From Candidatus Cybelea sp. (GTDB taxonomy: Bacteria > Vulcanimicrobiota > Vulcanimicrobiia > Vulcanimicrobiales > Vulcanimicrobiaceae), in contig DASXFZ010000044.1 of NCBI GenBank assembly GCA_036489315.1, positions 62,001 through 126,000 of the forward strand: a DNA stretch of 64,000 nt, in the 5' to 3' direction. Under the pieces are notes generated by a model. That model searched no databases and had not been told where the DNA came from. It saw nothing but the letters and a program-made list of their open reading frames with translations. Made by a program: the position numbers and the translations under genes. The first letter of the stretch is position 1, and every line of letters begins with the position of its first letter. Of the stretch, positions 1 to 64,000 are shown one piece after another.

Positions 1-2
1 TC

Positions 3-1880
3 ATTAAGGATGTCGGCAACGTCGGAGCCGTCACGCTCAGCCGCGGCTCGCGATCCAAGTTTGCGATCACGACCTACCATTACGACAATCTGCGAACCGG
101 ATGGAACGACCACGAGACGACGCTGAAATACAGCAACGTCAACAGCAGTTCGTTCGGCCTGCTTCATACCGTGACGCTCGACGACCAAGTCGATGCCCAG
201 CCGCTGCTGGTTCCGAACGTAAAGACGAAGCGTGGATCGAAATCGGGCAGCGCGCACGAGGTGGTCTACGTCGCGACCGAGAGCAACTCCATCTATGCGA
301 TCGACGCCTCGAGCGCGGCGGTCTTGTTTCAAACGAATTTGGGCGCCCCAGTCCCGACGCCGCTGGGATGCAATAACAACGGGCCGAACGTCGGCATCGA
401 CGGAACGCCGGTCATCGATCGCGCCGCGGGCGTCATGTACGTCATCGCCTATACGCTGGAAAACAAAGTGCCGACCTATCGCATCCACGAGCTCAGCCTC
501 GCCGATCTCTCCGAAGTAACGCCGCCGGTCGTCGCCTCGGCGTCGCACGAGCTGACCGACGGCACGACGTATACCTTCAACGCAACCTACCAGCGGCAAC
601 GCCCGGGCCTGCTCGAAGCCGGCGGAAACGTATACGCTGCGTTCGGCAGTTTCTGCGACTTTTCCGCATCGCAGTCGCGCGGCTGGGTGCTCGGCTGGCA
701 GGCTGGATCGCTGACGCCGTTCGCCGCGAACCGCTTGAACGATATGCTCGCTACGTCCCCCGACAGTTTCTTCTTATCGTCGGTGTGGATGTCGGGATTC
801 GGCGTCGCGGCCGATCCGACGGGCAACGTCTACTTCGTGACCGGAAACTCGGACTATTCGGGAAATACCTATACGGGCACCACCAACGTTCAAGAGAGCG
901 TCGTCAAGGTTAGTTCGGACCTCACCCAGATGCTCAGCATCTTTACGCCCTCGAACGTCGGGATGCTCGACGCATACGATGCCGATTTGGGCGCGGGCGG
1001 CGTAATGCTGCTGCCGATCGGCGCATCGACTCCGCTTGCGGCGGCCGCCGGTAAGACGGGAACGATGTTTCTGCTCGATCAGAACAGCCTGGGCGGCTAC
1101 GTTCAAAGCGGTCCGAACAACGATCTCGCTGAGGTCTCCGTCGGCGGCTGCTGGTGCGGTCCATCCTATTACGCCGTAAAGAAAACGCAGCAGCGCATCG
1201 TCGCCAGCGGCGGCAACAGCGTGACCCTCTGGCAGGTTAAGAGTAAGCCCACGGTACGGCTGACGTTAATGGGATCGGCCGCAGTGCCAACCGGCCAAGA
1301 TCCGGGGTTCTTTACGACCGTTTCGTCCAACAAGCGGGGGCGCAACGCGATTATCTGGGCGCTGGCGCGGCCACAGTCGCCCCCCGGGCCGATGACGCTC
1401 GTCGCGCTGGCCGCTGAGTCCGCGCACGGACGTTCGAAACTCGCAACGCTCTATCAAGCTTCTGCCGGCTACTGGGCGTCGCAGAACGGAAACGCGAACG
1501 TCGTTCCCGTCGTCGCAAACGGCAAGGTGTACATCGCGAGCTACCAGCAGCTCGAGATTTTCGGGCTCGGGGGTACGGCCGCGACCGCTCCGACGGGGCA
1601 CGCGATCCCCGCTACGGCATACCGCGGCGCCGTGAAGACTCGCAACGAAGTCACGGGGACGCTGGTCAAGGTCGCCGGCTCCGAGATCGTCCTGCGCACG
1701 CGCACGGGTAAACTCGTTCGCGTCGACGTCGCGGCTGCGCGCAAAAACCAACGCGTCCAGGATCTCATCGCCGGCAGACCGTTCGACGTGCGTGGAACCT
1801 ACGACGCCGCGGGCGTGATGCACGCCGCGACCGTCATACGCGCCAAGCCGTCGCCGTCGACGTGGCCGCTCGATCGTTAA
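3..1880 (+). CDS. PQQ-like beta-propeller secreted protein, 5' end outside the window
   Basis: The frame is open from base 3, so the gene starts upstream and the ATG at 171 is internal. The upstream codons read as real protein (TTYHYDNLRTGWNDHETTL). That opening (YHYDNLRTGWN...ET.L), followed by LDDQVDAQPLLVP and repeated blades with GTPVIDR and GVMYVIAYT, is typical of BamB/PQQ-type propeller proteins that are exported. The last 80 residues (TGTLVKVAGSEIVLRTRTGK and onward) look like a small OB-fold, DUF5666-like domain. Substrate and role are unknown. The stop TAA is 6 bases before the stop of the convergent NHL gene. Confidence 0.8.
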   Translation: MKDVGNVGAVTLSRGSRSKFAITTYHYDNLRTGWNDHETTLKYSNVNSSSFGLLHTVTLDDQVDAQPLLVPNVKTKRGSKSGSAHEVVYVATESNSIYAIDASSAAVLFQTNLGAPVPTPLGCNNNGPNVGIDGTPVIDRAAGVMYVIAYTLENKVPTYRIHELSLADLSEVTPPVVASASHELTDGTTYTFNATYQRQRPGLLEAGGNVYAAFGSFCDFSASQSRGWVLGWQAGSLTPFAANRLNDMLATSPDSFFLSSVWMSGFGVAADPTGNVYFVTGNSDYSGNTYTGTTNVQESVVKVSSDLTQMLSIFTPSNVGMLDAYDADLGAGGVMLLPIGASTPLAAAAGKTGTMFLLDQNSLGGYVQSGPNNDLAEVSVGGCWCGPSYYAVKKTQQRIVASGGNSVTLWQVKSKPTVRLTLMGSAAVPTGQDPGFFTTVSSNKRGRNAIIWALARPQSPPGPMTLVALAAESAHGRSKLATLYQASAGYWASQNGNANVVPVVANGKVYIASYQQLEIFGLGGTAATAPTGHAIPATAYRGAVKTRNEVTGTLVKVAGSEIVLRTRTGKLVRVDVAAARKNQRVQDLIAGRPFDVRGTYDAAGVMHAATVIRAKPSPSTWPLDR

Positions 1881-1886
1881 CGGCGC

Positions 1887-3236
1887 TTAGGGCAGCGGCG
1901 GGAAAATCGGTATCTTCTTCGAGTTCGTGTTGGCGACGTACAGCGAGCCGTGGGCATCGAAGCCCATGGCGACCGGGATCGTGATGCCGGGGCAGAGCGT
2001 CTGTATCGGGCGACCGGATTTCGGCGCGTACACCGAGACGCTCCCGTGGCCGGCCGCGCTGTTTCCAACGTAGAGGTTATCGAACGAGTCGATCGCGAGC
2101 GACGTCGGCCTGAAAACGCCGCGGAAGAGTTCGCGCTTGGGCTGCGCATCGTGCGGGCCGTAGATCGACACGCTGTCGTCGGTGCTGTTCGCGACGTAGA
2201 GATTGTTGAGGCCGTCGATGGCGATGGACGTCGGGTGGCTGACGAACTTCGAGACGGTGCGATCCGGGACGATGCTGCCGAAGGCATAGACGGTGACGCT
2301 GTTCGCGCCGTGGTTCGCAACGTAGAGCTGGTCGAAGGCATCGAAGGCCATGGCGAAAGGAGTGCTTATTCCTTTCTTGATCGTTCGCAGCGGCGTGCCG
2401 CTCCCCGGCGCAAAGATGCTGACGCCATCGGAATGAAAGTGCGCGACGTACAAGTTTCCTTGGCCGTCGAAGGCGAGCACCTGTGGAGACTCGACATTGA
2501 TCTTCCGTACGACCTGCCAATTCTTCTCGCTGTACACGCTCACCGTGCTATTCGAATTGGCGACGTAGAGCTTTCCGAGCCCGTCCAGCGCGAGCGTCGT
2601 CGGATGGTCGACGCCCACGCGGATCGTTTCGACGAGTTTGTGAGTGGCCGCCGCATAGACGGTGACCGCATTTTCCTGAAAATTCGCAACGTAGAGGCGC
2701 CCCTCGCCGTCGAAGACGACCGACTGCGGAGAATTGACGCCGTCTTCGATCGTGGACGAAGGGTTGATGGTGCAGGCCTCGGCGGCCTTGCCCGGCGAGG
2801 CGGAGCCGGCCAGCGGCGGAGTCGCACTCCCGCCGGCGGTTCCGGAGACCGGCGAACCACTGCAGCTCGCGAGCGCGGCCGCGAGGACCGGCAGCGCCAT
2901 AAGCGCGCCGAGGCGAGAACTGTTCTTGCTGCGCATGGTTTCATTCTTTGGCGGCCGGTCGTCGCAGCCCTTGACCGAGGATATCGGAATGGTTGAACTC
3001 ATCGTTAGTCTTAACGGTTCGAGCGCGGCATTTGTTCCACCGTCCTGCTGCGCTTTGGGCATAGGTGGCGGAGCATTCGTAACCCGCCGCACGATCTGAT
3101 CGATCTCCTGCGCGCAGGCGTAGCATTGCGCCATGCAATCGCAGCGCGCGTACACTTCGTCGTGCGAAGGGGCACCCTGCTGGACTGCTTCCACGATGCG
3201 TCGCTCCGTTAACCCGTTGCAAATGCAGATAAACAC
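1887..3236 (-). CDS. BFD-type [2Fe-2S] domain in frame with an NHL-repeat lipoprotein
   Basis: The frame holds two normally separate proteins. Residues 1-52 match bacterioferritin-associated ferredoxin: C4-x-C6, then C38-x-x-C41, with extra cysteines C32 and C34. After a roughly 48-residue linker, M101 (ATG at 2936-2934) begins a lipoprotein signal (MRSKNSSRLGALMALPVLAA, then ALASC) followed by six or more NHL/YVTN-like blades with repeated LYVAN motifs. No stop lies between the parts. A cytoplasmic iron-sulfur domain joined to an export signal is functionally odd, so the lipoprotein may be translated separately from M101. Alternatively, a stop or frameshift has been lost. The GTG start at 3236 is 27 bases after the permease stop, so the two genes may be cotranscribed. 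Confidence 0.75.
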   Translation of the reverse strand: MFICICNGLTERRIVEAVQQGAPSHDEVYARCDCMAQCYACAQEIDQIVRRVTNAPPPMPKAQQDGGTNAALEPLRLTMSSTIPISSVKGCDDRPPKNETMRSKNSSRLGALMALPVLAAALASCSGSPVSGTAGGSATPPLAGSASPGKAAEACTINPSSTIEDGVNSPQSVVFDGEGRLYVANFQENAVTVYAAATHKLVETIRVGVDHPTTLALDGLGKLYVANSNSTVSVYSEKNWQVVRKINVESPQVLAFDGQGNLYVAHFHSDGVSIFAPGSGTPLRTIKKGISTPFAMAFDAFDQLYVANHGANSVTVYAFGSIVPDRTVSKFVSHPTSIAIDGLNNLYVANSTDDSVSIYGPHDAQPKRELFRGVFRPTSLAIDSFDNLYVGNSAAGHGSVSVYAPKSGRPIQTLCPGITIPVAMGFDAHGSLYVANTNSKKIPIFPPLP

Positions 3237-3263
3237 GTTCGGCTGGGGGCATCGGTTCGGCGT

Positions 3264-4748
3264 TCAGCCATTCCGTTGCGCCACCGTGCTCTTACGGCGG
3301 CCGTAGAAGAAGTAGAAGAGCAGTCCGGCCATGAGCCAGATCGTAAACGCCAGCCACACGAGCGGGAAGAAACCCCAGACAAGCGGATTGCCGACGCGCA
3401 GAAAATAGATCAGGAAAAGCGCCGAGATCGCCGATAGTGCGGGGATGACGTACGGGCCGAACGGGAGCTTAAAAAGCCCTTTGAGTTCGGGGTGGCGGCG
3501 ACGCAGCAGCGGCACGGCGGCCGAGACGAGCACGAACGCGCACAACGTGCCCATGTTGGTTAGCGAACCGAGGATGTCGATCGGAAAGAGCGCGCCGGCG
3601 GTCGCGATCAGAATCCCGAAGAACACCTGCGAAAACATCGGCGTGCGCCAGCTGGGGTGCAGCGCCGTGAAGCGCGGCGGGATCAGTCCGTCGCGGGACA
3701 TTGCATAGAAGATGCGCGTCTGCGCGTACATCTGCACGAGCATCACCGTCGTTAGCCCGGCGATCGCGCCGAAGGAGACGATGACGCCGGCCCACGCCAA
3801 GCCGACGCTGTTCACCGCGAAGGCGACGGGGAACGCGACGTTGAGCGTGTAGAACGGCACCATGCCGTTGAGGATCGCGGAAACGACGATGTAGAGAATC
3901 GTGCAGACCGCCAAGCTGGCGATGATGCCGAACGGCAGGTCCCGAGCCGGGTTTCGCGCCTCCTCGGCGGTGGTCGAGACCGCGTCGAAACCGATGTACG
4001 CAAAGAACATGAAGGCCGCGCCGCCCAGCGTTCCGGCCCAGCCGAATGGAAAATACCCGCCTTGCCCGGAGCGCGGACCCGCCGGCAGATGATAGTTCGC
4101 CGGGTTGATGTGGCCGATGCCGACCGCGATGAAAAACAGGACCACGAGGACTTTGATCGTGACGATGACGGTGTTGACCGCGCCCGACTCTTTGGTGCCG
4201 CGCACTAAAAGGGCGGTAACGGCCAAGACGATCGCGGCCGCGGGGAGATTTGCGATTCCCGGGGTTGGATCCCAGTGGCTGTGCTGCCACACCTGCGGCA
4301 GGTTGAGGTTGAAGAGCGTCTTGAGGATGAACGTGAAGTAGCCCGACCAGCCGACGCTGACGGTCGCAGAGCCCAACGCATATTCGAGCACAAGGCTCCA
4401 ACCGATGCTCCAGGCCAGGATCTCGCCGAGCGTCGCGTAGGTGTACGTGTACGCACTGCCGGCAATGGGAATCTTGCTGGAAACCTCCGCATAGCACAGC
4501 GCGGCCAGCGTGCTGACGATGCCGGCGACGATGAACGAGATCGTGAGCGACGGTCCGGCGCGCGTCGCGGAAGCGACTCCGGTCAGCACGAAAATGCCGG
4601 TGCCGATGATCGCGCCGATCCCCATCGCCGTCAGCGACCACGGCCCGAGCGAGCGCTTCAGGCCGTGCCGCTCGTCCGAACCCTCGGCCAGGATCGTCGA
4701 AAGCGGCTTAACGCGATCGAAGAGCATCAGCCGGAAAAGTGTATGCAC
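3264..4748 (-). CDS. APC-family amino acid permease
   Basis: This is a 494-residue integral membrane protein of the amino acid-polyamine-organocation superfamily, closest in pattern to the cationic amino acid transporter subgroup. TM1 carries the hallmark GIGAIIGTGIFVLTG near residues 43-57. The loop FFAYIGFDAVSTTAEEARNP, near the middle, is the conserved APC signature that follows TM6. About 12 hydrophobic segments can be counted and the C terminus is short and basic. It likely imports amino acids across the inner membrane. GTG at 4748 is preceded by AGGAG at 12 bases; an internal ATG at 4727 is an alternative. The gene is divergent from the rhodanese gene, leaving about 39 bases for both promoters. 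Confidence 0.9.
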   Translation of the reverse strand: MHTLFRLMLFDRVKPLSTILAEGSDERHGLKRSLGPWSLTAMGIGAIIGTGIFVLTGVASATRAGPSLTISFIVAGIVSTLAALCYAEVSSKIPIAGSAYTYTYATLGEILAWSIGWSLVLEYALGSATVSVGWSGYFTFILKTLFNLNLPQVWQHSHWDPTPGIANLPAAAIVLAVTALLVRGTKESGAVNTVIVTIKVLVVLFFIAVGIGHINPANYHLPAGPRSGQGGYFPFGWAGTLGGAAFMFFAYIGFDAVSTTAEEARNPARDLPFGIIASLAVCTILYIVVSAILNGMVPFYTLNVAFPVAFAVNSVGLAWAGVIVSFGAIAGLTTVMLVQMYAQTRIFYAMSRDGLIPPRFTALHPSWRTPMFSQVFFGILIATAGALFPIDILGSLTNMGTLCAFVLVSAAVPLLRRRHPELKGLFKLPFGPYVIPALSAISALFLIYFLRVGNPLVWGFFPLVWLAFTIWLMAGLLFYFFYGRRKSTVAQRNG

Positions 4749-4774
4749 TTCGGCGATATGCTCCTGCCGGAGGG

Positions 4775-4780
4775 TATACT
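4775..4780 (+). promoter_or_regulatory. -10 box TATACT of a probable leaderless rhodanese transcript
   Basis: TATACT ends 7 bases before the GTG at 4788, so transcription would begin at or next to the start codon. No convincing -35 box is seen at 16-18 bases upstream. A GGAGGG lies just before the box, but at 13 bases from the GTG it would be a distant ribosome site. Confidence 0.4.
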
Positions 4781-4787
4781 ACGAGAA

Positions 4788-5099
4788 GTGCAGACGATAA
4801 CGCCGGCCGATCTGGAGCAGCGCCTTACCGAGGAAGGTGCGCCATTCTTGCTCGACGTCCGCGAGGTCGAGGAACTGGCCGACGGCGCGATCGCCGGATC
4901 GGTCAACATTCCGATGGACGACGTCGAGGAACGGCTGCGCGAGCTTCCGCGCGATCGCGACATCGTCGTGATCTGCCATCTCGGTGCCCGCAGCGCCTAC
5001 GTCACGAAGCGGTTGAACGCGCTTGGTTACGGTCGCGCGATGAATCTGCGCGGCGGGATGGAGGCCTGGCTCGCGCGGCCCCCACGCGCAAACGGCTAG
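4788..5099 (+). CDS. Rhodanese-like sulfurtransferase, single domain
   Basis: The 103-residue single rhodanese domain resembles GlpE and PspE. It begins QTITPADLEQRL, continues with LLDVREVEEL and GSVNIPMDD, and has the active-site loop C63-HLGAR with the catalytic cysteine that carries the persulfide. Family members transfer sulfur from thiosulfate or persulfides to thiol acceptors in the cytoplasm. GTG at 4788 is chosen because it places the conserved ITPAEL start at residue 4. In-frame ATGs at 4743 and 4758 would add 10-15 residues without recognisable homology and would overlap the divergent promoter region. Confidence 0.85.
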   Translation: MQTITPADLEQRLTEEGAPFLLDVREVEELADGAIAGSVNIPMDDVEERLRELPRDRDIVVICHLGARSAYVTKRLNALGYGRAMNLRGGMEAWLARPPRANG

Positions 5100-5118
5100 C
5101 GCTACGGTTGCGTAGCGC
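5099..5118. terminator. Perfect hairpin between convergent genes, probable bidirectional terminator
   Basis: An 8-bp stem GCGCTACG/CGTAGCGC with a GTTG loop occupies exactly the gap between the rhodanese stop (5097-5099) and the SnoaL-like gene stop (5119). There is no T-run, so termination is inferred from position and stem quality. Confidence 0.55.
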
Positions 5119-5586
5119 CTACGGTTTCGTCGTCCAGACCATGCTGGAGATCAGCCAATTTCCTCCGGTGTTGTGAAAGGTGTACGTGATCGTCCCCGCT
5201 TCGGCAAACGGCTTGGTGCCGGCGATCCCGGTGACCGTCAGCGCCTGCACCAAATACGCGTCGGTCGCCGTTTGCTTAAACTCGCCGGCGCGAACGTTCA
5301 CCGCCTTGATGTGCGCCATCTTCGCCTTCTGCGTGACGGCGTCAACGACGTGCCACCACGCGACCCCGGCGCCGGCGCCCCGCCACGTAAACGGCGGATT
5401 TTCGTCGACGACGACCGCGTCGCCGGTGAAGAGCCCGGCAAGCGCTGCAGCGTCATCCGCGTTCGTATTCGCAATGACGGCGTTGACGAGCTTCAAGATC
5501 GGCGCCGGCGGCGGCTTCGGTGCCGCGCCGGCCAGCGCGGGAGCGAGTGCGAGGAATAGAAAAGCGGCGATCGTTTGCAGTTTCAC
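5119..5586 (-). CDS. Secreted SnoaL-like / NTF2-fold protein
   Basis: The 155-residue product has a clear Sec signal peptide (VKLQTIAAFLFLALAPALAG, then AAP). A domain with the SnoaL/NTF2 pattern follows: an N-terminal helix with LVNAVIANTNADDAAALAGLFTGDAVVVDENP, then a curved sheet ending in TYTFHNTGGNWLISSMVW. The family includes steroid isomerases, polyketide cyclases and many non-catalytic binding proteins, so no substrate can be named. GTG at 5586 is chosen because GGAGG sits 4-5 bases upstream and the signal peptide starts there; the GTG/ATG at 5601 lacks this. Confidence 0.7.
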   Translation of the reverse strand: MKLQTIAAFLFLALAPALAGAAPKPPPAPILKLVNAVIANTNADDAAALAGLFTGDAVVVDENPPFTWRGAGAGVAWWHVVDAVTQKAKMAHIKAVNVRAGEFKQTATDAYLVQALTVTGIAGTKPFAEAGTITYTFHNTGGNWLISSMVWTTKP

Positions 5587-5708
5587 GGATCCTCCAGGCA
5601 ACGGGTAGCTCTGTTGCGAGCGTTCTTCAAGCGGGCATCGGCGGCAGTCCTGTGCGGAGTATGCATCCGCCCGAAGGTCCGGCGGCTCGGCCGAAGCAAG
5701 GAAAGGCG

Positions 5709-6098
5709 ATGGCGCCGGCTCTAGCCGCTCTTCTGACCCTGTACAAGCCGCACATGACGTGCGTCTTTCACGCGCACGATCAAGCCGCTCAGTCGTTCTT
5801 CTCCGATACCGCGGCGACCCCGGATGGCGGCCTTATTACCCAGCGCAACTATGCAAAGGGCTTTTCGGAGATCATCGCGATCGCTTACGATGAGGCGACG
5901 CGTCAATACGTCCGGACGCAGCTCACGAGCGATGGCGCCATTGCCGCCGCGACGGCGTCCGCGCCGGAAAAAGGCGTGTGGACCTGGGTGGTACAGACCC
6001 CGCACGTTCCCGGCCAGGCGAAGGCGATTCATTTCGGAACGGTCGACGGCAAACTTCGCTATTGGTATGCCGGCGGCGCCTACACGCTCTGCACCTGA
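5709..6098 (+). CDS. Hypothetical protein, 129 residues
   Basis: I do not recognise the family. The predicted product is small and mostly beta-rich in appearance (GVWTWVVQTPHVPGQAKAIH, KLRYWYAGGAYTLCT), with a short hydrophobic start (MAPALAALLTLY) that is too short for a confident signal peptide. ATG at 5709 is preceded by AAGGA at 6 bases. The frame opens earlier, at 5520, and ATG 5661 is an alternative start. It stands 52 bases before the GYD gene on the same strand. Confidence 0.5.
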   Translation: MAPALAALLTLYKPHMTCVFHAHDQAAQSFFSDTAATPDGGLITQRNYAKGFSEIIAIAYDEATRQYVRTQLTSDGAIAAATASAPEKGVWTWVVQTPHVPGQAKAIHFGTVDGKLRYWYAGGAYTLCT

Positions 6099-6150
6099 GA
6101 GGGCCAATCGCCGCGCCGCCGTAGAGAGTCCTTACAGGAGGGCTTACATC

Positions 6151-6471
6151 ATGCCGAAGTTTCTCGTTGAGGCGAAGTACACGGCCGGCGGCACGGAAGG
6201 TCTATTGAAAAGCAGCGCATCGGCGCGGCGCAAAGCGGTTGAAGATCTGATGGCGTCGCTAGGCGGAAAGCTCGAGAGCTTCTACTTTTCCTTTGGCGGC
6301 ACCGATGCGGTCATCGTCGTCGATCTGCCGAGCAACGAAGTCGCGTTGAGCGTCGCGTTCGCGGTCCGGGCGTCGGGCATGGTACACAGCGCCACGACGT
6401 TGCTGATTTCGGTCGAGGAAGCCGATCGAGCGGTCGAGCATCACGCCAAGTATCGGCCGCCCGGCGCATAG
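6151..6471 (+). CDS. GYD-domain protein
   Basis: The 106-residue protein matches the GYD family in layout. It begins MPKFLVEAKYTAGGTEGLL, continues with a helix of arginines, then SLGGKLESFYFSFGGTDAVI, where the family's G-x-x-D signature and hydrophobic strand sit, and VVDLPSNEVALSVAFAVRAS. Members have a ferredoxin-like dimeric alpha/beta-barrel fold, and their function is unknown. The start is well supported by AGGAGGG at 6136-6142. It stops 13 bases before the cyclase gene, so the two are likely cotranscribed. Confidence 0.8.
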   Translation: MPKFLVEAKYTAGGTEGLLKSSASARRKAVEDLMASLGGKLESFYFSFGGTDAVIVVDLPSNEVALSVAFAVRASGMVHSATTLLISVEEADRAVEHHAKYRPPGA

Positions 6472-6484
6472 CGCCTCACCGGCA

Positions 6485-9202
6485 ATGAGCGCCCCGGAGT
6501 CGCGGCCGAGCGGCACCGTCACCTTCCTCTTCTCCGATATCGAAGGAAGCACGCTGCGTTGGCAGCGAGATCCGCAGGCAATGGCGGATGCGCTCGCGCG
6601 CCATAACGAGCTCTTCCGCGCGGCGATCGAGAGCAACGGCGGATACGTCTTCAAGACCGTGGGCGATGCCTTTTACGCCGCTTTTGCCGGCGCACCGGAA
6701 GCGGTCGCGGCGGCGCTGGCCGCGCAGCGCGCGTTAAACGCGGAAGACTTCTCAGCGGTCGAAGGAGTTCGCGTGCGAATCGCCTTGCACGCCGGCTACG
6801 CGCGCGAGCAGGACGGCGATTATTTCGGGACGACCCTCAATCGCGTTGCGCGACTGGTTTCTATCGGCCACGGCGGCCAGACCCTGCTCTCGGGCACGGC
6901 CGCAGAGCTGGTGCGCGACGCGCTGCCGCCCGACGGCGAGCTGCGCGACCTTGGAGCGCATCGGCTCAAAGATCTCGCGCGGCCGGAGCGTGTCTTTCAG
7001 CTCGTCGTGCCGGATCTGCTCGACGCGTTTCCGTCGCTGCGTTCGCTCGACTATCTCCCCAATAACTTGCCGCAGCAGCTCACCTCCTTCATCGGACGCG
7101 CCGGCATCGTGGAAGAGGTCAAGGCGATGCTGCACGAGCACCGGCTCGCGACGCTGGTGGGAGCGGGCGGGGCGGGGAAGACGCGTTGCGCAATTCAGAC
7201 GGGAGCCGAGCTGCTCAACCGCTATCCCGACGGCGTGTGGCTGGTCGAGCTCGCGCCGATATCCGATCCGGCGCTGGTTACGACGACGATCGCCCGGGTT
7301 CTGGGCGTACGCGAGACGCGCGACGCGGAACTCTTGACGACGCTGCTCGGCGATCTCGAGCAGCGCCGGCTCCTTTTCGTTCTCGACAACTGCGAGCATC
7401 TCGTCGACGAAACGCGGCGCGTCGCTTCGGCCATCATCGGCGGCTGTGCCGGCGTTGGGATCCTCGCGACCAGCCGCGAGCAACTCGGCATCTCCGGCGA
7501 GCGCGTCCTGCGCATGCCCTCCCTTCAAGAGGCTGACGCCGTCGAGCTCTTTGCCGATCGCGCCCGTGCCGCCGACGACCGCTTTGCGCTCACCGCCGAA
7601 AACGAGCCGTTCGTTGCTGAAATCTGCCGTCGCCTCGACGGTATTCCGCTCGCCGTCGAACTGGCGGCCGCGCGGGTCAAGCTGCTCTCCCCCAAAGCGC
7701 TCACGGAAAAGCTGAGCGAGCGTTTTCGCGTGTTGACCGGCGGGAGCAAGGACGCAGTGCCTCGCCATCATACGCTGCGCGCCACGATCGATTGGAGCTT
7801 CGATCTGCTCGACGAACCCTCGCGCGCGCTCTTTCGTACGCTCTCGGTCTTCGTCGGCGGCTGGACGCTGGACGCTGCGACGGCGGTCTGTGCTCAAGAC
7901 GGCGATGAATGGGGCGTCCTCGACTTGCTTTCATCGCTGGTGGACAAGTCGCTCGTCGCGGTCGAAACGAAAGGAGAAGAGCGACGCTACGACATGCTCG
8001 TCTCGATCCGTGAGTACGCGAGCGAACGCCTCGCCGAAGCGGGTGAAGCGCAGGCGGCTGCCGCCAAGCACGCGCGCTTTTACGCGGCGTTGGCGAAAAG
8101 CCTCGCGCCGCTTGCGGGCGAGCTTGAGGACGTGCAGTGGCAGCGAAGTCTAGCCCCCGAGCTGGACAACCTGCGCGCCGCAATCGACTGGACGATCGTT
8201 TCGCAGCGGGATCCGCAGCTCGGAATGGAGATGCTCTCCGAGCTTGAGTGGCCCGAGCTGATCGCAACGCCGCATGAAGCGCTTCGCTGGTTCGAGGCGG
8301 CGCTGCGCCTCGAGGATCGCGTGCCGAGCGACCTCATCCTGGCGCGCTTGCTGCGGCATTGCGTCATCTTAGAGTGGCTGACCGGTCAACCCGCGGCGCA
8401 CCGCGAACAGCTCGCGCTTGCGGCCGTGGCGGTGGCGCGACGTGCCGGAGATCCCGATGAGGTCGCGCGCGTACTCGGCTATCTCGGAGCTACGTACGCT
8501 CACGAAGCGCGTTTCGACGACGCCGAGCGCGTTTTCGCGCAAGCCTACGCCGCGCCGGCGCAGCTCTCGCGCGCGGCGGCTAATGCCGTGCTGCGCATGT
8601 GGGCCGCCGGCAGCCTCGCGCGCGGTGACGTCGACGCGGCGCGAAAGCGATTCTCGGAGGTTGCGCGTTGCGAACGGCCCGGCAGCGAGGCGCACGCGAG
8701 CGCGCTGCTCAATCTCGGCGAGCTCGAGTACGCGTCGGGCGATCTCGAAGCGGCCCAAGCCGCGGCGTCGCAGGCGAAGGCGGCCTACACGCTCATCGGT
8801 TCCGTGTATACGGTGCTGGCGCTTTCGAATCTCGCGGCGTACGCGATGGAGGCCGGCAATCTCGATGATGCGCGAGGGTACTTGCGTGAGGCGCTGCAGC
8901 TTCAGCCGAGATCGGGCCGCGGCTGGCTGGCTTCGGTCATCGAAGCGCACGCGCTGCTCGCGGCGCTCTCGGGCGATTTTGAAAGTGCCGCACTGCTCGG
9001 CGGTTTCTCCGACTCGCTCTATCGCGCGCGCGGCGAAGTACGGCAGCAAACCGAGCATCGGGGATACGAACGCCTTTTAAAAACTCTCGCGGAGGCGTGC
9101 TCGAAAGAAGAGATTGCGAGTGCAATGGAGTCGGGGGCGCGGATCGGCGAAAAAGAGGCGCTGGCCCGCGCCTCGGCGATATATGAGCGGCATGGCCGAT
9201 AA
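6485..9202 (+). CDS. Class III adenylate/guanylate cyclase fused to STAND-type ATPase and TPR repeats
   Basis: The 905-residue protein has three parts. Residues 8-175 are a class III nucleotide cyclase with metal aspartates D18 (FSDIEGST) and D61 (VGDAFYAAF) and transition-state residues N119 and R123 (NRVAR), so it looks catalytically competent. Residues 195-480 are a P-loop ATPase with Walker A GAGGAGKT at 226-233, Walker B LLFVLDNCEHL at 296-306 and an NB-ARC-like SREQLG/GIPLAVELAAAR stretch. The rest is TPR-like helices. Such proteins are thought to couple ligand- or protein-triggered ATPase oligomerisation to cAMP production. There is no HTH, so the output would be the cyclic nucleotide. 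The start lacks a strong ribosome site and may rely on coupling to the GYD gene. Confidence 0.88.
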   Translation: MSAPESRPSGTVTFLFSDIEGSTLRWQRDPQAMADALARHNELFRAAIESNGGYVFKTVGDAFYAAFAGAPEAVAAALAAQRALNAEDFSAVEGVRVRIALHAGYAREQDGDYFGTTLNRVARLVSIGHGGQTLLSGTAAELVRDALPPDGELRDLGAHRLKDLARPERVFQLVVPDLLDAFPSLRSLDYLPNNLPQQLTSFIGRAGIVEEVKAMLHEHRLATLVGAGGAGKTRCAIQTGAELLNRYPDGVWLVELAPISDPALVTTTIARVLGVRETRDAELLTTLLGDLEQRRLLFVLDNCEHLVDETRRVASAIIGGCAGVGILATSREQLGISGERVLRMPSLQEADAVELFADRARAADDRFALTAENEPFVAEICRRLDGIPLAVELAAARVKLLSPKALTEKLSERFRVLTGGSKDAVPRHHTLRATIDWSFDLLDEPSRALFRTLSVFVGGWTLDAATAVCAQDGDEWGVLDLLSSLVDKSLVAVETKGEERRYDMLVSIREYASERLAEAGEAQAAAAKHARFYAALAKSLAPLAGELEDVQWQRSLAPELDNLRAAIDWTIVSQRDPQLGMEMLSELEWPELIATPHEALRWFEAALRLEDRVPSDLILARLLRHCVILEWLTGQPAAHREQLALAAVAVARRAGDPDEVARVLGYLGATYAHEARFDDAERVFAQAYAAPAQLSRAAANAVLRMWAAGSLARGDVDAARKRFSEVARCERPGSEAHASALLNLGELEYASGDLEAAQAAASQAKAAYTLIGSVYTVLALSNLAAYAMEAGNLDDARGYLREALQLQPRSGRGWLASVIEAHALLAALSGDFESAALLGGFSDSLYRARGEVRQQTEHRGYERLLKTLAEACSKEEIASAMESGARIGEKEALARASAIYERHGR

Positions 9203-9377
9203 TCAAACGCAAGCAGCTGCGGCGCTCGATGCGCACGCCGGCGCGATCGACGTCCTCCACAAACAGCTCGCCTCGTTACCCGGCTGCGATCGGGATCGCC
9301 TCGCTCAAGCCGTCGGGAAGTATAAAGCCGCTCATCAGGTTTTCGTAGACGACGCTCTCGGCTGCGTCACGCACTGA
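9183..9377 (+). CDS. Small helical hypothetical protein
   Basis: This frame gives a 64-residue, helix-favouring, soluble protein (MSGMADNQTQAAAALDAHAG and onward, ending DALGCVTH). ATG at 9183 overlaps the cyclase stop by 20 bases; ATG at 9192 is equally possible. Similar small acidic proteins often follow large regulators, but I cannot assign a family. Its last 11 bases overlap the 3' end of the convergent peptidase gene. Support is coding-like composition and position only. Confidence 0.4.
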   Translation: MSGMADNQTQAAAALDAHAGAIDVLHKQLASLPGCDRDRLAQAVGKYKAAHQVFVDDALGCVTH

Positions 9378-10806
9378 CCGCCGCTTCGATCGCCTTTCCA
9401 TTCGGGACACCGAGCCCCGTGCAGGGGTTCCATCCCGCCGCGCAGCGGTAACGATCGTTGCCTCCGCAGAGCACATCGTAAAGAAGCGCGCCGCCGGTTC
9501 TTTCGTAGAGCAAGGGCGCAAAGAATCCAAGCGGTGTAGCGAGGCGCTGATTGAGCCGCGCGGTGAGCGCGGCCCACATCGGTGCCGCCGCACTGGTCCC
9601 CCCCATCGCGACCTGCGTTCCCTCGAAGAAAACGGGATATCCCGGCCAGACCTGCGCCGCGACATCGGGAATGCCGCGTCCGGGTGGGACGCCGTAGGCC
9701 GCAGCTGCCGCATCGACCGCGCCTTGCCACGGCGGCACCAAAAAGAACTCGCTGAACCCGCCGCCGCTTTGGTTCCAGCCGCTTTCGGCCGAAGCGTCGG
9801 CGCCCGCTGCAATCGTCGTGCCGCCGCAGGCGTGGGCGAACGCGCTCGACGCGGGTGCGAGCACGTGCGCCCGATTCGCGTCGTCGACCTCGGCACCCCG
9901 ATCGCCCGACGCGCAGAAGACGGTGACGCCGAGTAAGGCGGCGGCCGTGAAGAGCTCGTCGAGGATCGTCAGGGCAATCGGCGTCCAGAGTCGTTCCGGA
10001 AAGCCGAAACTGATCGAGAGTATCGAGGGCCGATGCTCGTCATCGAAGATCGCCGAACGGATCGCGTCGAGCACGCCGCGCTCGTCGTCGGGCGTCGCGT
10101 AAATGACGATCTGCGCGCCCGGCGCGAGCGCGCCGATGATCTGCGTATCGATCGCCGACTCGACGTCTTTTGCCGTTTCGACCTGATGGGTCAGCTCGGC
10201 GTTGTCGACCCGTTTGACGATCGGCTCCTTCGCGCTGACGCCCTGCGCCTGCATGCACTTCGCGAAGTCGCCGGCGTTGAACGCGCCGCGCATTTGCAGC
10301 ACGCCGATGGTCACGCCCGAGCCGTCGGCATCGGGGAAGCTGTAACGCTTGGCGATATCGGCGGCGCTGAGCGGCGCGATCTCGCTGTGCAGCGCGCCGA
10401 CCGCGTGCGAGCGGGGCCACTGATGGATGCCGAAGGGCGCGCGCAAAATCGCCGCGACCTCGGGTGGAGCGTGCAGACTTCCGGAACGATGGCGGAATCG
10501 GCGCTTGTCGCCGAGTTCGTAGATCCCGGCGGTGGCGCCGAAGGCCTCGACAAACTTGCCGATCGGCCCGCTCATCACGACGCTGCGCCAGTGTTGCGCG
10601 ATGATCTCGATGCCGTGCCGCGCACAATAACCGCGCAGCACGTCGACGTCGCGCGCATCGGCATCCGTCGCTTGCGTAAGCGAGGCTCGGTCGTCGTAGG
10701 TGCGTTTCGAAGGCGGCATCTCGCCCAGCGCCCTCGCTTTGGTCCCATCGAGCTCGCTCCCGGGGCGCGGGCGCAGCCAGGCCGTCAGCCATACGTCGCC
10801 GTCCAT
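9367..10806 (-). CDS. S53 family serine-carboxyl peptidase (sedolisin/kumamolisin type)
   Basis: This is an acid-acting endopeptidase family with a Ser-Glu-Asp triad. Visible residues are E216 and D220 (DVESAID), oxyanion aspartate D302 (FCASGDRGA) and nucleophile S405 in GGTSAAAP. Calcium-site elements DVLCGGND and GWNPCTGLG lie near the end. Residues 1-150 form a short pro-kumamolisin-like activation domain. No signal peptide is seen from the ATG at 10806. Upstream codons continue to read as family-like sequence (TLVPIVGTERPIWPGASP) back to a near-cognate GTA at 10884 that has GGGAGG 6 bases before it, overlapping the stop of the preceding TPR gene. No ATG, GTG or TTG exists in that frame between the upstream stop and 10806. 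The annotated start may therefore be about 26 codons too late. Confidence 0.85.
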   Translation of the reverse strand: MDGDVWLTAWLRPRPGSELDGTKARALGEMPPSKRTYDDRASLTQATDADARDVDVLRGYCARHGIEIIAQHWRSVVMSGPIGKFVEAFGATAGIYELGDKRRFRHRSGSLHAPPEVAAILRAPFGIHQWPRSHAVGALHSEIAPLSAADIAKRYSFPDADGSGVTIGVLQMRGAFNAGDFAKCMQAQGVSAKEPIVKRVDNAELTHQVETAKDVESAIDTQIIGALAPGAQIVIYATPDDERGVLDAIRSAIFDDEHRPSILSISFGFPERLWTPIALTILDELFTAAALLGVTVFCASGDRGAEVDDANRAHVLAPASSAFAHACGGTTIAAGADASAESGWNQSGGGFSEFFLVPPWQGAVDAAAAAYGVPPGRGIPDVAAQVWPGYPVFFEGTQVAMGGTSAAAPMWAALTARLNQRLATPLGFFAPLLYERTGGALLYDVLCGGNDRYRCAAGWNPCTGLGVPNGKAIEAAVSA

Positions 10807-10880
10807 GGCTTCGCTGACGGGGCTCGCCCCGGGCCAGATTGGGCGTTCCGTTCCTACGATGGGAACGAGCGTGTCGAAAG

Positions 10881-12383
10881 TTACTGCGAACCTCCCAACT
10901 GCTTGAGCGCTTGGGTTGCCGCGCTCGAGCGTGGACTGGCGTTAAGCTCGGCATTCAGCGCCGCGCGCGCCACCGCGGTATTACCCATCTTGCGCGCTAG
11001 CTCTGCCAGCGCCATGTGCGGCGAGTAATAATAGAGCGTCGGCATCTCGACGCCGCCCGCGAGCCGATCGCCGCGGGTCGCTTCGCCCGATGCCTGCGTC
11101 AACAGCTGTAGCGCCGCGCCTGCGTCGTTTTCATCGAGCGCGATCTGTGCTAGAACCATGTGGCGCATCGAGTCCTCGATGGCAATGCGTGAAGGAAAGG
11201 CTGCGGGCGCCGCCGGCATCTGGGCGAGCGCCGACCGCGCCTTGGAGACGTCGCCGAGCTTTGCGAACGCAAGGGCGTGGATGAAGGACGGCGTCGGCCC
11301 TGGGACGCCTTTAGGAAACGAGACGTCAAGAACGCCGTGCCAGTCTCCGACTGCAACCAGCGATCGAGCGATCATCACCGGATTATCGGCACGCCGCGCG
11401 ACCGCGACCGCGTCCGCCTGGTGGCCGGTCTGCGTCATCGCATAGAGTAAGAACGAGACGTTGTGCGTGTGGTAATAGCGGGGAGCGCTATAGTAACCGG
11501 GATGGCAGCAATCGATCGCAGCGTAGTCCATCGAAACGGAACGCCGACCGACGTCCAGCGCCTCGTCATACATCCCGACATCGAAAAACGTGTGACCGGG
11601 CATATGCGTCAGATGCGAGTCTTCAGAAGGGAAGTCGAACGCGGCGAGCTGCGCTGCCGCCGCGACCGCCGCCGGCGATTGACCGGCGAACTGCGCCGCG
11701 TGAATGTAGAAGTGAAGCAGCCCGATGTGTTTGGGGAACTTAATGAGGCTTGCCTGAAAGTACGGTAGGAGCACCGCGACGCCGTTGATGTATGCCGCGC
11801 GCCGGGCCGCGATCCACCCCTCCCGGTTGAGTGTCACGTCGCCAACGGCGGCATAGAGCGCCGCTTCGGCGTACAGCGCGGCGGCGTCGGGATCGTCGGG
11901 ATAGGCGGGATAGGCGGCGGCGATGCGCTTCAGCGAGTCTCGATAGTTCGAAAGGAGCGCATCCGGCGTGGCTTTCGTCTTGTCGTCGAAGCGCGCGGCC
12001 GCAGCATCGATGAAGCGCCGGTCTTCCACCGACGCATTTGCCTCGAGCGATTTTGCACACTCGATCGCCTGTTGGGCCTGTGCCTGCCGGCCGTCGGTTG
12101 CCGGTACGTTTAAGTTCGGCGCATTGCTCAGCGCGATGCCCCAGTACGCCATCGCCATCTTTGGATCGAGATCGGCCGCCGTGTAGAACTCGTGCTCGGC
12201 CGCCTCGGGATTATAGGCGTAGTAGTCCAGCAAGCCGCGATCGAACGCGGCCTGCGCGGCGGCGTTCGAAGAGACGGCGTGGTGAATCTGCGGCGAGGGG
12301 CGCGGCGTGGCGGACGGCGCCGGCTGCGCGTTTGCCGCGGCCGCTGCGCCGAAGAAAAGGCCAAGCAATACGAGCGTTTTCAT
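10881..12383 (-). CDS. Secreted TPR-repeat protein
   Basis: The 500-residue protein starts with a signal peptide (MKTLVLLGLFFGAAAAANAQ) and continues with TPR-like helical pairs. The segment DYYAYNPEAAEHEFYTAADL.. MAMAYWGIALSNAPN is characteristic of a widespread family of exported TPR proteins. That family also has the conserved HLTHMPGHTFFDVGMYDEAL motif seen mid-protein. Function in the family is unknown; the HMPGH motif could be a metal site. The open frame extends upstream to 12908, but that extension is composition-driven and lies antisense to the antiporter gene, so the ATG at 12383 is used. It is followed directly by the peptidase gene on the same strand. Confidence 0.8.
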   Translation of the reverse strand: MKTLVLLGLFFGAAAAANAQPAPSATPRPSPQIHHAVSSNAAAQAAFDRGLLDYYAYNPEAAEHEFYTAADLDPKMAMAYWGIALSNAPNLNVPATDGRQAQAQQAIECAKSLEANASVEDRRFIDAAAARFDDKTKATPDALLSNYRDSLKRIAAAYPAYPDDPDAAALYAEAALYAAVGDVTLNREGWIAARRAAYINGVAVLLPYFQASLIKFPKHIGLLHFYIHAAQFAGQSPAAVAAAAQLAAFDFPSEDSHLTHMPGHTFFDVGMYDEALDVGRRSVSMDYAAIDCCHPGYYSAPRYYHTHNVSFLLYAMTQTGHQADAVAVARRADNPVMIARSLVAVGDWHGVLDVSFPKGVPGPTPSFIHALAFAKLGDVSKARSALAQMPAAPAAFPSRIAIEDSMRHMVLAQIALDENDAGAALQLLTQASGEATRGDRLAGGVEMPTLYYYSPHMALAELARKMGNTAVARAALNAELNASPRSSAATQALKQLGGSQ

Positions 12384-12443
12384 ATCAAGGAAAGGCTTTG
12401 GTTGCGAGGGGGCCGCACCCTCTCGGCGTTGGAATCCGCGCAC

Positions 12444-14117
12444 ATGGGCTTGCTGGCGGCGATCGTGCCGGAGGACGCGACGACCCGATTCCTGACGGAC
12501 CTGACGGCCGCGCTCGTCGCAGCGAGCATTCTGGGCGGTATCGCGCGCCGGCTCGGCATCACGCCGATTCTCGGATACGTGATCGCGGGGATCGCGATCG
12601 GGCCGTTTGCCCTCGGCAATCCGGCGAGCACGGGATCGCTGGGGGGCTTGAGCGAGCTGGGCTTGATTCTGCTGCTTTTCAGCTTGGGTTTGGATTTCTC
12701 GATCACCGAACTCGGCGCGGTCGGCCCGATCCCAATGATCGGAAACGTCGTGCTGATGGTTATGTTCAGCGCGGCCGCCTCGGGCCTCGGACGGCTCTTC
12801 GGCTTCGTTCACCCGATCACGTTCGGCTTGACGTTCGCGCTTTCGAGCACGGCGATCGGCGTCGCGCTGCTCAAGATTTTTGGTCTGCTCGACAAGCGGC
12901 CGGGACACGCCGCGGTTGCACTGCTGGTCGCGCAGGATCTGATCGCCGTCTTGATCCTCGTCGTAACGATCAGCCCGGCGGCGGAACTGACGCCGGCCGG
13001 CATCGTGCTCCCGTTGCTGAAGGCGGCGCTCTTCGTGGTCGTCGCCCTCGTCGTCGGCGGAACGCTCTTGCGGCGCGTTGTGGTGGCGTTTTTACGCCGC
13101 GCGCCGGCCGGCGCGATGATCGGCTTTTGCACGGCCGTCGCCCTCGCCGCCGCGTGGCTCGGGCACATTGCCGGACTCTCGTTTGAGTTCGGCGCGTTCA
13201 TCGCCGGCGCGGTGATTTCGGAAGCCGCCGGGAGCCGAATGGTCGAGTCGATCGTCGCACCCTTCCGCGAGTTTTTCATCTTGGTTTTTTTCGTCTCGAT
13301 CGGCACGTTCGTCGACGTGCGGGCCGTCGCGCAGCATTGGCCCGCGATCCTCGTCGCCGGCGCAGCGTTCGCGGTGCTGCGCGTCGGCGGTTGGAGCCTT
13401 TTGAGCCGCCTCGTCCGTCAGCCGCTGGGCACGTCGATCGCGCTCGGCATCGCGCTGCTGCCGCTCGGCGAGTTCAACGTCGTCCTCGCGAAGGCCAGCC
13501 TCGCTGCGAAGCGCTTGGACTCCGGCGAGTACGCGACCGCCATCGGGGTCACGCTGTTTACAATCCTCTTTGCAGCGATCGCGACGCGGCTCTTCAGCGC
13601 GCGTTTGCGCGTTCTCGATACGAACGGCCTGGCGGAAGTGCGGGCCTTTGAAGGAGCGCCCGAGGTGCTCATCCTCGGATACGGGCGAGTCGGCCGAACC
13701 GTGGGCTCGATCTGCAAGCGCGCCGGCATCTCGTTCGCGGTGATCGAGACCGACGTCGACCTCGTTCACCTCGCGCAGCGCGACGGAGCCCACGCCCAGT
13801 ACGGCGACGGAGCCGACCCGCGCGTCGTCGAGCGCGCCATGGTGCCCTCGATTCGCGCCGTTCTTTCGACGATTCCCGACAGCGCCGCAAACGTTGCCCT
13901 CGCCCGGCGGCTTTCCCATCAGAGCAGCGCGCGCATCATCGCCCGCGCGCAGCGCGTTCGCGACGTTCGTACGCTGCGCGACGCCGGCGCTCACGACGTT
14001 TTGGTGCCGGAGGCCGAGGGCGCGTATCGCTTTGCCGAGACGGTGCTGGGCGAGTTGGGCTTGCCGGAGGAGCGCATCGCAGCGGCCGTGCTCGACGACC
14101 GTTCGCGCTCATCGTAA
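12444..14117 (+). CDS. CPA2-family cation/proton antiporter with C-terminal RCK_N domain
   Basis: The 557-residue protein has an N-terminal Na+/H+ exchanger domain with about 12 membrane segments (TPILGYVIAGIAIGPFAL, LILLLFSLGLDFSITELG, VAQDLIAVLIL). A cytosolic TrkA-N/RCK domain begins near residue 410 with VLILGYGRVGRTVGSICK, a Rossmann NAD(H)-binding loop. The layout matches KefB/KefC- and YbaL-type K+ or Na+/H+ antiporters gated by nucleotide binding. ATG at 12444 is chosen because the exchanger domain starts there. It is divergent from the TPR gene, with 60 bases between them. Confidence 0.9.
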   Translation: MGLLAAIVPEDATTRFLTDLTAALVAASILGGIARRLGITPILGYVIAGIAIGPFALGNPASTGSLGGLSELGLILLLFSLGLDFSITELGAVGPIPMIGNVVLMVMFSAAASGLGRLFGFVHPITFGLTFALSSTAIGVALLKIFGLLDKRPGHAAVALLVAQDLIAVLILVVTISPAAELTPAGIVLPLLKAALFVVVALVVGGTLLRRVVVAFLRRAPAGAMIGFCTAVALAAAWLGHIAGLSFEFGAFIAGAVISEAAGSRMVESIVAPFREFFILVFFVSIGTFVDVRAVAQHWPAILVAGAAFAVLRVGGWSLLSRLVRQPLGTSIALGIALLPLGEFNVVLAKASLAAKRLDSGEYATAIGVTLFTILFAAIATRLFSARLRVLDTNGLAEVRAFEGAPEVLILGYGRVGRTVGSICKRAGISFAVIETDVDLVHLAQRDGAHAQYGDGADPRVVERAMVPSIRAVLSTIPDSAANVALARRLSHQSSARIIARAQRVRDVRTLRDAGAHDVLVPEAEGAYRFAETVLGELGLPEERIAAAVLDDRSRSS

Positions 14118-14130
14118 GGAGCTGTCGGAT

Positions 14131-14649
14131 CTAAAGCGTCGCGAAGAGAAGCGGTTCGGGCGGCCCGAGCGCGCCTTCGAGCTCGAGCAGCGCGCGCTTG
14201 AGCGGCAGCCCTCCGCCGTAGCCGGTTAAAGTGCCGTCCGAACCGATGACGCGATGGCATGGGATAACGATCGGAATCGGATTCGAACCGTTAGCTCGGC
14301 CGACCGCACGGGCGCCGTTGGAGAGTCCGAGCGCGGCGGCGATCGCTCCGTACGAAGTCGTCACGCCGTACGGCACCTCCAGCAATTTTGCCCAGACCTG
14401 CTGCTCGAACGGCGAGCCGGCCGGTTTCAACGGTACGTCGAACGTGCGGCGCGTTCCCCGGAAGTATTCACGGAGCTGCTCGCACGCGATCTGCATTCCG
14501 CGCGCCGCCGCCGCCGGCGGTGCGTTCGCCGGTGCTGAGGGCTTGCGGTTCGGAAGCAGAATCTCGACCAACACGCCCTCGTCGTTTACCGAGAGCGCAA
14601 TGGTTCCGACCGGAGTGTCGAGCGTGGAGCGAAAGAGGGCGGGAGTCAT
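14131..14649 (-). CDS. ogt: Methylated-DNA-protein-cysteine methyltransferase
   Basis: The 172-residue protein repairs O6-alkylguanine by suicidal transfer of the alkyl group to its active cysteine. The signature PIVIPCHRVIGSDG with C131 is intact, as are the helix-turn-helix region VPYGVTTSYGAIAAALG and the recognition helix ending AVGRANGSNP. An N-terminal Ogt-type domain is present, and there is no AraC/Ada domain. The 3' end faces the antiporter gene with a 13-base gap. Confidence 0.93.
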   Translation of the reverse strand: MTPALFRSTLDTPVGTIALSVNDEGVLVEILLPNRKPSAPANAPPAAAARGMQIACEQLREYFRGTRRTFDVPLKPAGSPFEQQVWAKLLEVPYGVTTSYGAIAAALGLSNGARAVGRANGSNPIPIVIPCHRVIGSDGTLTGYGGGLPLKRALLELEGALGPPEPLLFATL

Positions 14650-14775
14650 GTTCTATCAGACGCGCGCACCGTGTTTGGGGTTGCGAGCGGCCGCCCCTTC
14701 GTTTCAATCCGTCACATTCCGGCCTGGCGTTCCGTCATCACTGCGAAACACATCGTCGAAAGGGAGGATCATTTC

Positions 14776-15120
14776 GTGGAACAAGTTGACCGCCGCCTCG
14801 TAATCGCATATCCGGTCGCCGACCTCGCCCGCGCGAAAGCGCTCTTCAGCGTGCTGCTCGGCACCGAGCCGTACGCCGATTCAAACTATTACGTCGGCTT
14901 TCGCCTCGGTCCGATCGAGGTTGGTTTGGCCCCGCAGCGCGGCGAAAAGACGCAGGACGGACCGATCGCCTACTGGGCGGTAGGCGATATCAACGAACGC
15001 CTGCAGCGCCTGCTGGATTCCGGCGCTGCTCCCGTGCAAGAGGTCAAAGATGTCGGCGGCGGCGCATTGACCGCAATGGTAAAAGACGCCGACGGAAATA
15101 TTCTGGGGATGGTTCAGTAG
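14776..15120 (+). CDS. VOC-family (glyoxalase-fold) protein
   Basis: The 114-residue single-domain protein has the vicinal-oxygen-chelate repeat pattern: YPVADLARAKALFSVLLGTE, YVGFRLGPIEVGLAP, then VGDINERLQRLLDSGAAPVQ and VKDADGNILGMVQ. The family contains glyoxalases, dioxygenases and resistance proteins, and this short member is likely a homodimer of unknown substrate. GTG at 14776 is chosen because AGGGAGG lies 8 bases upstream. It converges with a lipoprotein gene. Confidence 0.8.
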   Translation: MEQVDRRLVIAYPVADLARAKALFSVLLGTEPYADSNYYVGFRLGPIEVGLAPQRGEKTQDGPIAYWAVGDINERLQRLLDSGAAPVQEVKDVGGGALTAMVKDADGNILGMVQ

Positions 15121-15146
15121 CTAACCGAGGCCGTCGCCGCCTTGCC

Positions 15147-16133
15147 CTAACCGCCCGCGACGCTGATAGCAACGCCGCGCGGCAGCTCTTGTCCGCCCGA
15201 AACGGTCTTGATCGCCGCTCCTCCGGCCGGGTACGCGTACACGCCGGTCGATGCGTTGCAAAGATCGGGCACGATGACGCGCTTGTGGTCGCGTAGGATA
15301 TAGAACTGTGCCTGACAGGCCGCGTTCGTCGCGATCGAGCCGAGAATGCTCGCGCCGTCGGTCTGATAGATGGTCCCGCTCCCGGCATTCCCGATGTCGA
15401 GATACTTGCCGTCCCAGGCAATGCCGCCCGGAGACGTAATCGCTCCACCCGACAGAGTGACGTCGCTCAAGCTTGACGAGCCGGTAGCCAGCTCTGCCAG
15501 CCCAAAGGCAAACGAACTCTCCAACGAGCCGTCGACGAAAAGATTTCCGGCGCCGTCGTATCCGGCGTAAGCCATCTCGAAGAAGTTGTAGTCCCAATAC
15601 GTCGCGTGATTCTCCTGACCGTTGCGAAAGACGGTAACGCCGGGGCCGGCGCCGGCCACCGCGAGGTCGCCGGTCTTCGGATCGACCGAGCATCCGGAGC
15701 CGACGCCGGGGTTTCCGCTCGCATCGCCCGGGCTGAGGATGTTGATCGGCTCGGAACCGCCGTGAGCGAACTCCCAAACGGCGACATCGCTCGTGTCCAA
15801 AATCCAAATGTAGCCGCGCCGGTCAGTGCAGACGCCGTTGATGGAGGGAAAGCCGCTGAGCGCCCCGGCTCCGGTGAGCTGCGGATAGGTGTAGATGTAG
15901 ACGGAGCCCGTACCGGAATCGGCCACGTATAATAGGCGCTTTCGCTTTGCGGACGGATCGACGTGCGATTTGCGGCGCACCTCGAGTAGGATCGCAGCCT
16001 TCGATGGAGGGATGCTGCGCGCACCCGCTGCAAGGGGCGCGCTCGCCGGCACGGCCGGTGCGCCGCAGCCGCTCGCGAAGCCGCCGGCCACTGCGAGCGC
16101 AGCGAGGAACGCAAGACTCTTGAGCGTGTTCAT
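15147..16133 (-). CDS. Lipoprotein with beta-propeller-like repeats
   Basis: The 328-residue product has a lipoprotein signal (MNTLKSLAFLAALAVAGGFASGC). Its body has repeated LLYVADSGTGSVYIY, GYIWILDTSDVAVWEF and NLFVDGSLES units resembling NHL or SMP-30 blades. Proteins of this kind are common in the same genome region, as with the NHL lipoprotein at 1887-2936. AAGGAG lies 5 bases before the ATG. A role in surface binding or signalling is possible, but nothing specific can be read. Confidence 0.75.
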   Translation of the reverse strand: MNTLKSLAFLAALAVAGGFASGCGAPAVPASAPLAAGARSIPPSKAAILLEVRRKSHVDPSAKRKRLLYVADSGTGSVYIYTYPQLTGAGALSGFPSINGVCTDRRGYIWILDTSDVAVWEFAHGGSEPINILSPGDASGNPGVGSGCSVDPKTGDLAVAGAGPGVTVFRNGQENHATYWDYNFFEMAYAGYDGAGNLFVDGSLESSFAFGLAELATGSSSLSDVTLSGGAITSPGGIAWDGKYLDIGNAGSGTIYQTDGASILGSIATNAACQAQFYILRDHKRVIVPDLCNASTGVYAYPAGGAAIKTVSGGQELPRGVAISVAGG

Positions 16134-16175
16134 TGATGCTCCTTTTGCTCGTAGAAATCTAAATGGATGTTGAGT

Positions 16176-16364
16176 TCACTCCGTAGCAGGGGGAGAAGCG
16201 GCGAGGCAAGCGGCGATGAAGTCCGCGACCTCACGCGTCTCCGTAACGAAGAGGCGCTTTCCCGTGCTCACTTCGTGGATGGAGCCGCGCCACTGCGCGT
16301 CGGCGGCTTCGCCGGCCGCCCACATCCGAACCAGGAACGTTGCGTCTCGCCGTTTTGAGTTCAC
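16176..16364 (-). CDS. Small conserved protein, 62 residues
   Basis: The protein has the pattern FLVRMWA...WRGSIHEVSTGKRLFVTE...VADFIAACL. It resembles a family of about 60-residue soluble proteins seen beside transcriptional activators in Chloroflexi-like genomes (FLVRIW..WRG...HV.SG.R..F.....FI); this match is from memory. It is divergent from the BTAD regulator, with 33 bases between. TACTCT ends 6 bases before the GTG at 16364, suggesting a leaderless start. Confidence 0.55.
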   Translation of the reverse strand: MNSKRRDATFLVRMWAAGEAADAQWRGSIHEVSTGKRLFVTETREVADFIAACLAASPPATE

Positions 16365-16397
16365 CGATCCAGAGTAAGGGGGTGCCGTGCCGCCGGC

Positions 16398-19300
16398 GTG
16401 CCGAAGCCGCTCCGGGTGAACGACGCCCGCGCGAGTGCCGGTGGGCTCGAGGTGCGACTATTCGGCGAGCCTGACGTTCGCTGCGCCGGCGCTTCCTTGA
16501 AGTTTGCAAAGCGGCCGGTGACGCTCGCCATGGTGGCGCTGCTGTTGTTAAAGCGGGGGCGGCCGCTCGCGCGCGAGTCGCTGGCCTTTACGCTGTTTCC
16601 CGACAGCGACGAAGAGAACGCGCTCGCGGAGCTTCGCCGCTACGTGTATCTGGCGAATAAGGCGCTGCCGGCGGCGCAAAGCGAAGCCTGGATCCTCGGC
16701 GACGGCGAAACGATCCGCTGGAACGATTCGAACCCCGCCTTCGTCGACTTCATTGAGTTCGAACGCCTCGCGGGCGAACCCCAGACGCAGCACCTCGCCG
16801 TCGAGCTCTATGCCGGCGATCTCCTAGAAAACGTCTACGACGATTGGGTTCTCGGCGAACGGGAGCGGCTGCGCGCGAAGTACTTCAACCTCCTCGACGA
16901 GTTGATCGACCGCAGCCGGGCCGAACGCAACTTTCCCGCCGCCGTCGCGCACGCTCGGCGCGTGCTCTCGGCGGATCCCTGGCGAGAGGACGTCTTGCGT
17001 TCGCTCGTGGCCGTTCGTTACGAGTCCGGAGACACGGCCGGCGCGCTGGCCGAGTACGATCGGTTCGCAAAGCGCCTGCGCGACGAGCTGGCGATCGCGC
17101 CGATGCCTGAAACGATCGCCTTGCGGCAATCGATCCTGCGTCAAGAGGCGGTGCCCGGCGCGCTGGCGCCGAGGGTGCCGGCGGCCGGCGGCGATCCGGC
17201 GCGGCCAGCGAGCTCGATCCTGCCGTTTGTCGGACGCGAGAAAGAGCTCGCCCAACTGTACAACGCCTGGGGCCGAGCGGCGCGCGGCGGCGCCGGCCTG
17301 GTCTTGCTGGCGGGAGAGGCGGGAATCGGCAAGACGCGGCTGACCGCAGAGCTGGCACGCACCGTGCAAGCCGAAGGCGGCCGCGTCTTTGTCGGAACGA
17401 CCGCATCGCCGGAGTCGACGCCGTATCAAGCGATCGTCGAAGCGTTGCGCTCCGGCCTTCCGCTGCTGCTCGCGCGCAAGATCTCTCCCGAGCGCCGGAC
17501 GGTGTTGTCGCCGCTTCTCCCGGAGCTGCACGATCCCGATGCTCCGGGCGCGATCTTTTCCGAGAGCTCGCCGGAGCGCGACACGGCACGCATCTACGAA
17601 GCGTTATCGTTTGCGGTGCGCGGGCTCGCTTCGCCGCGGCCGCTGCTCTTGGTCCTGGAAGACCTCCACTGGGCCGGCTCGGCGACCATCGAGGCGCTGG
17701 GCGCGATTTTTCGCGACGCGGCGCGGCTGCCGATCTTGATCGTCGTAACCTTCCGCGCCGAAGAAGTCTCGGTATCCCATCCGTTGCGGACGCTCGAGCG
17801 TTCGCTGCGGCCGCACTACAAAATCGAGGAGCTTGAGCTCGAACGCTTCGCCGAAGCCGACGTCCGCGAGCTCCTCGAGCGAATGGAGGGACTGCACGAG
17901 AAGGGCGACGACGTTGCTCGCGCGCTCTACGTGCAGAGCGAAGGCAACGCGCTCTTTCTCGAAGGGGCGATCGACGTATTGCTCGAGAATCGCGCCGCGG
18001 CCGTCGAGTCCTCGACGCTCTCCGGGGTGATCGCGAAACGAGTCGCGCGGCTTGGGGACGACGCGCGAGCCGTCGCCGAGATCGCGGCCGTCGCCGGTTC
18101 GGGATGCAGCGTCCTCTTGATTCGGGAGGTCTCGAATCTCTCGAGCAGCGCGCTCGCGCGCGGCATCGACGAACTGCTCGATCGCCGCGTCTTTCGCGAA
18201 GCCGGAGCGAGGAGCGGCTACGATTACGTCTTCAGCCACCACCTCATCGCCGGCGCGATCTACTCCGAGATCGAGCCGGCCTTCAAACGGCAGCGCCACT
18301 TTCGCATCGCGGAGTGTCTCGAGGCGATCTTCGAATCGGACGGCTCGGCTTCGCCTCGCGAGATCGCGCGACAGTACGAGCTTGCCGGATCCCCGGACCG
18401 TGCGGGTGAGTGGTATCTCGCGGCCGCGCGCAGCGCCGCCGGCGTCCACGCGCACGGCGACGTTATCGAGCTCGCGAGCCGAGCGCTCGAAAACGCGTCC
18501 TCGCTCGACCTGCGCAGAGCCGTGCTCGAGGTCCGCGAACTCGCCCGCAACCGGCGCGGCGACCGCGAAGGACAGCGCGAAGACATCGAGCTGCTCGACG
18601 ACTTGGCCGGCAGCGATTCTCGCGCGGCGTTCGACGTTGCACTCCGCCGAGTGCTGCTGGCACGGGCGCTCGGCGACGCGAATGAGGAAGGGCGCCTCAT
18701 CGCGCGGCTCGCGCAGCTGGCCGATGAGCTCGGCGACCTCGAGCGCGCGCAAGCGCTCACGCAGCGCGCAACGCACGCGGGCCTTTGCAGCCGCTCGGCG
18801 GAAGGGGTCGAGCCGGCTCGGCAGGCGCTTGAGATCTACGAACGGATCGGCGACCTGCAGGGACAGCTCGAATGTCTGCAGCTGCTCGTCGAGTTTTCGA
18901 TCAACATCGGCGAGCTGAGCGAGTCGCACCGTTATCTGTCGCTGATCGGAACGCGCGCGGCCAGCCTCACCGATCAGACGATCGAAGCGCGCGCGCTGGC
19001 CTCTGCCGGGCGCGCGGCGCTGCTTCGGCAGGATTACCGCGAGTGCTTCTCCTTGACGGAGCGGGCGCTGCAGCTCAATCTCGCGCTTAACGATCGCGAG
19101 GGCGAAGCCGGTTCTCGCGGCCGGCTGGCGGTGACCGCCGCGTGGCTCGGCGACTATACCTACGCACTGCGCGAGTTCGATGAAGCCGTGGCGATCTACG
19201 AGTCGCTGGAGCACAAGCGCGGTTTAGCGTCGTCGTACACCAATCGAACGGTGCTGCTGATGCGCGTGGGGCTCTTTGCCGAAGCCCTGCGTTCGATCGA

Positions 19301-19892
19301 ACGGTCGAACGAGCTCTTCGACATCGTTCAAGAGAAGCGTACGATCGCGGCCAACCAGGTCAATGCGAGCTTTGCGAACGTTCAGCTCGGAAACGCGGCC
19401 GCCGCCAAGGCGTTTGCTTCGTCGGCGCTGCGGATCACGCGCGAGATCGCGTATCCCGTTTTTGAAGCAGCCGCGCTCGCGAATCTCGGAAACGCGGAGC
19501 GCGCGCTCGGCGAGCTCGATGCTGCGATCGGACATATGGAAGAAGGCGTCGCGATTCGCCGCTCCGTTCAGGAGCCGCGCGACTTCGTCGACGACCTCGC
19601 CGATCTTACGTTTGCGTACCTCGCGGCGGGGAGAGCCGGCGAGGCCGGCGCCGCGGCGCGAGAACTCCTCGCCCTTGGGGAGGATTCGTTCGAGGGTGCG
19701 TTTTGGCCGCAATATGCGTGGTGGGCAACCGCTGCGGGGCTCGCCGCCGGCGGCGCCGAGCGCGAGGCGCGGCACGCGCGCGAGCGCGCTCATGCCGAGC
19801 TGGCGGATTTTGCAGCCCGGATTGCCGACGAGCGAATCCGCGCGGCATTCCTCAACGTGCCGGTCAACCGCACGATCGCCTCAAGCGATTGA
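16398..19892 (+). CDS. BTAD/SARP-like transcriptional regulator with AAA ATPase and TPR repeats
   Basis: The 1164-residue protein opens with an OmpR/SARP-type winged helix (residues 17-110). The bacterial transcriptional activator domain follows to about 255 (DPWREDVLRSLVAVRYESGD). Next is an AAA_16-type ATPase with Walker A GEAGIGKT at 306-313 and Walker B LLLVLEDLHW at 416-425. Residues from about 650 to 1150 are TPR-like repeats. Such large activators are thought to bind DNA after ATP- and ligand-driven oligomerisation. The target is unknown. GTG at 16398 is the first start; GTG at 16416 would remove six residues outside the fold. The 3' end overlaps a short MocR-like remnant on the other strand. 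Confidence 0.85.
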   Translation: MPKPLRVNDARASAGGLEVRLFGEPDVRCAGASLKFAKRPVTLAMVALLLLKRGRPLARESLAFTLFPDSDEENALAELRRYVYLANKALPAAQSEAWILGDGETIRWNDSNPAFVDFIEFERLAGEPQTQHLAVELYAGDLLENVYDDWVLGERERLRAKYFNLLDELIDRSRAERNFPAAVAHARRVLSADPWREDVLRSLVAVRYESGDTAGALAEYDRFAKRLRDELAIAPMPETIALRQSILRQEAVPGALAPRVPAAGGDPARPASSILPFVGREKELAQLYNAWGRAARGGAGLVLLAGEAGIGKTRLTAELARTVQAEGGRVFVGTTASPESTPYQAIVEALRSGLPLLLARKISPERRTVLSPLLPELHDPDAPGAIFSESSPERDTARIYEALSFAVRGLASPRPLLLVLEDLHWAGSATIEALGAIFRDAARLPILIVVTFRAEEVSVSHPLRTLERSLRPHYKIEELELERFAEADVRELLERMEGLHEKGDDVARALYVQSEGNALFLEGAIDVLLENRAAAVESSTLSGVIAKRVARLGDDARAVAEIAAVAGSGCSVLLIREVSNLSSSALARGIDELLDRRVFREAGARSGYDYVFSHHLIAGAIYSEIEPAFKRQRHFRIAECLEAIFESDGSASPREIARQYELAGSPDRAGEWYLAAARSAAGVHAHGDVIELASRALENASSLDLRRAVLEVRELARNRRGDREGQREDIELLDDLAGSDSRAAFDVALRRVLLARALGDANEEGRLIARLAQLADELGDLERAQALTQRATHAGLCSRSAEGVEPARQALEIYERIGDLQGQLECLQLLVEFSINIGELSESHRYLSLIGTRAASLTDQTIEARALASAGRAALLRQDYRECFSLTERALQLNLALNDREGEAGSRGRLAVTAAWLGDYTYALREFDEAVAIYESLEHKRGLASSYTNRTVLLMRVGLFAEALRSIERSNELFDIVQEKRTIAANQVNASFANVQLGNAAAAKAFASSALRITREIAYPVFEAAALANLGNAERALGELDAAIGHMEEGVAIRRSVQEPRDFVDDLADLTFAYLAAGRAGEAGAAARELLALGEDSFEGAFWPQYAWWATAAGLAAGGAEREARHARERAHAELADFAARIADERIRAAFLNVPVNRTIASSD

Positions 19893-19974
19893 GTTCGCGA
19901 GCGCCGCCAGCCGCACGGCGCCGCTCTCGATCTCCGCGTCACTTCCGTTGGCAAAGCCCATCACGTTAGCGGCG
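19881..19974 (-). pseudogene. Remnant resembling the C terminus of a MocR-type aminotransferase regulator
   Basis: On the minus strand this stretch reads VMGFANGSDAEIESGAVRLA then ALANSIA and a stop at 19883-19881. That matches the usual tail of PLP-dependent MocR/GntR proteins (GF..LS.EEIE.GV.RLA.AL). Upstream of it the frame runs into the SnoaL-like gene, so only about 30 codons remain. It may mark a deletion or insertion junction. A very small genuine ORF (GTG at 19964) cannot be excluded. Confidence 0.4.
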
Positions 19975-20553
19975 CGAGATCACTCCCGCGAGCCTCCGAA
20001 CGATGCCGCCGGCGGTGATTCGCGCGATCGTTAAGGGATGGGCGACGACGGTCGCCAAGCGGCCCGCGAACGTCTCCGGTTCGTGAAAGACTCCGAGCTG
20101 CTTGAGCACCGTTGCGCGATCGTAGTAGACTCGTTCGCCGGTCAGGCGATCCTGGGCATCGAAGCTAAAGACGGCGCACAGCGGTATCGCGACGGTGCGG
20201 CCGGTTCCGGGAAGCCCGCGCCACGTTCCGCGGTGAGTACCGCGGATCACGACCTCGAGTATTACCTGTTCCGAAGTGACGTATTCGTGGCGCAAGTCGA
20301 TGAAGAGGTCCGGGACGCTGCGCAGCAGCCCTTCGTAGTAGGACCGCACCCCGTCGCGCCCGGCGTGGTGTTCGTTCCAGGCCTCGTCATCGTAGCCGGC
20401 GGATTCCCCGAACGTCTGCAGGATCGCCTCAAGGTCGTGGGCGTTCTCATAGCGGACGTGTTCGCGCACCGCAGTGAGGCGAGCCGCCATCCGCCGGCCC
20501 AGCGCCGAATCTGACACGCCGGTTAGGTTTCGCAGCGGGGCCGGCTGGACCAT
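19966..20553 (-). CDS. SnoaL-like / ester-cyclase-type NTF2-fold protein
   Basis: The 195-residue cytoplasmic protein has the SnoaL-polyketide-cyclase-like pattern: ENAHDLEAILQTFGESAGYD, GRDGVRSYYEGLLRSVPDLF, GTHRGTWRGLPGTGRTVAIP and the closing FSFDAQDRLTGERVYYD. This arrangement is typical of ester cyclase family members whose substrates are unknown. The last 40 residues, basic and helical, extend beyond the usual domain. The stop overlaps the MocR-like remnant. Confidence 0.75.
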   Translation of the reverse strand: MVQPAPLRNLTGVSDSALGRRMAARLTAVREHVRYENAHDLEAILQTFGESAGYDDEAWNEHHAGRDGVRSYYEGLLRSVPDLFIDLRHEYVTSEQVILEVVIRGTHRGTWRGLPGTGRTVAIPLCAVFSFDAQDRLTGERVYYDRATVLKQLGVFHEPETFAGRLATVVAHPLTIARITAGGIVRRLAGVISRR

Positions 20554-20610
20554 GTGCCCGAGGTCACGGGGCCTGAACCGAAAGCCCCTTTGCTTTCCGC
20601 TCCCTCCGTA

Positions 20611-20616
20611 TAGAAT
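20611..20616 (+). promoter_or_regulatory. -10 box TAGAAT of a probable leaderless transcript
   Basis: TAGAAT ends 5 bases before ATG 20622. A possible -35 (TTGCTT, 20590-20595) lies 15 bases upstream. No purine-rich ribosome site is present before the ATG, consistent with leaderless initiation of the nucleotidyltransferase operon. Confidence 0.4.
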
Positions 20617-20621
20617 TGGGC

Positions 20622-21359
20622 ATGGGCTTCACCCGGGGCCTCATTATGGCTGGGGGCAGGTCGCAACGAATGCGCGCCGTCGCGGGCACGCCCCACAAGG
20701 CCCTCGCGCGAATTCGCGGCGTCACGCTTTTGGAGTGGAACGTCCGTTTGCTCATGCGCAACGGTTTCCACGATATCGTCGTCGCCGTGAGCCAGAACGA
20801 GCCCGAAATCTCGGAGTTCGTCGCAACCTCGGTTGCGCCGCAGGCCGCGCTGCGCGGCGCGAGCGTCGAGCTGTTCCTCGAAGAGACGCCGCTGGGGAAT
20901 ATCGGCGCGGCACGCGAGGTCGTCGGTGAGGCCGACAACGTGCTGGTGCTGTACGTCGACAACCTTGCCTCGATCGATCCGCGGCGCCTCGTCGAGTACC
21001 ACGAACTCGAAGGCTTTGCGATGACGATAGCGACGCATCGTGAGGCGTTTCAAATTCCGTTCGGCCGTTTGGCGCTCGACGGCAATCGGATCCGAGAGTA
21101 CGCCGAGAAGCCGGCCCTCACGATGCAGGTCTCCAGCGGCACCTGCGCGCTGTCGAGGCGCGCCTGCGCCGCGATTCCCCCCGGGCGGCTGACCGGAGCC
21201 AGCGACCTTTTTGCCGTGCTGACGGCAAATGGCGAATCGGTTGGCGCGTTTACCCACAACGAGCCTTGGATCGACATCAACGACGTGCCGGCGCTGCTTC
21301 GCGCGCGCGATCTCGTTGAGTCGCGGCAATCCGAGTTTTTTGGCCTGACCCTCCCGTGA
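20622..21359 (+). CDS. Sugar-1-phosphate nucleotidyltransferase
   Basis: The 245-residue GT-A fold enzyme starts GLIMAGGRSQRMRAVAGTPH, the nucleotide-binding GG-x-x-x-R-M loop. It continues with PLGNIGAA and VLYVDNL, the metal-binding Asp region. Its short length and sequence flavour resemble HddC/MurU-type pyrophosphorylases that load a sugar-1-phosphate onto GTP or UTP. It is the first gene of a trio with a GT4 and an epimerase, joined by 4-base overlaps. It likely activates the sugar or cyclitol used by that trio. ATG at 20622 is favoured over TTG at 20616. Confidence 0.82.
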   Translation: MGFTRGLIMAGGRSQRMRAVAGTPHKALARIRGVTLLEWNVRLLMRNGFHDIVVAVSQNEPEISEFVATSVAPQAALRGASVELFLEETPLGNIGAAREVVGEADNVLVLYVDNLASIDPRRLVEYHELEGFAMTIATHREAFQIPFGRLALDGNRIREYAEKPALTMQVSSGTCALSRRACAAIPPGRLTGASDLFAVLTANGESVGAFTHNEPWIDINDVPALLRARDLVESRQSEFFGLTLP

Positions 21360-22561
21360 ACCGGCTGCGCGTTCTCTCGGTAATCAATTCGCTCTACTTT
21401 GGCGGCGCCGAGTGCCGCTTGCTGAGCCTATCGAAAAGCATCGATCGCGAACGTTTCGATCAGCGGGTGCTCACGCTCAAGGTGCCCGACGCGCAGCGAG
21501 AACGCAGCCTCGGCAGCCTGCGCCCCCACTTTGCGGCGGCGGGAATTGCCATCGACGACCTCGGCGAGGAAGCCCCGGAACTCGGCAGCGCGCATGGTAG
21601 CGCCGTAAAGGTGGTGCGCTCCGTTCCCCGCCTGACGCGAACGCTCGCGAAGCTGCGCGGCTACATTCGGGAGAACCGGATCGACGTCGTCGATACGCAC
21701 ACCGGTACTGCAAATCAGATCGGGATCGCCGCCGCGGTTTTGTGCAAGCGCCCGGTCGTCGCCACCACCTACGGTTTGGAAGTCTTTCGCCCGCTCTGGG
21801 TGTGGCGCGGCTCCGAGTCGGCGATGTTCACCGCGGCCTCGGCGATCGTCACCGACTCCGAAGCGGTGGCGGAGCTAGTTCGGCGTAAGCTGCTGCGTCG
21901 CCGGAGCGTCGCCGTCATCCCTAATGGGATCGCGCCGCCGCAGACGCAGCACAGCCGCGAAGAGATGCACGCGCGGTTCGGCATTCCGCTCGACCCAAAG
22001 GTCCGCGTGATCGGACAAGTTGCGTCGCTCACGCCGCGCAAGGGTCACCTGGTCTTGCTCGATGCGGCGCAGCGCTTGAGCAGAGCCGATCCAAACCTTC
22101 ACTTCCTGATCTGCGGCTACGCTCGCGGGTGGTTCGATTACGAGCGGGCCCTGCACGCTCGCACCGCCGAGCTTGGTCTGCGCGGGCGGGTGCATTTCGT
22201 CGAATATCCGGGTCCCGTGGGGGATGTTTATCGAGGCATCGACGTGCAGGTGCACGCCTCGACGCAGGAGTCGCTGCCGCAGGCGATCATCGAGGGCATG
22301 GCGCTTGGGAAACCAGCCGTCGTAACGGCGATCGCCGGCATTCCGACGATGGTCGGCGACGGAGAATCGGGACTCGTCGTTCCTCCGGACGATGCTGCCG
22401 CGCTGGCGAACGCACTCGCACGCCTGCTGCAAGACGCGTCGCTCGCGGCGCGGCTCGGCGAGACGGCTCGGCAGCGCTACCTCGCAAATTATACCGACGT
22501 ACAGATGGCGCGCCGCCTCGAAGCGATCTTCGCAGGCGTCGCTGCGCCGGCGGCTGCATGA
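21356..22561 (+). CDS. GT4-family glycosyltransferase
   Basis: The 401-residue GT-B fold retaining transferase has an N-terminal acceptor domain (VLSVINSLYFGGAECRLLSL). Its C-terminal donor domain carries VASLTPRKGHLVLLDA and the E-x7-E motif in ESLPQAIIEG. It likely moves a nucleotide-activated sugar or cyclitol to an acceptor in the cytoplasm. Its GTG overlaps the stop of the nucleotidyltransferase (GTGA), and its own stop overlaps the epimerase ATG. This indicates translational coupling and a shared pathway. Confidence 0.88.
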   Translation: MNRLRVLSVINSLYFGGAECRLLSLSKSIDRERFDQRVLTLKVPDAQRERSLGSLRPHFAAAGIAIDDLGEEAPELGSAHGSAVKVVRSVPRLTRTLAKLRGYIRENRIDVVDTHTGTANQIGIAAAVLCKRPVVATTYGLEVFRPLWVWRGSESAMFTAASAIVTDSEAVAELVRRKLLRRRSVAVIPNGIAPPQTQHSREEMHARFGIPLDPKVRVIGQVASLTPRKGHLVLLDAAQRLSRADPNLHFLICGYARGWFDYERALHARTAELGLRGRVHFVEYPGPVGDVYRGIDVQVHASTQESLPQAIIEGMALGKPAVVTAIAGIPTMVGDGESGLVVPPDDAAALANALARLLQDASLAARLGETARQRYLANYTDVQMARRLEAIFAGVAAPAAA

Positions 22562-23577
22562 AGCGGGCTTTGGTTACCGGCGCGCAGGGTTTCGCGGGTA
22601 GATATCTCGTCGCCGAGCTGCTCGCTGCGGATCCGCGCCTCGAGATTGCCGGCCTCGGGCGCTCGCCGGTTCGCGGCACGTTTACGCACGAAGTGACGCT
22701 GGGCGGCGAGCGCGTTTCGGCACCGCTCCCCAGCGGACTCGCGGCTGCGGCAAGCGACGTACGCTACCGTTACTACCAGGCGGATATCCGCGACCGTGCG
22801 GCGCTTCGCACGATCTTGCATAAGTTTCAGCCCGACCGGATCTTCCACTTGGCATCGGGCTTGCGCGACGACGCGCCGAGCCACTTGTTCGGTACCAACG
22901 TCGAGGGAGCCATCGACTTTTTGGAGGCCGTCGCGGACGCGGCCCCGCGGGTAGAACGAATCGTCGTCGGCTCGAGCGGATCGGTGTACGGCCGGCCGGC
23001 GGTGCTCCCGTTGGGTGAAGACGCGCCGTGCGAGCCCTGCGATTACTACGCCGTCAGCAAGCTTGCCCAAGAACACGCCGTGCGCATCTTGGCAGCGCAG
23101 CGAGGGCTGCCGGTCGTCGTTGCGCGGATCTTCAACATCGTTGGTGCCGGACAGGACGAACGTCACGTCGCGGGACGGTTTGCCTCGCAGATCGCCGCCA
23201 TCGGTGCCGGTGCCGCGCCCGCCCGGCTCGAGGCCGGCGACCTGTCCACGGCTCGAGACTTTATCGACGTGCGCGACGTCGCACGCGCGCTTGCGATCCT
23301 CGCCCGCGAGCCCCGGGTACGCGGAACGTATAACGTGGCCGGCGGCGTCGCAACGCCGATCGGCGAGATTTTGGGAGCGCTGCTCGACGCAGCGCAGCTG
23401 CGCGCGACGGTAACGGTCGAGCGAACCTATTCGCGAGCCTCGGATATGCCGCGCGCCTTCGCGAGCATCGAGCGGCTGCGCGCCGCCGGCTACGCACCGA
23501 GCGTTTCGTTAGCGCGAAGCCTCACCGACCTTCTCGATTACTATCGGCGAAATCTCGTACCGGCAGAAGCGGTCTAG
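22558..23577 (+). CDS. NAD-dependent epimerase/dehydratase of the extended SDR type
   Basis: The 339-residue enzyme has the nucleotide loop TGAQGFAG at residues 7-14 and the catalytic YYAVSK (Tyr-x3-Lys). It shows ARIFNIVGAGQDERHV, a pattern typical of GDP-mannose 4,6-dehydratase and GDP-4-keto-6-deoxymannose reductase (RMD). It likely modifies a nucleotide-linked sugar made by the first gene of the trio. It ends 18 bases from the stop of the convergent GH4-type gene. Confidence 0.87.
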   Translation: MKRALVTGAQGFAGRYLVAELLAADPRLEIAGLGRSPVRGTFTHEVTLGGERVSAPLPSGLAAAASDVRYRYYQADIRDRAALRTILHKFQPDRIFHLASGLRDDAPSHLFGTNVEGAIDFLEAVADAAPRVERIVVGSSGSVYGRPAVLPLGEDAPCEPCDYYAVSKLAQEHAVRILAAQRGLPVVVARIFNIVGAGQDERHVAGRFASQIAAIGAGAAPARLEAGDLSTARDFIDVRDVARALAILAREPRVRGTYNVAGGVATPIGEILGALLDAAQLRATVTVERTYSRASDMPRAFASIERLRAAGYAPSVSLARSLTDLLDYYRRNLVPAEAV

Positions 23578-23595
23578 ATAACCTTCGGATTCATT

Positions 23596-24816
23596 CTAAA
23601 CCGCGGCGAGCAGGTCGGCGCTCAGCGCGTCGACGTCGACGCCGCGGCCCTCCAGCCACGGGTGCTCCGCAAGAACGTTCGCGCAGTCGCCGATCCGCGC
23701 TGCGAGCACCGCCCGCGCCGCCAGACGCTCGTACCGTACGAAATGCTCGAGCGTCTGCAGGATCCGCGGGGCGAGGTTCGTGCGTCTCTCCAACCGCATT
23801 CGGACTCCGTCTTCGAAAACGAAAGGCTGCTCGAGAACGTCCTCAGCAGCTAAAAACGGCAGATATCCTTCGTTGCGCTGCGAGAGAAAGAACGTCGTCG
23901 AAACCGGCAGGCCCGCGAGCGCACCGACGTACGGAGCGACCGCATCCGAATACCACGGAGTCGGCCGGCGCGCGAGCGCTTCGACGATCTCCTCGCGACC
24001 GGCTGCGGCAAAAGCCTTTAGCGCCTCTTGCTGGATTGACGCCAGTTCGGTCGCGCGCGAAGGCTGGCTGCGCTGCCGGCGCAGCGTAACGTCGGGTTCG
24101 TAGTGCAGGCTGAGATATTTTAAGGGAATCGCGCTCACGGCGCGAATCAGCCGGCTCGTCGGAAAGGAAGCGTCGTCGCACGTCGCCGCGTACTGTGCGA
24201 CGAGACTCGTGCCGTCGACCGATACGTCGTCGAACCATCCGAGGTGATTGACGCCGGCATAGCTGAAGGTGACGCGTGCAACGGGAGCGCGCAGCGACGC
24301 GCAGGCCGCGCACAGGGTAACCCACGGCAGCTCGCAGATGCCCGCGACGTCGAGCGACGGAAAGGCCGAGAGCGCGCATCGCACGAGCAGGCTCAACGGC
24401 GCGGTCATCAGCAGAATCTTCGCGCGAGGGCAGCGCCGGTGGATCTCTTCGAGCGCCCGCGACAGTTGCGGCCACGACCGCCAGGCCGCCGCGAAGCCTC
24501 CCGGTCCGAGCCCTTCGTCGCCGCACAGGCCGTGACGCAGGGGAAAGGACTCATCGCGCGCGCGGGCGTCGTAGCCGCCGTATCGCGCCTGTAGAATCAC
24601 GACGTCGGTACCCTGCAAATCGGCAAAATCCCTCGCGCACCGCGACGTAACCCGTTCGCCGGATAGGATGTCGATGGCGCGCCGTACCGCGCTAAGCCGC
24701 TCTTCCGAGCGCCCGATGAGCGTAACGTCGAGCTCGGGCGCGAGCGAACGCAGTTCGGGCGTCATGAAGAGCGCCGGCGTGCTGGCCGCGCTGCCCCCGA
24801 CGATCGCGATCTTCAA
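23596..24816 (-). CDS. GH4-family-like NAD-dependent glycosidase or dehydrogenase
   Basis: The 406-residue protein has the GH4 Rossmann start KIAIVGGSAASTPALF, the stretches VVILQARYGGYDARARDESF and GLGPGGFAAA, and the metal ligands C161 (AGICELP) and H191 (GVNHLGW). GH4 enzymes cleave glycosides by NAD+/Mn2+ redox elimination, with oxidation at C3. The family's usual TNP substrate loop reads MTAP here and the residue after the metal Cys is E rather than N. Substrate preference may therefore differ, and it could act as a dehydrogenase on a cyclitol. The TTG start overlaps the kinase stop (TTGA), so the two are coupled. Confidence 0.75.
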   Translation of the reverse strand: MKIAIVGGSAASTPALFMTPELRSLAPELDVTLIGRSEERLSAVRRAIDILSGERVTSRCARDFADLQGTDVVILQARYGGYDARARDESFPLRHGLCGDEGLGPGGFAAAWRSWPQLSRALEEIHRRCPRAKILLMTAPLSLLVRCALSAFPSLDVAGICELPWVTLCAACASLRAPVARVTFSYAGVNHLGWFDDVSVDGTSLVAQYAATCDDASFPTSRLIRAVSAIPLKYLSLHYEPDVTLRRQRSQPSRATELASIQQEALKAFAAAGREEIVEALARRPTPWYSDAVAPYVGALAGLPVSTTFFLSQRNEGYLPFLAAEDVLEQPFVFEDGVRMRLERRTNLAPRILQTLEHFVRYERLAARAVLAARIGDCANVLAEHPWLEGRGVDVDALSADLLAAV

Positions 24817-25823
24817 CGAACGGCCTCGCACCGCGCGCGGTAAAAGGCGGCCGCGCCGGCCAAGCAGACATCCTCGATTTCGTCGTAAATGGTAAGGCTG
24901 CCGCTGCGCCAGAGCGGGAACGCTTGCGAGCCCAATAGCTCGACGAGCTGCGCGCCGAGCACGTCGTGATAGACCGGGCCGAGCCGCTGCGCAAAACCTC
25001 CGATCGCGACGATGCGATCGAGGCCGGCCGCGGCTACGAGCGAGGAGAGGACTCGAGCCAAAGGCTGCGCCGCCGTGCGAATTATCGAGAGCGCCCAGGC
25101 GTCGCCCGCAAGCGCCGCGGGGATCAGATGCTCTTCGTTGGTGATCTCGGCGGGTCCGGCGCCGTCGCGCCGAGCGATCCGCGAGCTCGCGAAGGCCGCG
25201 GGTTGTGCGCGCGCCATGCGCCGCGCCAGCCGCTGCGTGCCGCGCCCCGACGAGATCGCGCCGAGATGCCCGCGGCCGCCGCAGTCGCACGCCGGGGCCT
25301 CGGGGGACGTATCGACGACGATATGGCCGATCTCTCCGGCGAAGCCGGTATCGAGGACGCGGTCGGGGTGGCGGCGATCGTAGAGTTTGCCGCCGATTCC
25401 GCTGCTGACCGTCACCACGAAAAAGCGCTCGGCGTCGAGGCGTTGCGAGAGATACCACGCCGCCGCGGAAACGTCGTTGATCAAGTGCACGCGGCGCCCG
25501 GTTCGCGACTGCAGCTCGCCGGCGATGTCGGGAATCGGGCCGGCCCGCGCTCCCAGGATCGTGGGTGCGGCGAGAAGGCGGCAACCCGCGACGACCGGCC
25601 CGGGGACCGAAAAAGCGATGGCGTCGCCGGTATCGTTGTCGCGGCTCGCGTCGCGCACGTAGCCGGCGATCGAATCGAGGATCGATTCCCACAACTCCGC
25701 GCCGTTTGCCGCGGGGTGAAAGTTGCTGATTTTTCGGCGCGCGTAGGAGTGGAGCTCTCCGTCGTCGCTCGCCACCGCCAATCGAAGGTGCGTACCTCCG
25801 GCGTCTACCGCAATGACGGGCAC
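24813..25823 (-). CDS. ROK-family sugar/cyclitol kinase
   Basis: The 336-residue ASKHA kinase has phosphate loop AVDAGGTHLRLAV, catalytic base D117 (LINDVSAAAW), GEIGHI at 164-168 and a zinc motif C179-D-C181-GGRG-H186. In that motif the usual last cysteine is histidine. ROK kinases phosphorylate sugars. In acarbose-type pathways a ROK member (AcbM) phosphorylates 2-epi-5-epi-valiolone at O7. Its position directly after the sugar phosphate cyclase gene, 12 bases downstream, supports a cyclitol kinase role here. That role is inferred from context. Confidence 0.82.
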   Translation of the reverse strand: MPVIAVDAGGTHLRLAVASDDGELHSYARRKISNFHPAANGAELWESILDSIAGYVRDASRDNDTGDAIAFSVPGPVVAGCRLLAAPTILGARAGPIPDIAGELQSRTGRRVHLINDVSAAAWYLSQRLDAERFFVVTVSSGIGGKLYDRRHPDRVLDTGFAGEIGHIVVDTSPEAPACDCGGRGHLGAISSGRGTQRLARRMARAQPAAFASSRIARRDGAGPAEITNEEHLIPAALAGDAWALSIIRTAAQPLARVLSSLVAAAGLDRIVAIGGFAQRLGPVYHDVLGAQLVELLGSQAFPLWRSGSLTIYDEIEDVCLAGAAAFYRARCEAVR

Positions 25824-25835
25824 GGCGCCGGTTTG

Positions 25836-27701
25836 CTAACTGGCCGCCGGCGTGCTTGCAGCCGAAGCTCTGGCCACCGCGGCAAGCGCGGCCCGGCACT
25901 CGTCGGCCTCGACGCGCTGCAAGAAGCCGCATTTTCCGACCGCGACGGGTATCGGAAAGTTTAACTGTCCGCCGCGATGCGCTTTGACCTCGTCGAGCGC
26001 TTCGGTGAGCAGCTTTACCGTGCACGAGTCATCGGTCGCGCGAAGCCCGGCAACGTCGTACAGCGCCGCCATTCGTTCGAGCAGCGATACGGGGCAGAGC
26101 CTGCGGCGCACGGCAATCGCCGTCGAAAGCAGCATGTCGATCGCGACCGCCTCGCCGTGCTGCAGGCGGTAGTTGCTGCGTATCTCGAGCGTCGGGCTGA
26201 AGGAGTGCCCGAAGTCCACCGCACGTTTGAGGTTGTCTTCGTAGAGATTGGGCGCCAATTCTACCATCATAGCCGCCGCAGAGCGGTCGAGCACCTCGCG
26301 CGCGATTGCGCTCGGCGACTGAAATGAGGAACGCAGCAGCTCCTCGAGGTGGTCTTCCAAGAGCTCGAAGAGTTCGGCATCTGCCGCAACGGCGATCTTG
26401 ATGATCTCGGCGACGCCGCAGGCGAGTTCGCGAGGCGGCGCGGTGCGCAAAAATGCCGCGTCGTTGAGGACGCCGAGCGGCGGGTAAAAGGTTCCGAGAA
26501 GGTTTTTGTGTCTGCTGAAATTTACGCCTTGTTTGATCCCGACGGCGACGTCGACCATGCCGAGCAGCGTCGTCGGGATCCGCACGAAAGCGACCCCGCG
26601 GCGATAGAGCGCCGCAGCCGTCCCGGCGATATCGAGAACGACCCCGCCGCCGACGCCGGCGATGACGCCGTCGCGCGGAAGCCCCGCGGCGATCGCCGCC
26701 CGGCAGACGCGCTCGACCTGCCGGAGATCCTTGTTTGACTCGCCCGCCTTGAGCGTGATGATCCCGAAGACGTTGAGATAGCGCGCGGCATAGGCGCGCA
26801 GCTGCGCTCCGTAGAGTGCGTCGATGCGCTCGTCCACGGCCAGCAGCAGAGGGCGTCTCCCGACCAGATCGGCGAAGGCCGTGGTCTGTGCGTCGAAGAC
26901 CGGCGACGTCAATTGCGTAACGGTGTACGCAACCTCGCGCGTTGCGTGCATCGACAACGACGTCGCCGCATCCGAAACGCTCGTTCGCACGTGGTTTTGC
27001 GCGCGGGCCGGCGCGAGCGCGGCAATCGTTCCTCGGCGGACGGCTTCTTCGGTGAGGACGGCGACGGGAAAACAGCCTTCGCGGCCGAGTGCCTCGATGC
27101 ACGCTGCAATGCGGCGCGCGAGTTCGGCGCCGACGTGTTCTGACGCTGCGATGACCGCCGTGCGGTAGCCGAAGTCGCGAGCGATTCGCAGCGGCGCGCT
27201 CAGCAGACTCGCGACGCGTTCGGCCGCGTCTTGAGGCAGGGCGCGTGCCTCGAGCCGTGCGAGGTTTTCCACCTGCAAAAGCTCGCAGAGGCTCGACTCA
27301 TGGGGACGGATGCGTGCGCTGCGAGCCCCGCCGGCACGGGTCACGAGTGAAAGCGTTCCCCTCCCCGCGAAATCGATGAGTACGAAGCGCTCCAGAGTGC
27401 TGGGGGCCGCATCGGCCAGCGCCGCCGGCCGGGACTGCACGTAGAATGGCACGCGAGGCTCCCGCCGGCTCGCTGCAGGCGCCAGAATGCAAGCGCTCTC
27501 GACAACGACGACTTTGGAGACGGTCGGAAACTCCGCAAGGACGGCATCAACGAGCCGGCCCGCGGCGCCGTTGCGCCGGTCGGCCTTTAATCGTAACGGG
27601 GCGTGGCAGATCTCACGCAGCGTCGTTTGGTCGAGGACCGTAACGCGCGAAGTGGCCTTGTCGTAAAGCTCCACGAAGCCGAGATGTGGCGAGGTTCCCA
27701 T
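25836..27701 (-). CDS. 2-epi-5-epi-valiolone synthase-type sugar phosphate cyclase with a 250-residue N-terminal domain
   Basis: Residues 255-600 match the DHQS-superfamily branch that cyclises sedoheptulose 7-phosphate. Supporting stretches are ALYGAQLRAY, VGGGVVLDIAGTAAALYRRG, IPTTLLGMVDVAVGIKQGVN, FSRHKNLLGTF, ELAPNLYEDN and DFGHSFSPTLEIR. Zinc ligands E432, H499 and H515 are present. The G-x-K-x-GVNF and HKN-x-LG elements separate this group from 3-dehydroquinate synthase. Residues 1-250 are an added domain I cannot assign; VLIDFAGRGTLSLV in it faintly recalls an ASKHA phosphate loop. ATG at 27701 is used; an in-frame TTG at 27716 is the alternative. It heads a three-gene minus-strand unit. 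Confidence 0.85.
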   Translation of the reverse strand: MGTSPHLGFVELYDKATSRVTVLDQTTLREICHAPLRLKADRRNGAAGRLVDAVLAEFPTVSKVVVVESACILAPAASRREPRVPFYVQSRPAALADAAPSTLERFVLIDFAGRGTLSLVTRAGGARSARIRPHESSLCELLQVENLARLEARALPQDAAERVASLLSAPLRIARDFGYRTAVIAASEHVGAELARRIAACIEALGREGCFPVAVLTEEAVRRGTIAALAPARAQNHVRTSVSDAATSLSMHATREVAYTVTQLTSPVFDAQTTAFADLVGRRPLLLAVDERIDALYGAQLRAYAARYLNVFGIITLKAGESNKDLRQVERVCRAAIAAGLPRDGVIAGVGGGVVLDIAGTAAALYRRGVAFVRIPTTLLGMVDVAVGIKQGVNFSRHKNLLGTFYPPLGVLNDAAFLRTAPPRELACGVAEIIKIAVAADAELFELLEDHLEELLRSSFQSPSAIAREVLDRSAAAMMVELAPNLYEDNLKRAVDFGHSFSPTLEIRSNYRLQHGEAVAIDMLLSTAIAVRRRLCPVSLLERMAALYDVAGLRATDDSCTVKLLTEALDEVKAHRGGQLNFPIPVAVGKCGFLQRVEADECRAALAAVARASAASTPAAS

Positions 27702-27906
27702 AGCGTTGCGGGCCAACCTTTCATTGGCGAGCGCTTTTTCTCGTTAAGAATACCTCAAAAACGACGAACTTCGCACGGTCGCTCGGACCATCGTTAACAG
27801 CATTCTCTCCCACATACGAGAGCTGCGAGTGGGTCTTTCGACACGCTCGGCGGGACGGTCGTCGCGACAAGCCGGGGCGTTTGGGTCGAATGAGCGCGGC
27901 GCGGCT

Positions 27907-28827
27907 TTGCCCAAAGCTGCAAAGAGAAGGAGCGATAATCCGGTGATAGCAGTCTCGGCGGCCGCGCTGGCGGCCTGCGGCCTTTTCGGCAGGAATAATA
28001 CCTACACGAAGCCGGTGCTCGGCGCGGCGGCCGATCGCAACAGCCGGCGCTACATTGCGTCGATGGTTTCGGCCGGCAACTCGGGCGGCTTCTGGATTGC
28101 GCCCGATCCGGTAGAATTCGTGAACCTCGCCGACGGCCGCACTCCTCTGCTGACCGTTGCCCGCAAGGTTGCGTACCACCAGTTTCCCAGCCCCTATCCG
28201 TGGCAGCAAAACTTCCGGATCGAACCGCTGAGCGACGCGCATTCGATCGTCGTTCAAACCCAGAGTTGCCGCGTTTACGAAGCGTGGAATACGAGCTTCG
28301 CCAACGGCGTGCTCTCGGCGTACAGCGGCGCGAATTGGAGCTTGCGCGAGCCTTTCGCACCTTTGCGGCCGGGCACACCCTCGGCGATGTCCTCGGGCCT
28401 ATCGCTGTACGGCGGAATGGTGCGTTGGGAGGAGGTCGCCGGCGGCGCGGTACGCCACGCGCTCGTGTGGGCGGCCCCGGCCGGAACCGTCGCGCAGTGG
28501 AGCTTCGTTTCGCCCGCGAGCGATGCCGAGGGCATCGCGTTCAAAGGCAGCGACGCCTATCAACTGCCCTACGGGGCGCGGCTGCGGCTGCGATCGTCCT
28601 TCGACGTTTCGCGCTTCGGTCCGCAGAGCGCCGCGATCGCGCGCGCGATGAAAACCTACGGCATCTACTTAGCGGACACGGCGCGCGGCAACGAGCTCTA
28701 CAACGCGTTGGCGCTCGACGGAACAAACCGTTGGGACCGGCGCGATTTGGCATCGCTCGACGCAATTCATATCAGCGACTTCGACGTCGTCGCGCTGCAC
28801 AGAGTACAGCGAGTTCCGGGCCGCTAG
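27907..28827 (+). CDS. Lipoprotein of unknown function, paralog A
   Basis: The 306-residue product is a close relative of the protein at 33617-34609. Shared blocks include YHQFP.PYPW, VVQT.SCRVYE, GTPSAM.SGLSL.GGMVRWE, YQLPYGARLRL and MK.YG.YLADT. The late block (GARLRL..SF..S, AMK.YGIYLAD) recalls a family of secreted proteins without known activity, a recollection I cannot check. TTG at 27907 gives an ideal lipoprotein signal (basic PKAAKRR, then IAVSAAALAAC). GTG at 27943 has AAGGAG upstream but loses the basic region. Its gene ends 1 base before the stop of the convergent HD gene. Confidence 0.75.
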   Translation: MPKAAKRRSDNPVIAVSAAALAACGLFGRNNTYTKPVLGAAADRNSRRYIASMVSAGNSGGFWIAPDPVEFVNLADGRTPLLTVARKVAYHQFPSPYPWQQNFRIEPLSDAHSIVVQTQSCRVYEAWNTSFANGVLSAYSGANWSLREPFAPLRPGTPSAMSSGLSLYGGMVRWEEVAGGAVRHALVWAAPAGTVAQWSFVSPASDAEGIAFKGSDAYQLPYGARLRLRSSFDVSRFGPQSAAIARAMKTYGIYLADTARGNELYNALALDGTNRWDRRDLASLDAIHISDFDVVALHRVQRVPGR

Positions 28828-28828
28828 C

Positions 28829-29497
28829 CTACATCGCCTTTCCGTCGAACGTTTCGGTCTGCAGGTCGTCGAGGAACCGCGCGAGCTCTGCGGCGCGCTG
28901 CGCCCCGATGCGCTGTGCCGTCCTGGTAATCAGCCGGGCTGGAATCTCTTTGACGAAGGTTCGCAGCGTTTTGACCGCCGGCGCGAAGCTTTCGGCGGTC
29001 TCGCCGGTCAGCGAGATCATCCGCGCGGCACCGATCTCACCCAAGAAATCGAGTGAGTCGGCATCGTGGAGAACGATCGCTTCGGGCTGCTTTCCGGGAT
29101 CGCTGTAGTACATGTGGCCCCGCTCGGCCGCTTGCACGGCGGGGAACTTTTCCATCGGAAAACCGGCAGCGCGCAGGATCGCACCGCTCTCCTGCGCGGC
29201 GCACTCGCCGTGCTCGAGCTTCTTGCCGGGGCACGGCATGAAGGCCGCCATATCGTGCAGGAACGCCGCGGCGAAGAGTACGTCGGTATCGACTTTCAAA
29301 CCGTCGCCCTGCGCCAGTTCCAGTGCGACGCGATAGTTGCGCTCTGAGTGCTGCCACCCCCAAGCCGGATGATGGAACTTCGCGCGGGCGAGATCGTAGA
29401 TTGTCACCTTCCACGGTGCGTCGAGCGGAATGCCGGTGGCCGTCTGGCTCGCCGGCGCAACCGCGAGTAAGAGCGCGGTGAACGCAGCTACGATCAT
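28829..29497 (-). CDS. Secreted HD-domain phosphohydrolase-like protein
   Basis: The 222-residue protein starts with a short signal peptide (MIVAAFTALLLAVAPASQTA). The HD pattern follows: HSERNYRVALELA, then FLHDMAAF with the paired His-Asp, and a later HDADSLDFLG that supplies a third metal ligand. Cytoplasmic HD proteins hydrolyse nucleotides. An exported one may act on phosphate esters or other substrates. GGAGG is 5-8 bases before the ATG. The gene lies in a cluster of exported proteins. Confidence 0.78.
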   Translation of the reverse strand: MIVAAFTALLLAVAPASQTATGIPLDAPWKVTIYDLARAKFHHPAWGWQHSERNYRVALELAQGDGLKVDTDVLFAAAFLHDMAAFMPCPGKKLEHGECAAQESGAILRAAGFPMEKFPAVQAAERGHMYYSDPGKQPEAIVLHDADSLDFLGEIGAARMISLTGETAESFAPAVKTLRTFVKEIPARLITRTAQRIGAQRAAELARFLDDLQTETFDGKAM

Positions 29498-29581
29498 CTC
29501 GATATCCTCCTGCCTGGGATGCTGCTCGATACGCTTCGCCGAGCATTGCTGCGTTCCGCCGAAGAGTCTACTCGCCCGCGC

Positions 29582-30063
29582 TTACGCCGGGCGCGCCACG
29601 TGCCAGTGCCCGCCGGCAAAGGGAATGCCTTCGCCGTTGGCTTGATCCGGGCCCGAGTCGCCCGCGTACGTGTAGAGCGGGTGGTTCTTGTAGTCCCACT
29701 GCATCCCGGTCCCGTCCGAACGAGTGACGATCGTAAAGCTGCCTGCCGAACTCGCGGCGGCGTTCGGAGCATTTACGAACCAGGTGGTCAGGCAGCCGCC
29801 GGTGCATTTGCCGCCCGTCGGAGTGTCGACATCGAGAAAATAGAGCGTTCGATGATTAGAAGCGCTGACGAAGGCCGGTGCGCCGGCAACGGTTTGCTTT
29901 ACCGGCAGGTTCGCATTTTGCGGTGGGCTCGGCGGCGGCAGCCCGCCGTACGATGCGGCGTTCGACCCGCCGGCACCGCCGCCGCATGCGGCAAGCGCGC
30001 CGCCCCCAGGACGGCCGCAATTAGTGAAGATTTTCTGAACATCTTTTCGTGCATTCTCCTCAT
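29582..30063 (-). pseudogene. Frameshifted lipoprotein with Yx(FWY)xxD repeats (Lipoprotein_15 type)
   Basis: After the lipobox (LAACGGG) the frame reads RTLYFLDVDTPTGGKCTGGC, TIVTRSDGTGMQWDYKNHPL and GGHWHVARPA, ending TAA at 29584-29582. This is the COG4315/PF03640 secreted repeat family. The signal peptide (MFRKSSLIAAVLG, ATG at 30042, with in-frame ATGs at 30054 and 30063) lies in another frame. The frames meet at the run of five C at 30003-30007 (five G on the coding strand). One more G would restore LGGGALAAC exactly. The rest of the gene looks intact, so this is either a single-base sequencing or assembly error or a very recent loss. Confidence 0.8.
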
Positions 30064-30137
30064 AACGTGTTGGAATACTTATCTGGAACGCACGATAAAT
30101 GCTCGGAGTAAAAAAAGTGTGAGGCCCCGTTTAGGCC

Positions 30138-30491
30138 CTACTTCGTCGAGCGAATGTAGGTGACGGCGGAGTTACCGTTGGTGTCTTTTACTTGGATCTG
30201 CTCGGTATCGAGTTTCGAGCACGTGAGGCCTTGCGGCACGACCGTCCACGCGCCGCCCGTCGTCACCGGCGATTGAACCACCCAGCACTCTCCGTGGGTT
30301 GTGTCGGCGGTGAACTCCCCGGTGTAACCGTCTTCAACCGCCGTTAGCGTGAAGGACGATTGGATTGACTCCGGCGCGGGATTGCTCGCGGTGCCGTTGG
30401 GGCTCAACCGAATGACGTTGGGCATGTAGTCTGAGTGAGTACACGCGGCCAAAACTGCCGCGGCGGCGAGCCCAACGAAAAGACGGTACAC
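30138..30491 (-). CDS. Small lipoprotein, 117 residues
   Basis: The product has a textbook lipoprotein signal (MYRLFVGLAAAAVLAAC). Its short beta-rich body (SFTLTAVEDGYTGEFTADTT, ECWVVQSPV, CSKLDTEQIQVKDTNGNSAV) has one pair of cysteines that could form a disulfide. I do not recognise a family. GTG at 30491 starts the signal peptide. It lies between the frameshifted lipoprotein gene and phosphoesterase gene 1 on the same strand, with about 75-100 bases on each side. Confidence 0.7.
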   Translation of the reverse strand: MYRLFVGLAAAAVLAACTHSDYMPNVIRLSPNGTASNPAPESIQSSFTLTAVEDGYTGEFTADTTHGECWVVQSPVTTGGAWTVVPQGLTCSKLDTEQIQVKDTNGNSAVTYIRSTK

Positions 30492-30587
30492 TCAAGCGTT
30501 GATTGGTTCGGATTCGGGAGCGCACCTTCTCGCCGAGCGGTTAGAATCAAGCCGGCGGCTCCCCGTTGCCGGAGAGCCGCCGGTCGC

Positions 30588-31880
30588 CTATTTCGCCGGG
30601 ATGCGATTGAACTTGCGAGGCTTTTGCGTGAAATCGAAGACGTCGCCGATGCTCGTGGCGCGAGTATCGGTCGTGCCGAGCCGTCCCAGATTCCAGTTGT
30701 CTTCGACGAAGCGGATGATGCTGCCGAATTCGTACTGAGTGTGGGAGACGTAGCTGGATTTCGCGTACGGCGAGACGACGATCATCGGTACGCGCATTCC
30801 GAGGCCGGCGTAGTCCAGCTGCGGCGGCGCCACGTGATCGTACCAGCCACCCCAGTCCTCCCAGACGACGATGACGGCGGTCGAGTTCCAGAACTTGCTC
30901 TTGCCGACGGCGTTGACGATCTTTGCAACCCACGCCGGCCCCTTATCGGACTTGTCGAAACCGGCATGGTCGGAGTTCTGGTCGTTTGGGGATATCCACG
31001 TGACGTTCGCGAGCGAACCGCCGGCGAGGTCGCTGAAAAAGTTCGTCTCCGGCATCGAGACGTCGTTGCCCCAGTCCGGGCCGTGCCGAACCCCGCTGAC
31101 GGCGTCGAAGGCGTTCCAATATGCCCCTGCGAGGCCCCCGTCAAAGAGCGGGGGTGCGTAGTACTTCCAAGAGAGGGACTTCGCATCGAGGAGGTCTGCA
31201 AGCGTGCTGTAAGTCATGCATGGGAACACCCCTTTCTTGATGTACTGCCCCGCGCTGGTGACGACCGGAACCGTTGTGCCGCTCTGTGCGTCGCAGCCCC
31301 ACGGCCCGTGGCTGGGGAAGTCGACCATGCTTTCGTCGGCGTTAATCGCGGAGCTGCCGCGGATGAGGTCTTGGTGGGAGCTGAAGTCTCCGCTGTTCTC
31401 CGTTGGGAACATGTGATCGGCCAGCACGTATTGCCTGGCCATCGCCCAATATGGGCGAACCTGGGCCGGGTCGACGTACTGATACGCACACTTGGGGCAC
31501 GGCTTACGGCTGACCCAGACCTTACTCCAGCCGTCCATCTGCCCGTTGTCGTAATCGACCTTGAAGGCCGCCCGGCTGTTCTGATAGAGCTTTCGAGTGT
31601 AGAGCTTGCTCTTTGTCAGCGCCACGGTTTGGCCGTTGGGCATCAGTCCGTTCGTCGTGCCGTCGGCGCCGGGAAACGTCGCAAAGAGATTATCGAAACT
31701 GCGATTGGTTTGAATCACAATTACGACGTGCGAGATGCTGCCCGACGTGTTCCGATGAGCATTCGAGTGCGCTGCTTGAAGCGATTGCGCCGGCGTTACC
31801 GGTACTGGCGAAGAGTTTGCACCGCTGCAGGCAGTTAAGGCGGCAGCTAAGGCGCAGAAAAGTAAATACCGCGATTTCAT
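30588..31880 (-). CDS. PLC/AcpA-type phosphoesterase lipoprotein, copy 1, with altered metal motif
   Basis: The 430-residue lipoprotein (signal ending AAALTAC) belongs to the phosphoesterase family PF04185 (phospholipase C and AcpA acid phosphatase). Visible elements are [62 protein letters not shown] and [20 protein letters not shown]. The canonical ENRSFD metal site reads TNRSFD, so the metal-binding glutamate is threonine. The neighbour copy at 32085 keeps the glutamate. Activity may be lost or changed. ATG at 31880 is chosen for the signal peptide; the longer frame to 32021 has no signal-like start. Confidence 0.85.
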
Positions 31881-32084
31881 AAGCGTTTCGGTTCGCTGCG
31901 GCGCCTCGCGAATTCCCGTGCGAAATTGCGAAAATGCCCAAAATTGAGGCTTTCGGCTCACATTAAGGGACAAGGGTAGCGCCTTAAAAAACGAAATAGA
32001 CCTATAGGTCGGAAGCCTCAATTTTTGCCTCCAAGCGCTTCGACTGCGGGATAGCCGGGCGACGCGATCAAAGTTTACAGCACT

Positions 32085-33473
32085 TTGAGACGCTATAATT
32101 CTTTCGTAACAACAACTGCCGGCCTCATCGCCTCCGCGGCACTCTGCGCGTGCGGCGCAAATCCAAGCCTCGGCGGCGTTTCGGCCGTGCCTTCAACCGC
32201 AACAGATCAAACGAACGTCAAACGACACACCGGCTCGATCGGCCAAATCCAACACGTCGTCATCATGGTGCAGGAGAACCACAGCTTCGACAATCTCTTC
32301 GCGACGTTCCCCAATGCAGATGGGGCAACGACCGGAAAGATGAGTACGGGGAAGACGATTAAGCTCACGGAGACAAGGCTCTATAGCCCCAAAGCGTTGG
32401 ATAATAGCCATCAGGCGTTTGAAGTCGACTACGACAACGGAAATATGGACGGCTGGAACAAGGTGTGGGCTAACTCGCACCCCTGCCCGAAGTGCGCTTA
32501 CGCCTACGTCAATCCCAAGCAGATCGCCCCGTACTGGACGCTGGCCAGTACCTACGGCCTCGCCGACCACATGTATCCAACCGAAACGAGCGGGAGCTTC
32601 ACGGGGCATCAGGATCTCATCCGCGGCGACAGCGCCGTTACCAGCAGCGAAAGCCTCTTCGATTTCCCGTCTCACGGGCCGTGGGGCTGCGACGCACCGG
32701 CGGGAACGACCGTACCGATGTTGACCGAGCAAAACAAGTATATCCAAGACGGGCCGTTTCCGTGCTCGAACCAGTTTCCGCCGTCCGGCTCCTACAACAC
32801 GCTGCGCGATTTGCTCGATGCTAAATCGGTTTCGTGGAAGTACTACACCCCGCCGCTGAACGGCGGGGGACTTGCCGGCGACTACTGGGACGCGTTCGAC
32901 GTCATCTATCCGGTACGAAACGGGCCGGAGTGGACGGCGAACATTTCTTCTCCGGAGAAGAATATCTTTAAGGACATTAAGGCGAGCCGCTTAGCCTCGG
33001 TTTCGTGGGTCATCCCCGACGGGGCAAACTCGGATCACTCCGGTCTCGCCCCGCGCGACACGGGCCCTTCCTGGATCGCGCAAGTGGTCAACGCGATCGG
33101 CAAGAGCCAGTACTGGAACTCGACCGCGATTATCATCGTGTGGGACGACTGGGGCGGCTGGTACGATCACGTAGCTCCGCCGCAGCTCGACTACGCGGGG
33201 CTCGGATTCCGGGTGCCGATGATCGTCGTTTCCCCATACGCTATACCTAACAACGTTTCGCATACGCAGTACGAGTTCGGCAGCATCGTCAAATTCGTCG
33301 AGCAAGTATGGAGTCTCGGCAGCCTCGGCACGACCGATCAGCGCGCGAACAGCATGACCGATATGTTCAACTTCAGCCAAAGCCCGCTGCCGTTCAAGCA
33401 AATTCCGGCGAAATACTCGAGGTCGTTCTTCGAACACCAGCCTCCCTCGAACGAGCCGCTGGACACGAACTAA
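32085..33473 (+). CDS. PLC/AcpA-type phosphoesterase lipoprotein, copy 2
   Basis: The 462-residue paralog of the divergent gene at 30588 has [20 protein letters not shown], keeping the metal Glu-Asn pair. It also has [42 protein letters not shown] and [15 protein letters not shown]. Family members hydrolyse phospholipid or phosphomonoester bonds outside the cytoplasm. TTG at 32085 gives a lipoprotein signal with a basic start ([13 protein letters not shown], ending ALCAC). No other usable start exists before the lipobox. The gene is followed by the hairpin cluster and lipoprotein paralog B on the same strand. Confidence 0.87.
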
Positions 33474-33484
33474 GGGTCGCTTAG

Positions 33485-33597
33485 CGCTCGGCGGCGCTGG
33501 GTGCCAGGGGCCGCCGAGCGGGACTTTCGTCCCATCCGAAATGGTACTTTCGTACTGGTTGTCGAAGGGTGCCCTTCGTCCGGCCCATCGCGCCGGA
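33485..33597 (+). ncRNA. Cluster of five hairpins, candidate structured leader or intergenic RNA element
   Basis: Between the phosphoesterase stop and lipoprotein B there are five consecutive inverted repeats. (1) An 11-bp perfect stem, 33485-33495 with 33510-33520, containing an inner CTGG/CCAG. (2) GGGAC-TTTC-GTCCC at 33520-33533. (3) GTAC-TTTC-GTAC at 33544-33555. (4) CGAAGG/CCTTCG at 33563-33578. (5) TCCGGC/GCCGGA at 33579-33597. Hairpins 2 and 3 share the ACTTTCGT loop sequence. The cluster ends 4 bases before the GGGGGGAG ribosome site of the next gene. No known riboswitch class is recognised. Stem 1 could also end the upstream transcript. Confidence 0.5.
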
Positions 33598-33616
33598 TGT
33601 TGGGGGGAGATTGGAC

Positions 33617-34609
33617 TTGCGAGGCACCCTTCGTTTTTCATATTGCTCTGCGGTTATGGCGTCGCTTGCCCTTGGGGCCTGTTCGGGGGGCATCACGCCC
33701 GCGGTGACGCCCGCTGGGGCGGCGTCCGCTGCGGCGCTGCGGCCGAACTTATCGACCTTTTACGGCTGCCCGGCGTTCAAAGGTCATCCGTATAACGACG
33801 TCATTACAAACGCCCGAGTCGACAAGCACAGCGCCGATTACATCGACTCGATGATCCAGGCGGGAAACACCGCCGGCTTCTACGCTTCGACCGGCAACGA
33901 GCAAATCAACCTTGCGGATAAGAAGACGCCGTTGCTCACGGTTCAGCCAAAGGTCAAATACCACCAGTTCCCAGTGCCCTACCCGTGGATTTCGAATTTT
34001 TTCATCGAGCCGACGAGCGATCATCACGCGCTGGTCGTACAAACGCACAGCTGCCGCGTGTACGAATCCTACAGCACGACCTACGGATCGGGGGGGCTTA
34101 GTGCCTATTGCGGTGCCAACTGGCAACTCCGCAGCCATTTCAAGCCGATGCCGGCGGGGACGCCATCGGCGATGGCTTCCGGCCTCTCGCTTTTCGGGGG
34201 AATGGTGCGCTGGGAGGATTATCAGTCGGGCGCCATCGCGCACGCCTTGGACTGGACGGCGATCGCGCACACAGTCGCGGAATATCAGTTCGTTGCGCCC
34301 GCCAGCGACACGGATCGGTTGGCCTTTTATGGATCGAGCTCGTATCAGCTGCCCTACGGTGCACGCCTGCGGTTGAAGGCTTCGTTCAACACCTCCGGCT
34401 GGGGACCGCAGGCAACGATGGTGGCCAACGCAATGAAGAGCTACGGGGTCTACCTCGCCGACACGGGTTCCAGCAGCAACGGCCTCTACTTTTCCAACGA
34501 CCAGTACGGCAACAATTCATGGAGCGGCTCGGATCTATCGGTGCTCTCACAGATAAAACTGGGCGATTTCGACGTTATCAAACTCCCCAAGGTGCAGAGC
34601 GTCCACTAA
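33617..34609 (+). CDS. Lipoprotein of unknown function, paralog B
   Basis: The 330-residue product is a paralog of the protein at 27907 and slightly more complete at its N terminus (FYGCPAFKGHPYNDVITNAR). The signal RGTLRFSYCSAVMASLALGA-C fits a lipoprotein. TTG at 33617 is chosen because GGGGGGAG lies 7-8 bases upstream. The open frame reaches 33569, but that extension lies inside the hairpin cluster. Conserved blocks are as in paralog A, including GGMVRWEDYQSGAIAHAL and MKSYGVYLADTG. Pairing with phosphoesterase copy 2 on the same strand suggests a linked role at the cell surface, which is unproven. Confidence 0.78.
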   Translation: MRGTLRFSYCSAVMASLALGACSGGITPAVTPAGAASAAALRPNLSTFYGCPAFKGHPYNDVITNARVDKHSADYIDSMIQAGNTAGFYASTGNEQINLADKKTPLLTVQPKVKYHQFPVPYPWISNFFIEPTSDHHALVVQTHSCRVYESYSTTYGSGGLSAYCGANWQLRSHFKPMPAGTPSAMASGLSLFGGMVRWEDYQSGAIAHALDWTAIAHTVAEYQFVAPASDTDRLAFYGSSSYQLPYGARLRLKASFNTSGWGPQATMVANAMKSYGVYLADTGSSSNGLYFSNDQYGNNSWSGSDLSVLSQIKLGDFDVIKLPKVQSVH

Positions 34610-34622
34610 AGTGCGTCCTCGG

Positions 34623-35444
34623 CTAACGCCCGGAGATGGCCTTGGCCCCGAACTCGATCACCATCGCGGCCGGTATGAGGATGGCTTGCGAGCAGAGCAT
34701 ACCCAAAATCGAAGTCAACGAAAGGCCCGTTACTAAGGCTTTGACGTCGTTGACGCTGCGATCGCCGCGCACCGCCCGGTCGGTGAGCAAGGCTGAGGCC
34801 GGATCGACGATGATGTTGTATGCGATCGTCGCGAATCCGTTGACGAGTCCGCTGGAGAGCACCGCGGTGCGCGCGGCCTGCGGCTGCAGGACGCTGGCAT
34901 AGGCGGCCGCGACGATGCCGACGCCGTAGACGGCGGTGACCAGCACGTTGAGGACGAGGATGTCCTTGGGGACGTTCTTAAACGAGATGTCGCGCCAGCG
35001 GGTTGCAACGCCGAACTTCACCTCGCCGACGACGGCCGCAACGGTAGCCGGCCGAAACATCGCAAGCGCGGCCTTCGGTATGCTGCCGTTTCGCTCTAGC
35101 GACCGAATCGCGCGCATGTAGAGCATCACGAACGTAGGAATCGCGAGCGTACCGATGACCGAGCCGACGGTTCCCGCGAAGACGATCGAGCGCAGCTGCC
35201 ACTGGTAGACGCTCAGCGAGGCGACGGTGGCGCGGTCGGAGAGAGCGCCGAGCATCGGCGTATAGAACATCTGCGCGAACCGGCTGCTGGTCGCGAAGAT
35301 GTTGAAGAGCGATATCGCCGTCGCGACACGCCCCGAGCGCGCGCCTGCTAGGCGCGCCGCATAGGCGGCGATCGCCAGCGCTTGGACGACGCAGTTGAGA
35401 GCCATGGCAAACAGAAGCTGCCACGGCCAGAACCCATGGGCCAC
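34623..35444 (-). CDS. amj: Amj-family lipid-linked flippase (DUF2837)
   Basis: The 273-residue polytopic protein has about six membrane segments. Its sequence AYAARLAGARSGRVATAISL-FNIFATSSRFAQMFYTPMLGAL matches the Amj family, which provides lipid II flipping in Bacillus subtilis. No Wzx or MurJ homolog is seen in the window and this gene is divergent from the Wzy-type polymerase. A role in flipping undecaprenyl-linked repeat units of the adjacent exopolysaccharide is therefore an attractive inference. GTG at 35444 is leaderless by the promoter described separately. Confidence 0.75.
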   Translation of the reverse strand: MAHGFWPWQLLFAMALNCVVQALAIAAYAARLAGARSGRVATAISLFNIFATSSRFAQMFYTPMLGALSDRATVASLSVYQWQLRSIVFAGTVGSVIGTLAIPTFVMLYMRAIRSLERNGSIPKAALAMFRPATVAAVVGEVKFGVATRWRDISFKNVPKDILVLNVLVTAVYGVGIVAAAYASVLQPQAARTAVLSSGLVNGFATIAYNIIVDPASALLTDRAVRGDRSVNDVKALVTGLSLTSILGMLCSQAILIPAAMVIEFGAKAISGR

Positions 35445-35450
35445 GCTGCT

Positions 35451-35478
35451 AGTCTACGTGTGAGCGCGCCGCCTGCAA
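35451..35478 (-). promoter_or_regulatory. Promoter of the Amj gene with leaderless spacing
   Basis: On the minus strand TTGCAG (35478-35473), a 16-base spacer and TAGACT (35456-35451) are followed after 6 bases by the GTG at 35444. The transcript would start at or within a base or two of the start codon. Confidence 0.6.
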
Positions 35479-35537
35479 TCAATCCTTGGTCCCTTTGCTT
35501 GGGACCTTTGCTTCTCGATCCCGCGCTACGCGCGCCT

Positions 35538-35543
35538 TATAAT
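35538..35543 (+). promoter_or_regulatory. -10 box TATAAT before the Wzy-type gene
   Basis: A perfect TATAAT ends 7 bases before TTG 35551. No good -35 is seen at normal spacing (TTGCTT at 35508-35513 is 24 bases away). AGGAG at 35544-35548 is too close to the start codon to act as a normal ribosome site, supporting leaderless initiation. Confidence 0.45.
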
Positions 35544-35550
35544 AGGAGCG

Positions 35551-37023
35551 TTGGGCACGGCAGCAATTAACTCGTCAGGACTCGCCCCGCGGGCGGCGCT
35601 AGCCGCGGTCGCGGCGATCGGCATTGGATCGATCTTCGTGCTGCTCTACGGCCCAAGCATGGCGACCTTCGGGTCGATCGCGCTCTTGCTCGTTCCCGCA
35701 GCCCTGTACGTCGCCCTGCGCTGGCCGCTCCAAGTGCTCTTTGGATTCTACGCGCTGCTCGTGCCGTTCGACAATCTGCTCAGCACCGGGTCGTTCGGAA
35801 CGGTAACGAAGCTGCTGGGCATCGTCGCCGGCGCCTTCGTGCTGCTGTGGCTCGCGCGCCGTAATCTCATCTCGTTCTCGGCTGCCCCCCTGCGCGTCAT
35901 GGGCGCCCTTGCGCTCTGGCTGCTTGCGACGACGCTCTGGGCGATCGATCAAAAGGTCGCGCTGCAAATGATGTCGACCTTGGCGGGCCTGATGCTGCTC
36001 TATGCGGTCGTGAGCATGTATCCCGTCAGCCCGAAACAGTTTCGGATTTTACTGCTGCTCGTCGTCGTGGGCGGCGTCTGTGCGGCGGCTTACGGCGCGA
36101 ATATGTTCTACCACGACTCGAGCCTTTCACAGGTGGCCCTCGCCAACCGTCGCTTGGTCATTCACGTAGGCCAATACGATATCGACCCCAACCACTTTGC
36201 CGACGCACTGATCTTTCCGGCCGCCGTCTTGGCGATGTGGGCACTGCGCGGCCGAAAGCTGATCGGGCGCCTCGCCTGTATCGGGGGGCTGGGCTTGATA
36301 TTGCTCGCCATTCTGCTGAGCGGATCGCGCGAGGGCATCACGGCGCTGCTGCTGATCGCGGCGTACTACTTCATACGTTCGCGTTATCGGGTCACGCTAG
36401 CCGTGGGGCTAGGCGTACTCGCCGCGTTCGCGGCAACCGTACAGACGTCGGTCTTTCTCCGCTTCGCCTCGGCGGCAGACACCGGCGGTTCCGGGCGCAC
36501 CTCGATCTGGGCCGTTGCGCTGGAAGCGGCGAAGCACCGGCCGCTCCAGGGATATGGAATCGGCAACTTTCCTGCGGCCTTCGACATGTTCTACCTCGTG
36601 ACGCATCAGCCGTATCCGTTCGGTTGGGATAGCCCCGCGCACAACCTCGTCATGCACTATCTGGTCGAAACGGGAGTTATCGGGCTCGCACTGATCGGGT
36701 GGTTCTTTGTCGCTCAGTTCCGCTCGCTGCGCAAGATCGAGCCGGGCAGCGAGTATTACGACTATCGCCTCGTACTCGAGGCCAGCCTGCTAGCGATCGT
36801 TGTGGTGTCGATGTTCATCGACCTCTTCCAGTACAAGTACGCATGGCTGATCTTCGCAATGCTGGCGCTGCTGCGCAACGTTGCGGCGCGCTCTCAGCAG
36901 AGAGCGGCGATCCGCCCGACGAGCGCGGACATGATGGCCGAACGATCTGGGCGCTCGCTCAGACGAGACTTGCCGTCGTCGCCGATCTTGCGTAAAGCGC
37001 TCTTGTCGAGCAGCGAGAGCTGA
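35551..37023 (+). CDS. Wzy/WaaL-type O-antigen polymerase or ligase
   Basis: The 490-residue polytopic protein has about 11 membrane segments. The Wzy_C signature region LLSGSREGITALLLIAAYYF leads to a large loop with GRTSIWAVALEAAKHRPLQG-YGIGNF and DSPAHNLVMHYLVETGVIGL. That His-containing loop is typical of O-antigen ligases and polymerases. It likely polymerises or transfers the undecaprenyl-linked repeat units made by the neighbouring operons, at the outer face of the inner membrane. The last 43 codons (130 bases) overlap the 3' end of a glycosyltransferase gene on the other strand. Confidence 0.83.
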   Translation: MGTAAINSSGLAPRAALAAVAAIGIGSIFVLLYGPSMATFGSIALLLVPAALYVALRWPLQVLFGFYALLVPFDNLLSTGSFGTVTKLLGIVAGAFVLLWLARRNLISFSAAPLRVMGALALWLLATTLWAIDQKVALQMMSTLAGLMLLYAVVSMYPVSPKQFRILLLLVVVGGVCAAAYGANMFYHDSSLSQVALANRRLVIHVGQYDIDPNHFADALIFPAAVLAMWALRGRKLIGRLACIGGLGLILLAILLSGSREGITALLLIAAYYFIRSRYRVTLAVGLGVLAAFAATVQTSVFLRFASAADTGGSGRTSIWAVALEAAKHRPLQGYGIGNFPAAFDMFYLVTHQPYPFGWDSPAHNLVMHYLVETGVIGLALIGWFFVAQFRSLRKIEPGSEYYDYRLVLEASLLAIVVVSMFIDLFQYKYAWLIFAMLALLRNVAARSQQRAAIRPTSADMMAERSGRSLRRDLPSSPILRKALLSSSES

Positions 37024-38084
37024 CGAAGGAGCGCCGCTAAGGCGCCCGCATCACCGGCCGGTGAGCACAGTGCCCCCAGAGAAGAGCCCTCTTCGACCGC
37101 CTCCCCTTCGGCGACGATCACGACCGGACAGCCGACCGAAAGCGAATCGTAGAGCTTCGTCGGAATGCTTTCCGTGAGACCTTTGCGCAATGGAATCACG
37201 GAGACGTCGGCCTCCGCAATCATCGCGAGCGCCTCACTGCGAGGGAAGCTGCCCTTGATGCGCAAGTTGCTCACGCCTTCGTTGGCGGCCCGTTCCCGCA
37301 GACGCGTACCCTGAGCGCCGTCCCCGATGATCTCGATCGTGATACCCTCGCCGGCGACCAGCGCCGCCGCGTCGACCAGCACGTCGACGTCTGTCGTCAA
37401 TCCCAGATTTCCCGCGTACACCGCCGTAAAGCCATCACCGCTGCCGGCATGCGGCGGAAGATCGGAGACCAGTGCATCTCGCTCGTAAGCATTGCGCGCC
37501 AAAATGATCCGATCGCGGTCGATGCCGCGTGCGGCGATCTGCGATATGCCTTGTGCGGTAACGACGACCACGAGATCGGCCCGGCGGTAGAGGCGGCGGA
37601 CAAGCCGCTCCATGAGCCGTACGACGAGGCTCTCTTTCTTCCAAACCCCCATCGAGACGCCGATGTCGGGAAAGACGTCGCGGATGTCGACGATGAGCCG
37701 GGCACGATGCCGCGCGGCGCCGGCCAGTGCTGGGAAGGCGAGCGTGATCGGCGGCGAGCTGACGACAATGGCGTCGTAACGCTCGCGCGTCGTCAGCAGG
37801 TAGAGCGAAGCGGAGAACGCCGCGGAGAGCCAATGCAGCAAGCGCGATCCCGGCAGTTTTGGGGCGAGGATCGAGAAGAGCCGTACGATTCGCGCATTTT
37901 CGGCGTGCTCGATGCGGACGATCGGGCGCCGCTGCCCGCCGGTTTCGTGCTGAAACGACGGATAAGGCGTCACGACCGTGACGTCGTGTCCCTTTGCCGC
38001 AAAGGCATCGACCAAAGAGCGCACGCGTAAGGCCGCCGCACCCGCCTCCGGCGGGTAAAAGTGCGTAACGACCGCGACCTTCAC
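36894..38084 (-). CDS. GT4-family glycosyltransferase, last gene of the EPS operon
   Basis: The 396-residue GT-B enzyme is of the WbuB/Fuc-NAc-transferase kind: KVAVVTHFYPPEAGAAALRV, DIRDVFPDIGVSMGVWKKES, AVYAGNLGLTTDVDVLVDAA and SIPTKLYDSLSVGCPVVIVA. It is expected to add one sugar to the lipid-linked repeat unit. The GTG at 38084 overlaps the stop of the C5-epimerase gene by 4 bases. The 3' end overlaps the Wzy-type gene by 130 bases, which is long for convergent genes. Confidence 0.87.
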   Translation of the reverse strand: MKVAVVTHFYPPEAGAAALRVRSLVDAFAAKGHDVTVVTPYPSFQHETGGQRRPIVRIEHAENARIVRLFSILAPKLPGSRLLHWLSAAFSASLYLLTTRERYDAIVVSSPPITLAFPALAGAARHRARLIVDIRDVFPDIGVSMGVWKKESLVVRLMERLVRRLYRRADLVVVVTAQGISQIAARGIDRDRIILARNAYERDALVSDLPPHAGSGDGFTAVYAGNLGLTTDVDVLVDAAALVAGEGITIEIIGDGAQGTRLRERAANEGVSNLRIKGSFPRSEALAMIAEADVSVIPLRKGLTESIPTKLYDSLSVGCPVVIVAEGEAVEEGSSLGALCSPAGDAGALAALLRQLSLLDKSALRKIGDDGKSRLSERPDRSAIMSALVGRIAALC

Positions 38085-39067
38085 GTGTGCGCGCCTCCGA
38101 GGACCGTATCGCGGCCGGAGAGACGTTCGGGGAGACTGCGCAGCGTCGTGCGAACCAGCCGCGATCTGGAGCCGCGTTCCCTGGCGTAATCCGTCCATCG
38201 ATCGGCGACCGCGGCGAAGCGCGGCTCGTCGAACATCTTGGCGAGCACGCGCATTTGGGCGATGTGAAACTGATGGTATTTCAGCGTAGCAAGATGCGGG
38301 CGGCCGGAAGCGCTGCGCAACAGGCTATAGAGGCTCCACCAGCCGGTGTCGAATCGCGGCAGCCACGCGCGCAGCGTTGCGACGCAGCGCTCGATTCGGG
38401 CCTGCATCCAAGGCTCGGGGTTGACCTTCCACAGCTCCCACAGGCCCCACAGCGCGAAGATGCAGCCGTTGAGCACGTGGGGCGCGTGACGGTTGGCGAT
38501 CTCTTCGAAGAAGATATCGTCGGCCGATTCCCACACGACGCCGCCGCGATCGATACCGGCGGTAAACGGCTGCGACGCGCGCATTGCCGCGCCGGCATAG
38601 CCAGCGTTCGGCTCGATCCGGTGGGCGCGCAGCAGCACCGAAATCGCCTCGCCTTGCGCCATCGCCGACGTCCAGCCGGCCGGCGCTCCGTATTTGCTCC
38701 AGGGGAAATCGAAGACGTAGAGGCCCGGAAGTCCCTCGCGGCGCTGGTGGTCGCGCAGCCAATCGGCCTGCGCGAGAAAGTCCGTTCGTGCGGCCGGATC
38801 GCGCGCGGTGCACCAAATGCCGAACCGGTGCAGAGCGAACTGCGCGATGCGGATCGGGTGGTAGTGGCGCTGCGGGCCGCTGAGCAGGACCAGGTCTGCG
38901 TCTTTTGGCGCGCCGTCGAAGTCTTCGCCGTAGACCGAGCTATCGGGGTTCCACTCGACGAAGTACCGTCGCGCGCCGGGTTCGGTAAGTGAGTCGACGC
39001 ACCACGGACGTTGATGGGACCAGCTGCTGACGGGAAATCCCAGCGCGACGCGGCGCAGTAGGCTCAT
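38081..39067 (-). CDS. D-glucuronyl C5-epimerase family protein
   Basis: The 328-residue protein matches the C-terminal catalytic domain of heparan/heparosan glucuronyl C5-epimerases (PF06662): GWTSAMAQGEAISVLLRAHR, VLNGCIFALWGLWELWKVNP, DTGWWSLYSLL and LKYHQFHIAQMRVLAKMF. Family members invert C5 of D-glucuronic to L-iduronic residues, usually within a polymer or oligosaccharide. No signal peptide is seen, so it would act on a cytoplasmic lipid-linked chain. It sits between WecC-type and GT genes with 4-base overlaps, suggesting the exopolysaccharide contains an epimerised uronic acid. Confidence 0.82.
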   Translation of the reverse strand: MSLLRRVALGFPVSSWSHQRPWCVDSLTEPGARRYFVEWNPDSSVYGEDFDGAPKDADLVLLSGPQRHYHPIRIAQFALHRFGIWCTARDPAARTDFLAQADWLRDHQRREGLPGLYVFDFPWSKYGAPAGWTSAMAQGEAISVLLRAHRIEPNAGYAGAAMRASQPFTAGIDRGGVVWESADDIFFEEIANRHAPHVLNGCIFALWGLWELWKVNPEPWMQARIERCVATLRAWLPRFDTGWWSLYSLLRSASGRPHLATLKYHQFHIAQMRVLAKMFDEPRFAAVADRWTDYARERGSRSRLVRTTLRSLPERLSGRDTVLGGAHT

Positions 39068-40341
39068 GCCACCGCGCGTGCAGTGACTCGCCGTAACGGC
39101 CGCCCGAGCTGATAGCAGGCGAAGCCGCACGTTTCCCACTGCGCGGCGTCGAAAAAATTCCGCGTATCGACGAGCCGCGCAGAGCGCATCAGCGCTACCA
39201 TTTCGGCGGGCCGGATGCTGCGGAAGGCGCTGTGAGCGGTCACCAAAACCAATGCGTCGGCGTCGGTCGCCGCCTCGGCGAGCGTCCGGCTTAGCGGCCG
39301 TTCGAACTCCGTAACGAGCGGGTCGTAAATCGCGGTCGTATAGCCGCGCTCGCGCAGCAGTCCGTCGATCCGAATCGTTGGGCTCTCACGGGCATCGTCG
39401 ACGTCGGCCTTGTAGGCGGCACCCAAAAGCGCGACCTTGCGGCCTCGAGCCGGCTCGACGAGCTCGGTGATCCGCCGCACGATGCGGTGCGGCATCCGAT
39501 CGTTGACTCGGCGTGCGGCTTGGACGAGCTCCGTCACGAACGGGTTCGCGTCCGAGAGGAAGTGCGGGTCGACCGGAATGCAGTGCCCTCCGACGCCGGG
39601 GCCCGGCTGTAAGATGTCGACGCGCGGGTGCTTGTTGGCGATCGCGATCGTTTCCCAGACATCGATGTCAAGCTCTTCGGCGACGATCGCCAACTCGTTC
39701 GCAAACGCGATGTTTACGTCGCGGTATGTGTTCTCGACGATCTTTACGAACTCGGCGGTGCGAATCGAGGTTATCGCGATCGGGCTTTCGCAGAAGGACG
39801 AGTAGAGCTCGGCTACCAGCGCCGCGTCCTCCGGAGTGCGGCCTCCGACCACCCGGCCGTTCGTGCGCAGCTCCTCCATGATCGCGCCCGGAATCACGCG
39901 CTCGGGGCAGTGGGCGATGTGAAAATCGTCGATCGACTTTCCGGCGGAGCGCAACGCCTGCTCGAAGACGCGATCCGTCGCGCCGGGAGGAACCGTGGAC
40001 TCGAGAACGAGCATCGACCCCGGTTTCGCGACGGCAGCGACCTCTGCAGCGGCGGCTTCGACGTAGTGGAGGTCCGGCTTTCCGTCATGCGTCGGTGTCG
40101 GCAAGCAGAGAATGTAGGCCTGGGCGCTCGGAATGCGGTCCACCGCGTGAAAACGCCCGCTCGCCAGCGCGTCGACGACGGCGCGGCGCACCGGCTCTTC
40201 AGCCGCGGCGACCTCTCCTCGCTGCAGCGCGTGGCGGAGCTTCGCGTTGACGTCGTACCCGTAGACTCGGTGTCCGCTCTCCGCAAACAGGGCCGCCGTC
40301 GGCAGCCCGATGTAGCCGAGTCCGATGATCGCGATGTTCAA
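39064..40341 (-). CDS. wecC: UDP-N-acetylmannosamine dehydrogenase-type nucleotide sugar dehydrogenase
   Basis: The 425-residue enzyme has the NAD loop IIGLGYIGLPTAA, the UDP-sugar dehydrogenase middle with K200 and N204 (EFVKIVENTYRDVNIAFANE), and catalytic C254 in PGPGVGGHCIPVDPHF. The pattern NTYRDVNIAFANELA with PGPGVGGHC fits the WecC/WbpA group, which oxidises C6 of UDP-HexNAc to the uronic acid. It supplies a UDP-uronic acid for the exopolysaccharide. It is coupled on both sides by ATGA overlaps. Confidence 0.88.
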   Translation of the reverse strand: MNIAIIGLGYIGLPTAALFAESGHRVYGYDVNAKLRHALQRGEVAAAEEPVRRAVVDALASGRFHAVDRIPSAQAYILCLPTPTHDGKPDLHYVEAAAAEVAAVAKPGSMLVLESTVPPGATDRVFEQALRSAGKSIDDFHIAHCPERVIPGAIMEELRTNGRVVGGRTPEDAALVAELYSSFCESPIAITSIRTAEFVKIVENTYRDVNIAFANELAIVAEELDIDVWETIAIANKHPRVDILQPGPGVGGHCIPVDPHFLSDANPFVTELVQAARRVNDRMPHRIVRRITELVEPARGRKVALLGAAYKADVDDARESPTIRIDGLLRERGYTTAIYDPLVTEFERPLSRTLAEAATDADALVLVTAHSAFRSIRPAEMVALMRSARLVDTRNFFDAAQWETCGFACYQLGRPLRRVTARAVA

Positions 40342-41549
40342 GATGCGCGTTCCTTTCCGTGAAGGGCTGCGGCGAGGTCGCGCATTTGCGCGCGCACGTC
40401 GTGCCGCTTGGCGACGAGTTCGTAGGCGCGCTCGGCGCGCGATCGCGCGGCCTTAGGATTACCGTATACGTCAAAAAGGGCAGCGGCCAGCGCGCTGGAG
40501 TCGTCCGCGGCCACCAACAGCCCGCTGCGCCCGTCAATCGCCTCGCGCACGCTCCCGGAGTTCGTGGCGACGATCGGGATCCCGAACGCCATCGCCTCGA
40601 GCAACGCGGAGGGTACGCCCTCCATCATCTTTTCTCCGGCGTCCCGGCTGGCCAGAACGATCGCGTCGAAGGTGCCCGCGCGATAGAGATCGTGCAGCCG
40701 CCCTTGAGGAATGTGCCCGCCGAATTCGACCTGATCCTGCAGCGCCCGTGACGCGACCTCGCGCTCGAGTTCGGCCTGCAGCGGCCCGGCACCGTAGAGC
40801 GTACACCGCACGGGAACGCCGGAGTCTTTCAGCTGCGAGAGGGCGGCGAAGAGAACGGAGTGTCCCTTCACCGGGACGAGCGCTGCCGGGCAAACGATGC
40901 GAAAGCTGGCAGCTTGCGGCCGGCGATTGACCGCGTAGGGCGGTATTTGGATCCCGAGCCGAAGATGGGCGATTCGTCCGTCGAGCCGCGGCATGCGCGC
41001 GCGCAGATCTCGAGCGCCGCGCGCGGAGATCGCGCGTACGTACTCGACGCTGCGCTCTTTGACGTCGAACGCATTGCGCTCGTAAATGTCCCAGCGGTGC
41101 GCCGTCGCGCTCCACGGCAGCCGGCTGGTCGATGCCGCGACCATGGCCACCGTCGAAGGCGTCGACATCCAATAGGCATGAATGTGATCCACGCGATGCT
41201 CGGCGGCCCAGTGCCCGAGCGCGAGGCCTTTTACGAAGACCGCGAGGTTTTTCAGGCGCCCCGGATCGTGAGAGCCGACGATCTTTGCGAACGTCCGCGC
41301 GGCCCGCAGAGGAGCGACGGCCGCCGTTGCGGCGGCGCGCCTGAGAATTTCGGCGTTGAACAGCGGCCATTCGAGAACGGTTACGTTGTCTGGAACGGAG
41401 TATCGCGCCTCGGAGGCCGGCGGCCGGGCCGGCACAACGACGACGTCGTCGAAGTGCCGCGCGAGCTCGGCGAGCTCCACGTTGAGGTACGCTTCTTGGC
41501 TGCCGAAGGGAAAACGCGCCGTGACGAGGATGAGGCGTCCGGCGCTCAT
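40338..41549 (-). CDS. GT4-family glycosyltransferase
   Basis: The 403-residue GT-B enzyme has LILVTARFPFGSQEAYLNVE, the donor-domain stretches PAALVPVKGHSVLFAALSQL and VEFGGHIPQGRLHDLYRAGT, and an E-x7-E motif in EGVPSALLEAM. It is related to amylovoran/colanic-type transferases (AmsK, WcaL). It is predicted to extend the lipid-linked repeat unit. It overlaps both neighbours by 4 bases. Confidence 0.87.
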   Translation of the reverse strand: MSAGRLILVTARFPFGSQEAYLNVELAELARHFDDVVVVPARPPASEARYSVPDNVTVLEWPLFNAEILRRAAATAAVAPLRAARTFAKIVGSHDPGRLKNLAVFVKGLALGHWAAEHRVDHIHAYWMSTPSTVAMVAASTSRLPWSATAHRWDIYERNAFDVKERSVEYVRAISARGARDLRARMPRLDGRIAHLRLGIQIPPYAVNRRPQAASFRIVCPAALVPVKGHSVLFAALSQLKDSGVPVRCTLYGAGPLQAELEREVASRALQDQVEFGGHIPQGRLHDLYRAGTFDAIVLASRDAGEKMMEGVPSALLEAMAFGIPIVATNSGSVREAIDGRSGLLVAADDSSALAAALFDVYGNPKAARSRAERAYELVAKRHDVRAQMRDLAAALHGKERAS

Positions 41550-42664
41550 GAAGCGATGCCGGAGAGCTGTAGATAGAGCTGCTGGTGCGCGTCGACCATC
41601 CGATCGACACCATAGGCATCAAGCGCGTGCTGCTTGGCCCGCTCCGCGACGCTGCGGCGAATCATCGGCCGCGCGATCGCGCGCTCGATCTGCGCGGCGA
41701 CGTTGAACGGCTCGAAATCGGCGGCGAGAAAACCGTAACGCCCGTTATCGAGCATGTCGCTTGCACCGAGCCACGGCGTCGTGACCACCGGTATGCCCGC
41801 AGTCATGGCCTCGAGTGCGGCAAGCGGCATCCCTTCGAACCAGGACGTCATCAAGAGAAGGTCGGCTGCCCGCAAAAGGCTCGGAACGTCGTTACGATAT
41901 CCGAGGAAGCGAACGCGATCGGCGATATTGAGCGCGCGCGCCAGCCCGCGAAGCATGTCTTCGTTCTCGCCCGCCCCGACGAAAAGCAGCAGCGCCTTTT
42001 CTTTGGTCTGGCGCAGCAACGCGGAAAAGGCTCGCAGCGCGAGAATGTGATTCTTCTGATACTCCATGCGGCCTACGAGCAAGATTGCAAACTCGTTGGG
42101 CCGGATTGCGAGCCTCGCTCGTGCCGCGAGCCGGTCCTCGTTCGGCTCTGGAAGCTCCAGGCCGTTGGGGATCATCACGACCTTTCGCATGGGGAAGTGC
42201 TCGAGCTTGCTCACGCGCGAGCCTTGCTCGTTGAAGAACGTTACGATTCGCGACGTTCCCCGATTGAGGATCCAATCCGCGAGCGATTCGACCGCCGACT
42301 TTTTTCGAAAGTCGCACGGATTGTGCTCGGTGTGGATGATCTGCGGAACGCCCGAACAGAGCGCGGCGATGCGTCCCCAATAGCGCCCGACGTGCGTGTG
42401 CGTGTGAACGATGTCGGGGCGAAAGCTTCGGATTTCGCGCACGAGCCGCCAAAGGAAGAGGCGATCTCCCCGGTTCTTGCGGCCGGCCGTGAGCACCGGA
42501 AACGGCAGCGTCGCGCGTACTTCTTCGGGCGGTTCGTAAATCGTCAGCAGCGCGGCATCGACGTCGCGGGACTTCAGGTGCGACAGCAGCTCGATGACGA
42601 GCCGCTCCGCGCCGTAACCGCGGATCGAGGGAGAGATGTGGAGGACTCGTACTTTACGGTTCAT
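41546..42664 (-). CDS. GT4-family glycosyltransferase
   Basis: The 372-residue GT-B enzyme has VLHISPSIRGYGAERLVIEL, IVHTHTHVGRYWGRIAALCS, HFPMRKVVMIPNGLELP and E-x7-E in EGMPLAALEAM. It is one of three GT4 enzymes in this operon, matching a repeat unit of at least four sugars when the initiating transferase is counted. The start ATG overlaps the upstream phosphoglycosyltransferase stop by 4 bases. Confidence 0.87.
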   Translation of the reverse strand: MNRKVRVLHISPSIRGYGAERLVIELLSHLKSRDVDAALLTIYEPPEEVRATLPFPVLTAGRKNRGDRLFLWRLVREIRSFRPDIVHTHTHVGRYWGRIAALCSGVPQIIHTEHNPCDFRKKSAVESLADWILNRGTSRIVTFFNEQGSRVSKLEHFPMRKVVMIPNGLELPEPNEDRLAARARLAIRPNEFAILLVGRMEYQKNHILALRAFSALLRQTKEKALLLFVGAGENEDMLRGLARALNIADRVRFLGYRNDVPSLLRAADLLLMTSWFEGMPLAALEAMTAGIPVVTTPWLGASDMLDNGRYGFLAADFEPFNVAAQIERAIARPMIRRSVAERAKQHALDAYGVDRMVDAHQQLYLQLSGIAS

Positions 42665-44103
42665 CCGGCCGCTCGATGGAAAAGGAACTCGCAGAGCGTC
42701 TGAAAGAGGACGGCAAAGTCGAGAAAGATCGACCAGTTCTCGAGGTACTGCAGGTCATACTCAAGTCGTTCTCCAGCTGCGGAAGCGTCGAAATTTCGCG
42801 CCATGTGCACCTGTGCCCAGCCGGTGATTCCGGGGCGCACGAGGTGTCGCTCGTCGTAGCGCGGCATCGTCGCACGGAAGAGATCGGCGAACATCTGCCG
42901 CTCGGGACGCGGCCCGACGAGCGACATATCGCCGCGCAGGACGTTGAAGAGCTGCGGCAGCTCGTCAATACTGAAACGCCGCAGGAACGTGCCGACGCGT
43001 GTTTTGCGCGGATCGTCGCGCTTGGCCCAGATCGCGCCGCTCTCGCGCTCGGCATCCTGCCGCATCGAGCGGAACTTCAAAATGCGAAATGGCTTGCCCC
43101 CGAGACCAACGCGTTCTTGCGCGAAGAGAACCGGAAAGCCGGAATCCAGCAGCGTCGCGATCGCCGCGACCGCCATGACCGGTGCGAAGATCAACAGGGC
43201 CACGCAGGCAAAGAAGATGTCGGTGAGGCGCTTCACGAGCTGCGCGCGCGGCGTGCACGCACGCAGCCGTGCCGGAACGATCAGCACCTGCTTGCCGTCG
43301 GTCCGCAGCGAGAGGTCGTAGCAGTAGCGCATGACCTTCGGCGGAGCGAACGCCAGCGAGATGCGGTCGGCGGCCGCGACCTCCAGAATATGTGCGAGCA
43401 GGTTGGGCGGCACCATTTCGGTCAGAATCAGCGAGTCGCAGCCCGAGCGCCGCGCGTGGTTGAACCACTCGATGCGGTTGAGGTTGGGATCGCGGCTGAG
43501 GTCGATCCGCTCGATCGCCTCGGCGCAGTCATCGACGACGATGAGCTGTGCCTCCGTGCCGGCACTCAGCTCGAGGCTCTCGAGGACGCGTTCGACGTTT
43601 TCTTGGGTTCCGACGATGCTCACCTTGCGGCGGCTCTTGAACCACTCTTGACTGCGGACCCGGTGCAGAATCGCTCGCGCCGAGCCGACCATCAGGATCG
43701 AAAAGCCTAGGGAGACGAGTAGCGCGACGCGGGAGGTCGAGATCTCCGGATAGATCGTAAAGAGGATCAGCTGCGGGACCGTGCCGAGCATCAGCGCGGC
43801 GACCGTATAGTAAAGCTCGTCCTTCATCGAAAGCGCGTACGTCCGGCGGTAGAGGCCGAGGCGGTCGAAGACCAGCACCCAGAGGCCGACGAAGATCGCA
43901 TCGGCGATCAGAAGGTGGCTCAGGATCCGGGGCGAGTTCCAGTGATGGAAGGCGATCGCTGCCCCGAGGCCCGAGGCCACGATGAAGAGCGCCAAGTCCA
44001 TCATCAGCAAGATGGCGGTCCACTTTGCCGGATAGGCGCGGGGTGCGGCCCCAATAACGGGCTTGCGCGCCGCTATAGGACGTTCGACGATACGCGTCGC
44101 CAT
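42661..44103 (-). CDS. Polyprenyl phosphoglycosyltransferase initiating EPS synthesis (WbaP/WcaJ type)
   Basis: The 480-residue protein has four N-terminal membrane segments and a Rossmann-like CoA-binding-type domain. Its catalytic bacterial sugar transferase domain contains FRILKFRSMRQDAE, RRFSIDELPQLFNVLRGDMS, LVGPRPERQMFADL and RPGITGWAQVHMARN. It transfers a sugar-1-phosphate to undecaprenyl phosphate at the inner membrane, the first step of repeat-unit assembly. It is the first gene of a six-gene operon. TATGAT at 44119-44114 ends 10 bases before the ATG, giving a very short leader. Confidence 0.92.
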   Translation of the reverse strand: MATRIVERPIAARKPVIGAAPRAYPAKWTAILLMMDLALFIVASGLGAAIAFHHWNSPRILSHLLIADAIFVGLWVLVFDRLGLYRRTYALSMKDELYYTVAALMLGTVPQLILFTIYPEISTSRVALLVSLGFSILMVGSARAILHRVRSQEWFKSRRKVSIVGTQENVERVLESLELSAGTEAQLIVVDDCAEAIERIDLSRDPNLNRIEWFNHARRSGCDSLILTEMVPPNLLAHILEVAAADRISLAFAPPKVMRYCYDLSLRTDGKQVLIVPARLRACTPRAQLVKRLTDIFFACVALLIFAPVMAVAAIATLLDSGFPVLFAQERVGLGGKPFRILKFRSMRQDAERESGAIWAKRDDPRKTRVGTFLRRFSIDELPQLFNVLRGDMSLVGPRPERQMFADLFRATMPRYDERHLVRPGITGWAQVHMARNFDASAAGERLEYDLQYLENWSIFLDFAVLFQTLCEFLFHRAAG

Positions 44104-44194
44104 GGATGTTTAGATCATAACCAGACGCAGGCGGCGCAATGCAGAGTCATAAGCACCATTGGCCGTGACCCCCGGGCAAGGAAACAAGACCCCG

Positions 44195-44223
44195 TTGCAA
44201 AGGTCCCGGTCGTTGAGTAGACT
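44195..44223 (+). promoter_or_regulatory. Promoter of the Wzc-like operon
   Basis: TTGCAA (44195-44200), a 17-base spacer and TAGACT (44218-44223) form a good vegetative-type promoter. Transcription would start near 44230, giving a leader of about 32 bases before ATG 44262. It lies back-to-back with the start of the minus-strand EPS operon. Confidence 0.6.
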
Positions 44224-44261
44224 CGTCCTTACGGTCGAGGTGCTGCTCGGCGTACGATGGC

Positions 44262-46409
44262 ATGGCGATGTCGGAAATGATGCCATACAACGGCGGTCAG
44301 AACGGTTTGGCCGAGTTTGAAGGGCAGCCGCAGCTTCACGAGGGACGCGACGTTGAGCGGCTGTACCGTGCGATTCTCAAGCGGTGGCGCGTTTTTGCTG
44401 CCGTGGCCGGCGGCTTTGCCGCGTTCGTTATCCTTGGAACGCTGGCCGCTCCTAAATCGTATACGACGACGGTTCGCCTCTTGGCGGGCCGCTCGGATAC
44501 GACGGCGGCTCCAGTCGATAACACGACGGCGCTCCCGGTGCTCAATGCCCTCGTCCTGCAGAGCGGAGAACAGTCGGCGGAAACGTTCGCTGCCCTTGCT
44601 CAGCAACGCGGCATTGCCACTGCCGTCATCGATCAGCTCAGCCTAAAGGCGACGCCGAAGCAGCTGCTCGGCAGCGTCAACGTGCAGCCCGTCGTCAATA
44701 CGGCTCTCCTAAACCTTAACGTTACGTGGTCGTCGCCCGAACGGTCGGCCGAGATCGCCAATGCTTTCTCAAACGCGTTCGTCGAAGAGGAGCGGGACTT
44801 CGTAAGGTCTCAGGCCGTGGCCGCGATCGGCTTCCTCTCCAAAGAGATGCCCGACGCAGCGAAGGAGATGCACGACAGTGCCTCGCGGCTCGCCCAGTTT
44901 CAGTCCGCCCACGGCTATATCGATGCGACCGCCCACGCGCAAGACGTCGTTTCCCGGGTCAGCCAGCTGAACTTACAGATCGACCAGCTCACCGTCGACG
45001 TCCGCGAAGCACAAGCCTTACTTAGCAGTACGACCAGCCAACTCGCGGCGATGTCCAGCACCGTCGACAGCGCGAAGCAGGTCGGGCAGAATCCGGTCGC
45101 GACCGACCTGCAGACCAAGCTTGCCGACGTCCAGGCGCAGCTGAGCGAGGCCCAGCAGAAGTACACGCCGGCCCATCCAACCGTGATTGCGCTGCGTCAG
45201 CAGCGGGATGCCCTGGTCGCGCAGATTTCGGCACAGCCGCAGGCAGTCGTCAGCTCCACGACGGTCGCGCCGAACCCGCTCTACCAGAGCCTTGAGCAGC
45301 AGGCAGCGACCTATCGCGCCCGCGTCATGGGGGACCAGGGTCAAATCCGGGCGCTGCGCGGAGAGGTAAAGGCCAATAAGCCGGCGGTCAATGCTCTGCC
45401 GGAGCAAGCCATCGCGTTCTCGTCGCTCCAAGAGGATGCCAAGCGCGCCGCCAACGTCTATAACGCGCTGGCGCAAAAGTATAGCGACGCGATCGTTGCA
45501 AAGACGACGGCGATCAGCGATATCATCGTCGTTCAGCCGGCAAACGCGGATTCCGCGATCAAACGTCCCAGCCTCCGGACGAACCTTCTGATCGCTGTCG
45601 TCCTCGGCGTGATGCTGGGTTTAGCGGTCGTCTACATTCTCGACCTGATCGAGCGACGGTCCGCCGGCCGCGACTTCGCCCGCATCCTCGGGCTCCCGGT
45701 CGTGGCTCGCATCCCGGCCTTCGACGAGCGCAAGACCAAGGCGATCCCGTGGGTTCACTCGATGACGATGGAGGCGTTCCTCCACCTCTGCGTGACGCTG
45801 CGCTTGCGCAACCGGCGGCCGATCAAAACTCTCGCCGTCCTGAGCGCGCGCCGCAGCGAGGGGAAATCGACGGTCGCTTTCAACCTCGCCAAGACGCTCG
45901 CGACGCTGCAGCCCGGGGTGCTCCTCGTCGATGCCGACCTGCGTCAGCCGACGCTGCACACGATCGCAGCCTGCAAAAATAACGTGGGCTTGGGCGAGGT
46001 GCTCGAAGGCACTTCGACGCTCGACGCGGCCGTGCAGCACGTCGATCCAGGTCTCGACATCCTGCCGAGCCATCCGGACAACACGAATCCGATTCCGCTG
46101 CTGCAGTCGCGTTTCGAGTCGATGCTCGAAACCGCGCGCAAGAGTTATAGCACCGTCATCGTCGATACGCCGGCGCTCGGCGCGGTATCCGATGGATTGA
46201 TGGTCGCCGCGCAGGTCGATGGCTCGCTCTTCGTGGTCGCGGCCGACGAGACCGAAGAGAGCGACGCGCGCCGCGCGATCGGCCAGCTCAGCCTCATCGG
46301 CATCGACAACGTGCTGGGAATAGTCGTAAACAAAGACGCGGTCGTGGTCAACGACTACGACGACTACTTTGCGCGGATGCACAACGCGCTGGCGGCGGGT
46401 CCGGCATGA
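44262..46409 (+). CDS. Wzc-like polysaccharide co-polymerase with BY-kinase-type ATPase domain
   Basis: The 715-residue protein has a Wzz domain, a transmembrane helix near residue 45 (FAAVAGGFAAFVILGTLAAP) and a long periplasmic coiled coil. A second helix near 445 (LLIAVVLGVMLGLAVVYILD) leads into a cytoplasmic P-loop domain with SARRSEGKST near 527-536 and the Walker A' VDADLRQP. It would control chain length and export with the Wza-like protein. The C terminus has only a few tyrosines (YDDYF), and the usual S..P.EGKS loop has R in place of P. Autophosphorylation on a tyrosine cluster may therefore be limited. Confidence 0.88.
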   Translation: MAMSEMMPYNGGQNGLAEFEGQPQLHEGRDVERLYRAILKRWRVFAAVAGGFAAFVILGTLAAPKSYTTTVRLLAGRSDTTAAPVDNTTALPVLNALVLQSGEQSAETFAALAQQRGIATAVIDQLSLKATPKQLLGSVNVQPVVNTALLNLNVTWSSPERSAEIANAFSNAFVEEERDFVRSQAVAAIGFLSKEMPDAAKEMHDSASRLAQFQSAHGYIDATAHAQDVVSRVSQLNLQIDQLTVDVREAQALLSSTTSQLAAMSSTVDSAKQVGQNPVATDLQTKLADVQAQLSEAQQKYTPAHPTVIALRQQRDALVAQISAQPQAVVSSTTVAPNPLYQSLEQQAATYRARVMGDQGQIRALRGEVKANKPAVNALPEQAIAFSSLQEDAKRAANVYNALAQKYSDAIVAKTTAISDIIVVQPANADSAIKRPSLRTNLLIAVVLGVMLGLAVVYILDLIERRSAGRDFARILGLPVVARIPAFDERKTKAIPWVHSMTMEAFLHLCVTLRLRNRRPIKTLAVLSARRSEGKSTVAFNLAKTLATLQPGVLLVDADLRQPTLHTIAACKNNVGLGEVLEGTSTLDAAVQHVDPGLDILPSHPDNTNPIPLLQSRFESMLETARKSYSTVIVDTPALGAVSDGLMVAAQVDGSLFVVAADETEESDARRAIGQLSLIGIDNVLGIVVNKDAVVVNDYDDYFARMHNALAAGPA

Positions 46410-47386
46410 CCGGCGTAACCGTCGTCATCCCCGCGTACAACGAAGGAAGCCTCTTCGCCGCGGCGCTCTCCTCGCTCTCCGAATATTTTGCCATCCATCG
46501 CGGCAGCGGGTACGAGTTTCACTTTCTGATCGTTGACGACGGAAGCACCGACGAGACGGGCGCCGTTGCCGCAACCTTCGCGCGCTGGCGGCCCAACGTA
46601 CGCATCGTCCGTCACGAGCACAACCGCGGCCTGGGCGCGGCCCTACGCACCGCCTTTGCTGCGGTAGATACCGAGCTGGCAGTGCTGCTCGACGCCGATC
46701 TCACCTATTCGCCCGCGGTCGCGATGCAGCTGCTCGAGGCGCTGGAAGCCTCGCATGCCGACATCGCGATGGCGTCGCCGTACATGCCGGGAGGATCGGT
46801 CGTCGGAGTTCCTTTCCTGCGCCGGGTCCTCAGCCGTGAAGCCAATCGTCTGCTCTCGCTGGCGGTCTGCGGAAAGTACGCCACGCTGACCTGCATGGTG
46901 CGCGCGTTTCGCGTGTGCGCCCTGCGCGAGCTTCAGTTCCGCAGCGACGACAAGCCCGCGGTAGCGGAGATGCTGCTCGACGCGCTGCGCAAGAAGATGC
47001 AGGTCGTCGAGGTTCCCGCGACGCTGGAATGGACGGCGGAGCGGCGCAGTGCCCGCGGCGGCTTCAACTTCTTACGCACGGCCGCGCAAACGTACAGCAC
47101 GCTTGCGCTGGCCTTTCGCCATCGTCCCGCGTTGTGGCTGGCGGTCCCCGGGCTCTTTCCCGGGCTCCTTCCGCTCGTCGTCGGGCTGCTGCTGATCCTT
47201 CGAGTCAACTCCACGACGCTCGCCATCGGTACGACCGCGACGATCGTCATCCAGTACACCAGTCTAGCCCTCTTCACGGGGCAAATCACCGCTTTTTTGG
47301 GACGAAGATTTCACCAAAAACGTCGCCTTCAAACGAACGGAGCACTAAATAAAAATGGCTACGACCCTTCCTCTCGCACCGCATAG
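46406..47386 (+). CDS. GT2-family glycosyltransferase with membrane tail
   Basis: The 326-residue GT-A enzyme of the dolichol/polyprenyl-phosphate mannosyltransferase kind has VVIPAYNEGSLFAAALSSLS, FLIVDDGSTDETGA, HEHNRGLGAALRTAF and VLLDADLTYSP. C-terminal hydrophobic helices (WLAVPGLFPGLLPLVVGLLL) anchor it in the membrane. It could make polyprenyl-phosphate-linked sugar for the GT39/GT87-type transferases further right. It overlaps the Wzc-like stop by 4 bases and the aminotransferase start by 32. Confidence 0.87.
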   Translation: MTGVTVVIPAYNEGSLFAAALSSLSEYFAIHRGSGYEFHFLIVDDGSTDETGAVAATFARWRPNVRIVRHEHNRGLGAALRTAFAAVDTELAVLLDADLTYSPAVAMQLLEALEASHADIAMASPYMPGGSVVGVPFLRRVLSREANRLLSLAVCGKYATLTCMVRAFRVCALRELQFRSDDKPAVAEMLLDALRKKMQVVEVPATLEWTAERRSARGGFNFLRTAAQTYSTLALAFRHRPALWLAVPGLFPGLLPLVVGLLLILRVNSTTLAIGTTATIVIQYTSLALFTGQITAFLGRRFHQKRRLQTNGALNKNGYDPSSRTA

Positions 47387-48596
47387 AACGCTGCCGTCCG
47401 ACCAGGACGCAACTGGAAGAACGCTCGGCGAAGAGGAAATCGCCGCAGTCTCCGCTGCTCTGCGCAGCGGAACGCTTACGAGCACCAAAGGTTCATTCGT
47501 CACCGCCCTCGAGTCGCACTTCGCGGAAATGATGGGCGTAAAATACGCTTATGCCTGTTCCTCGGGCACCGCGGCCCTCCATTGCGCGATCGCCGCGCTC
47601 GACCCGGAGCCGGGCGACGAAATGATTACGACCGCGATCACGGACATGGGCGCGCTCACGCCGATTCTCTATCAAGGCGCGATCCCGGTCTTCGCCGACG
47701 TCGACCCTCGCACGTGCAACGTCACGGCCGAGACGGTCGCGCAGCGGATCAGCAGCAAGACCAAAGCCATCATCGTCACGCACCTCTTCGGGAACCCCTG
47801 CGACATCGACGAGATCGTCGAGCTGGGCAATCGTCACGGCATCCCGGTCATCGAGGACTGCGCCCAGGCGTTCCTGGCCGCGTACAAGGGCCGCTTCGTC
47901 GGCACGGCCGGCAAGATCGGGTGCTTCAGCCTGCAGCAGGGCAAGCACATCACGACCGGTGAGGGCGGTCTGGTCGTCACCAACGACGAGGCTCTCGCCC
48001 GGCGGATCTACCTCTTCATCAACAAAGCCTGGGGGTACGGCGATCCGCAGCCCGATCACTATTTCCTGGCACTGAACTATCGCATGTCGGAGCTCGCCGG
48101 CAGCGTCGCGGTCGCGCAGCTGGGTAAGCTGCCGAAGGTCGTCGCTCGCCGCCGCATGCTCGCCGAGATGCTCACCGAACGGATCGGACAGCTCGAAGCG
48201 ATCGAGACGCCCTACATCCTGCCCGGCGCGCAGCATAGTTACTGGAAGTACGTCGTGCGCACGTCCGAGTCGCTCCCGGCAGAGGCGGTGCTCGAAATGG
48301 CCGCGCTGCTCAAGGAGCGCGGAATCTTCAGCGCGCCGCGATACATTCAGAAGCCGGCGTTCATGTGCGAGGTCTTCCAGAAGCGCAAGACGTTCGGCAA
48401 CAGCGGCTATCCCTTTACGATGGCTCGTCCCGAAGTGCTCGCGTACGATCGCGAGCGTTTCCCGGGCACCTACGCCGCGCTGGAACGCGTGCTGGTCGTT
48501 CCCTGGAACGACCGCTACGACGAAGACGACGTCAACTACATCGCCGAGGCCATGACCTCGGCAGCCGAGACGCTCACCTGGAGGCACAGCGCATGA
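47355..48596 (+). CDS. DegT/DnrJ/EryC1 aminotransferase, WbpE-like
   Basis: The 413-residue PLP enzyme has the phosphate-binding ACSSGTAALHCA, VIEDCAQAF and the catalytic lysine K197 in FSLQQGKHITTGEGG. It aminates 3- or 4-keto nucleotide sugars. With the following Gfo/Idh/MocA oxidoreductase and LbH acetyltransferase it forms the WbpB/E/D set that makes 2,3-diacetamido-2,3-dideoxy-uronic acid in Pseudomonas. The 3-amino assignment is an inference from this context. It begins inside the GT2 gene (32-base overlap). Confidence 0.9.
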   Translation: MATTLPLAPHRTLPSDQDATGRTLGEEEIAAVSAALRSGTLTSTKGSFVTALESHFAEMMGVKYAYACSSGTAALHCAIAALDPEPGDEMITTAITDMGALTPILYQGAIPVFADVDPRTCNVTAETVAQRISSKTKAIIVTHLFGNPCDIDEIVELGNRHGIPVIEDCAQAFLAAYKGRFVGTAGKIGCFSLQQGKHITTGEGGLVVTNDEALARRIYLFINKAWGYGDPQPDHYFLALNYRMSELAGSVAVAQLGKLPKVVARRRMLAEMLTERIGQLEAIETPYILPGAQHSYWKYVVRTSESLPAEAVLEMAALLKERGIFSAPRYIQKPAFMCEVFQKRKTFGNSGYPFTMARPEVLAYDRERFPGTYAALERVLVVPWNDRYDEDDVNYIAEAMTSAAETLTWRHSA

Positions 48597-49624
48597 AGGA
48601 ACTACGTTTCGCGATCGTCGGCGCGGGCGCAATCGCCCGCGCCTACGAAGCGGCTTTTCGAGAGGTAAAAGGGGCAACCGTCGTCGCCGTCTGCGATACG
48701 AACGGCGCGGCCGCCGAGGAGCTCGCGTCGCGCATCGGCTGCGACGCGTACTCGCTGCTCCCGGCCCTGTTGCGCAAATCGAGCTTCGACGCCGCGATCG
48801 TCTGCACGCCTCCGGTAACGCACGAGTCGATCAGCTGCAAGATCTTGCAGTCCGGGCGGCACGTGCTTTGCGAGAAGCCGCTCTCGATCACGGTGAACAG
48901 CGCCCGCCGGATGCTGGCGGTTGCCGAACACTGCGGAATGATCCTGACGATGGCCTCGAAGTTCCGCTACGCGGCGGACGTCCGCCGTGCGCGCGAGATC
49001 CTCTTCGCCGGCGAGATCGGCGACCTGGTCTTCGCCGAGAACGCGTTCACCTCGTTCGTCGATATGAGCAGGCGCTGGAACTCCGACTCCACGGTCAGCG
49101 GCGGCGGCGTGCTGATCGACAACGGAACGCACGCGGTCGACATCTTGCGATATCTCCTCGGCAACCTGCGCGATATTCAGGTCGTAGAGGGGCGCCGGAT
49201 GCAGGGGTTGGCGGTCGAAGATACGGTCCGCCTGTTCGTGCACAACGACGAGGGGGTCATGGGTGCTGCCGATCTCTCGTGGAGCATCAACAAAGAGCTC
49301 GAAACGTTCCTGCGCATCTATGGCAGCGCCGGCACGATCCTCGTGGGCTGGAAAGAATCGCGGTTCCGGCGCCAGGGTGAAGACGCTTGGAATACCTTCG
49401 GCAAGGGATACGACAAAATTCAGGCCTTCGCCGACCAAATCGGCAACTTCTGCGGCGCCATTCGTGGAGAGGCGAGGCTGCTCGTCACGCAGCGCGACGC
49501 CTTGGCATCGGTTCAAGCGGTGCAAGCCGCCTATGCAGCGCTCGAGTGCGCGCGTTGGGAACGAATCGGCAGCCAGCTGGAAGAACTGACGCCGCTGCGG
49601 GCCGGCGCGCTAGCGGCAAGCTAG
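48593..49624 (+). CDS. Gfo/Idh/MocA oxidoreductase, WbpB-like
   Basis: The 343-residue enzyme has the NAD loop FAIVGAGAIARAYEAAF, the signature CEKPLSITVNSARRMLAVAE with the conserved E-K-P, and FRYAADVRRAREILFAGEIG with GGGVLIDNGTHAVDILRYLL. In the Wbp pathway the equivalent enzyme oxidises C3 of UDP-GlcNAcA to provide the keto substrate for the aminotransferase. It is coupled to the aminotransferase by an ATGA overlap and abuts the acetyltransferase. Confidence 0.88.
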   Translation: MKELRFAIVGAGAIARAYEAAFREVKGATVVAVCDTNGAAAEELASRIGCDAYSLLPALLRKSSFDAAIVCTPPVTHESISCKILQSGRHVLCEKPLSITVNSARRMLAVAEHCGMILTMASKFRYAADVRRAREILFAGEIGDLVFAENAFTSFVDMSRRWNSDSTVSGGGVLIDNGTHAVDILRYLLGNLRDIQVVEGRRMQGLAVEDTVRLFVHNDEGVMGAADLSWSINKELETFLRIYGSAGTILVGWKESRFRRQGEDAWNTFGKGYDKIQAFADQIGNFCGAIRGEARLLVTQRDALASVQAVQAAYAALECARWERIGSQLEELTPLRAGALAAS

Positions 49625-50248
49625 ATGGCAGTTCATCCCAGCGCCATCGTCGAGCCGGGAGTCTCGATCGGCCGCAACACTTCAATCTGGGACAACGTGC
49701 ACGTACGTCATTCGACGACGATCGGCTCCAACTGCATAATCGGCGAGAAGAGCTACATCGCCTACGGCGTCGAGATCAAAGACTTCGTCAAGATCAACGC
49801 CTTCGTCTACGTCTGCACGGGGGTGACGATCGAGCGCGGCGCCATGATCGCGGCCGGCGTCGTTTTCACGAACGAACGCTTTCCGCGCGCGACGACGCCG
49901 CAGCTCGATCGGCTCCAATCGTCCGACCCCAACGAGTACACCCTCCACACGCTGGTTCGCGAAGGCGCGACGATCGGCGCGAGAGCGACGATCGGCCCCG
50001 GTTTGACGATCGGACGATTCGCAATGGTCGGAATGGGCTCCGTCGTGACCCGTGACGTCCCGGACTTTGCGATCGTGCACGGAAACCCGGCGCGCCCCGT
50101 CGGATACGCGTGCGCCTGCGGACATCCGCTCGAGTCGCTGACGCCGACGATGGACCGGCCTACCGCCATGCGCTGCCAGTCGTGCGCCGCAGAGTACGCG
50201 CTCTCCGGCTCCTCGCTGCGGCCGATGGAGATCGCGCAGAGCTCGTAA
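49625..50248 (+). CDS. Left-handed beta-helix N-acetyltransferase, WbpD-like, with C-terminal zinc-ribbon-like tail
   Basis: The 207-residue protein is built of hexapeptide repeats (VSIGRNTSIWDNVHVR, TIGSNCIIGEKSYIAYGVEI) and ends its core with IVHGNPARPVGYAC. This matches WbpD/WlbB-type acetyltransferases acting on the 3-amino group of UDP-amino-uronic acids. After residue 165 it carries C-A-C-G-H-P and, about 20 residues later, C-Q-S-C. That four-cysteine tail resembles a small zinc ribbon. It starts on the base after the oxidoreductase stop, and its own stop overlaps the next ATG (TAATG). Confidence 0.88.
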   Translation: MAVHPSAIVEPGVSIGRNTSIWDNVHVRHSTTIGSNCIIGEKSYIAYGVEIKDFVKINAFVYVCTGVTIERGAMIAAGVVFTNERFPRATTPQLDRLQSSDPNEYTLHTLVREGATIGARATIGPGLTIGRFAMVGMGSVVTRDVPDFAIVHGNPARPVGYACACGHPLESLTPTMDRPTAMRCQSCAAEYALSGSSLRPMEIAQSS

Positions 50249-51579
50249 TGAGTCGATTCGGTATTGTCGGCGGCGGCATGCTCGGCATGACGCTCGCCTG
50301 GGAGCTCTCGAAGGAGGGCCACGAGGTTACGATCTTCGAGGGCGGCCCCCGGTGCGGGGGCCTCGCCGCGCCCTGGCAGCTCGGCGACGTCGTTTGGGAT
50401 CGTCATTATCACGTAACGCTCTTGAGCGATCGAACGCTGATCGAGCTGTTGGGCGAGCTCGACCTCGAGAGCGAGCTGCGCTGGAATACGCCGGGCACGG
50501 GCTTTTTCGTAGACGGCTCGATGCATTCGTTCTCGGGAACCCTCGACTACTTAAAGTTCCCGCCGCTCTCGCTGGTACAGAAGGCGCGGTTGGGCGGAAC
50601 GATCGTTCACGCGTCGCGAATCAAGAATTGGGAGCCGCTGGAACGAATTACGGCGGTCGACTGGCTCACCCGCCTCTGCGGACGCGGCACCGTCGAACGC
50701 ATTTGGCTTCCGCTTCTCCGAGCGAAGCTCGGGCCTCACGCGCATCGCGCCTCCGCGGCGTTCATTTGGGCGATCATCGCGCGAATGTACGCGGCGCGCT
50801 CGAGCGGCGTCGGGCGGGAGCGCTTCGGCTACGTCGCGGGGGGATACGATCGGACGCTGCGCCGGTTCGAACAACGCCTCGCGGCCCGCGGCGTCACCCT
50901 GCGCACTTCCTGCCCGGTGCAGGCCGTCGAGGCGTTGCCCGACGGCGTCGGCATCGCAACGGCTTCCGAGCTCCTGCGCTTCGACAAAGTCGTCGTCACG
51001 CTCGCCGCGCCGCTGGCGGCGCGTATCTGTCCGACGCTGAGCGCCCGCGAGCGCGCACTTTGCGCGGGCGTGGAATATCAAGGCATCGTCTGCGCCTCCG
51101 CGCTGATCGACTCGCCGCTGACTTCGTATTACATCACGAACATCGCCGACGCGACGGTGCCGTTTACCGCGGTCATCGAAATGACCGCCCTGGTCGACCG
51201 CGAGGAATTCAACGGCAAGTCGCTCGTGTATCTTCCCAAGTACGTGGCCTCGGACGACCCGGCGCTGCGGCTTTCCGACGAAGAGATCGAGGATTCATTC
51301 TTGACCGCGCTTTCACGTATGCACCCGCACTTCTCACGAAGCCAAGTTCGCGCGTTCCGGGTCTCGCGCGTGCCGCACGTCTTTCCGATCCCGACGCTGG
51401 ACTATTCGAGCCGGCTCCCGCCAGTAGAGACCAGCATTCCGGGGCTCTTCATGGCGAGCAGCGCCAACATCGTCAACGGCACGCTCAACGTCAACGAAAC
51501 GGTGCGCTTGGCCAAGCGTCTTCTTCCTGCGCTGCGCGCGGAATCGCCGACGCAGCAGCCGCAGGCGGTCGCCGTATGA
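50248..51579 (+). CDS. FAD-dependent amine oxidase/protoporphyrinogen oxidase-like protein
   Basis: The 443-residue protein has the dinucleotide loop GIVGGGMLGMTLAWELSKEG followed by GGPRCGGLAAPW, typical of the NAD(P)-binding-8/amine oxidase fold. It ends with GLFMASSANIVNGTLNVNET. Homologs occur often in exopolysaccharide loci beside deacetylases and glycosyltransferases, with undefined chemistry; a UDP-galactopyranose mutase-like reaction is one option. It is coupled to the acetyltransferase and the deacetylase. Confidence 0.82.
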   Translation: MSRFGIVGGGMLGMTLAWELSKEGHEVTIFEGGPRCGGLAAPWQLGDVVWDRHYHVTLLSDRTLIELLGELDLESELRWNTPGTGFFVDGSMHSFSGTLDYLKFPPLSLVQKARLGGTIVHASRIKNWEPLERITAVDWLTRLCGRGTVERIWLPLLRAKLGPHAHRASAAFIWAIIARMYAARSSGVGRERFGYVAGGYDRTLRRFEQRLAARGVTLRTSCPVQAVEALPDGVGIATASELLRFDKVVVTLAAPLAARICPTLSARERALCAGVEYQGIVCASALIDSPLTSYYITNIADATVPFTAVIEMTALVDREEFNGKSLVYLPKYVASDDPALRLSDEEIEDSFLTALSRMHPHFSRSQVRAFRVSRVPHVFPIPTLDYSSRLPPVETSIPGLFMASSANIVNGTLNVNETVRLAKRLLPALRAESPTQQPQAVAV

Positions 51580-52538
51580 TGCGGGCTTCGCTCTCGCTCG
51601 ACCTCGACAACAAGTGGTCGTACATGAAGACTCACGGGAATCCCGGGTGGACCGACTTTCCAACGTATCTGCCGCAGCTCGTGCCGGCGGTGCTCGACAT
51701 TCTCGATCAGATGAAGCTGCGCATTACCTTCTTCATCGTGGGACAAGACGCGGAGCGCCCGGAGAACGCCGAAGTGCTCGCCGAGATCGCGCGCCGCGGA
51801 CACGAGATCGGAAATCACTCGCACCACCACGAGCCGTGGATGCATCGCCGTGGGCGCTTGGAGATCGACGACGAGCTTCGCCGCGCCGAAGAGGCGATCG
51901 AACGCGTAACCGGCGTCCGGCCGCGCGGCTTTCGCGGACCCGGGTTTACCCGCTCCGAGACGATCTTAGAGACGCTCGTCTCCCGGGGCTACCTCTACGA
52001 CGCCTCGTCGCTTGCGACGTTTATCGGTCCCCTGGCGCGAGCGTACTATTTCCGCAGTGCGAAACTCAGCGCAAAGGACCGCGCGGAGCGCGAGGATCTC
52101 TTCGGAAGCTTCGCCGATGGCTTCCGCCGCAACTCGCAGCACCGGATCGAGCTATCGAACGGACCGATCGCAGAGATCCCGGTCACGACCTTTCCGCTGG
52201 CAAAGATCCCGATCCACGTCTCCTACGTCCTCTATATCGCGATGATCTCCCCGGCGCTGGCTCGTGCCTATTTCGAAGCGGCGATGACCGCCTGCAAGCT
52301 GACCCGCACCGAGCCGTCGATTCTGCTGCATCCGCTGGATTTTCTCACGGCCGCGGACGCGCCCGAGCTGCGCTTCTTTCCGGCGATGAGCATGAATCCC
52401 GAGGTGAAGCGACGGGTGGCGCTCGATTCGATCGCTGCGCTGGCGAAGCACTTTGACGTTAAACCGATGAAAGACGTAGTGAACCTTTGCTCGCCGGCTG
52501 CCGTTACTAGAAGGAGGGAGAGTCCTACCACATTCTAA
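51576..52538 (+). CDS. Polysaccharide deacetylase (NodB homology, CE4)
   Basis: The 320-residue protein has a NodB domain with catalytic Asp in LSLDLDNKW, the ITFFIVGQDAE strand, the zinc-binding HSHHHEPW (H81 and H85) and RPRGFRGPGFTRSE. There is no signal peptide, so it probably acts on cytoplasmic lipid-linked or nucleotide intermediates, removing N-acetyl groups. It is the last gene of the plus-strand operon. The ATG overlaps the preceding stop by 4 bases; a second ATG follows directly. Confidence 0.87.
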   Translation: MMRASLSLDLDNKWSYMKTHGNPGWTDFPTYLPQLVPAVLDILDQMKLRITFFIVGQDAERPENAEVLAEIARRGHEIGNHSHHHEPWMHRRGRLEIDDELRRAEEAIERVTGVRPRGFRGPGFTRSETILETLVSRGYLYDASSLATFIGPLARAYYFRSAKLSAKDRAEREDLFGSFADGFRRNSQHRIELSNGPIAEIPVTTFPLAKIPIHVSYVLYIAMISPALARAYFEAAMTACKLTRTEPSILLHPLDFLTAADAPELRFFPAMSMNPEVKRRVALDSIAALAKHFDVKPMKDVVNLCSPAAVTRRRESPTTF

Positions 52539-52579
52539 CCGACCGCTCGCTCGTTTAGTCGGGTTTTCCGACCGCTAGC

Positions 52580-52609
52580 TTGCAACCGATAGGAGGCGTG
52601 CGCTAGAAT
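52580..52609 (+). promoter_or_regulatory. Promoter of the LuxR-type regulator gene
   Basis: TTGCAA (52580-52585), an 18-base spacer and TAGAAT (52604-52609) give a predicted start near 52616 and a leader of about 57 bases before ATG 52673. The two hexamers match those of the Wzc-like operon promoter closely. Confidence 0.55.
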
Positions 52610-52672
52610 GGGGGCTCGCTCGCTGGGCTAGACGGCGCGACTTTTTGTCGTGGCTCCGGAAAGGATGTGTTG

Positions 52673-53779
52673 ATGCGGGATCTCGAGCGAGGGGTGACCT
52701 CGATCTCGCCCGCTGGTTTCGACGGATTCGACGCCTCTCGTAAGAGACGGCTCGATGCTTCGTTGCGACAGACCGCCCGCGCCGCATCCGCCGTCGGCTG
52801 GGCAATCGGCGTCTTCGATTCAGAACAAGATTTAGTGGCGTTCGACACATCGGACGCGGGAATCGAGGATCGTGCCGCACTTGCATTGCTTACCCGCATG
52901 CCGTTCCCCGCGTCTAGCGGACCGATCGTTCTCAATGCCGGAGCGCACGAATGCGACAACGTTCCCGCCGCGCTCGGGATCGCCACGGATACCGGAAAAG
53001 GACACTCGGTTGCGATGGTCTTCGTTCCAAGCGAACGTTCCAGCGACGCCTGGGGTGAAGCGGCGCAGGCGATCGGTTCGGCAGCCTCAAAGGTAGCGCA
53101 AGAAATTTCGGCCTTCGACTTCGAGGGCGAGCGCAAGCGGACGACGCCGATCCCCGGCGGCCCGCACGCGTTCTTTCTCCTTAATGCATCGCTCGACGTG
53201 CAGTTCGCGTGGTCCAGCGGAGAAGATGCGTCCGCATTTGCGCGGCTCGTCGAGCCCGAGCACGCTCGCCTCCCGCTCTTTCTCGAGCAGGCGGTGCGAC
53301 GTTTGACGTCCTCGTGGAACTTCTCCCGAGCCGGCACGTGTGAAGCGCGCACCGGATATCCGCTGCTTGGACTGGCGATGCGAGTGGTGCCGATGCTCCA
53401 AAACGACGTCTACATCGGTGTTTTTTTGGATAAGTGCGAGGATCCCGATATCGATGCGGCCGCATCGACCTTTCGCATATCTTCGCGGGAACGAGAGGTG
53501 CTCAACGGGCTGCTCGACGGCCGCACGATCACCGAAATCGCCGCCGATCTCAGCGTTGCCGAGTCGACGGTCAACGATCACGTTTCGCGAATGATCGCAA
53601 AGACGAACGCCCGCAACCGCATTCACATGGCCGCGACTCTCCTCGGCTGGCCGTCGATGCGTCCCGATCCGCAAGCCGCTCCCGCCCGCCAATCTTTTAA
53701 GGATCGCTTAAGCGAAAAGAGCGACGAACGCGACGAGCCGCGCACGCGCTGTTCGTGGCGTTATCACCCCGGCGCCTAA
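52673..53779 (+). CDS. LuxR-type transcriptional regulator with unknown sensor region
   Basis: The 368-residue protein has a long N-terminal region (1-250) without a family I can name, probably a GAF- or PAS-like sensor by length. A LuxR/GerE helix-turn-helix follows near 272-330 (ISSREREVLNGLLDGRTITE, AADLSVAESTVNDHVSRMIA). ATG at 52673 is chosen because AAGGA lies 7 bases upstream; GTG 52667 and TTG 52670 are in frame just before it. The 40-residue hydrophilic tail after the HTH is unusual. Its place next to the EPS operon suggests a local regulator. Confidence 0.82.
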   Translation: MRDLERGVTSISPAGFDGFDASRKRRLDASLRQTARAASAVGWAIGVFDSEQDLVAFDTSDAGIEDRAALALLTRMPFPASSGPIVLNAGAHECDNVPAALGIATDTGKGHSVAMVFVPSERSSDAWGEAAQAIGSAASKVAQEISAFDFEGERKRTTPIPGGPHAFFLLNASLDVQFAWSSGEDASAFARLVEPEHARLPLFLEQAVRRLTSSWNFSRAGTCEARTGYPLLGLAMRVVPMLQNDVYIGVFLDKCEDPDIDAAASTFRISSREREVLNGLLDGRTITEIAADLSVAESTVNDHVSRMIAKTNARNRIHMAATLLGWPSMRPDPQAAPARQSFKDRLSEKSDERDEPRTRCSWRYHPGA

Positions 53780-53797
53780 GCCGGGTGCCCGGGGCAC
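53768..53797 (+). terminator. Two adjoining GC hairpins at the 3' end of the LuxR gene
   Basis: CCCGGC-GCCTAA-GCCGGG (53768-53785) spans the stop codon. It shares its last G with a GTGCCC-G-GGGCAC palindrome (53785-53797), so the two structures compete for that base. There is no T-run. This is a possible factor-assisted or mRNA-protecting end. Confidence 0.35.
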
Positions 53798-53979
53798 ATG
53801 ATAACTTCTTACTACGCTTTGCACCCTAAAGGCCAGAAATAGCGGCTAAAGTCCCTAAATCCCGGCCGGGCATAGAACGAACGTCTCACAAGTATATCGG
53901 GTTGTCCCGAGGTCCCATGCGGTGGCAGACTATTAGAGTTCAGCCAAAGACCCCACCGACTACGGAGCTTTACAAAAGC

Positions 53980-54606
53980 ATGATTAGTACCTCGGGCGCA
54001 TTGCGCGTCCTCATCATCGAAAAACAGATGCTCTTTGCCAAGGCCATCGCACAGGTGCTCTCGGCAGATCCTGACATCAAGGTCGCCGGCATCGCGGCCA
54101 GCCGGGAAACGGCGATGGTCGCTAAGGACGTCGACATCGTGATCATCGACATCGATACGGAAGAGATCGACGACGTCATCGAACATTTCAAGAGCAAATC
54201 CCCCGATACGCGCATTTGCGCTCTTTCGGCTCACACGCAAGGCGAGCTGATGCAGCACTGCCTCGCGGCCGGCGCCGACGCGTACATCGTAAAGGATTCC
54301 TCCTTGCAGGAGCTCGTCGCGGCGATCAAGACCCTCGGCGAAGGCTCGAGCTACGTCGATCCCCGAGTCGCCGCATCGCTTCTGCGCCGCCGCGGCCCGA
54401 CCAAACGCCTCACCAACGAACTCTCCCCGCGGGAACGCGAGATCATTCGGCTCATCGCGCAGGGGCTATCGAATCGTGACATCGGCCGTCGTCTCGTTCT
54501 TTCGGAGAAGACGATCAAGAATCACGTCAGTCACATCTTCGCAAAGATACATTGCACCGCGCGGTCGCAGGCCGCGGTGCATGCGATCAGGATCGGTCTA
54601 GCCTAG
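53980..54606 (+). CDS. NarL-type response regulator with a degenerate receiver domain
   Basis: The 208-residue protein has a receiver domain (residues 9-125) and a LuxR HTH (ELSPREREIIRLIAQGLSNR, LVLSEKTIKNHVSHIFAKIH). The phospho-acceptor D57 (VIID) and the switch lysine (AYIVKDSS) are present. The paired acidic metal ligands are replaced: the usual VDDHPLF reads IEKQMLF (E14, K15). Phosphorylation may be weak or absent. No sensor kinase gene is adjacent. ATG at 53980 is the last start before the fold; ATGs at 53902 and 53917 would add residues of no clear homology. It overlaps the GT87 gene 3' end by 20 bases. Confidence 0.82.
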   Translation: MISTSGALRVLIIEKQMLFAKAIAQVLSADPDIKVAGIAASRETAMVAKDVDIVIIDIDTEEIDDVIEHFKSKSPDTRICALSAHTQGELMQHCLAAGADAYIVKDSSLQELVAAIKTLGEGSSYVDPRVAASLLRRRGPTKRLTNELSPREREIIRLIAQGLSNRDIGRRLVLSEKTIKNHVSHIFAKIHCTARSQAAVHAIRIGLA

Positions 54607-55987
54607 GCCGTCGAAGGTTCGCGGCGAGCGCGCACGCGAAAACGCCGAGCAGTCCGACCCACGCGAGGATCTGCGGAGCTACGACGGTTCGTGTCAACTC
54701 GGGGGTCGCGCGAAGATAGCGGCCCCAGGCAATCGGCGAAAACTCGTCGGGTAACGCACTAAAAGAGTGCGTCGTTAAACTGTGTGGGGTAGGGGTGGCG
54801 AAGTGCTGCAATAGCACGACCGCCACGGCTGCTGCCAGAGAGCCCGCCGCCGCGTATGCGATCCGGCGGGCGGCAGCCCCGGGCAGAAGACAGAGTAAGG
54901 CGCCGAAGACCCCCGCCGCATCGATGAGCAAAACGGCAGGCCTCGGAGCCTGCGTCCAAACCGTCACGAGCAGCACGACAAAGAGCGACGCAAAGGCGCG
55001 GGCCGAATCCTTTTCCAGCCGTGCGGCGAGGATCAATACGGCCGGCACGGCGATCAGTATTTGAATGTCGTGCAGATAGATTCCAAAGAGCGTCACGGCG
55101 GCCGGCGGGAGCAGCGGCAGGAGATCCACTTGTCCGCGCGTGCGCGCCAGCCGGCCGGCAGCGAAGATGCCCGCGATCGCCGCGAAGGCAAACCAAATCT
55201 TACCGGCCAGCAGTGCTGCGCCGGCCGGAGTTCCGAGAACGTAGAGCAGCCGGCTAAGGCTGTATTGATCCGACGCGACGATCTCCGCATTGGCCAGCAG
55301 CGGCAGAACGCGCGTAAAGTACTCGACGTTCGGCCCGGCTCCTAGCGCGATCGCGCTGAGCACGGCGAGGCCCGCGCCGGTCGCGACGATGGCGATCCGC
55401 GTTCCCGGAGCGAAGATCAGCAGCGCGAGCACCGCCGGCAAACCGACGTTGGGCTGCACCAACGCCAGTGAGACGGCTACTCCCGCGGCCGCTGGGCGCT
55501 CCGCGTGCAGCAGATACGCCGCAACGCAGATCGCAACCAGCGCAAGCGGTGGAATCTCGCCGTACGCGACGTTGAGCAGCGTCAGGGGCGCTAGCGCCAA
55601 GAGCACCGCATAGCTCGGCGCTCGAATGAGCCGCCCGAGCGCCAAGGCGCTCACGATCGACGCACCGACGAGTGCCAGTGCGAAAAGCTCCGCTGCCAGC
55701 CTCGCCGGCAGCGACGAGAGCAGCGCGAATCCGGCGAGCACGTATCCCGGCTGCGGTGCCGGCTCGACGTAGCCGCTCGGCATTGGTGAAGTTTCGAAGC
55801 TGCGCTCGCACGAGCGAAGCGGCTCGACGCGATAGGGATCCAGCCGCTCTCGGACGGCGGCTCCCGCGCAGTAGAACGCCTTGAAGCTCTGATGTCCGAC
55901 GAGTCCGCGGTGGGCCAGCGCGAAGGCGACGACCGCCAACACCAGAGAGACGGCGGCGAAGGCTGCTCTCCCGGCAGGCGCATTCAT
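54587..55987 (-). CDS. GT87-family polyprenyl-sugar mannosyltransferase-like membrane protein
   Basis: The 466-residue polytopic protein has about 10-12 membrane segments. Its first loop is AFYCAGAAVRERLDPYRVEP, the DUF2029/GT87 pattern in which D-PY follows TM1. GT87 and related GT-C enzymes take sugar from polyprenyl-phosphate at the outer face of the inner membrane. ATG at 55987 is preceded by TATGCT at 10 bases; ATGs at 55996 and 56002 are in frame. It is divergent from a GT39-type gene, and a link to the GT2 product at 46406 is plausible. Confidence 0.72.
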   Translation of the reverse strand: MNAPAGRAAFAAVSLVLAVVAFALAHRGLVGHQSFKAFYCAGAAVRERLDPYRVEPLRSCERSFETSPMPSGYVEPAPQPGYVLAGFALLSSLPARLAAELFALALVGASIVSALALGRLIRAPSYAVLLALAPLTLLNVAYGEIPPLALVAICVAAYLLHAERPAAAGVAVSLALVQPNVGLPAVLALLIFAPGTRIAIVATGAGLAVLSAIALGAGPNVEYFTRVLPLLANAEIVASDQYSLSRLLYVLGTPAGAALLAGKIWFAFAAIAGIFAAGRLARTRGQVDLLPLLPPAAVTLFGIYLHDIQILIAVPAVLILAARLEKDSARAFASLFVVLLVTVWTQAPRPAVLLIDAAGVFGALLCLLPGAAARRIAYAAAGSLAAAVAVVLLQHFATPTPHSLTTHSFSALPDEFSPIAWGRYLRATPELTRTVVAPQILAWVGLLGVFACALAANLRRPRLDRS

Positions 55988-56109
55988 GTTGCGCATAAGC
56001 ATACCGCGCCCGGCGGCCCGCCGGGAGTGCCGGCCGGGGAACGGCGTCCAGCCGAAAGGCTCAGGCCGCCGGCCGGGACCTTCGCCGCGGCCCATGGTCC
56101 AGATCGACG

Positions 56110-56139
56110 TTGGAGCCCAAGCCCTGTGGGGTTTATAAT
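56110..56139 (+). promoter_or_regulatory. Promoter of the GT39-type gene with leaderless spacing
   Basis: TTGGAG (56110-56115), 18 bases and TATAAT (56134-56139) are followed by TTG at 56145 (5 bases) and GTG at 56148 (8 bases). Transcription would start at the start codon. Confidence 0.6.
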
Positions 56140-56147
56140 CTCGCTTG

Positions 56148-57638
56148 GTGATTCGAGCAGAGCGGCTTTCGTCAGTGGCATTGCGTTGGCCGCCGTTCGC
56201 GGTGATCGCGCTGGCCGCCAACCTGCTCGTTACGCTGCCGCTTGCGTGGCTGCTCAACATTTGGCAGGATGAGGCCTACACGCTGCAGACCACCAGCAAC
56301 GGCGTCGCCTACGCCTTCCATCAAGCGCTTGCGTTCGAGCAGAACGCGCCCCTCTACTTCGTTCTGATCAGCCTTTGGCGCTCGCTGGGCGACGGCATCT
56401 TCTATTTGCGGTTTTTCTCGGTGCTGTGCATCGGGGCTACGATACTGCTCGCCCCCGCGCTCGCGCGGCGGTATCTTCCGCGCCAGAACGAAAAGCTCGT
56501 AACGGTTGTCGTAGCCTGCAATCCCTTTTTGATTTGGGCCGCGGTCGAGATTCGCGTTTACGCGATGATCGTCTTGGTCAGCGCGCTTCTCTTGCTGACG
56601 TTCTACGACGCCTTCATGGCGCAACGGCGGACGACCGGGGCGGCAATCGCGTACGCGGCGTGCGTCGCGCTCGCGCTCTATACCCAGTACTACCTGGCCT
56701 TTCTCGTGGCAGGGCAAGCGCTTACCGTCGTGGTCTTCTACCGTCGCGCGCTGCTGCGGCTCGTTCTTGCCGGCCTCGCCGCGACTCTGGCCTTCCTTCC
56801 AATGCTGGCGATCGTTCCCGGTCAGGTCGCGAACTTCAAAGACGGCTTCGCTGCGCCGTCACTGCCCTATGCGTTTGCTTCGCTGGCCGGCATTCTGGCG
56901 AGATACGTCCTGCCGCTGCCGGTTCCGCACTCAACGATCGCTTATGTCGTTCTGGCAGCCTGCGCGCTCGCGGCGCTGGCGATCTTTCGCCCGAAGCTGC
57001 AGCGAACCGGTGACGCCGCGATTCTCCTGACGACCGCCGCGGCGTTCGTACTCTTCGCAGCGGGCACGTACGTATCGGGCGTCCACATTCTCGATCGTCA
57101 CGCCGCCTCGCTGTTTTTGCCCGCGACGCTCAGCGTCTTTGCGCTCTTTTCGTTCTTACCCGAGGCGCGAGAGCGGCGTGCCGCGACCGTATGGACGGCC
57201 ATCGCCGCAGCCCTCTCGCTGCTCACTCTCGTCAGCACGTACCATCAGCTGGCGAAGCCCGGCGATTGGAGACGCGTCAGTGCGTACGTCCGTGCCCACG
57301 AACGGCCCGACGAACCGATCGTCGTCTTCGAAGCCGAGAACGCGCTGCCGCTCGAGTACTACTATCACGGCTCCAATCGTGTCGTCGCGGTGCCGCACGC
57401 CGTCGATTTTCACCGCTACGTCGTGACCCGTTTCATCATTCACGGCGACGCCGAACTGCGGGCCGCTATGCCCGCGCAAGCGCGGCTCTGGCTGGTCACT
57501 GCCGGGAGCTGCCGGTCGGCCAACGTGCGCTTCGGCTGCGCCACGCTCGAGCGGTACGTCGATCGGCGCTACAAAGTGGAATCCGACAAGGCTTTCGATG
57601 GCGCACGCGTCCGCCTGCTGAAAAAAGATGCAAAGTAA
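56148..57638 (+). CDS. GT39/PMT_2-type membrane glycosyltransferase
   Basis: The 496-residue GT-C fold protein has an N-terminal membrane helix followed by the first periplasmic loop WLLNIWQDEAYTLQTT, with the conserved D-E pair of ArnT-like enzymes. About 10 further hydrophobic segments and a soluble C-terminal periplasmic domain follow. Such enzymes transfer sugars from undecaprenyl phosphate to lipids, glycans or proteins. GTG at 56148 is used; TTG at 56145 is the alternative. It is expected to decorate the envelope or the exopolysaccharide. Confidence 0.82.
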   Translation: MIRAERLSSVALRWPPFAVIALAANLLVTLPLAWLLNIWQDEAYTLQTTSNGVAYAFHQALAFEQNAPLYFVLISLWRSLGDGIFYLRFFSVLCIGATILLAPALARRYLPRQNEKLVTVVVACNPFLIWAAVEIRVYAMIVLVSALLLLTFYDAFMAQRRTTGAAIAYAACVALALYTQYYLAFLVAGQALTVVVFYRRALLRLVLAGLAATLAFLPMLAIVPGQVANFKDGFAAPSLPYAFASLAGILARYVLPLPVPHSTIAYVVLAACALAALAIFRPKLQRTGDAAILLTTAAAFVLFAAGTYVSGVHILDRHAASLFLPATLSVFALFSFLPEARERRAATVWTAIAAALSLLTLVSTYHQLAKPGDWRRVSAYVRAHERPDEPIVVFEAENALPLEYYYHGSNRVVAVPHAVDFHRYVVTRFIIHGDAELRAAMPAQARLWLVTAGSCRSANVRFGCATLERYVDRRYKVESDKAFDGARVRLLKKDAK

Positions 57639-57772
57639 GCGGCCCCGCGCTCTTCCTGCAACGGGCTGCCGAAATTTGCTCCGAGTATGGCGAAATCGTT
57701 TTCCTGGGTGTAAGCTTAGAAACGCTGGCCGCTCCAAACACGCGCGGCCGGATATCGCAGAGAGGGATTAGG

Positions 57773-57925
57773 ATGCTGGCTCACCTGTTTTTGGCGCTCA
57801 TGTCGATCGTTTTTCCGCCGCTCGATACTCCGGGAGGCCCGATCGCAATGCTCGCCGCGGCGCCCCCGATCACCGCCGCGCTCCCGGCAGCGCCAACGCA
57901 AGCGAGTATTCCTCCGCTTTCGTAG
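57773..57925 (+). CDS. Small hydrophobic protein or secreted peptide, 50 residues
   Basis: AGAGGG at 57761-57766 lies 6 bases before the ATG. The product (MLAHLFLALMSIVFPPLDTP, ending TQASIPPLS) has one hydrophobic N-terminal helix and a proline/alanine-rich tail. The tail could be a released peptide or a membrane-anchored segment. No family is recognised. Support is the strong ribosome site and the downstream hairpins. Confidence 0.35.
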   Translation: MLAHLFLALMSIVFPPLDTPGGPIAMLAAAPPITAALPAAPTQASIPPLS

Positions 57926-57933
57926 GCTTGCCC

Positions 57934-57947
57934 CGCCCAGAAGGGCG
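57934..57947 (+). terminator. Hairpin CGCCC-AGAA-GGGCG after the small ORF
   Basis: A 5-bp stem with a GNRA-like AGAA loop starts 9 bases after the stop. It is followed by a second inverted repeat, GTTGAG (57951-57956) with CTCAAC (57970-57975), around GTTAAC. It may end the small-ORF transcript or belong to the leader of the next gene. Confidence 0.35.
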
Positions 57948-58064
57948 AGCGTTGAGAATTTGTTAACGCCTCAACAGGGGCCGAGCGACCGGCGTGTAAG
58001 TTAATCGCACACTCCTAAAATCTAGGGGCCGTGTGCCACTCGGAGACGGTCCCGGAGCGAGCGA

Positions 58065-59537
58065 TTGGAACCCCGCGAGGCATATAACACCGGCGAGCTG
58101 ACGGCCTGTCTGCGGTTAACGGACCGCTCCGTTAGCATGCGGGACCGGGTCTACCGGATTCGTGCCCTGATCCGCCTCTCGCGTTATCGCGAGGCGTTAA
58201 CGGTCATTGCCGCCACGCGCGGGGCGAAACCCGAACAAGAGGCCCTCCTCCGAGCGCTCGAGTCGACCTGCCATTCCTTCCTGGGGACGACGGACTCGGC
58301 TCGTCGCGCGCTCGCGCGCATCCACGTCGAGCCGCAGGGCCCCGATGCGCTGTTCGAAGTCGCCTACGCCCGGATGCTCCTGGGCTGGGTCGAGGGCACC
58401 CCGGACGTGATGCAGCAGGCGCTGCAGGCGGTCGACGTCAGCTCTTGCCCGCACCTCTACGGGCGCTGGCTGTATGCATGCTCTTGGGCCCCCGCGTTAC
58501 GCGGCGAGTATCACGAGCAGATGCGCTTTCTCGAACTCTCGATCCGGCACATCGCCCAGGCTCCCGAGGCGTACGACGTCACGCTGCTGGCGAGCGCGAC
58601 GCGATCGCTCGTTCATCTCGTCCGCGAGATTGCGGCGCCGAGCACGTTCGATTTTGCGGTGCGCATCACCGAGACGCTGCCCTGGACCGAAGACCTCGAA
58701 GGCGAACGATTTTTGACGTTTCGCGGGCTGGCCTGGGCCTACGCTTTGCGCGGGTCACACGAGAAAGCGCTGCAGTACGCGTACTTCGCGCGCGACATCG
58801 CGCCGTCCGTGCGATGGGTCGCGGCCTGCTACGCAGACCAAGCCTACTTGGCGAGGATGGCCGGCGAAAATGCGAGCGCCGACGCGCTCCTGCGCCACGC
58901 CGTCGCTTGCGCCCGAGAGACGGACTGGAGTTCCCCGGGTGAGGAACGCGTCGCGATCTTGAACCTCATCGAACTCGCGGCGGATCGCGATCTCCCGGCC
59001 GCAAGCCGCCTCATGGACATTTACGACGCCATTCCGATGACGCTCGCTCCGGCGCTCGCGCTCGGGCGCGATCGCCGCCTGCACGCAATGGAGGACTACG
59101 CGCGCGGCTGCATTCTGGCGGCTTCGGGCCGTCGGGCCGCTGCTCTACAGCTCCTCGCGAGCGCCTACACGTTCTATCGTTCGATCGGTTACGCGTGGCG
59201 TGCGGCCGCGGTTGCGCTGCGGCTTCACGAGGTGAGCGGGGAGCACACGTGGCTGCGTCTGGCCAGCGAAGTCGTCGCCGAGTTTTCGGAGAGTTCCGTC
59301 GCGCGCGATATTCGCCGCCGGGCCGGCATGGTCGAAGATCCTCGCATCGCCGCGTTGACCCCCGCCCAGCGCCGTGTCTACGCGTTGATCTGCCAGGGGC
59401 TCAGCGACAAAGAGATCGCCGGCCACCTGCGCATCTCCCCGGAGACCGTGAAGAATCACGCGGCCCGGATCCGTCTCACCTTCGGCGTTCGCTCGCGTGC
59501 GGCGCTGATCGCGGCGGTCCGCCGGGAGGCCGTATAG
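58065..59537 (+). CDS. LuxR-type regulator with TPR-like helical region
   Basis: The 490-residue protein is mostly helical, with TPR-like pairs from residue 20 to 400 (RIRALIRLSRYREALTVIAA, RGLAWAYALRGSHEKALQYA). It ends in a LuxR/GerE HTH near residues 427-485 (LTPAQRRVYALICQGLSDKE, IAGHLRISPETVKNHAARIR). It lacks the ATPase of MalT/LAL proteins. TTG at 58065 has GGAG 7 bases upstream. A TAAAAT box at 58016-58021 could serve as -10. Its place directly before the Wza-like gene suggests control of export. Confidence 0.82.
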   Translation: MEPREAYNTGELTACLRLTDRSVSMRDRVYRIRALIRLSRYREALTVIAATRGAKPEQEALLRALESTCHSFLGTTDSARRALARIHVEPQGPDALFEVAYARMLLGWVEGTPDVMQQALQAVDVSSCPHLYGRWLYACSWAPALRGEYHEQMRFLELSIRHIAQAPEAYDVTLLASATRSLVHLVREIAAPSTFDFAVRITETLPWTEDLEGERFLTFRGLAWAYALRGSHEKALQYAYFARDIAPSVRWVAACYADQAYLARMAGENASADALLRHAVACARETDWSSPGEERVAILNLIELAADRDLPAASRLMDIYDAIPMTLAPALALGRDRRLHAMEDYARGCILAASGRRAAALQLLASAYTFYRSIGYAWRAAAVALRLHEVSGEHTWLRLASEVVAEFSESSVARDIRRRAGMVEDPRIAALTPAQRRVYALICQGLSDKEIAGHLRISPETVKNHAARIRLTFGVRSRAALIAAVRREAV

Positions 59538-59552
59538 GAGCCGGCCGGCTCC
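59537..59552. repeat. Perfect 16-base palindrome after the LuxR-type gene
   Basis: GGAGCCGG/CCGGCTCC begins at the last base of the stop codon. As RNA it folds into a GGAGCC/GGCTCC stem with a GGCC loop. It could terminate the LuxR-type transcript or be a protein-binding site upstream of the Wza-like promoter, about 75 bases away. Confidence 0.45.
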
Positions 59553-59625
59553 TGGGAGTCTCCAAATAGGCCGACGTTCTCACCCCTCGGGACCATCGCG
59601 CGCCGGGGACCCCGTCGGGCGGACG

Positions 59626-59654
59626 TTGTGCCCGAGCCCTGCTGGGAGTAGCCT
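59626..59654 (+). promoter_or_regulatory. Promoter of the Wza-like gene with leaderless spacing
   Basis: TTGTGC (59626-59631), a 17-base spacer and TAGCCT (59649-59654) are followed after 6 bases by GTG 59661. No ribosome site lies between the box and the GTG. Confidence 0.6.
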
Positions 59655-59660
59655 AGAAGC

Positions 59661-60557
59661 GTGACTCGCGCCATCGCGACAGCCTTATTCTGCCTCTGGG
59701 CCCTCCTTCCGAGCGTCGCCTGGAGTTCTTCACTCTCTTCCGACACCGTCATCCATCCGGGCGACCAGCTCAACGTACTCGTCTTCGGCGATCAAACGCT
59801 GACGCAGAACGTGACCGTTATGCCCGACGGTACGATCGAGTATCCGCTCGTCGGCCGCGTCCACCTGGCGGGAAACACGCCGATCGGCGCGGCGTCGGTG
59901 CTTTCCAGCAAGCTCAAAGCCTACGTTCGCCATCCGGTCATCACGATCTCGATCGTCGCGCTCGGTCAACCGAACGTGCTCGTGCTGGGTGACGTGAAAG
60001 CGCCAGGTAAGTATCCGTTGCGATCCGGCGCAAAGCTCACCGATGCGATCGCGGCTGCCGGCGGCATCGCGGATTCGAACGGCGCCTTTCCCGATGCGCG
60101 CGTCGCCGACGCCGGGGGGAAGGTAACGCTTATCTCGCTGCAAGGTTTGCTGCAGCGCGGCGACACGGCACTCGATTTGCCGCTCTCCGAAGGATCCGTC
60201 GTCTACGTCCCGGGCCCGATAAAGTTTACGGTCGACGTGGCGGGCGCGGTCGATCATCCGGGCGACGTTCAGGTAAACGAGGGCGACCGTTTATCGGTGG
60301 CGATCGCTAAGGCCGGCGATAGCCAAAACGCGCAAGCCGACCTCAATCACATTCACTTGATTCGAACCAACGCCAGCGGAACGCAAACGACTTCGGAAAT
60401 CAACTTGTACGAAGCGCTCAAGGGTCAAAACCAAGCCGCCGACGTAGCGCTCGAAAAGGGCGACGTCATCTTCGTGCCGCAGGCCTCGAAGCACAACGAT
60501 ATCTTCGGCGGCATCGGCGACGGTCTGCTCTTCCTCCTCACGCACATCATTCCGTAA
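59661..60557 (+). CDS. Polysaccharide export protein, Wza-like
   Basis: The 298-residue protein has a signal peptide (MTRAIATALFCLWALLPSVA) and a Poly_export domain (VIHPGDQLNVLVFGDQTLTQ, VMPDGTIEYPLVGRVHLAGN). SLBB domains follow (VLGDVKAPGKYPLRSGAKLT, VAGAVDHPGDVQVNEGDRLS). It forms the outer-membrane-side channel that works with the Wzc-like protein at 44262. It lacks a lipobox cysteine. Its separation from the other EPS genes by regulators is notable. Confidence 0.88.
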   Translation: MTRAIATALFCLWALLPSVAWSSSLSSDTVIHPGDQLNVLVFGDQTLTQNVTVMPDGTIEYPLVGRVHLAGNTPIGAASVLSSKLKAYVRHPVITISIVALGQPNVLVLGDVKAPGKYPLRSGAKLTDAIAAAGGIADSNGAFPDARVADAGGKVTLISLQGLLQRGDTALDLPLSEGSVVYVPGPIKFTVDVAGAVDHPGDVQVNEGDRLSVAIAKAGDSQNAQADLNHIHLIRTNASGTQTTSEINLYEALKGQNQAADVALEKGDVIFVPQASKHNDIFGGIGDGLLFLLTHIIP

Positions 60558-60609
60558 GCCGCCTCTCCGGCCGGCAAGACAAGGCGCCGCACCTACGGAA
60601 GCCTACGAC

Positions 60610-60900
60610 ATGTCAGCTTACGTCGTCGTAAACGTCAACACGTCGGATCCGCAGCGATACGAGCGCTACAAAGAAATGGCCGAGAGAACGGTCGCGCAGT
60701 TCGGCGGCCGCTATCTCGCCCGCGGCGGAAGACTGGCGGTACTCGAAGGATCTTGGGAGCCGACCCGGATCGTGGTGCTCGAGTTCGATTCTTACGACCG
60801 GGCGATGGAGTGGTGGCACTCCGCCGAATACGCGCCCGCGAAAGCGCTGCGCCAACAGCTCAGCGAGACCGATCTCCTGATCGTCGACGGTTATCCCTAG
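60610..60900 (+). CDS. DUF1330 protein
   Basis: The 96-residue dimeric alpha/beta-barrel protein has YVVVNVNTSDPQRYERYKEM, GRYLARGGRLAVLEGSWEP, IVVLEFDSYDRAMEWWHSAE and Y, the conserved DUF1330 pattern. The function of the family is unknown. GGAAG lies 8 bases before the ATG. It converges with the large phosphoesterase gene. Confidence 0.88.
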   Translation: MSAYVVVNVNTSDPQRYERYKEMAERTVAQFGGRYLARGGRLAVLEGSWEPTRIVVLEFDSYDRAMEWWHSAEYAPAKALRQQLSETDLLIVDGYP

Positions 60901-60915
60901 TTGCCGTACGGGTCG

Positions 60916-63135
60916 CTAGTGATTGTGCGCCAGGATATCCGTTAGGATGCCGGGTGCGACGGCATCGGGGCGGCGAAAGTCTAGCCGGGCACTGAGTGCG
61001 GAACCGTAGGCGACCTTTGAATTGCGCGTCGTCAGATCGGCCTTCGGCGCGATGACGGCGAACGGCGCCAGATTCGCGGTCGTCGTGAAGGCCGAGTAGA
61101 GCGGCGCGGCCGTAGCGTCGTAGTTCGAGAGCGGCCGCAGGCCGAGCAGCAGTTCGATCGTGCGAAGCACGCTGACGGTGGCGAAGTGATCGTGTATGAC
61201 GCCGCCGCGGGCGTAGGGCGAGGCGATGTAGAGGGTGGTGCGCTGATCGCTGACGTGATCGGCGCCGTCTTGGGCGTCGTCCTCGGTGATGAAGATCGCG
61301 CTGGAGGCCCAAACTCGAGAGTGGGAAATCGCGTCCACGATCTGTCCGACGGCGTAGTCGTTCGTGGCGATGTAGGCCGCCGGCGTAAGCTTTCCGGCTC
61401 GCGTCCCGGCGGTGTGGTCGTTGGGAAGCCACATATACTCGAGTTGCGGCAGCGTATCGGCCGCTGTGAAAGCGTCGAACTCCCGCTTCCATTCCTTGAC
61501 GCGATCCAGATCGCTGTAATCCAAGTTCCAGCCGACGTAGTGCGGATCGAATCGAGTGCCCAGGCTCGGGGCGGTAGCCGCGATGTGCCCTTCGGCGGGC
61601 GGCATCAACGCCATCTCGCCGTAGTCGCGAAAGCTCACGCCCGCACGGCGCGCCGCATCCCAAATATAACCGCTGCTTGGAACGCCGGCGCCAATTCCGG
61701 TCAGCACGTCGTCGTCGTCGAGGCGGCCGCCGTAGACGGGGGGCCAGGTGCGCTCGACGTAGTCGTTCGCAAAGGCGCCGTCGGCCCAGTTGTGACCCGC
61801 GTCGCTCACCTCGCCGCTGGCGTAAAAGTTGTCGAAGAGCCCGAAGCGCTGCGCGAGTGCGTGTTGATTGGGTGTCACTCGCGCGCCGAACCAAACGAGT
61901 TTGGGATCGCCGTTGCCGGCCGGCAGGTCGCCGAGAATCTGATCGTACGTGCGATTCTCTTTGAGAATGAAGAAGACGTGCGCAATGGGACCGCCCGGGT
62001 GCAGAATCGTGCGCGGCGGCCGCGGCGCCTCTCCCTGCGCGCCTTGCGGATTCGGCGCCAGGCCGGCGCTGGCCGAGATCTCACGAATCGAGCCGAACTG
62101 GATCGCGGCGATGTAGCCGCGATTGCCGCGGCTCATCACGTCGAAGTCGGGGTTCGGCTTCGTGCCCTCGCCCTTTCCGTCGATAACCACGAGGTCGTTG
62201 CCCAGGGGGACGACATCGGTGGGGTACCACCCCGCCGGGAGGCGTGCCGATATGCGGCCGTTGCGCAAAACCACGACCTCGTTTGCGGCTCCTAAGCTGA
62301 CGAAGAGGCGGTCGCCTTCGAGCGCGAGCGCATTGGGCGAGGAGCCGATCGCGTGCGCGACGCTGCCGACGAAGACGTCGCTGCGCCGCCTGCCGGTCTG
62401 CGCGTCGTACAGGCCCACCGTATCGGCGTCGGCCTGCGCAACGTAGAGCGTATTTCCGCTGGCGAGAACGTCGCTGGGATGCAGATCCGTCGTAATGTGA
62501 CGCACGCGCAGCGTAGCGACGTTGACGGCGGCGACGTAGCTCGCGGACCGAACCGCCGCGAAGAGCGTCTTGCCGTCGGTGGAGAAAGCGAGGCTGCGAG
62601 GCCGCAGGCCGACTGCGATCGGCCGGGCCGCGCGCAGCGCGTCGAGCTTACCGATGCGGACGGCGCCGTCACCGTTGAAGGCAACCGCAAAGACGCCGTG
62701 ACTCTCCGCGACCGAAACCGGATAGGATTTCGGCGGCAGCGCGATCTTTCTGACCGTCGCCGCGTGCGGATCGATCGCAAAGAGCGCGTCGGCGTTGGCA
62801 CCGGCGACGAAGATCCCGCGCTGCGTCCAGACCGGGCGTCCGTAGGCGCCGGCCAAGTTGTAGCGTTTGACGAGCCGTAGTCCGCGCGTCGCGTAGAGCG
62901 AGAGCGCCGGAGGGTTGAAACCGGACTCGACTACGGCGATCGTCGAACCGTCGGGCGAGCGCGCGGCGCCTTGCGGCATGGTACCGGTCGCGACGATCGC
63001 GCCGGCCGGGGCTTGCAGCACCCAGCCGTTTGGCAGAACGCTGCGCGCGGTATCTTGCGCGTGGAGCATCGCCGACGTCAGCGAAGCAACGGCTGCGAGC
63101 AGGATGGCTGCGAAGAACGGCGCGCGATTTCTCAC
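60916..63135 (-). CDS. Secreted beta-propeller protein with PLC-type phosphoesterase domain
   Basis: The 739-residue protein has a signal peptide (MRNRAPFFAAILLAAVASLT) and a YVTN-like seven-blade propeller to about residue 340 (RPIAVGLRPRSLAFSTDGKT). A phosphoesterase domain follows: IAHVFFILKENRTYDQILGD, ASGEVSDAGHNWADGAFAND, AIFITEDDAQDGADHVSDQR and SVLRTIELLLGL. The ENRTYD metal motif is intact. It is related to, but different in layout from, the two lipoprotein phosphoesterases. GTG at 63135 is used. Confidence 0.9.
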   Translation of the reverse strand: MRNRAPFFAAILLAAVASLTSAMLHAQDTARSVLPNGWVLQAPAGAIVATGTMPQGAARSPDGSTIAVVESGFNPPALSLYATRGLRLVKRYNLAGAYGRPVWTQRGIFVAGANADALFAIDPHAATVRKIALPPKSYPVSVAESHGVFAVAFNGDGAVRIGKLDALRAARPIAVGLRPRSLAFSTDGKTLFAAVRSASYVAAVNVATLRVRHITTDLHPSDVLASGNTLYVAQADADTVGLYDAQTGRRRSDVFVGSVAHAIGSSPNALALEGDRLFVSLGAANEVVVLRNGRISARLPAGWYPTDVVPLGNDLVVIDGKGEGTKPNPDFDVMSRGNRGYIAAIQFGSIREISASAGLAPNPQGAQGEAPRPPRTILHPGGPIAHVFFILKENRTYDQILGDLPAGNGDPKLVWFGARVTPNQHALAQRFGLFDNFYASGEVSDAGHNWADGAFANDYVERTWPPVYGGRLDDDDVLTGIGAGVPSSGYIWDAARRAGVSFRDYGEMALMPPAEGHIAATAPSLGTRFDPHYVGWNLDYSDLDRVKEWKREFDAFTAADTLPQLEYMWLPNDHTAGTRAGKLTPAAYIATNDYAVGQIVDAISHSRVWASSAIFITEDDAQDGADHVSDQRTTLYIASPYARGGVIHDHFATVSVLRTIELLLGLRPLSNYDATAAPLYSAFTTTANLAPFAVIAPKADLTTRNSKVAYGSALSARLDFRRPDAVAPGILTDILAHNH

Positions 63136-63266
63136 AAACTCTCAAAGCTCCATAGCGACTCGAGGTTTACTGTTTTTCGCCGCTGACGCTCTGCGTCTTT
63201 GCGTGCGGGCGAAACCGGCGAGACCATTGCGGGTTTTTTGTGCGCGTGAAGCGCTGGGAGCGAACC

Positions 63267-64000
63267 ATGCCCTGGATCGCGCTAGGGATCGTCTACGTCT
63301 TTTGGGGCTCGACGTATCTCGGCATACGGGTTGCGGTCGAGACGATTCCGCCGTACCTCATGACGGGCGTGCGCTACGCGATCGCGGGTCTATTGCTGTT
63401 GAGCTGGCAGTGGCTGACCGCCAAGCACAAGCCGGGACTGCCGAGCCGCCGGGAGCTCTTGCGAATTGCTTCGACCGCGTTCTTGCTGCTGGTGGTGGGG
63501 AACGGTCTCCTCTGTCTTTCGGAGACGCGAGTCGAATCGGGAACCTCGGCGTTGTTGATCGCGACGACGCCGATTTGGATGATTTTGCTCGATGCGCTGC
63601 GCGCCCGGAGGCTGCCGAGCCTGCTTGCCGTCGCGGGATTGATCGTCGGAAGCGTGGGGATCGCTGTGCTCGTCGGCCGGGGCGCCGGGCATGCCAACGC
63701 GCTCTTCGCCGGCCTTATTCTGCTGGCGTCTCTCTCTTGGGCGCTGGGCTCGGTTTTCGTCGGACGCGAGCATCACCACCCCTTCACCGCCTCGCTCGAG
63801 ATGAGCATCGGAGGTGCGCTCTGCATCGTCGTCGGGCTCGCAAGCGGTGAGGCGTCGCAGCTGCATGTCGCGGCGATCTCTGCCGCCTCGTTATGGGGTA
63901 TGCTCTGGCTGATCACCGGCGGCGCACTCGTTGGATACAGCGCGTATGCCTATGTGGTCCGCGTGCTTCCGACGGCTACGGTCGCAACCTACGGTTACGT
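63267..64000 (+). CDS. EamA/DMT-family transporter, 3' end outside the window
   Basis: The visible 244 residues start PWIALGIVYVFWGSTYLGIR and contain paired EamA repeats (GVRYAIAGLLLLSWQWL, NGLLCLSETRVESGTSALLI, LWLITGGALVGYSAYAYVVR) of the drug/metabolite transporter superfamily, usually about 290-300 residues with 10 membrane helices. Substrate unknown. ATG at 63267 has GGGAG 6 bases upstream; the in-frame GTG 63246 is less likely. Confidence 0.87.
   Translation, partial: MPWIALGIVYVFWGSTYLGIRVAVETIPPYLMTGVRYAIAGLLLLSWQWLTAKHKPGLPSRRELLRIASTAFLLLVVGNGLLCLSETRVESGTSALLIATTPIWMILLDALRARRLPSLLAVAGLIVGSVGIAVLVGRGAGHANALFAGLILLASLSWALGSVFVGREHHHPFTASLEMSIGGALCIVVGLASGEASQLHVAAISAASLWGMLWLITGGALVGYSAYAYVVRVLPTATVATYGY

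Follow-up and report, generated by a model that had tools for sequence, protein, structure and literature searches.

A conserved six-gene block in Candidatus Cybelea with a candidate C7-cyclitol glycoside pathway

Gene content of the locus

The window, a 64,000-nucleotide stretch of DNA from Candidatus Cybelea sp., contains at positions 20622–27716 six genes arranged as two tightly coupled, convergent trios separated by 18 bases (Table 1). This layout agrees with the preliminary description of the locus, and codon-usage gene calling backed all six genes. On the plus strand, the genes for a nucleotidyltransferase (NT), a GT4-family glycosyltransferase and an extended SDR follow one another with 4-base stop/start overlaps at both junctions. 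On the minus strand, the cyclase gene (27716–25836) lies 12 bases from the gene for a ROK kinase, which overlaps that of a GH4-type enzyme by 4 bases.

Table 1. Features of the six-gene block, with positions in the window
Feature	Position	Strand	Basis
Nucleotidyltransferase (NT), 245 aa	20622..21359	+	PF12804, PF00483
GT4-family glycosyltransferase, 401 aa	21356..22561	+	PF00534/PF13439; GTGA overlap with NT gene
Extended SDR, Rmd-like nucleotide-sugar 4-keto reductase (SDR7), 339 aa	22558..23577	+	PF01370; ATGA overlap with GT4
GH4-type NAD/metal-dependent enzyme, 406 aa	23596..24816	-	PF02056, PF11975; TTG start overlaps ROK stop
ROK-family sugar/cyclitol kinase, 336 aa	24813..25823	-	PF00480 and zinc motif
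Sugar phosphate cyclase domain	25836..26966	-	Best PDB match 4p53 ValA; fingerprint; tree
N-terminal domain fused to cyclase, ~245 aa	26967..27716	-	Start TTG 27716 or ATG 27701

The cyclase polypeptide comprises 626 residues, including an extra N-terminal domain that the preliminary description had left out and that has no Pfam match even at an E-value of 5. This domain was found only fused to the cyclase, in four copies from three Vulcanimicrobiota genomes. Its AF2 model (pLDDT 51) has a weak RNase-H/ASKHA-like topology, and a Foldseek search with that model gave no match below 1e-3. Natural ROK–cyclase fusions occur in a Streptosporangiaceae MAG and in Dictyobacter, and these, together with the weak model, had prompted the idea that the domain is a degenerate ROK kinase. 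We rejected it, as profile comparison with the ROK kinases of the block found no homology and the model is too poor.

Identity of the cyclase

The best PDB match of the cyclase was ValA (4p53, 5e-72; best DHQS, 5e-40), which can be aligned across the entire cyclase domain of the window protein with identical metal and fingerprint residues. The Glu/His/His metal ligands are present, as are equivalents of ValA Asp281 and His360, where DDGS has Ala268 and Thr347; these site numbers were matched to the PDB chains through a constant offset. The substrate-site Asn and His of DHQS (LNxGHTFxH motif) are Asp and Pro in the cyclase. In the tree, the cyclase groups with sedoheptulose-7-phosphate (S7P) cyclases, apart from DHQS (support 99/88), in a starred clade of eight. 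The fingerprint agrees with the valiolone-synthase motif set claimed in the preliminary description, and the tree does not show the branching inside DHQS that would have counted against it.

ValA and DDGS share one 20-row clade, and the window clade branches outside it, before the ValA/DDGS split, in a tree without EVS, DOIS, aminoDHQS and EboD references. Thus, we name the cyclase EEVS-type by its residues rather than as a member of the ValA clade. The branching could also mean that the cyclase gives another S7P-derived cyclitol, EVS- or DDGS-like or new, such that the pathway would start from another ring. We consider this improbable, given that the tree behind it held no EVS and that the two diagnostic positions carry the EEVS residues instead of the Ala and Thr of DDGS, following the residue-fingerprint principle for telling S7P cyclases apart (PMC4426668). 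Far more improbable still is a second DHQS, or something DHQS-like, in a block of ordinary sugar metabolism: Pfam and NCBIfam do name the cyclase DHQ synthase/aroB, but against the curated aroB model it scores 234 bits, short of the 305 required, the substrate-site residues and the tree set it apart, and a separate, true DHQS is encoded elsewhere in the same genome.

Accompanying enzymes and conservation of the block

The GH4-type enzyme matched PF02056 (5e-14) and PF11975 (6e-12), with the 6-phospho-beta-glucosidase 1s6y as its best PDB match (7e-21). It retains the metal Cys and His and, by alignment to 1up4, a catalytic Tyr corresponding to the NPY tyrosine of BglT. These features place it in the GH4 family, whose members act on 6-phospho-sugars and need NAD+ and Mn2+. 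Both Pfam domains, the metal ligands and the base Tyr are common to the 6-phospho-beta-glucosidases 1s6y and 1up4, but the window protein is distant in sequence, falls in its own clade and, unlike them, in its class always adjoins an EEVS-type cyclase. The kinase is assigned to the ROK family by PF00480 (7e-26) and the zinc motif CDCGGRGHLG, and most of the EEVS-type cyclases sampled have a ROK neighbour. The window thus has the EEVS and ROK C7-cyclitol kinase pair of an acarbose/validamycin-type cluster, the specificity of the kinase being predicted; in the acarbose pathway the 7-kinase is AcbM (PMC9200736).

In the opposite trio, the NT (PF12804, 3e-12; PF00483, 4e-12) is small and MobA/HddC/mannose-1-P guanylyltransferase-like. 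Its best NCBIfam model, NF052502 man1P_GTase (4e-15), was hit far under the cut-off, its best PDB match was 7whr (2e-8), and it does not belong with the GlgC-like AcbR/ValB enzymes, the glucose-1-phosphate adenylyltransferase model reaching only 6e-4. Closest to the GT4 protein in the PDB are 3c48/3c4q (1e-19), glycosyltransferases of the MshA type with inositol phosphate, a cyclitol phosphate, as acceptor; PimA follows at 8e-11, and the similarities of both GT4 and NT are at family level only. The SDR (PF01370, 6e-44; YxxxK motif), previously labelled an epimerase, is closest to GDP-6-deoxy-4-ketohexose reductases, with GDP-6-deoxy-D-lyxo-4-hexulose reductase (2pk3, 8e-34) as its best PDB match. 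Together, the NT and SDR resemble GDP-deoxysugar enzymes. Other clusters contain a second SDR, which resembles LegB/MoeE5, not GMD, and is absent from the window block. We therefore rejected a GDP-rhamnose supply by GMD plus RMD and claim only a general nucleotide-sugar role for the trio. As the second SDR has no close orthologue in the window genome, the local pathway may be shortened.

The same set of cyclase, ROK kinase, GH4 enzyme, NT, GT4 and Rmd-like SDR, differing in gene order, was seen in four phyla: Vulcanimicrobiota, Acidobacteriota, Pseudomonadota and Myxococcota. In a set of 117 genomes of the same class, GH4 is confined to the six that carry this cyclase clade, and only these six have orthologues of the NT (at least 178 bits; next, 81) and of SDR7 (at least 268 bits; next, 141). 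Conservation of the block far exceeds chance. The joint retention of both trios, proposed beforehand as a synteny check, was found in related and distant genomes alike and, with a cyclase outside DHQS, upholds the original view of a candidate undescribed C7-cyclitol locus. A heptose route was also considered and rejected: a SIS (GmhA-like) gene lies near three of the clusters, and there is none in the window block.

Proposed pathway and relation to known cyclitol systems

Gene content, the identity and fingerprint of the cyclase and the conservation of the module were computed; the individual reactions, their succession and what they finally yield are what we infer. On balance, we lean towards a C7-cyclitol (carbasugar) glycoside pathway, in which the six genes would probably make a sugar mimic with a carbon ring, similar in kind to acarbose and validamycin, and join it to another sugar. 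The cyclase would convert sedoheptulose 7-phosphate to 2-epi-5-epi-valiolone, and the ROK kinase would phosphorylate this cyclitol, most likely at O-7, to give a glucose-6-phosphate look-alike. Rather than hydrolyse a glycoside, the GH4-type enzyme may then apply its oxidation/deprotonation chemistry to the 7-phospho-cyclitol, which would either lose water on the way to a valienone-type ring or be epimerised at C2. Finally, the NT and then the Rmd-like reductase would make a nucleotide sugar, and GT4 would join sugar and cyclitol; the dehydratase- or epimerase-like SDR for this step, part of the block elsewhere, would here have to come from another locus. The window block has no second kinase or mutase for a cyclitol 1-phosphate, which we counted in favour of the glycoside; its lack of a phosphatase or exporter counts against it.

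Alternatively, as in acarbose and validamycin biosynthesis, the NT could activate the cyclitol itself, the SDRs tailor the NDP-cyclitol and GT4 transfer the resulting pseudosugar donor. The enzyme classes match the AcbC–AcbM–AcbR–glycosyltransferase series, in which AcbR makes GDP-valienol (PMC9200736), and the restriction of NT and SDR7 orthologues to cyclase genomes of the class is consistent with it. However, the block lacks a 1-kinase (AcbU) and a 7-phosphatase (AcbJ), its NT is not GlgC-like, and its only glycosyltransferase is a GT4 rather than an OtsA-like pseudoglycosyltransferase, leaving this the weaker reading of the second trio and, in our opinion, an unlikely one. The AcbC/AcbM/AcbR/GT logic invoked in the preliminary description survives as shared cyclase, kinase, NT and GT classes, but with a MobA/HddC-like NT and a GT4 the likeness does not go beyond logic. 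Another type of cyclitol cluster (L008, L014) does contain an OtsA-like gene.

A modified cyclitol or its glycoside might also enter an exopolysaccharide or glycolipid rather than be a small secreted metabolite. A polysaccharide locus (38081–52538; UDP-glucose dehydrogenase, GTs, Bac_transf, Wzz) lies 10 kb away, and related polysaccharide genes adjoin the block in L003, L004, L019 and L069. An envelope product nevertheless seems rather improbable to us: no polysaccharide genes were recognised among the few flank genes tested of the Methylobacterium tarhaniae, G122 and G108 clusters, the block itself contains no polymerase or flippase, and the L003 link may be mere synteny inside one genus. 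The DegT and Gfo genes of the window (47.5–49.6 kb) are part of this polysaccharide locus and were not counted as aminocyclitol genes.

Returning to the C7-cyclitol glycoside, we would suggest, at a little under an even chance, that the block represents an undescribed class of carbasugar pathway, spread horizontally across four phyla or more, with a GH4 glycosidase recruited to biosynthesis as a redox/elimination or epimerase enzyme for a 7-phospho-cyclitol; the product of the pathway would be a new glycosylated (or nucleotide-activated) pseudosugar. Because acarbose and validamycin are C7-cyclitols, this conserved, compact and unexplored cluster family would point directly to new glycosidase-inhibitor-like compounds. 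Carbasugar chemistry would be shown in the barely cultured Vulcanimicrobiota (Eremiobacterota) and in Acidobacteriota. The non-hydrolytic role proposed for GH4 has a cultured carrier in Methylobacterium tarhaniae DSM 25844, and the block provides a genomic entry point to the GH4 gene found in leaf-nodule cyclitol clusters.

Such pathways had been described as mainly actinomycete, which needs qualifying, as C7-cyclitol genes are already known from leaf-nodule Burkholderia (PMC8599487) and EEVS from vertebrates (PMC4426668). The acarbose and validamycin systems (AcbC, AcbM, AcbR; ValA, ValC, ValB) have an EEVS-type cyclase, cyclitol kinase, NT and glycosyltransferase in common with the window. 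In contrast, the block has no 1-kinase, AcbO/AcbL/AcbN counterparts, OtsA-like pseudoglycosyltransferase or aminotransferase; its NT and GT are of other subfamilies, its GH4 and Rmd-like enzymes are extra, and its cyclase differs from ValA in clade and in the ~245-aa N-terminal extension.

The leaf-nodule Burkholderia symbiosis produces kirkamide and streptol. The five clusters compared (L012, from Ca. Paraburkholderia kirkii; L011, L015, L017 and L018) lack the NT–GT4–SDR set and additionally encode a DegT aminotransferase, a Gfo/Idh/MocA oxidoreductase, a HAD phosphatase and a cupin; DegT, Gfo/Idh and the HAD phosphatase are absent from the window block, which is thus not of this DegT type, and DegT and Gfo were found in other loci (L004, L067/L068, L110). 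Their cyclases and that of the window fall in different tree clades, and the GH4 proteins are only 27% identical. Nevertheless, both systems share the cyclase–ROK–GH4 core, with the same metal ligands and Tyr in GH4.

Organization of the block and identity of its cyclase

The preliminary description placed six genes here in two coupled, convergent trios, and their coordinates, coupling and 18-base separation are confirmed. Successive plus-strand genes overlap by 4 bases.

Coordinates of the six genes and the additional cyclase domain
Feature	Position	Strand	Remarks
Nucleotidyltransferase (NT)	20622-21359	+	Pfam, NCBIfam in agreement
GT4 glycosyltransferase	21356-22561	+	Pfam, NCBIfam in agreement
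Extended SDR (Rmd-like)	22558-23577	+	Pfam, NCBIfam in agreement
GH4 enzyme	24816-23596	-	Pfam, NCBIfam in agreement; TTG start overlaps ROK stop
ROK kinase	25823-24813	-	Pfam, NCBIfam in agreement
Sugar phosphate cyclase	27716-25836	-	Pfam, NCBIfam in agreement
Extra N-terminal cyclase domain, ~245 aa	26967-27716	-	Fused to cyclase

Among solved structures in the PDB, the closest to the cyclase is ValA (4p53, 5e-72), followed by DDGS (5tpr, 5e-58), another sedoheptulose 7-phosphate (S7P) cyclase, and then by 3-dehydroquinate synthases (DHQS; 5e-40 or worse). Two sites distinguish 2-epi-5-epi-valiolone synthases (EEVS) from DDGS (PMC4426668). In our alignment of 67 cyclases these are Ala and Thr in DDGS. 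The window cyclase has Asp at ValA 281 and His at ValA 360, together with the Glu/His/His metal ligands; its substrate-site Asp and Pro stand where the DHQS rows show Asn and His, so that the valiolone-synthase motif set described earlier is indeed present. The 281/360 numbering is consistent with the chain offsets. Nor does the cyclase branch within the DHQS, which the tree separates from the S7P-cyclase side with support of 99/88. Its clade (starred in the tree) has eight members, the other seven being six cyclases from Vulcanimicrobiota and one from Terriglobia, and lies outside the clade containing ValA and DDGS. From its fingerprint residues and this position, the enzyme is predicted to be an S7P cyclase that belongs to the EEVS type by its residues but to a lineage of its own. 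Its closest relative, at 68% identity, is the cyclase of L003, a locus of 'Candidatus Eremiobacterota bacterium'; a separate, ordinary DHQS is encoded elsewhere in the source genome, which belongs to Vulcanimicrobiota/Eremiobacterota. Another Eremiobacterota cyclase (L072 of genome G115, 1755-2903) groups with DDGS and carries Tyr where S7P cyclases have Pro.

The extra N-terminal domain matched no Pfam family. It occurs in four copies in three Vulcanimicrobiota genomes (window, L067, L068, L069), all fused to cyclases, is absent from the L003 cyclase, and has no free-standing copies in the phylum sample. PPX/ROK-type folds are weakly similar, and the structure model is poor (pLDDT 51).

Conservation and distribution of the block

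Comparison of gene neighbourhoods around cyclase loci showed that the two trios are kept together. All six genes co-occur in Vulcanimicrobiota (L003, L068, L069, L070, L071 and L067+L124), and also in Terriglobia (L004), Chromatiaceae (L023), Myxococcota (L110) and Methylobacterium (L031 and L105; a third locus, L106, is truncated at its end). In L019, a locus sampled from the phylum to which the Terriglobia genome belongs, the cyclase is accompanied by ROK and GH4, but NT and GT4 are matched weakly and the neighbourhood has no match to the Rmd-like SDR. Gene order and strand vary from lineage to lineage, the tail-to-tail GH4/SDR layout of the window recurring in L003 and L067+L124. The latter pair appears to be a second cyclitol cluster of genome G026 divided between two contigs, both ending within the GH4 gene. 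Most clusters contain a second SDR (LegB/MoeE5/GalE-like) that is missing from the window block, the source genome having distant paralogues only. DegT aminotransferase and Gfo/Idh genes are additionally present in L004, L067/L068 and L110, so this cluster probably has aminocyclitol versions as well.

ROK and GH4 diverge in step with the cyclase (rank correlations of 0.82 and 0.76), with lower values for NT, GT4 and the Rmd-like SDR (0.41 to 0.54); divergence of the second SDR does not track that of the cyclase. Of the 117 genomes related to the source at class level or more closely, six contain the cyclase clade, and GH4, NT orthologues (at least 178 bits; next match 81) and orthologues of the Rmd-like SDR (at least 268 bits; next match 141) are confined to the same six. 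Under random placement one such agreement has a chance of ~3e-10, a figure that reflects linkage rather than independent gains, since the genes sit in one cluster. Comparable cyclases occur in 2/347 genomes of the Terriglobia genome's phylum, 3/111 of the genus Methylobacterium, 1/195 of the Chromatiaceae genome's order and 14/195 Myxococcota, several of the last lacking the remainder of the block beside the cyclase. This patchy distribution suggests horizontal transfer. The Myxococcota clusters L107, L108 and L109 have a GH4-like gene, with no match for ROK, NT, GT4 or SDR.

Proposed pathway and neighbouring genes

Enzyme families and motifs are known from the sequence; all of the reactions proposed here are what we infer. 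The cyclase would form 2-epi-5-epi-valiolone, which the ROK kinase would phosphorylate. We tie these steps together because ROK kinase and EEVS-type cyclase are fused in a single frame in a Streptosporangiaceae MAG (L029:9152-11305) and in Dictyobacter vulcani (L024:8729-11761). In acarbose biosynthesis, 7-phosphorylation likewise comes next after cyclisation (PMC9200736). The GH4 enzyme retains the metal Cys and His, and its Tyr aligns with the base of Thermotoga 6-phospho-beta-glucosidase. GH4 enzymes act on 6-phospho-sugars through NAD-dependent oxidation, proton abstraction and elimination; because this chemistry works on 6-phospho-sugars, a 7-phospho-cyclitol would be a natural alternative substrate. 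At the same stage, the acarbose route uses C2 epimerisation and dehydration (AcbO, AcbL) (PMC9200736).

The nearest relatives of the second trio are GDP-6-deoxy-4-ketohexose reductases (SDR), guanylyltransferases (NT) and glycosyltransferases of the MshA type, which act on inositol phosphate (GT4), and for this reason the trio would most simply make a nucleotide deoxysugar and join it to the cyclitol. Alternatively, the cyclitol itself could be nucleotide-activated, but this requires cyclitol 1-phosphate, and an enzyme for making it is absent from the block.

One protein family flanks the cyclitol block both in the window (27829-28827, without a Pfam match, and 33569-34609) and in L003 (8805, 17339). 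Between the window copies lie adjacent divergent paralogues (30588-32021 and 32085-33473) resembling phosphoesterase, acid phosphatase or phospholipase C. A polysaccharide locus at 38081-52538 encodes a glucuronyl C5-epimerase domain protein, UDP-glucose dehydrogenase, glycosyltransferases, Bac_transf, Wzz/kinase, DegT, Gfo/Idh, hexapeptide transferase and amine oxidase; a portion of it adjoins the cyclitol block in L003.

Relation to known cyclitol systems

The cyclase fingerprint, the tree and the conservation of the block support, at the sequence level, its proposed status as a candidate C7-cyclitol biosynthetic locus. A limited literature collection yielded nothing linking Eremiobacterota or Methylobacterium with valiolone or cyclitol biosynthesis. 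The core logic of acarbose and validamycin pathways, previously ascribed to the block, holds for the front end, which it resembles; however, the block is not a member of those clusters, as its NT is not GlgC-like and an OtsA-like coupling enzyme is absent. The cyclase-ROK-GH4 core is common to the block and a cyclitol cluster of leaf-nodule Burkholderia, whose symbiosis is known to make kirkamide and streptol (PMC8599487, PMC10131216).
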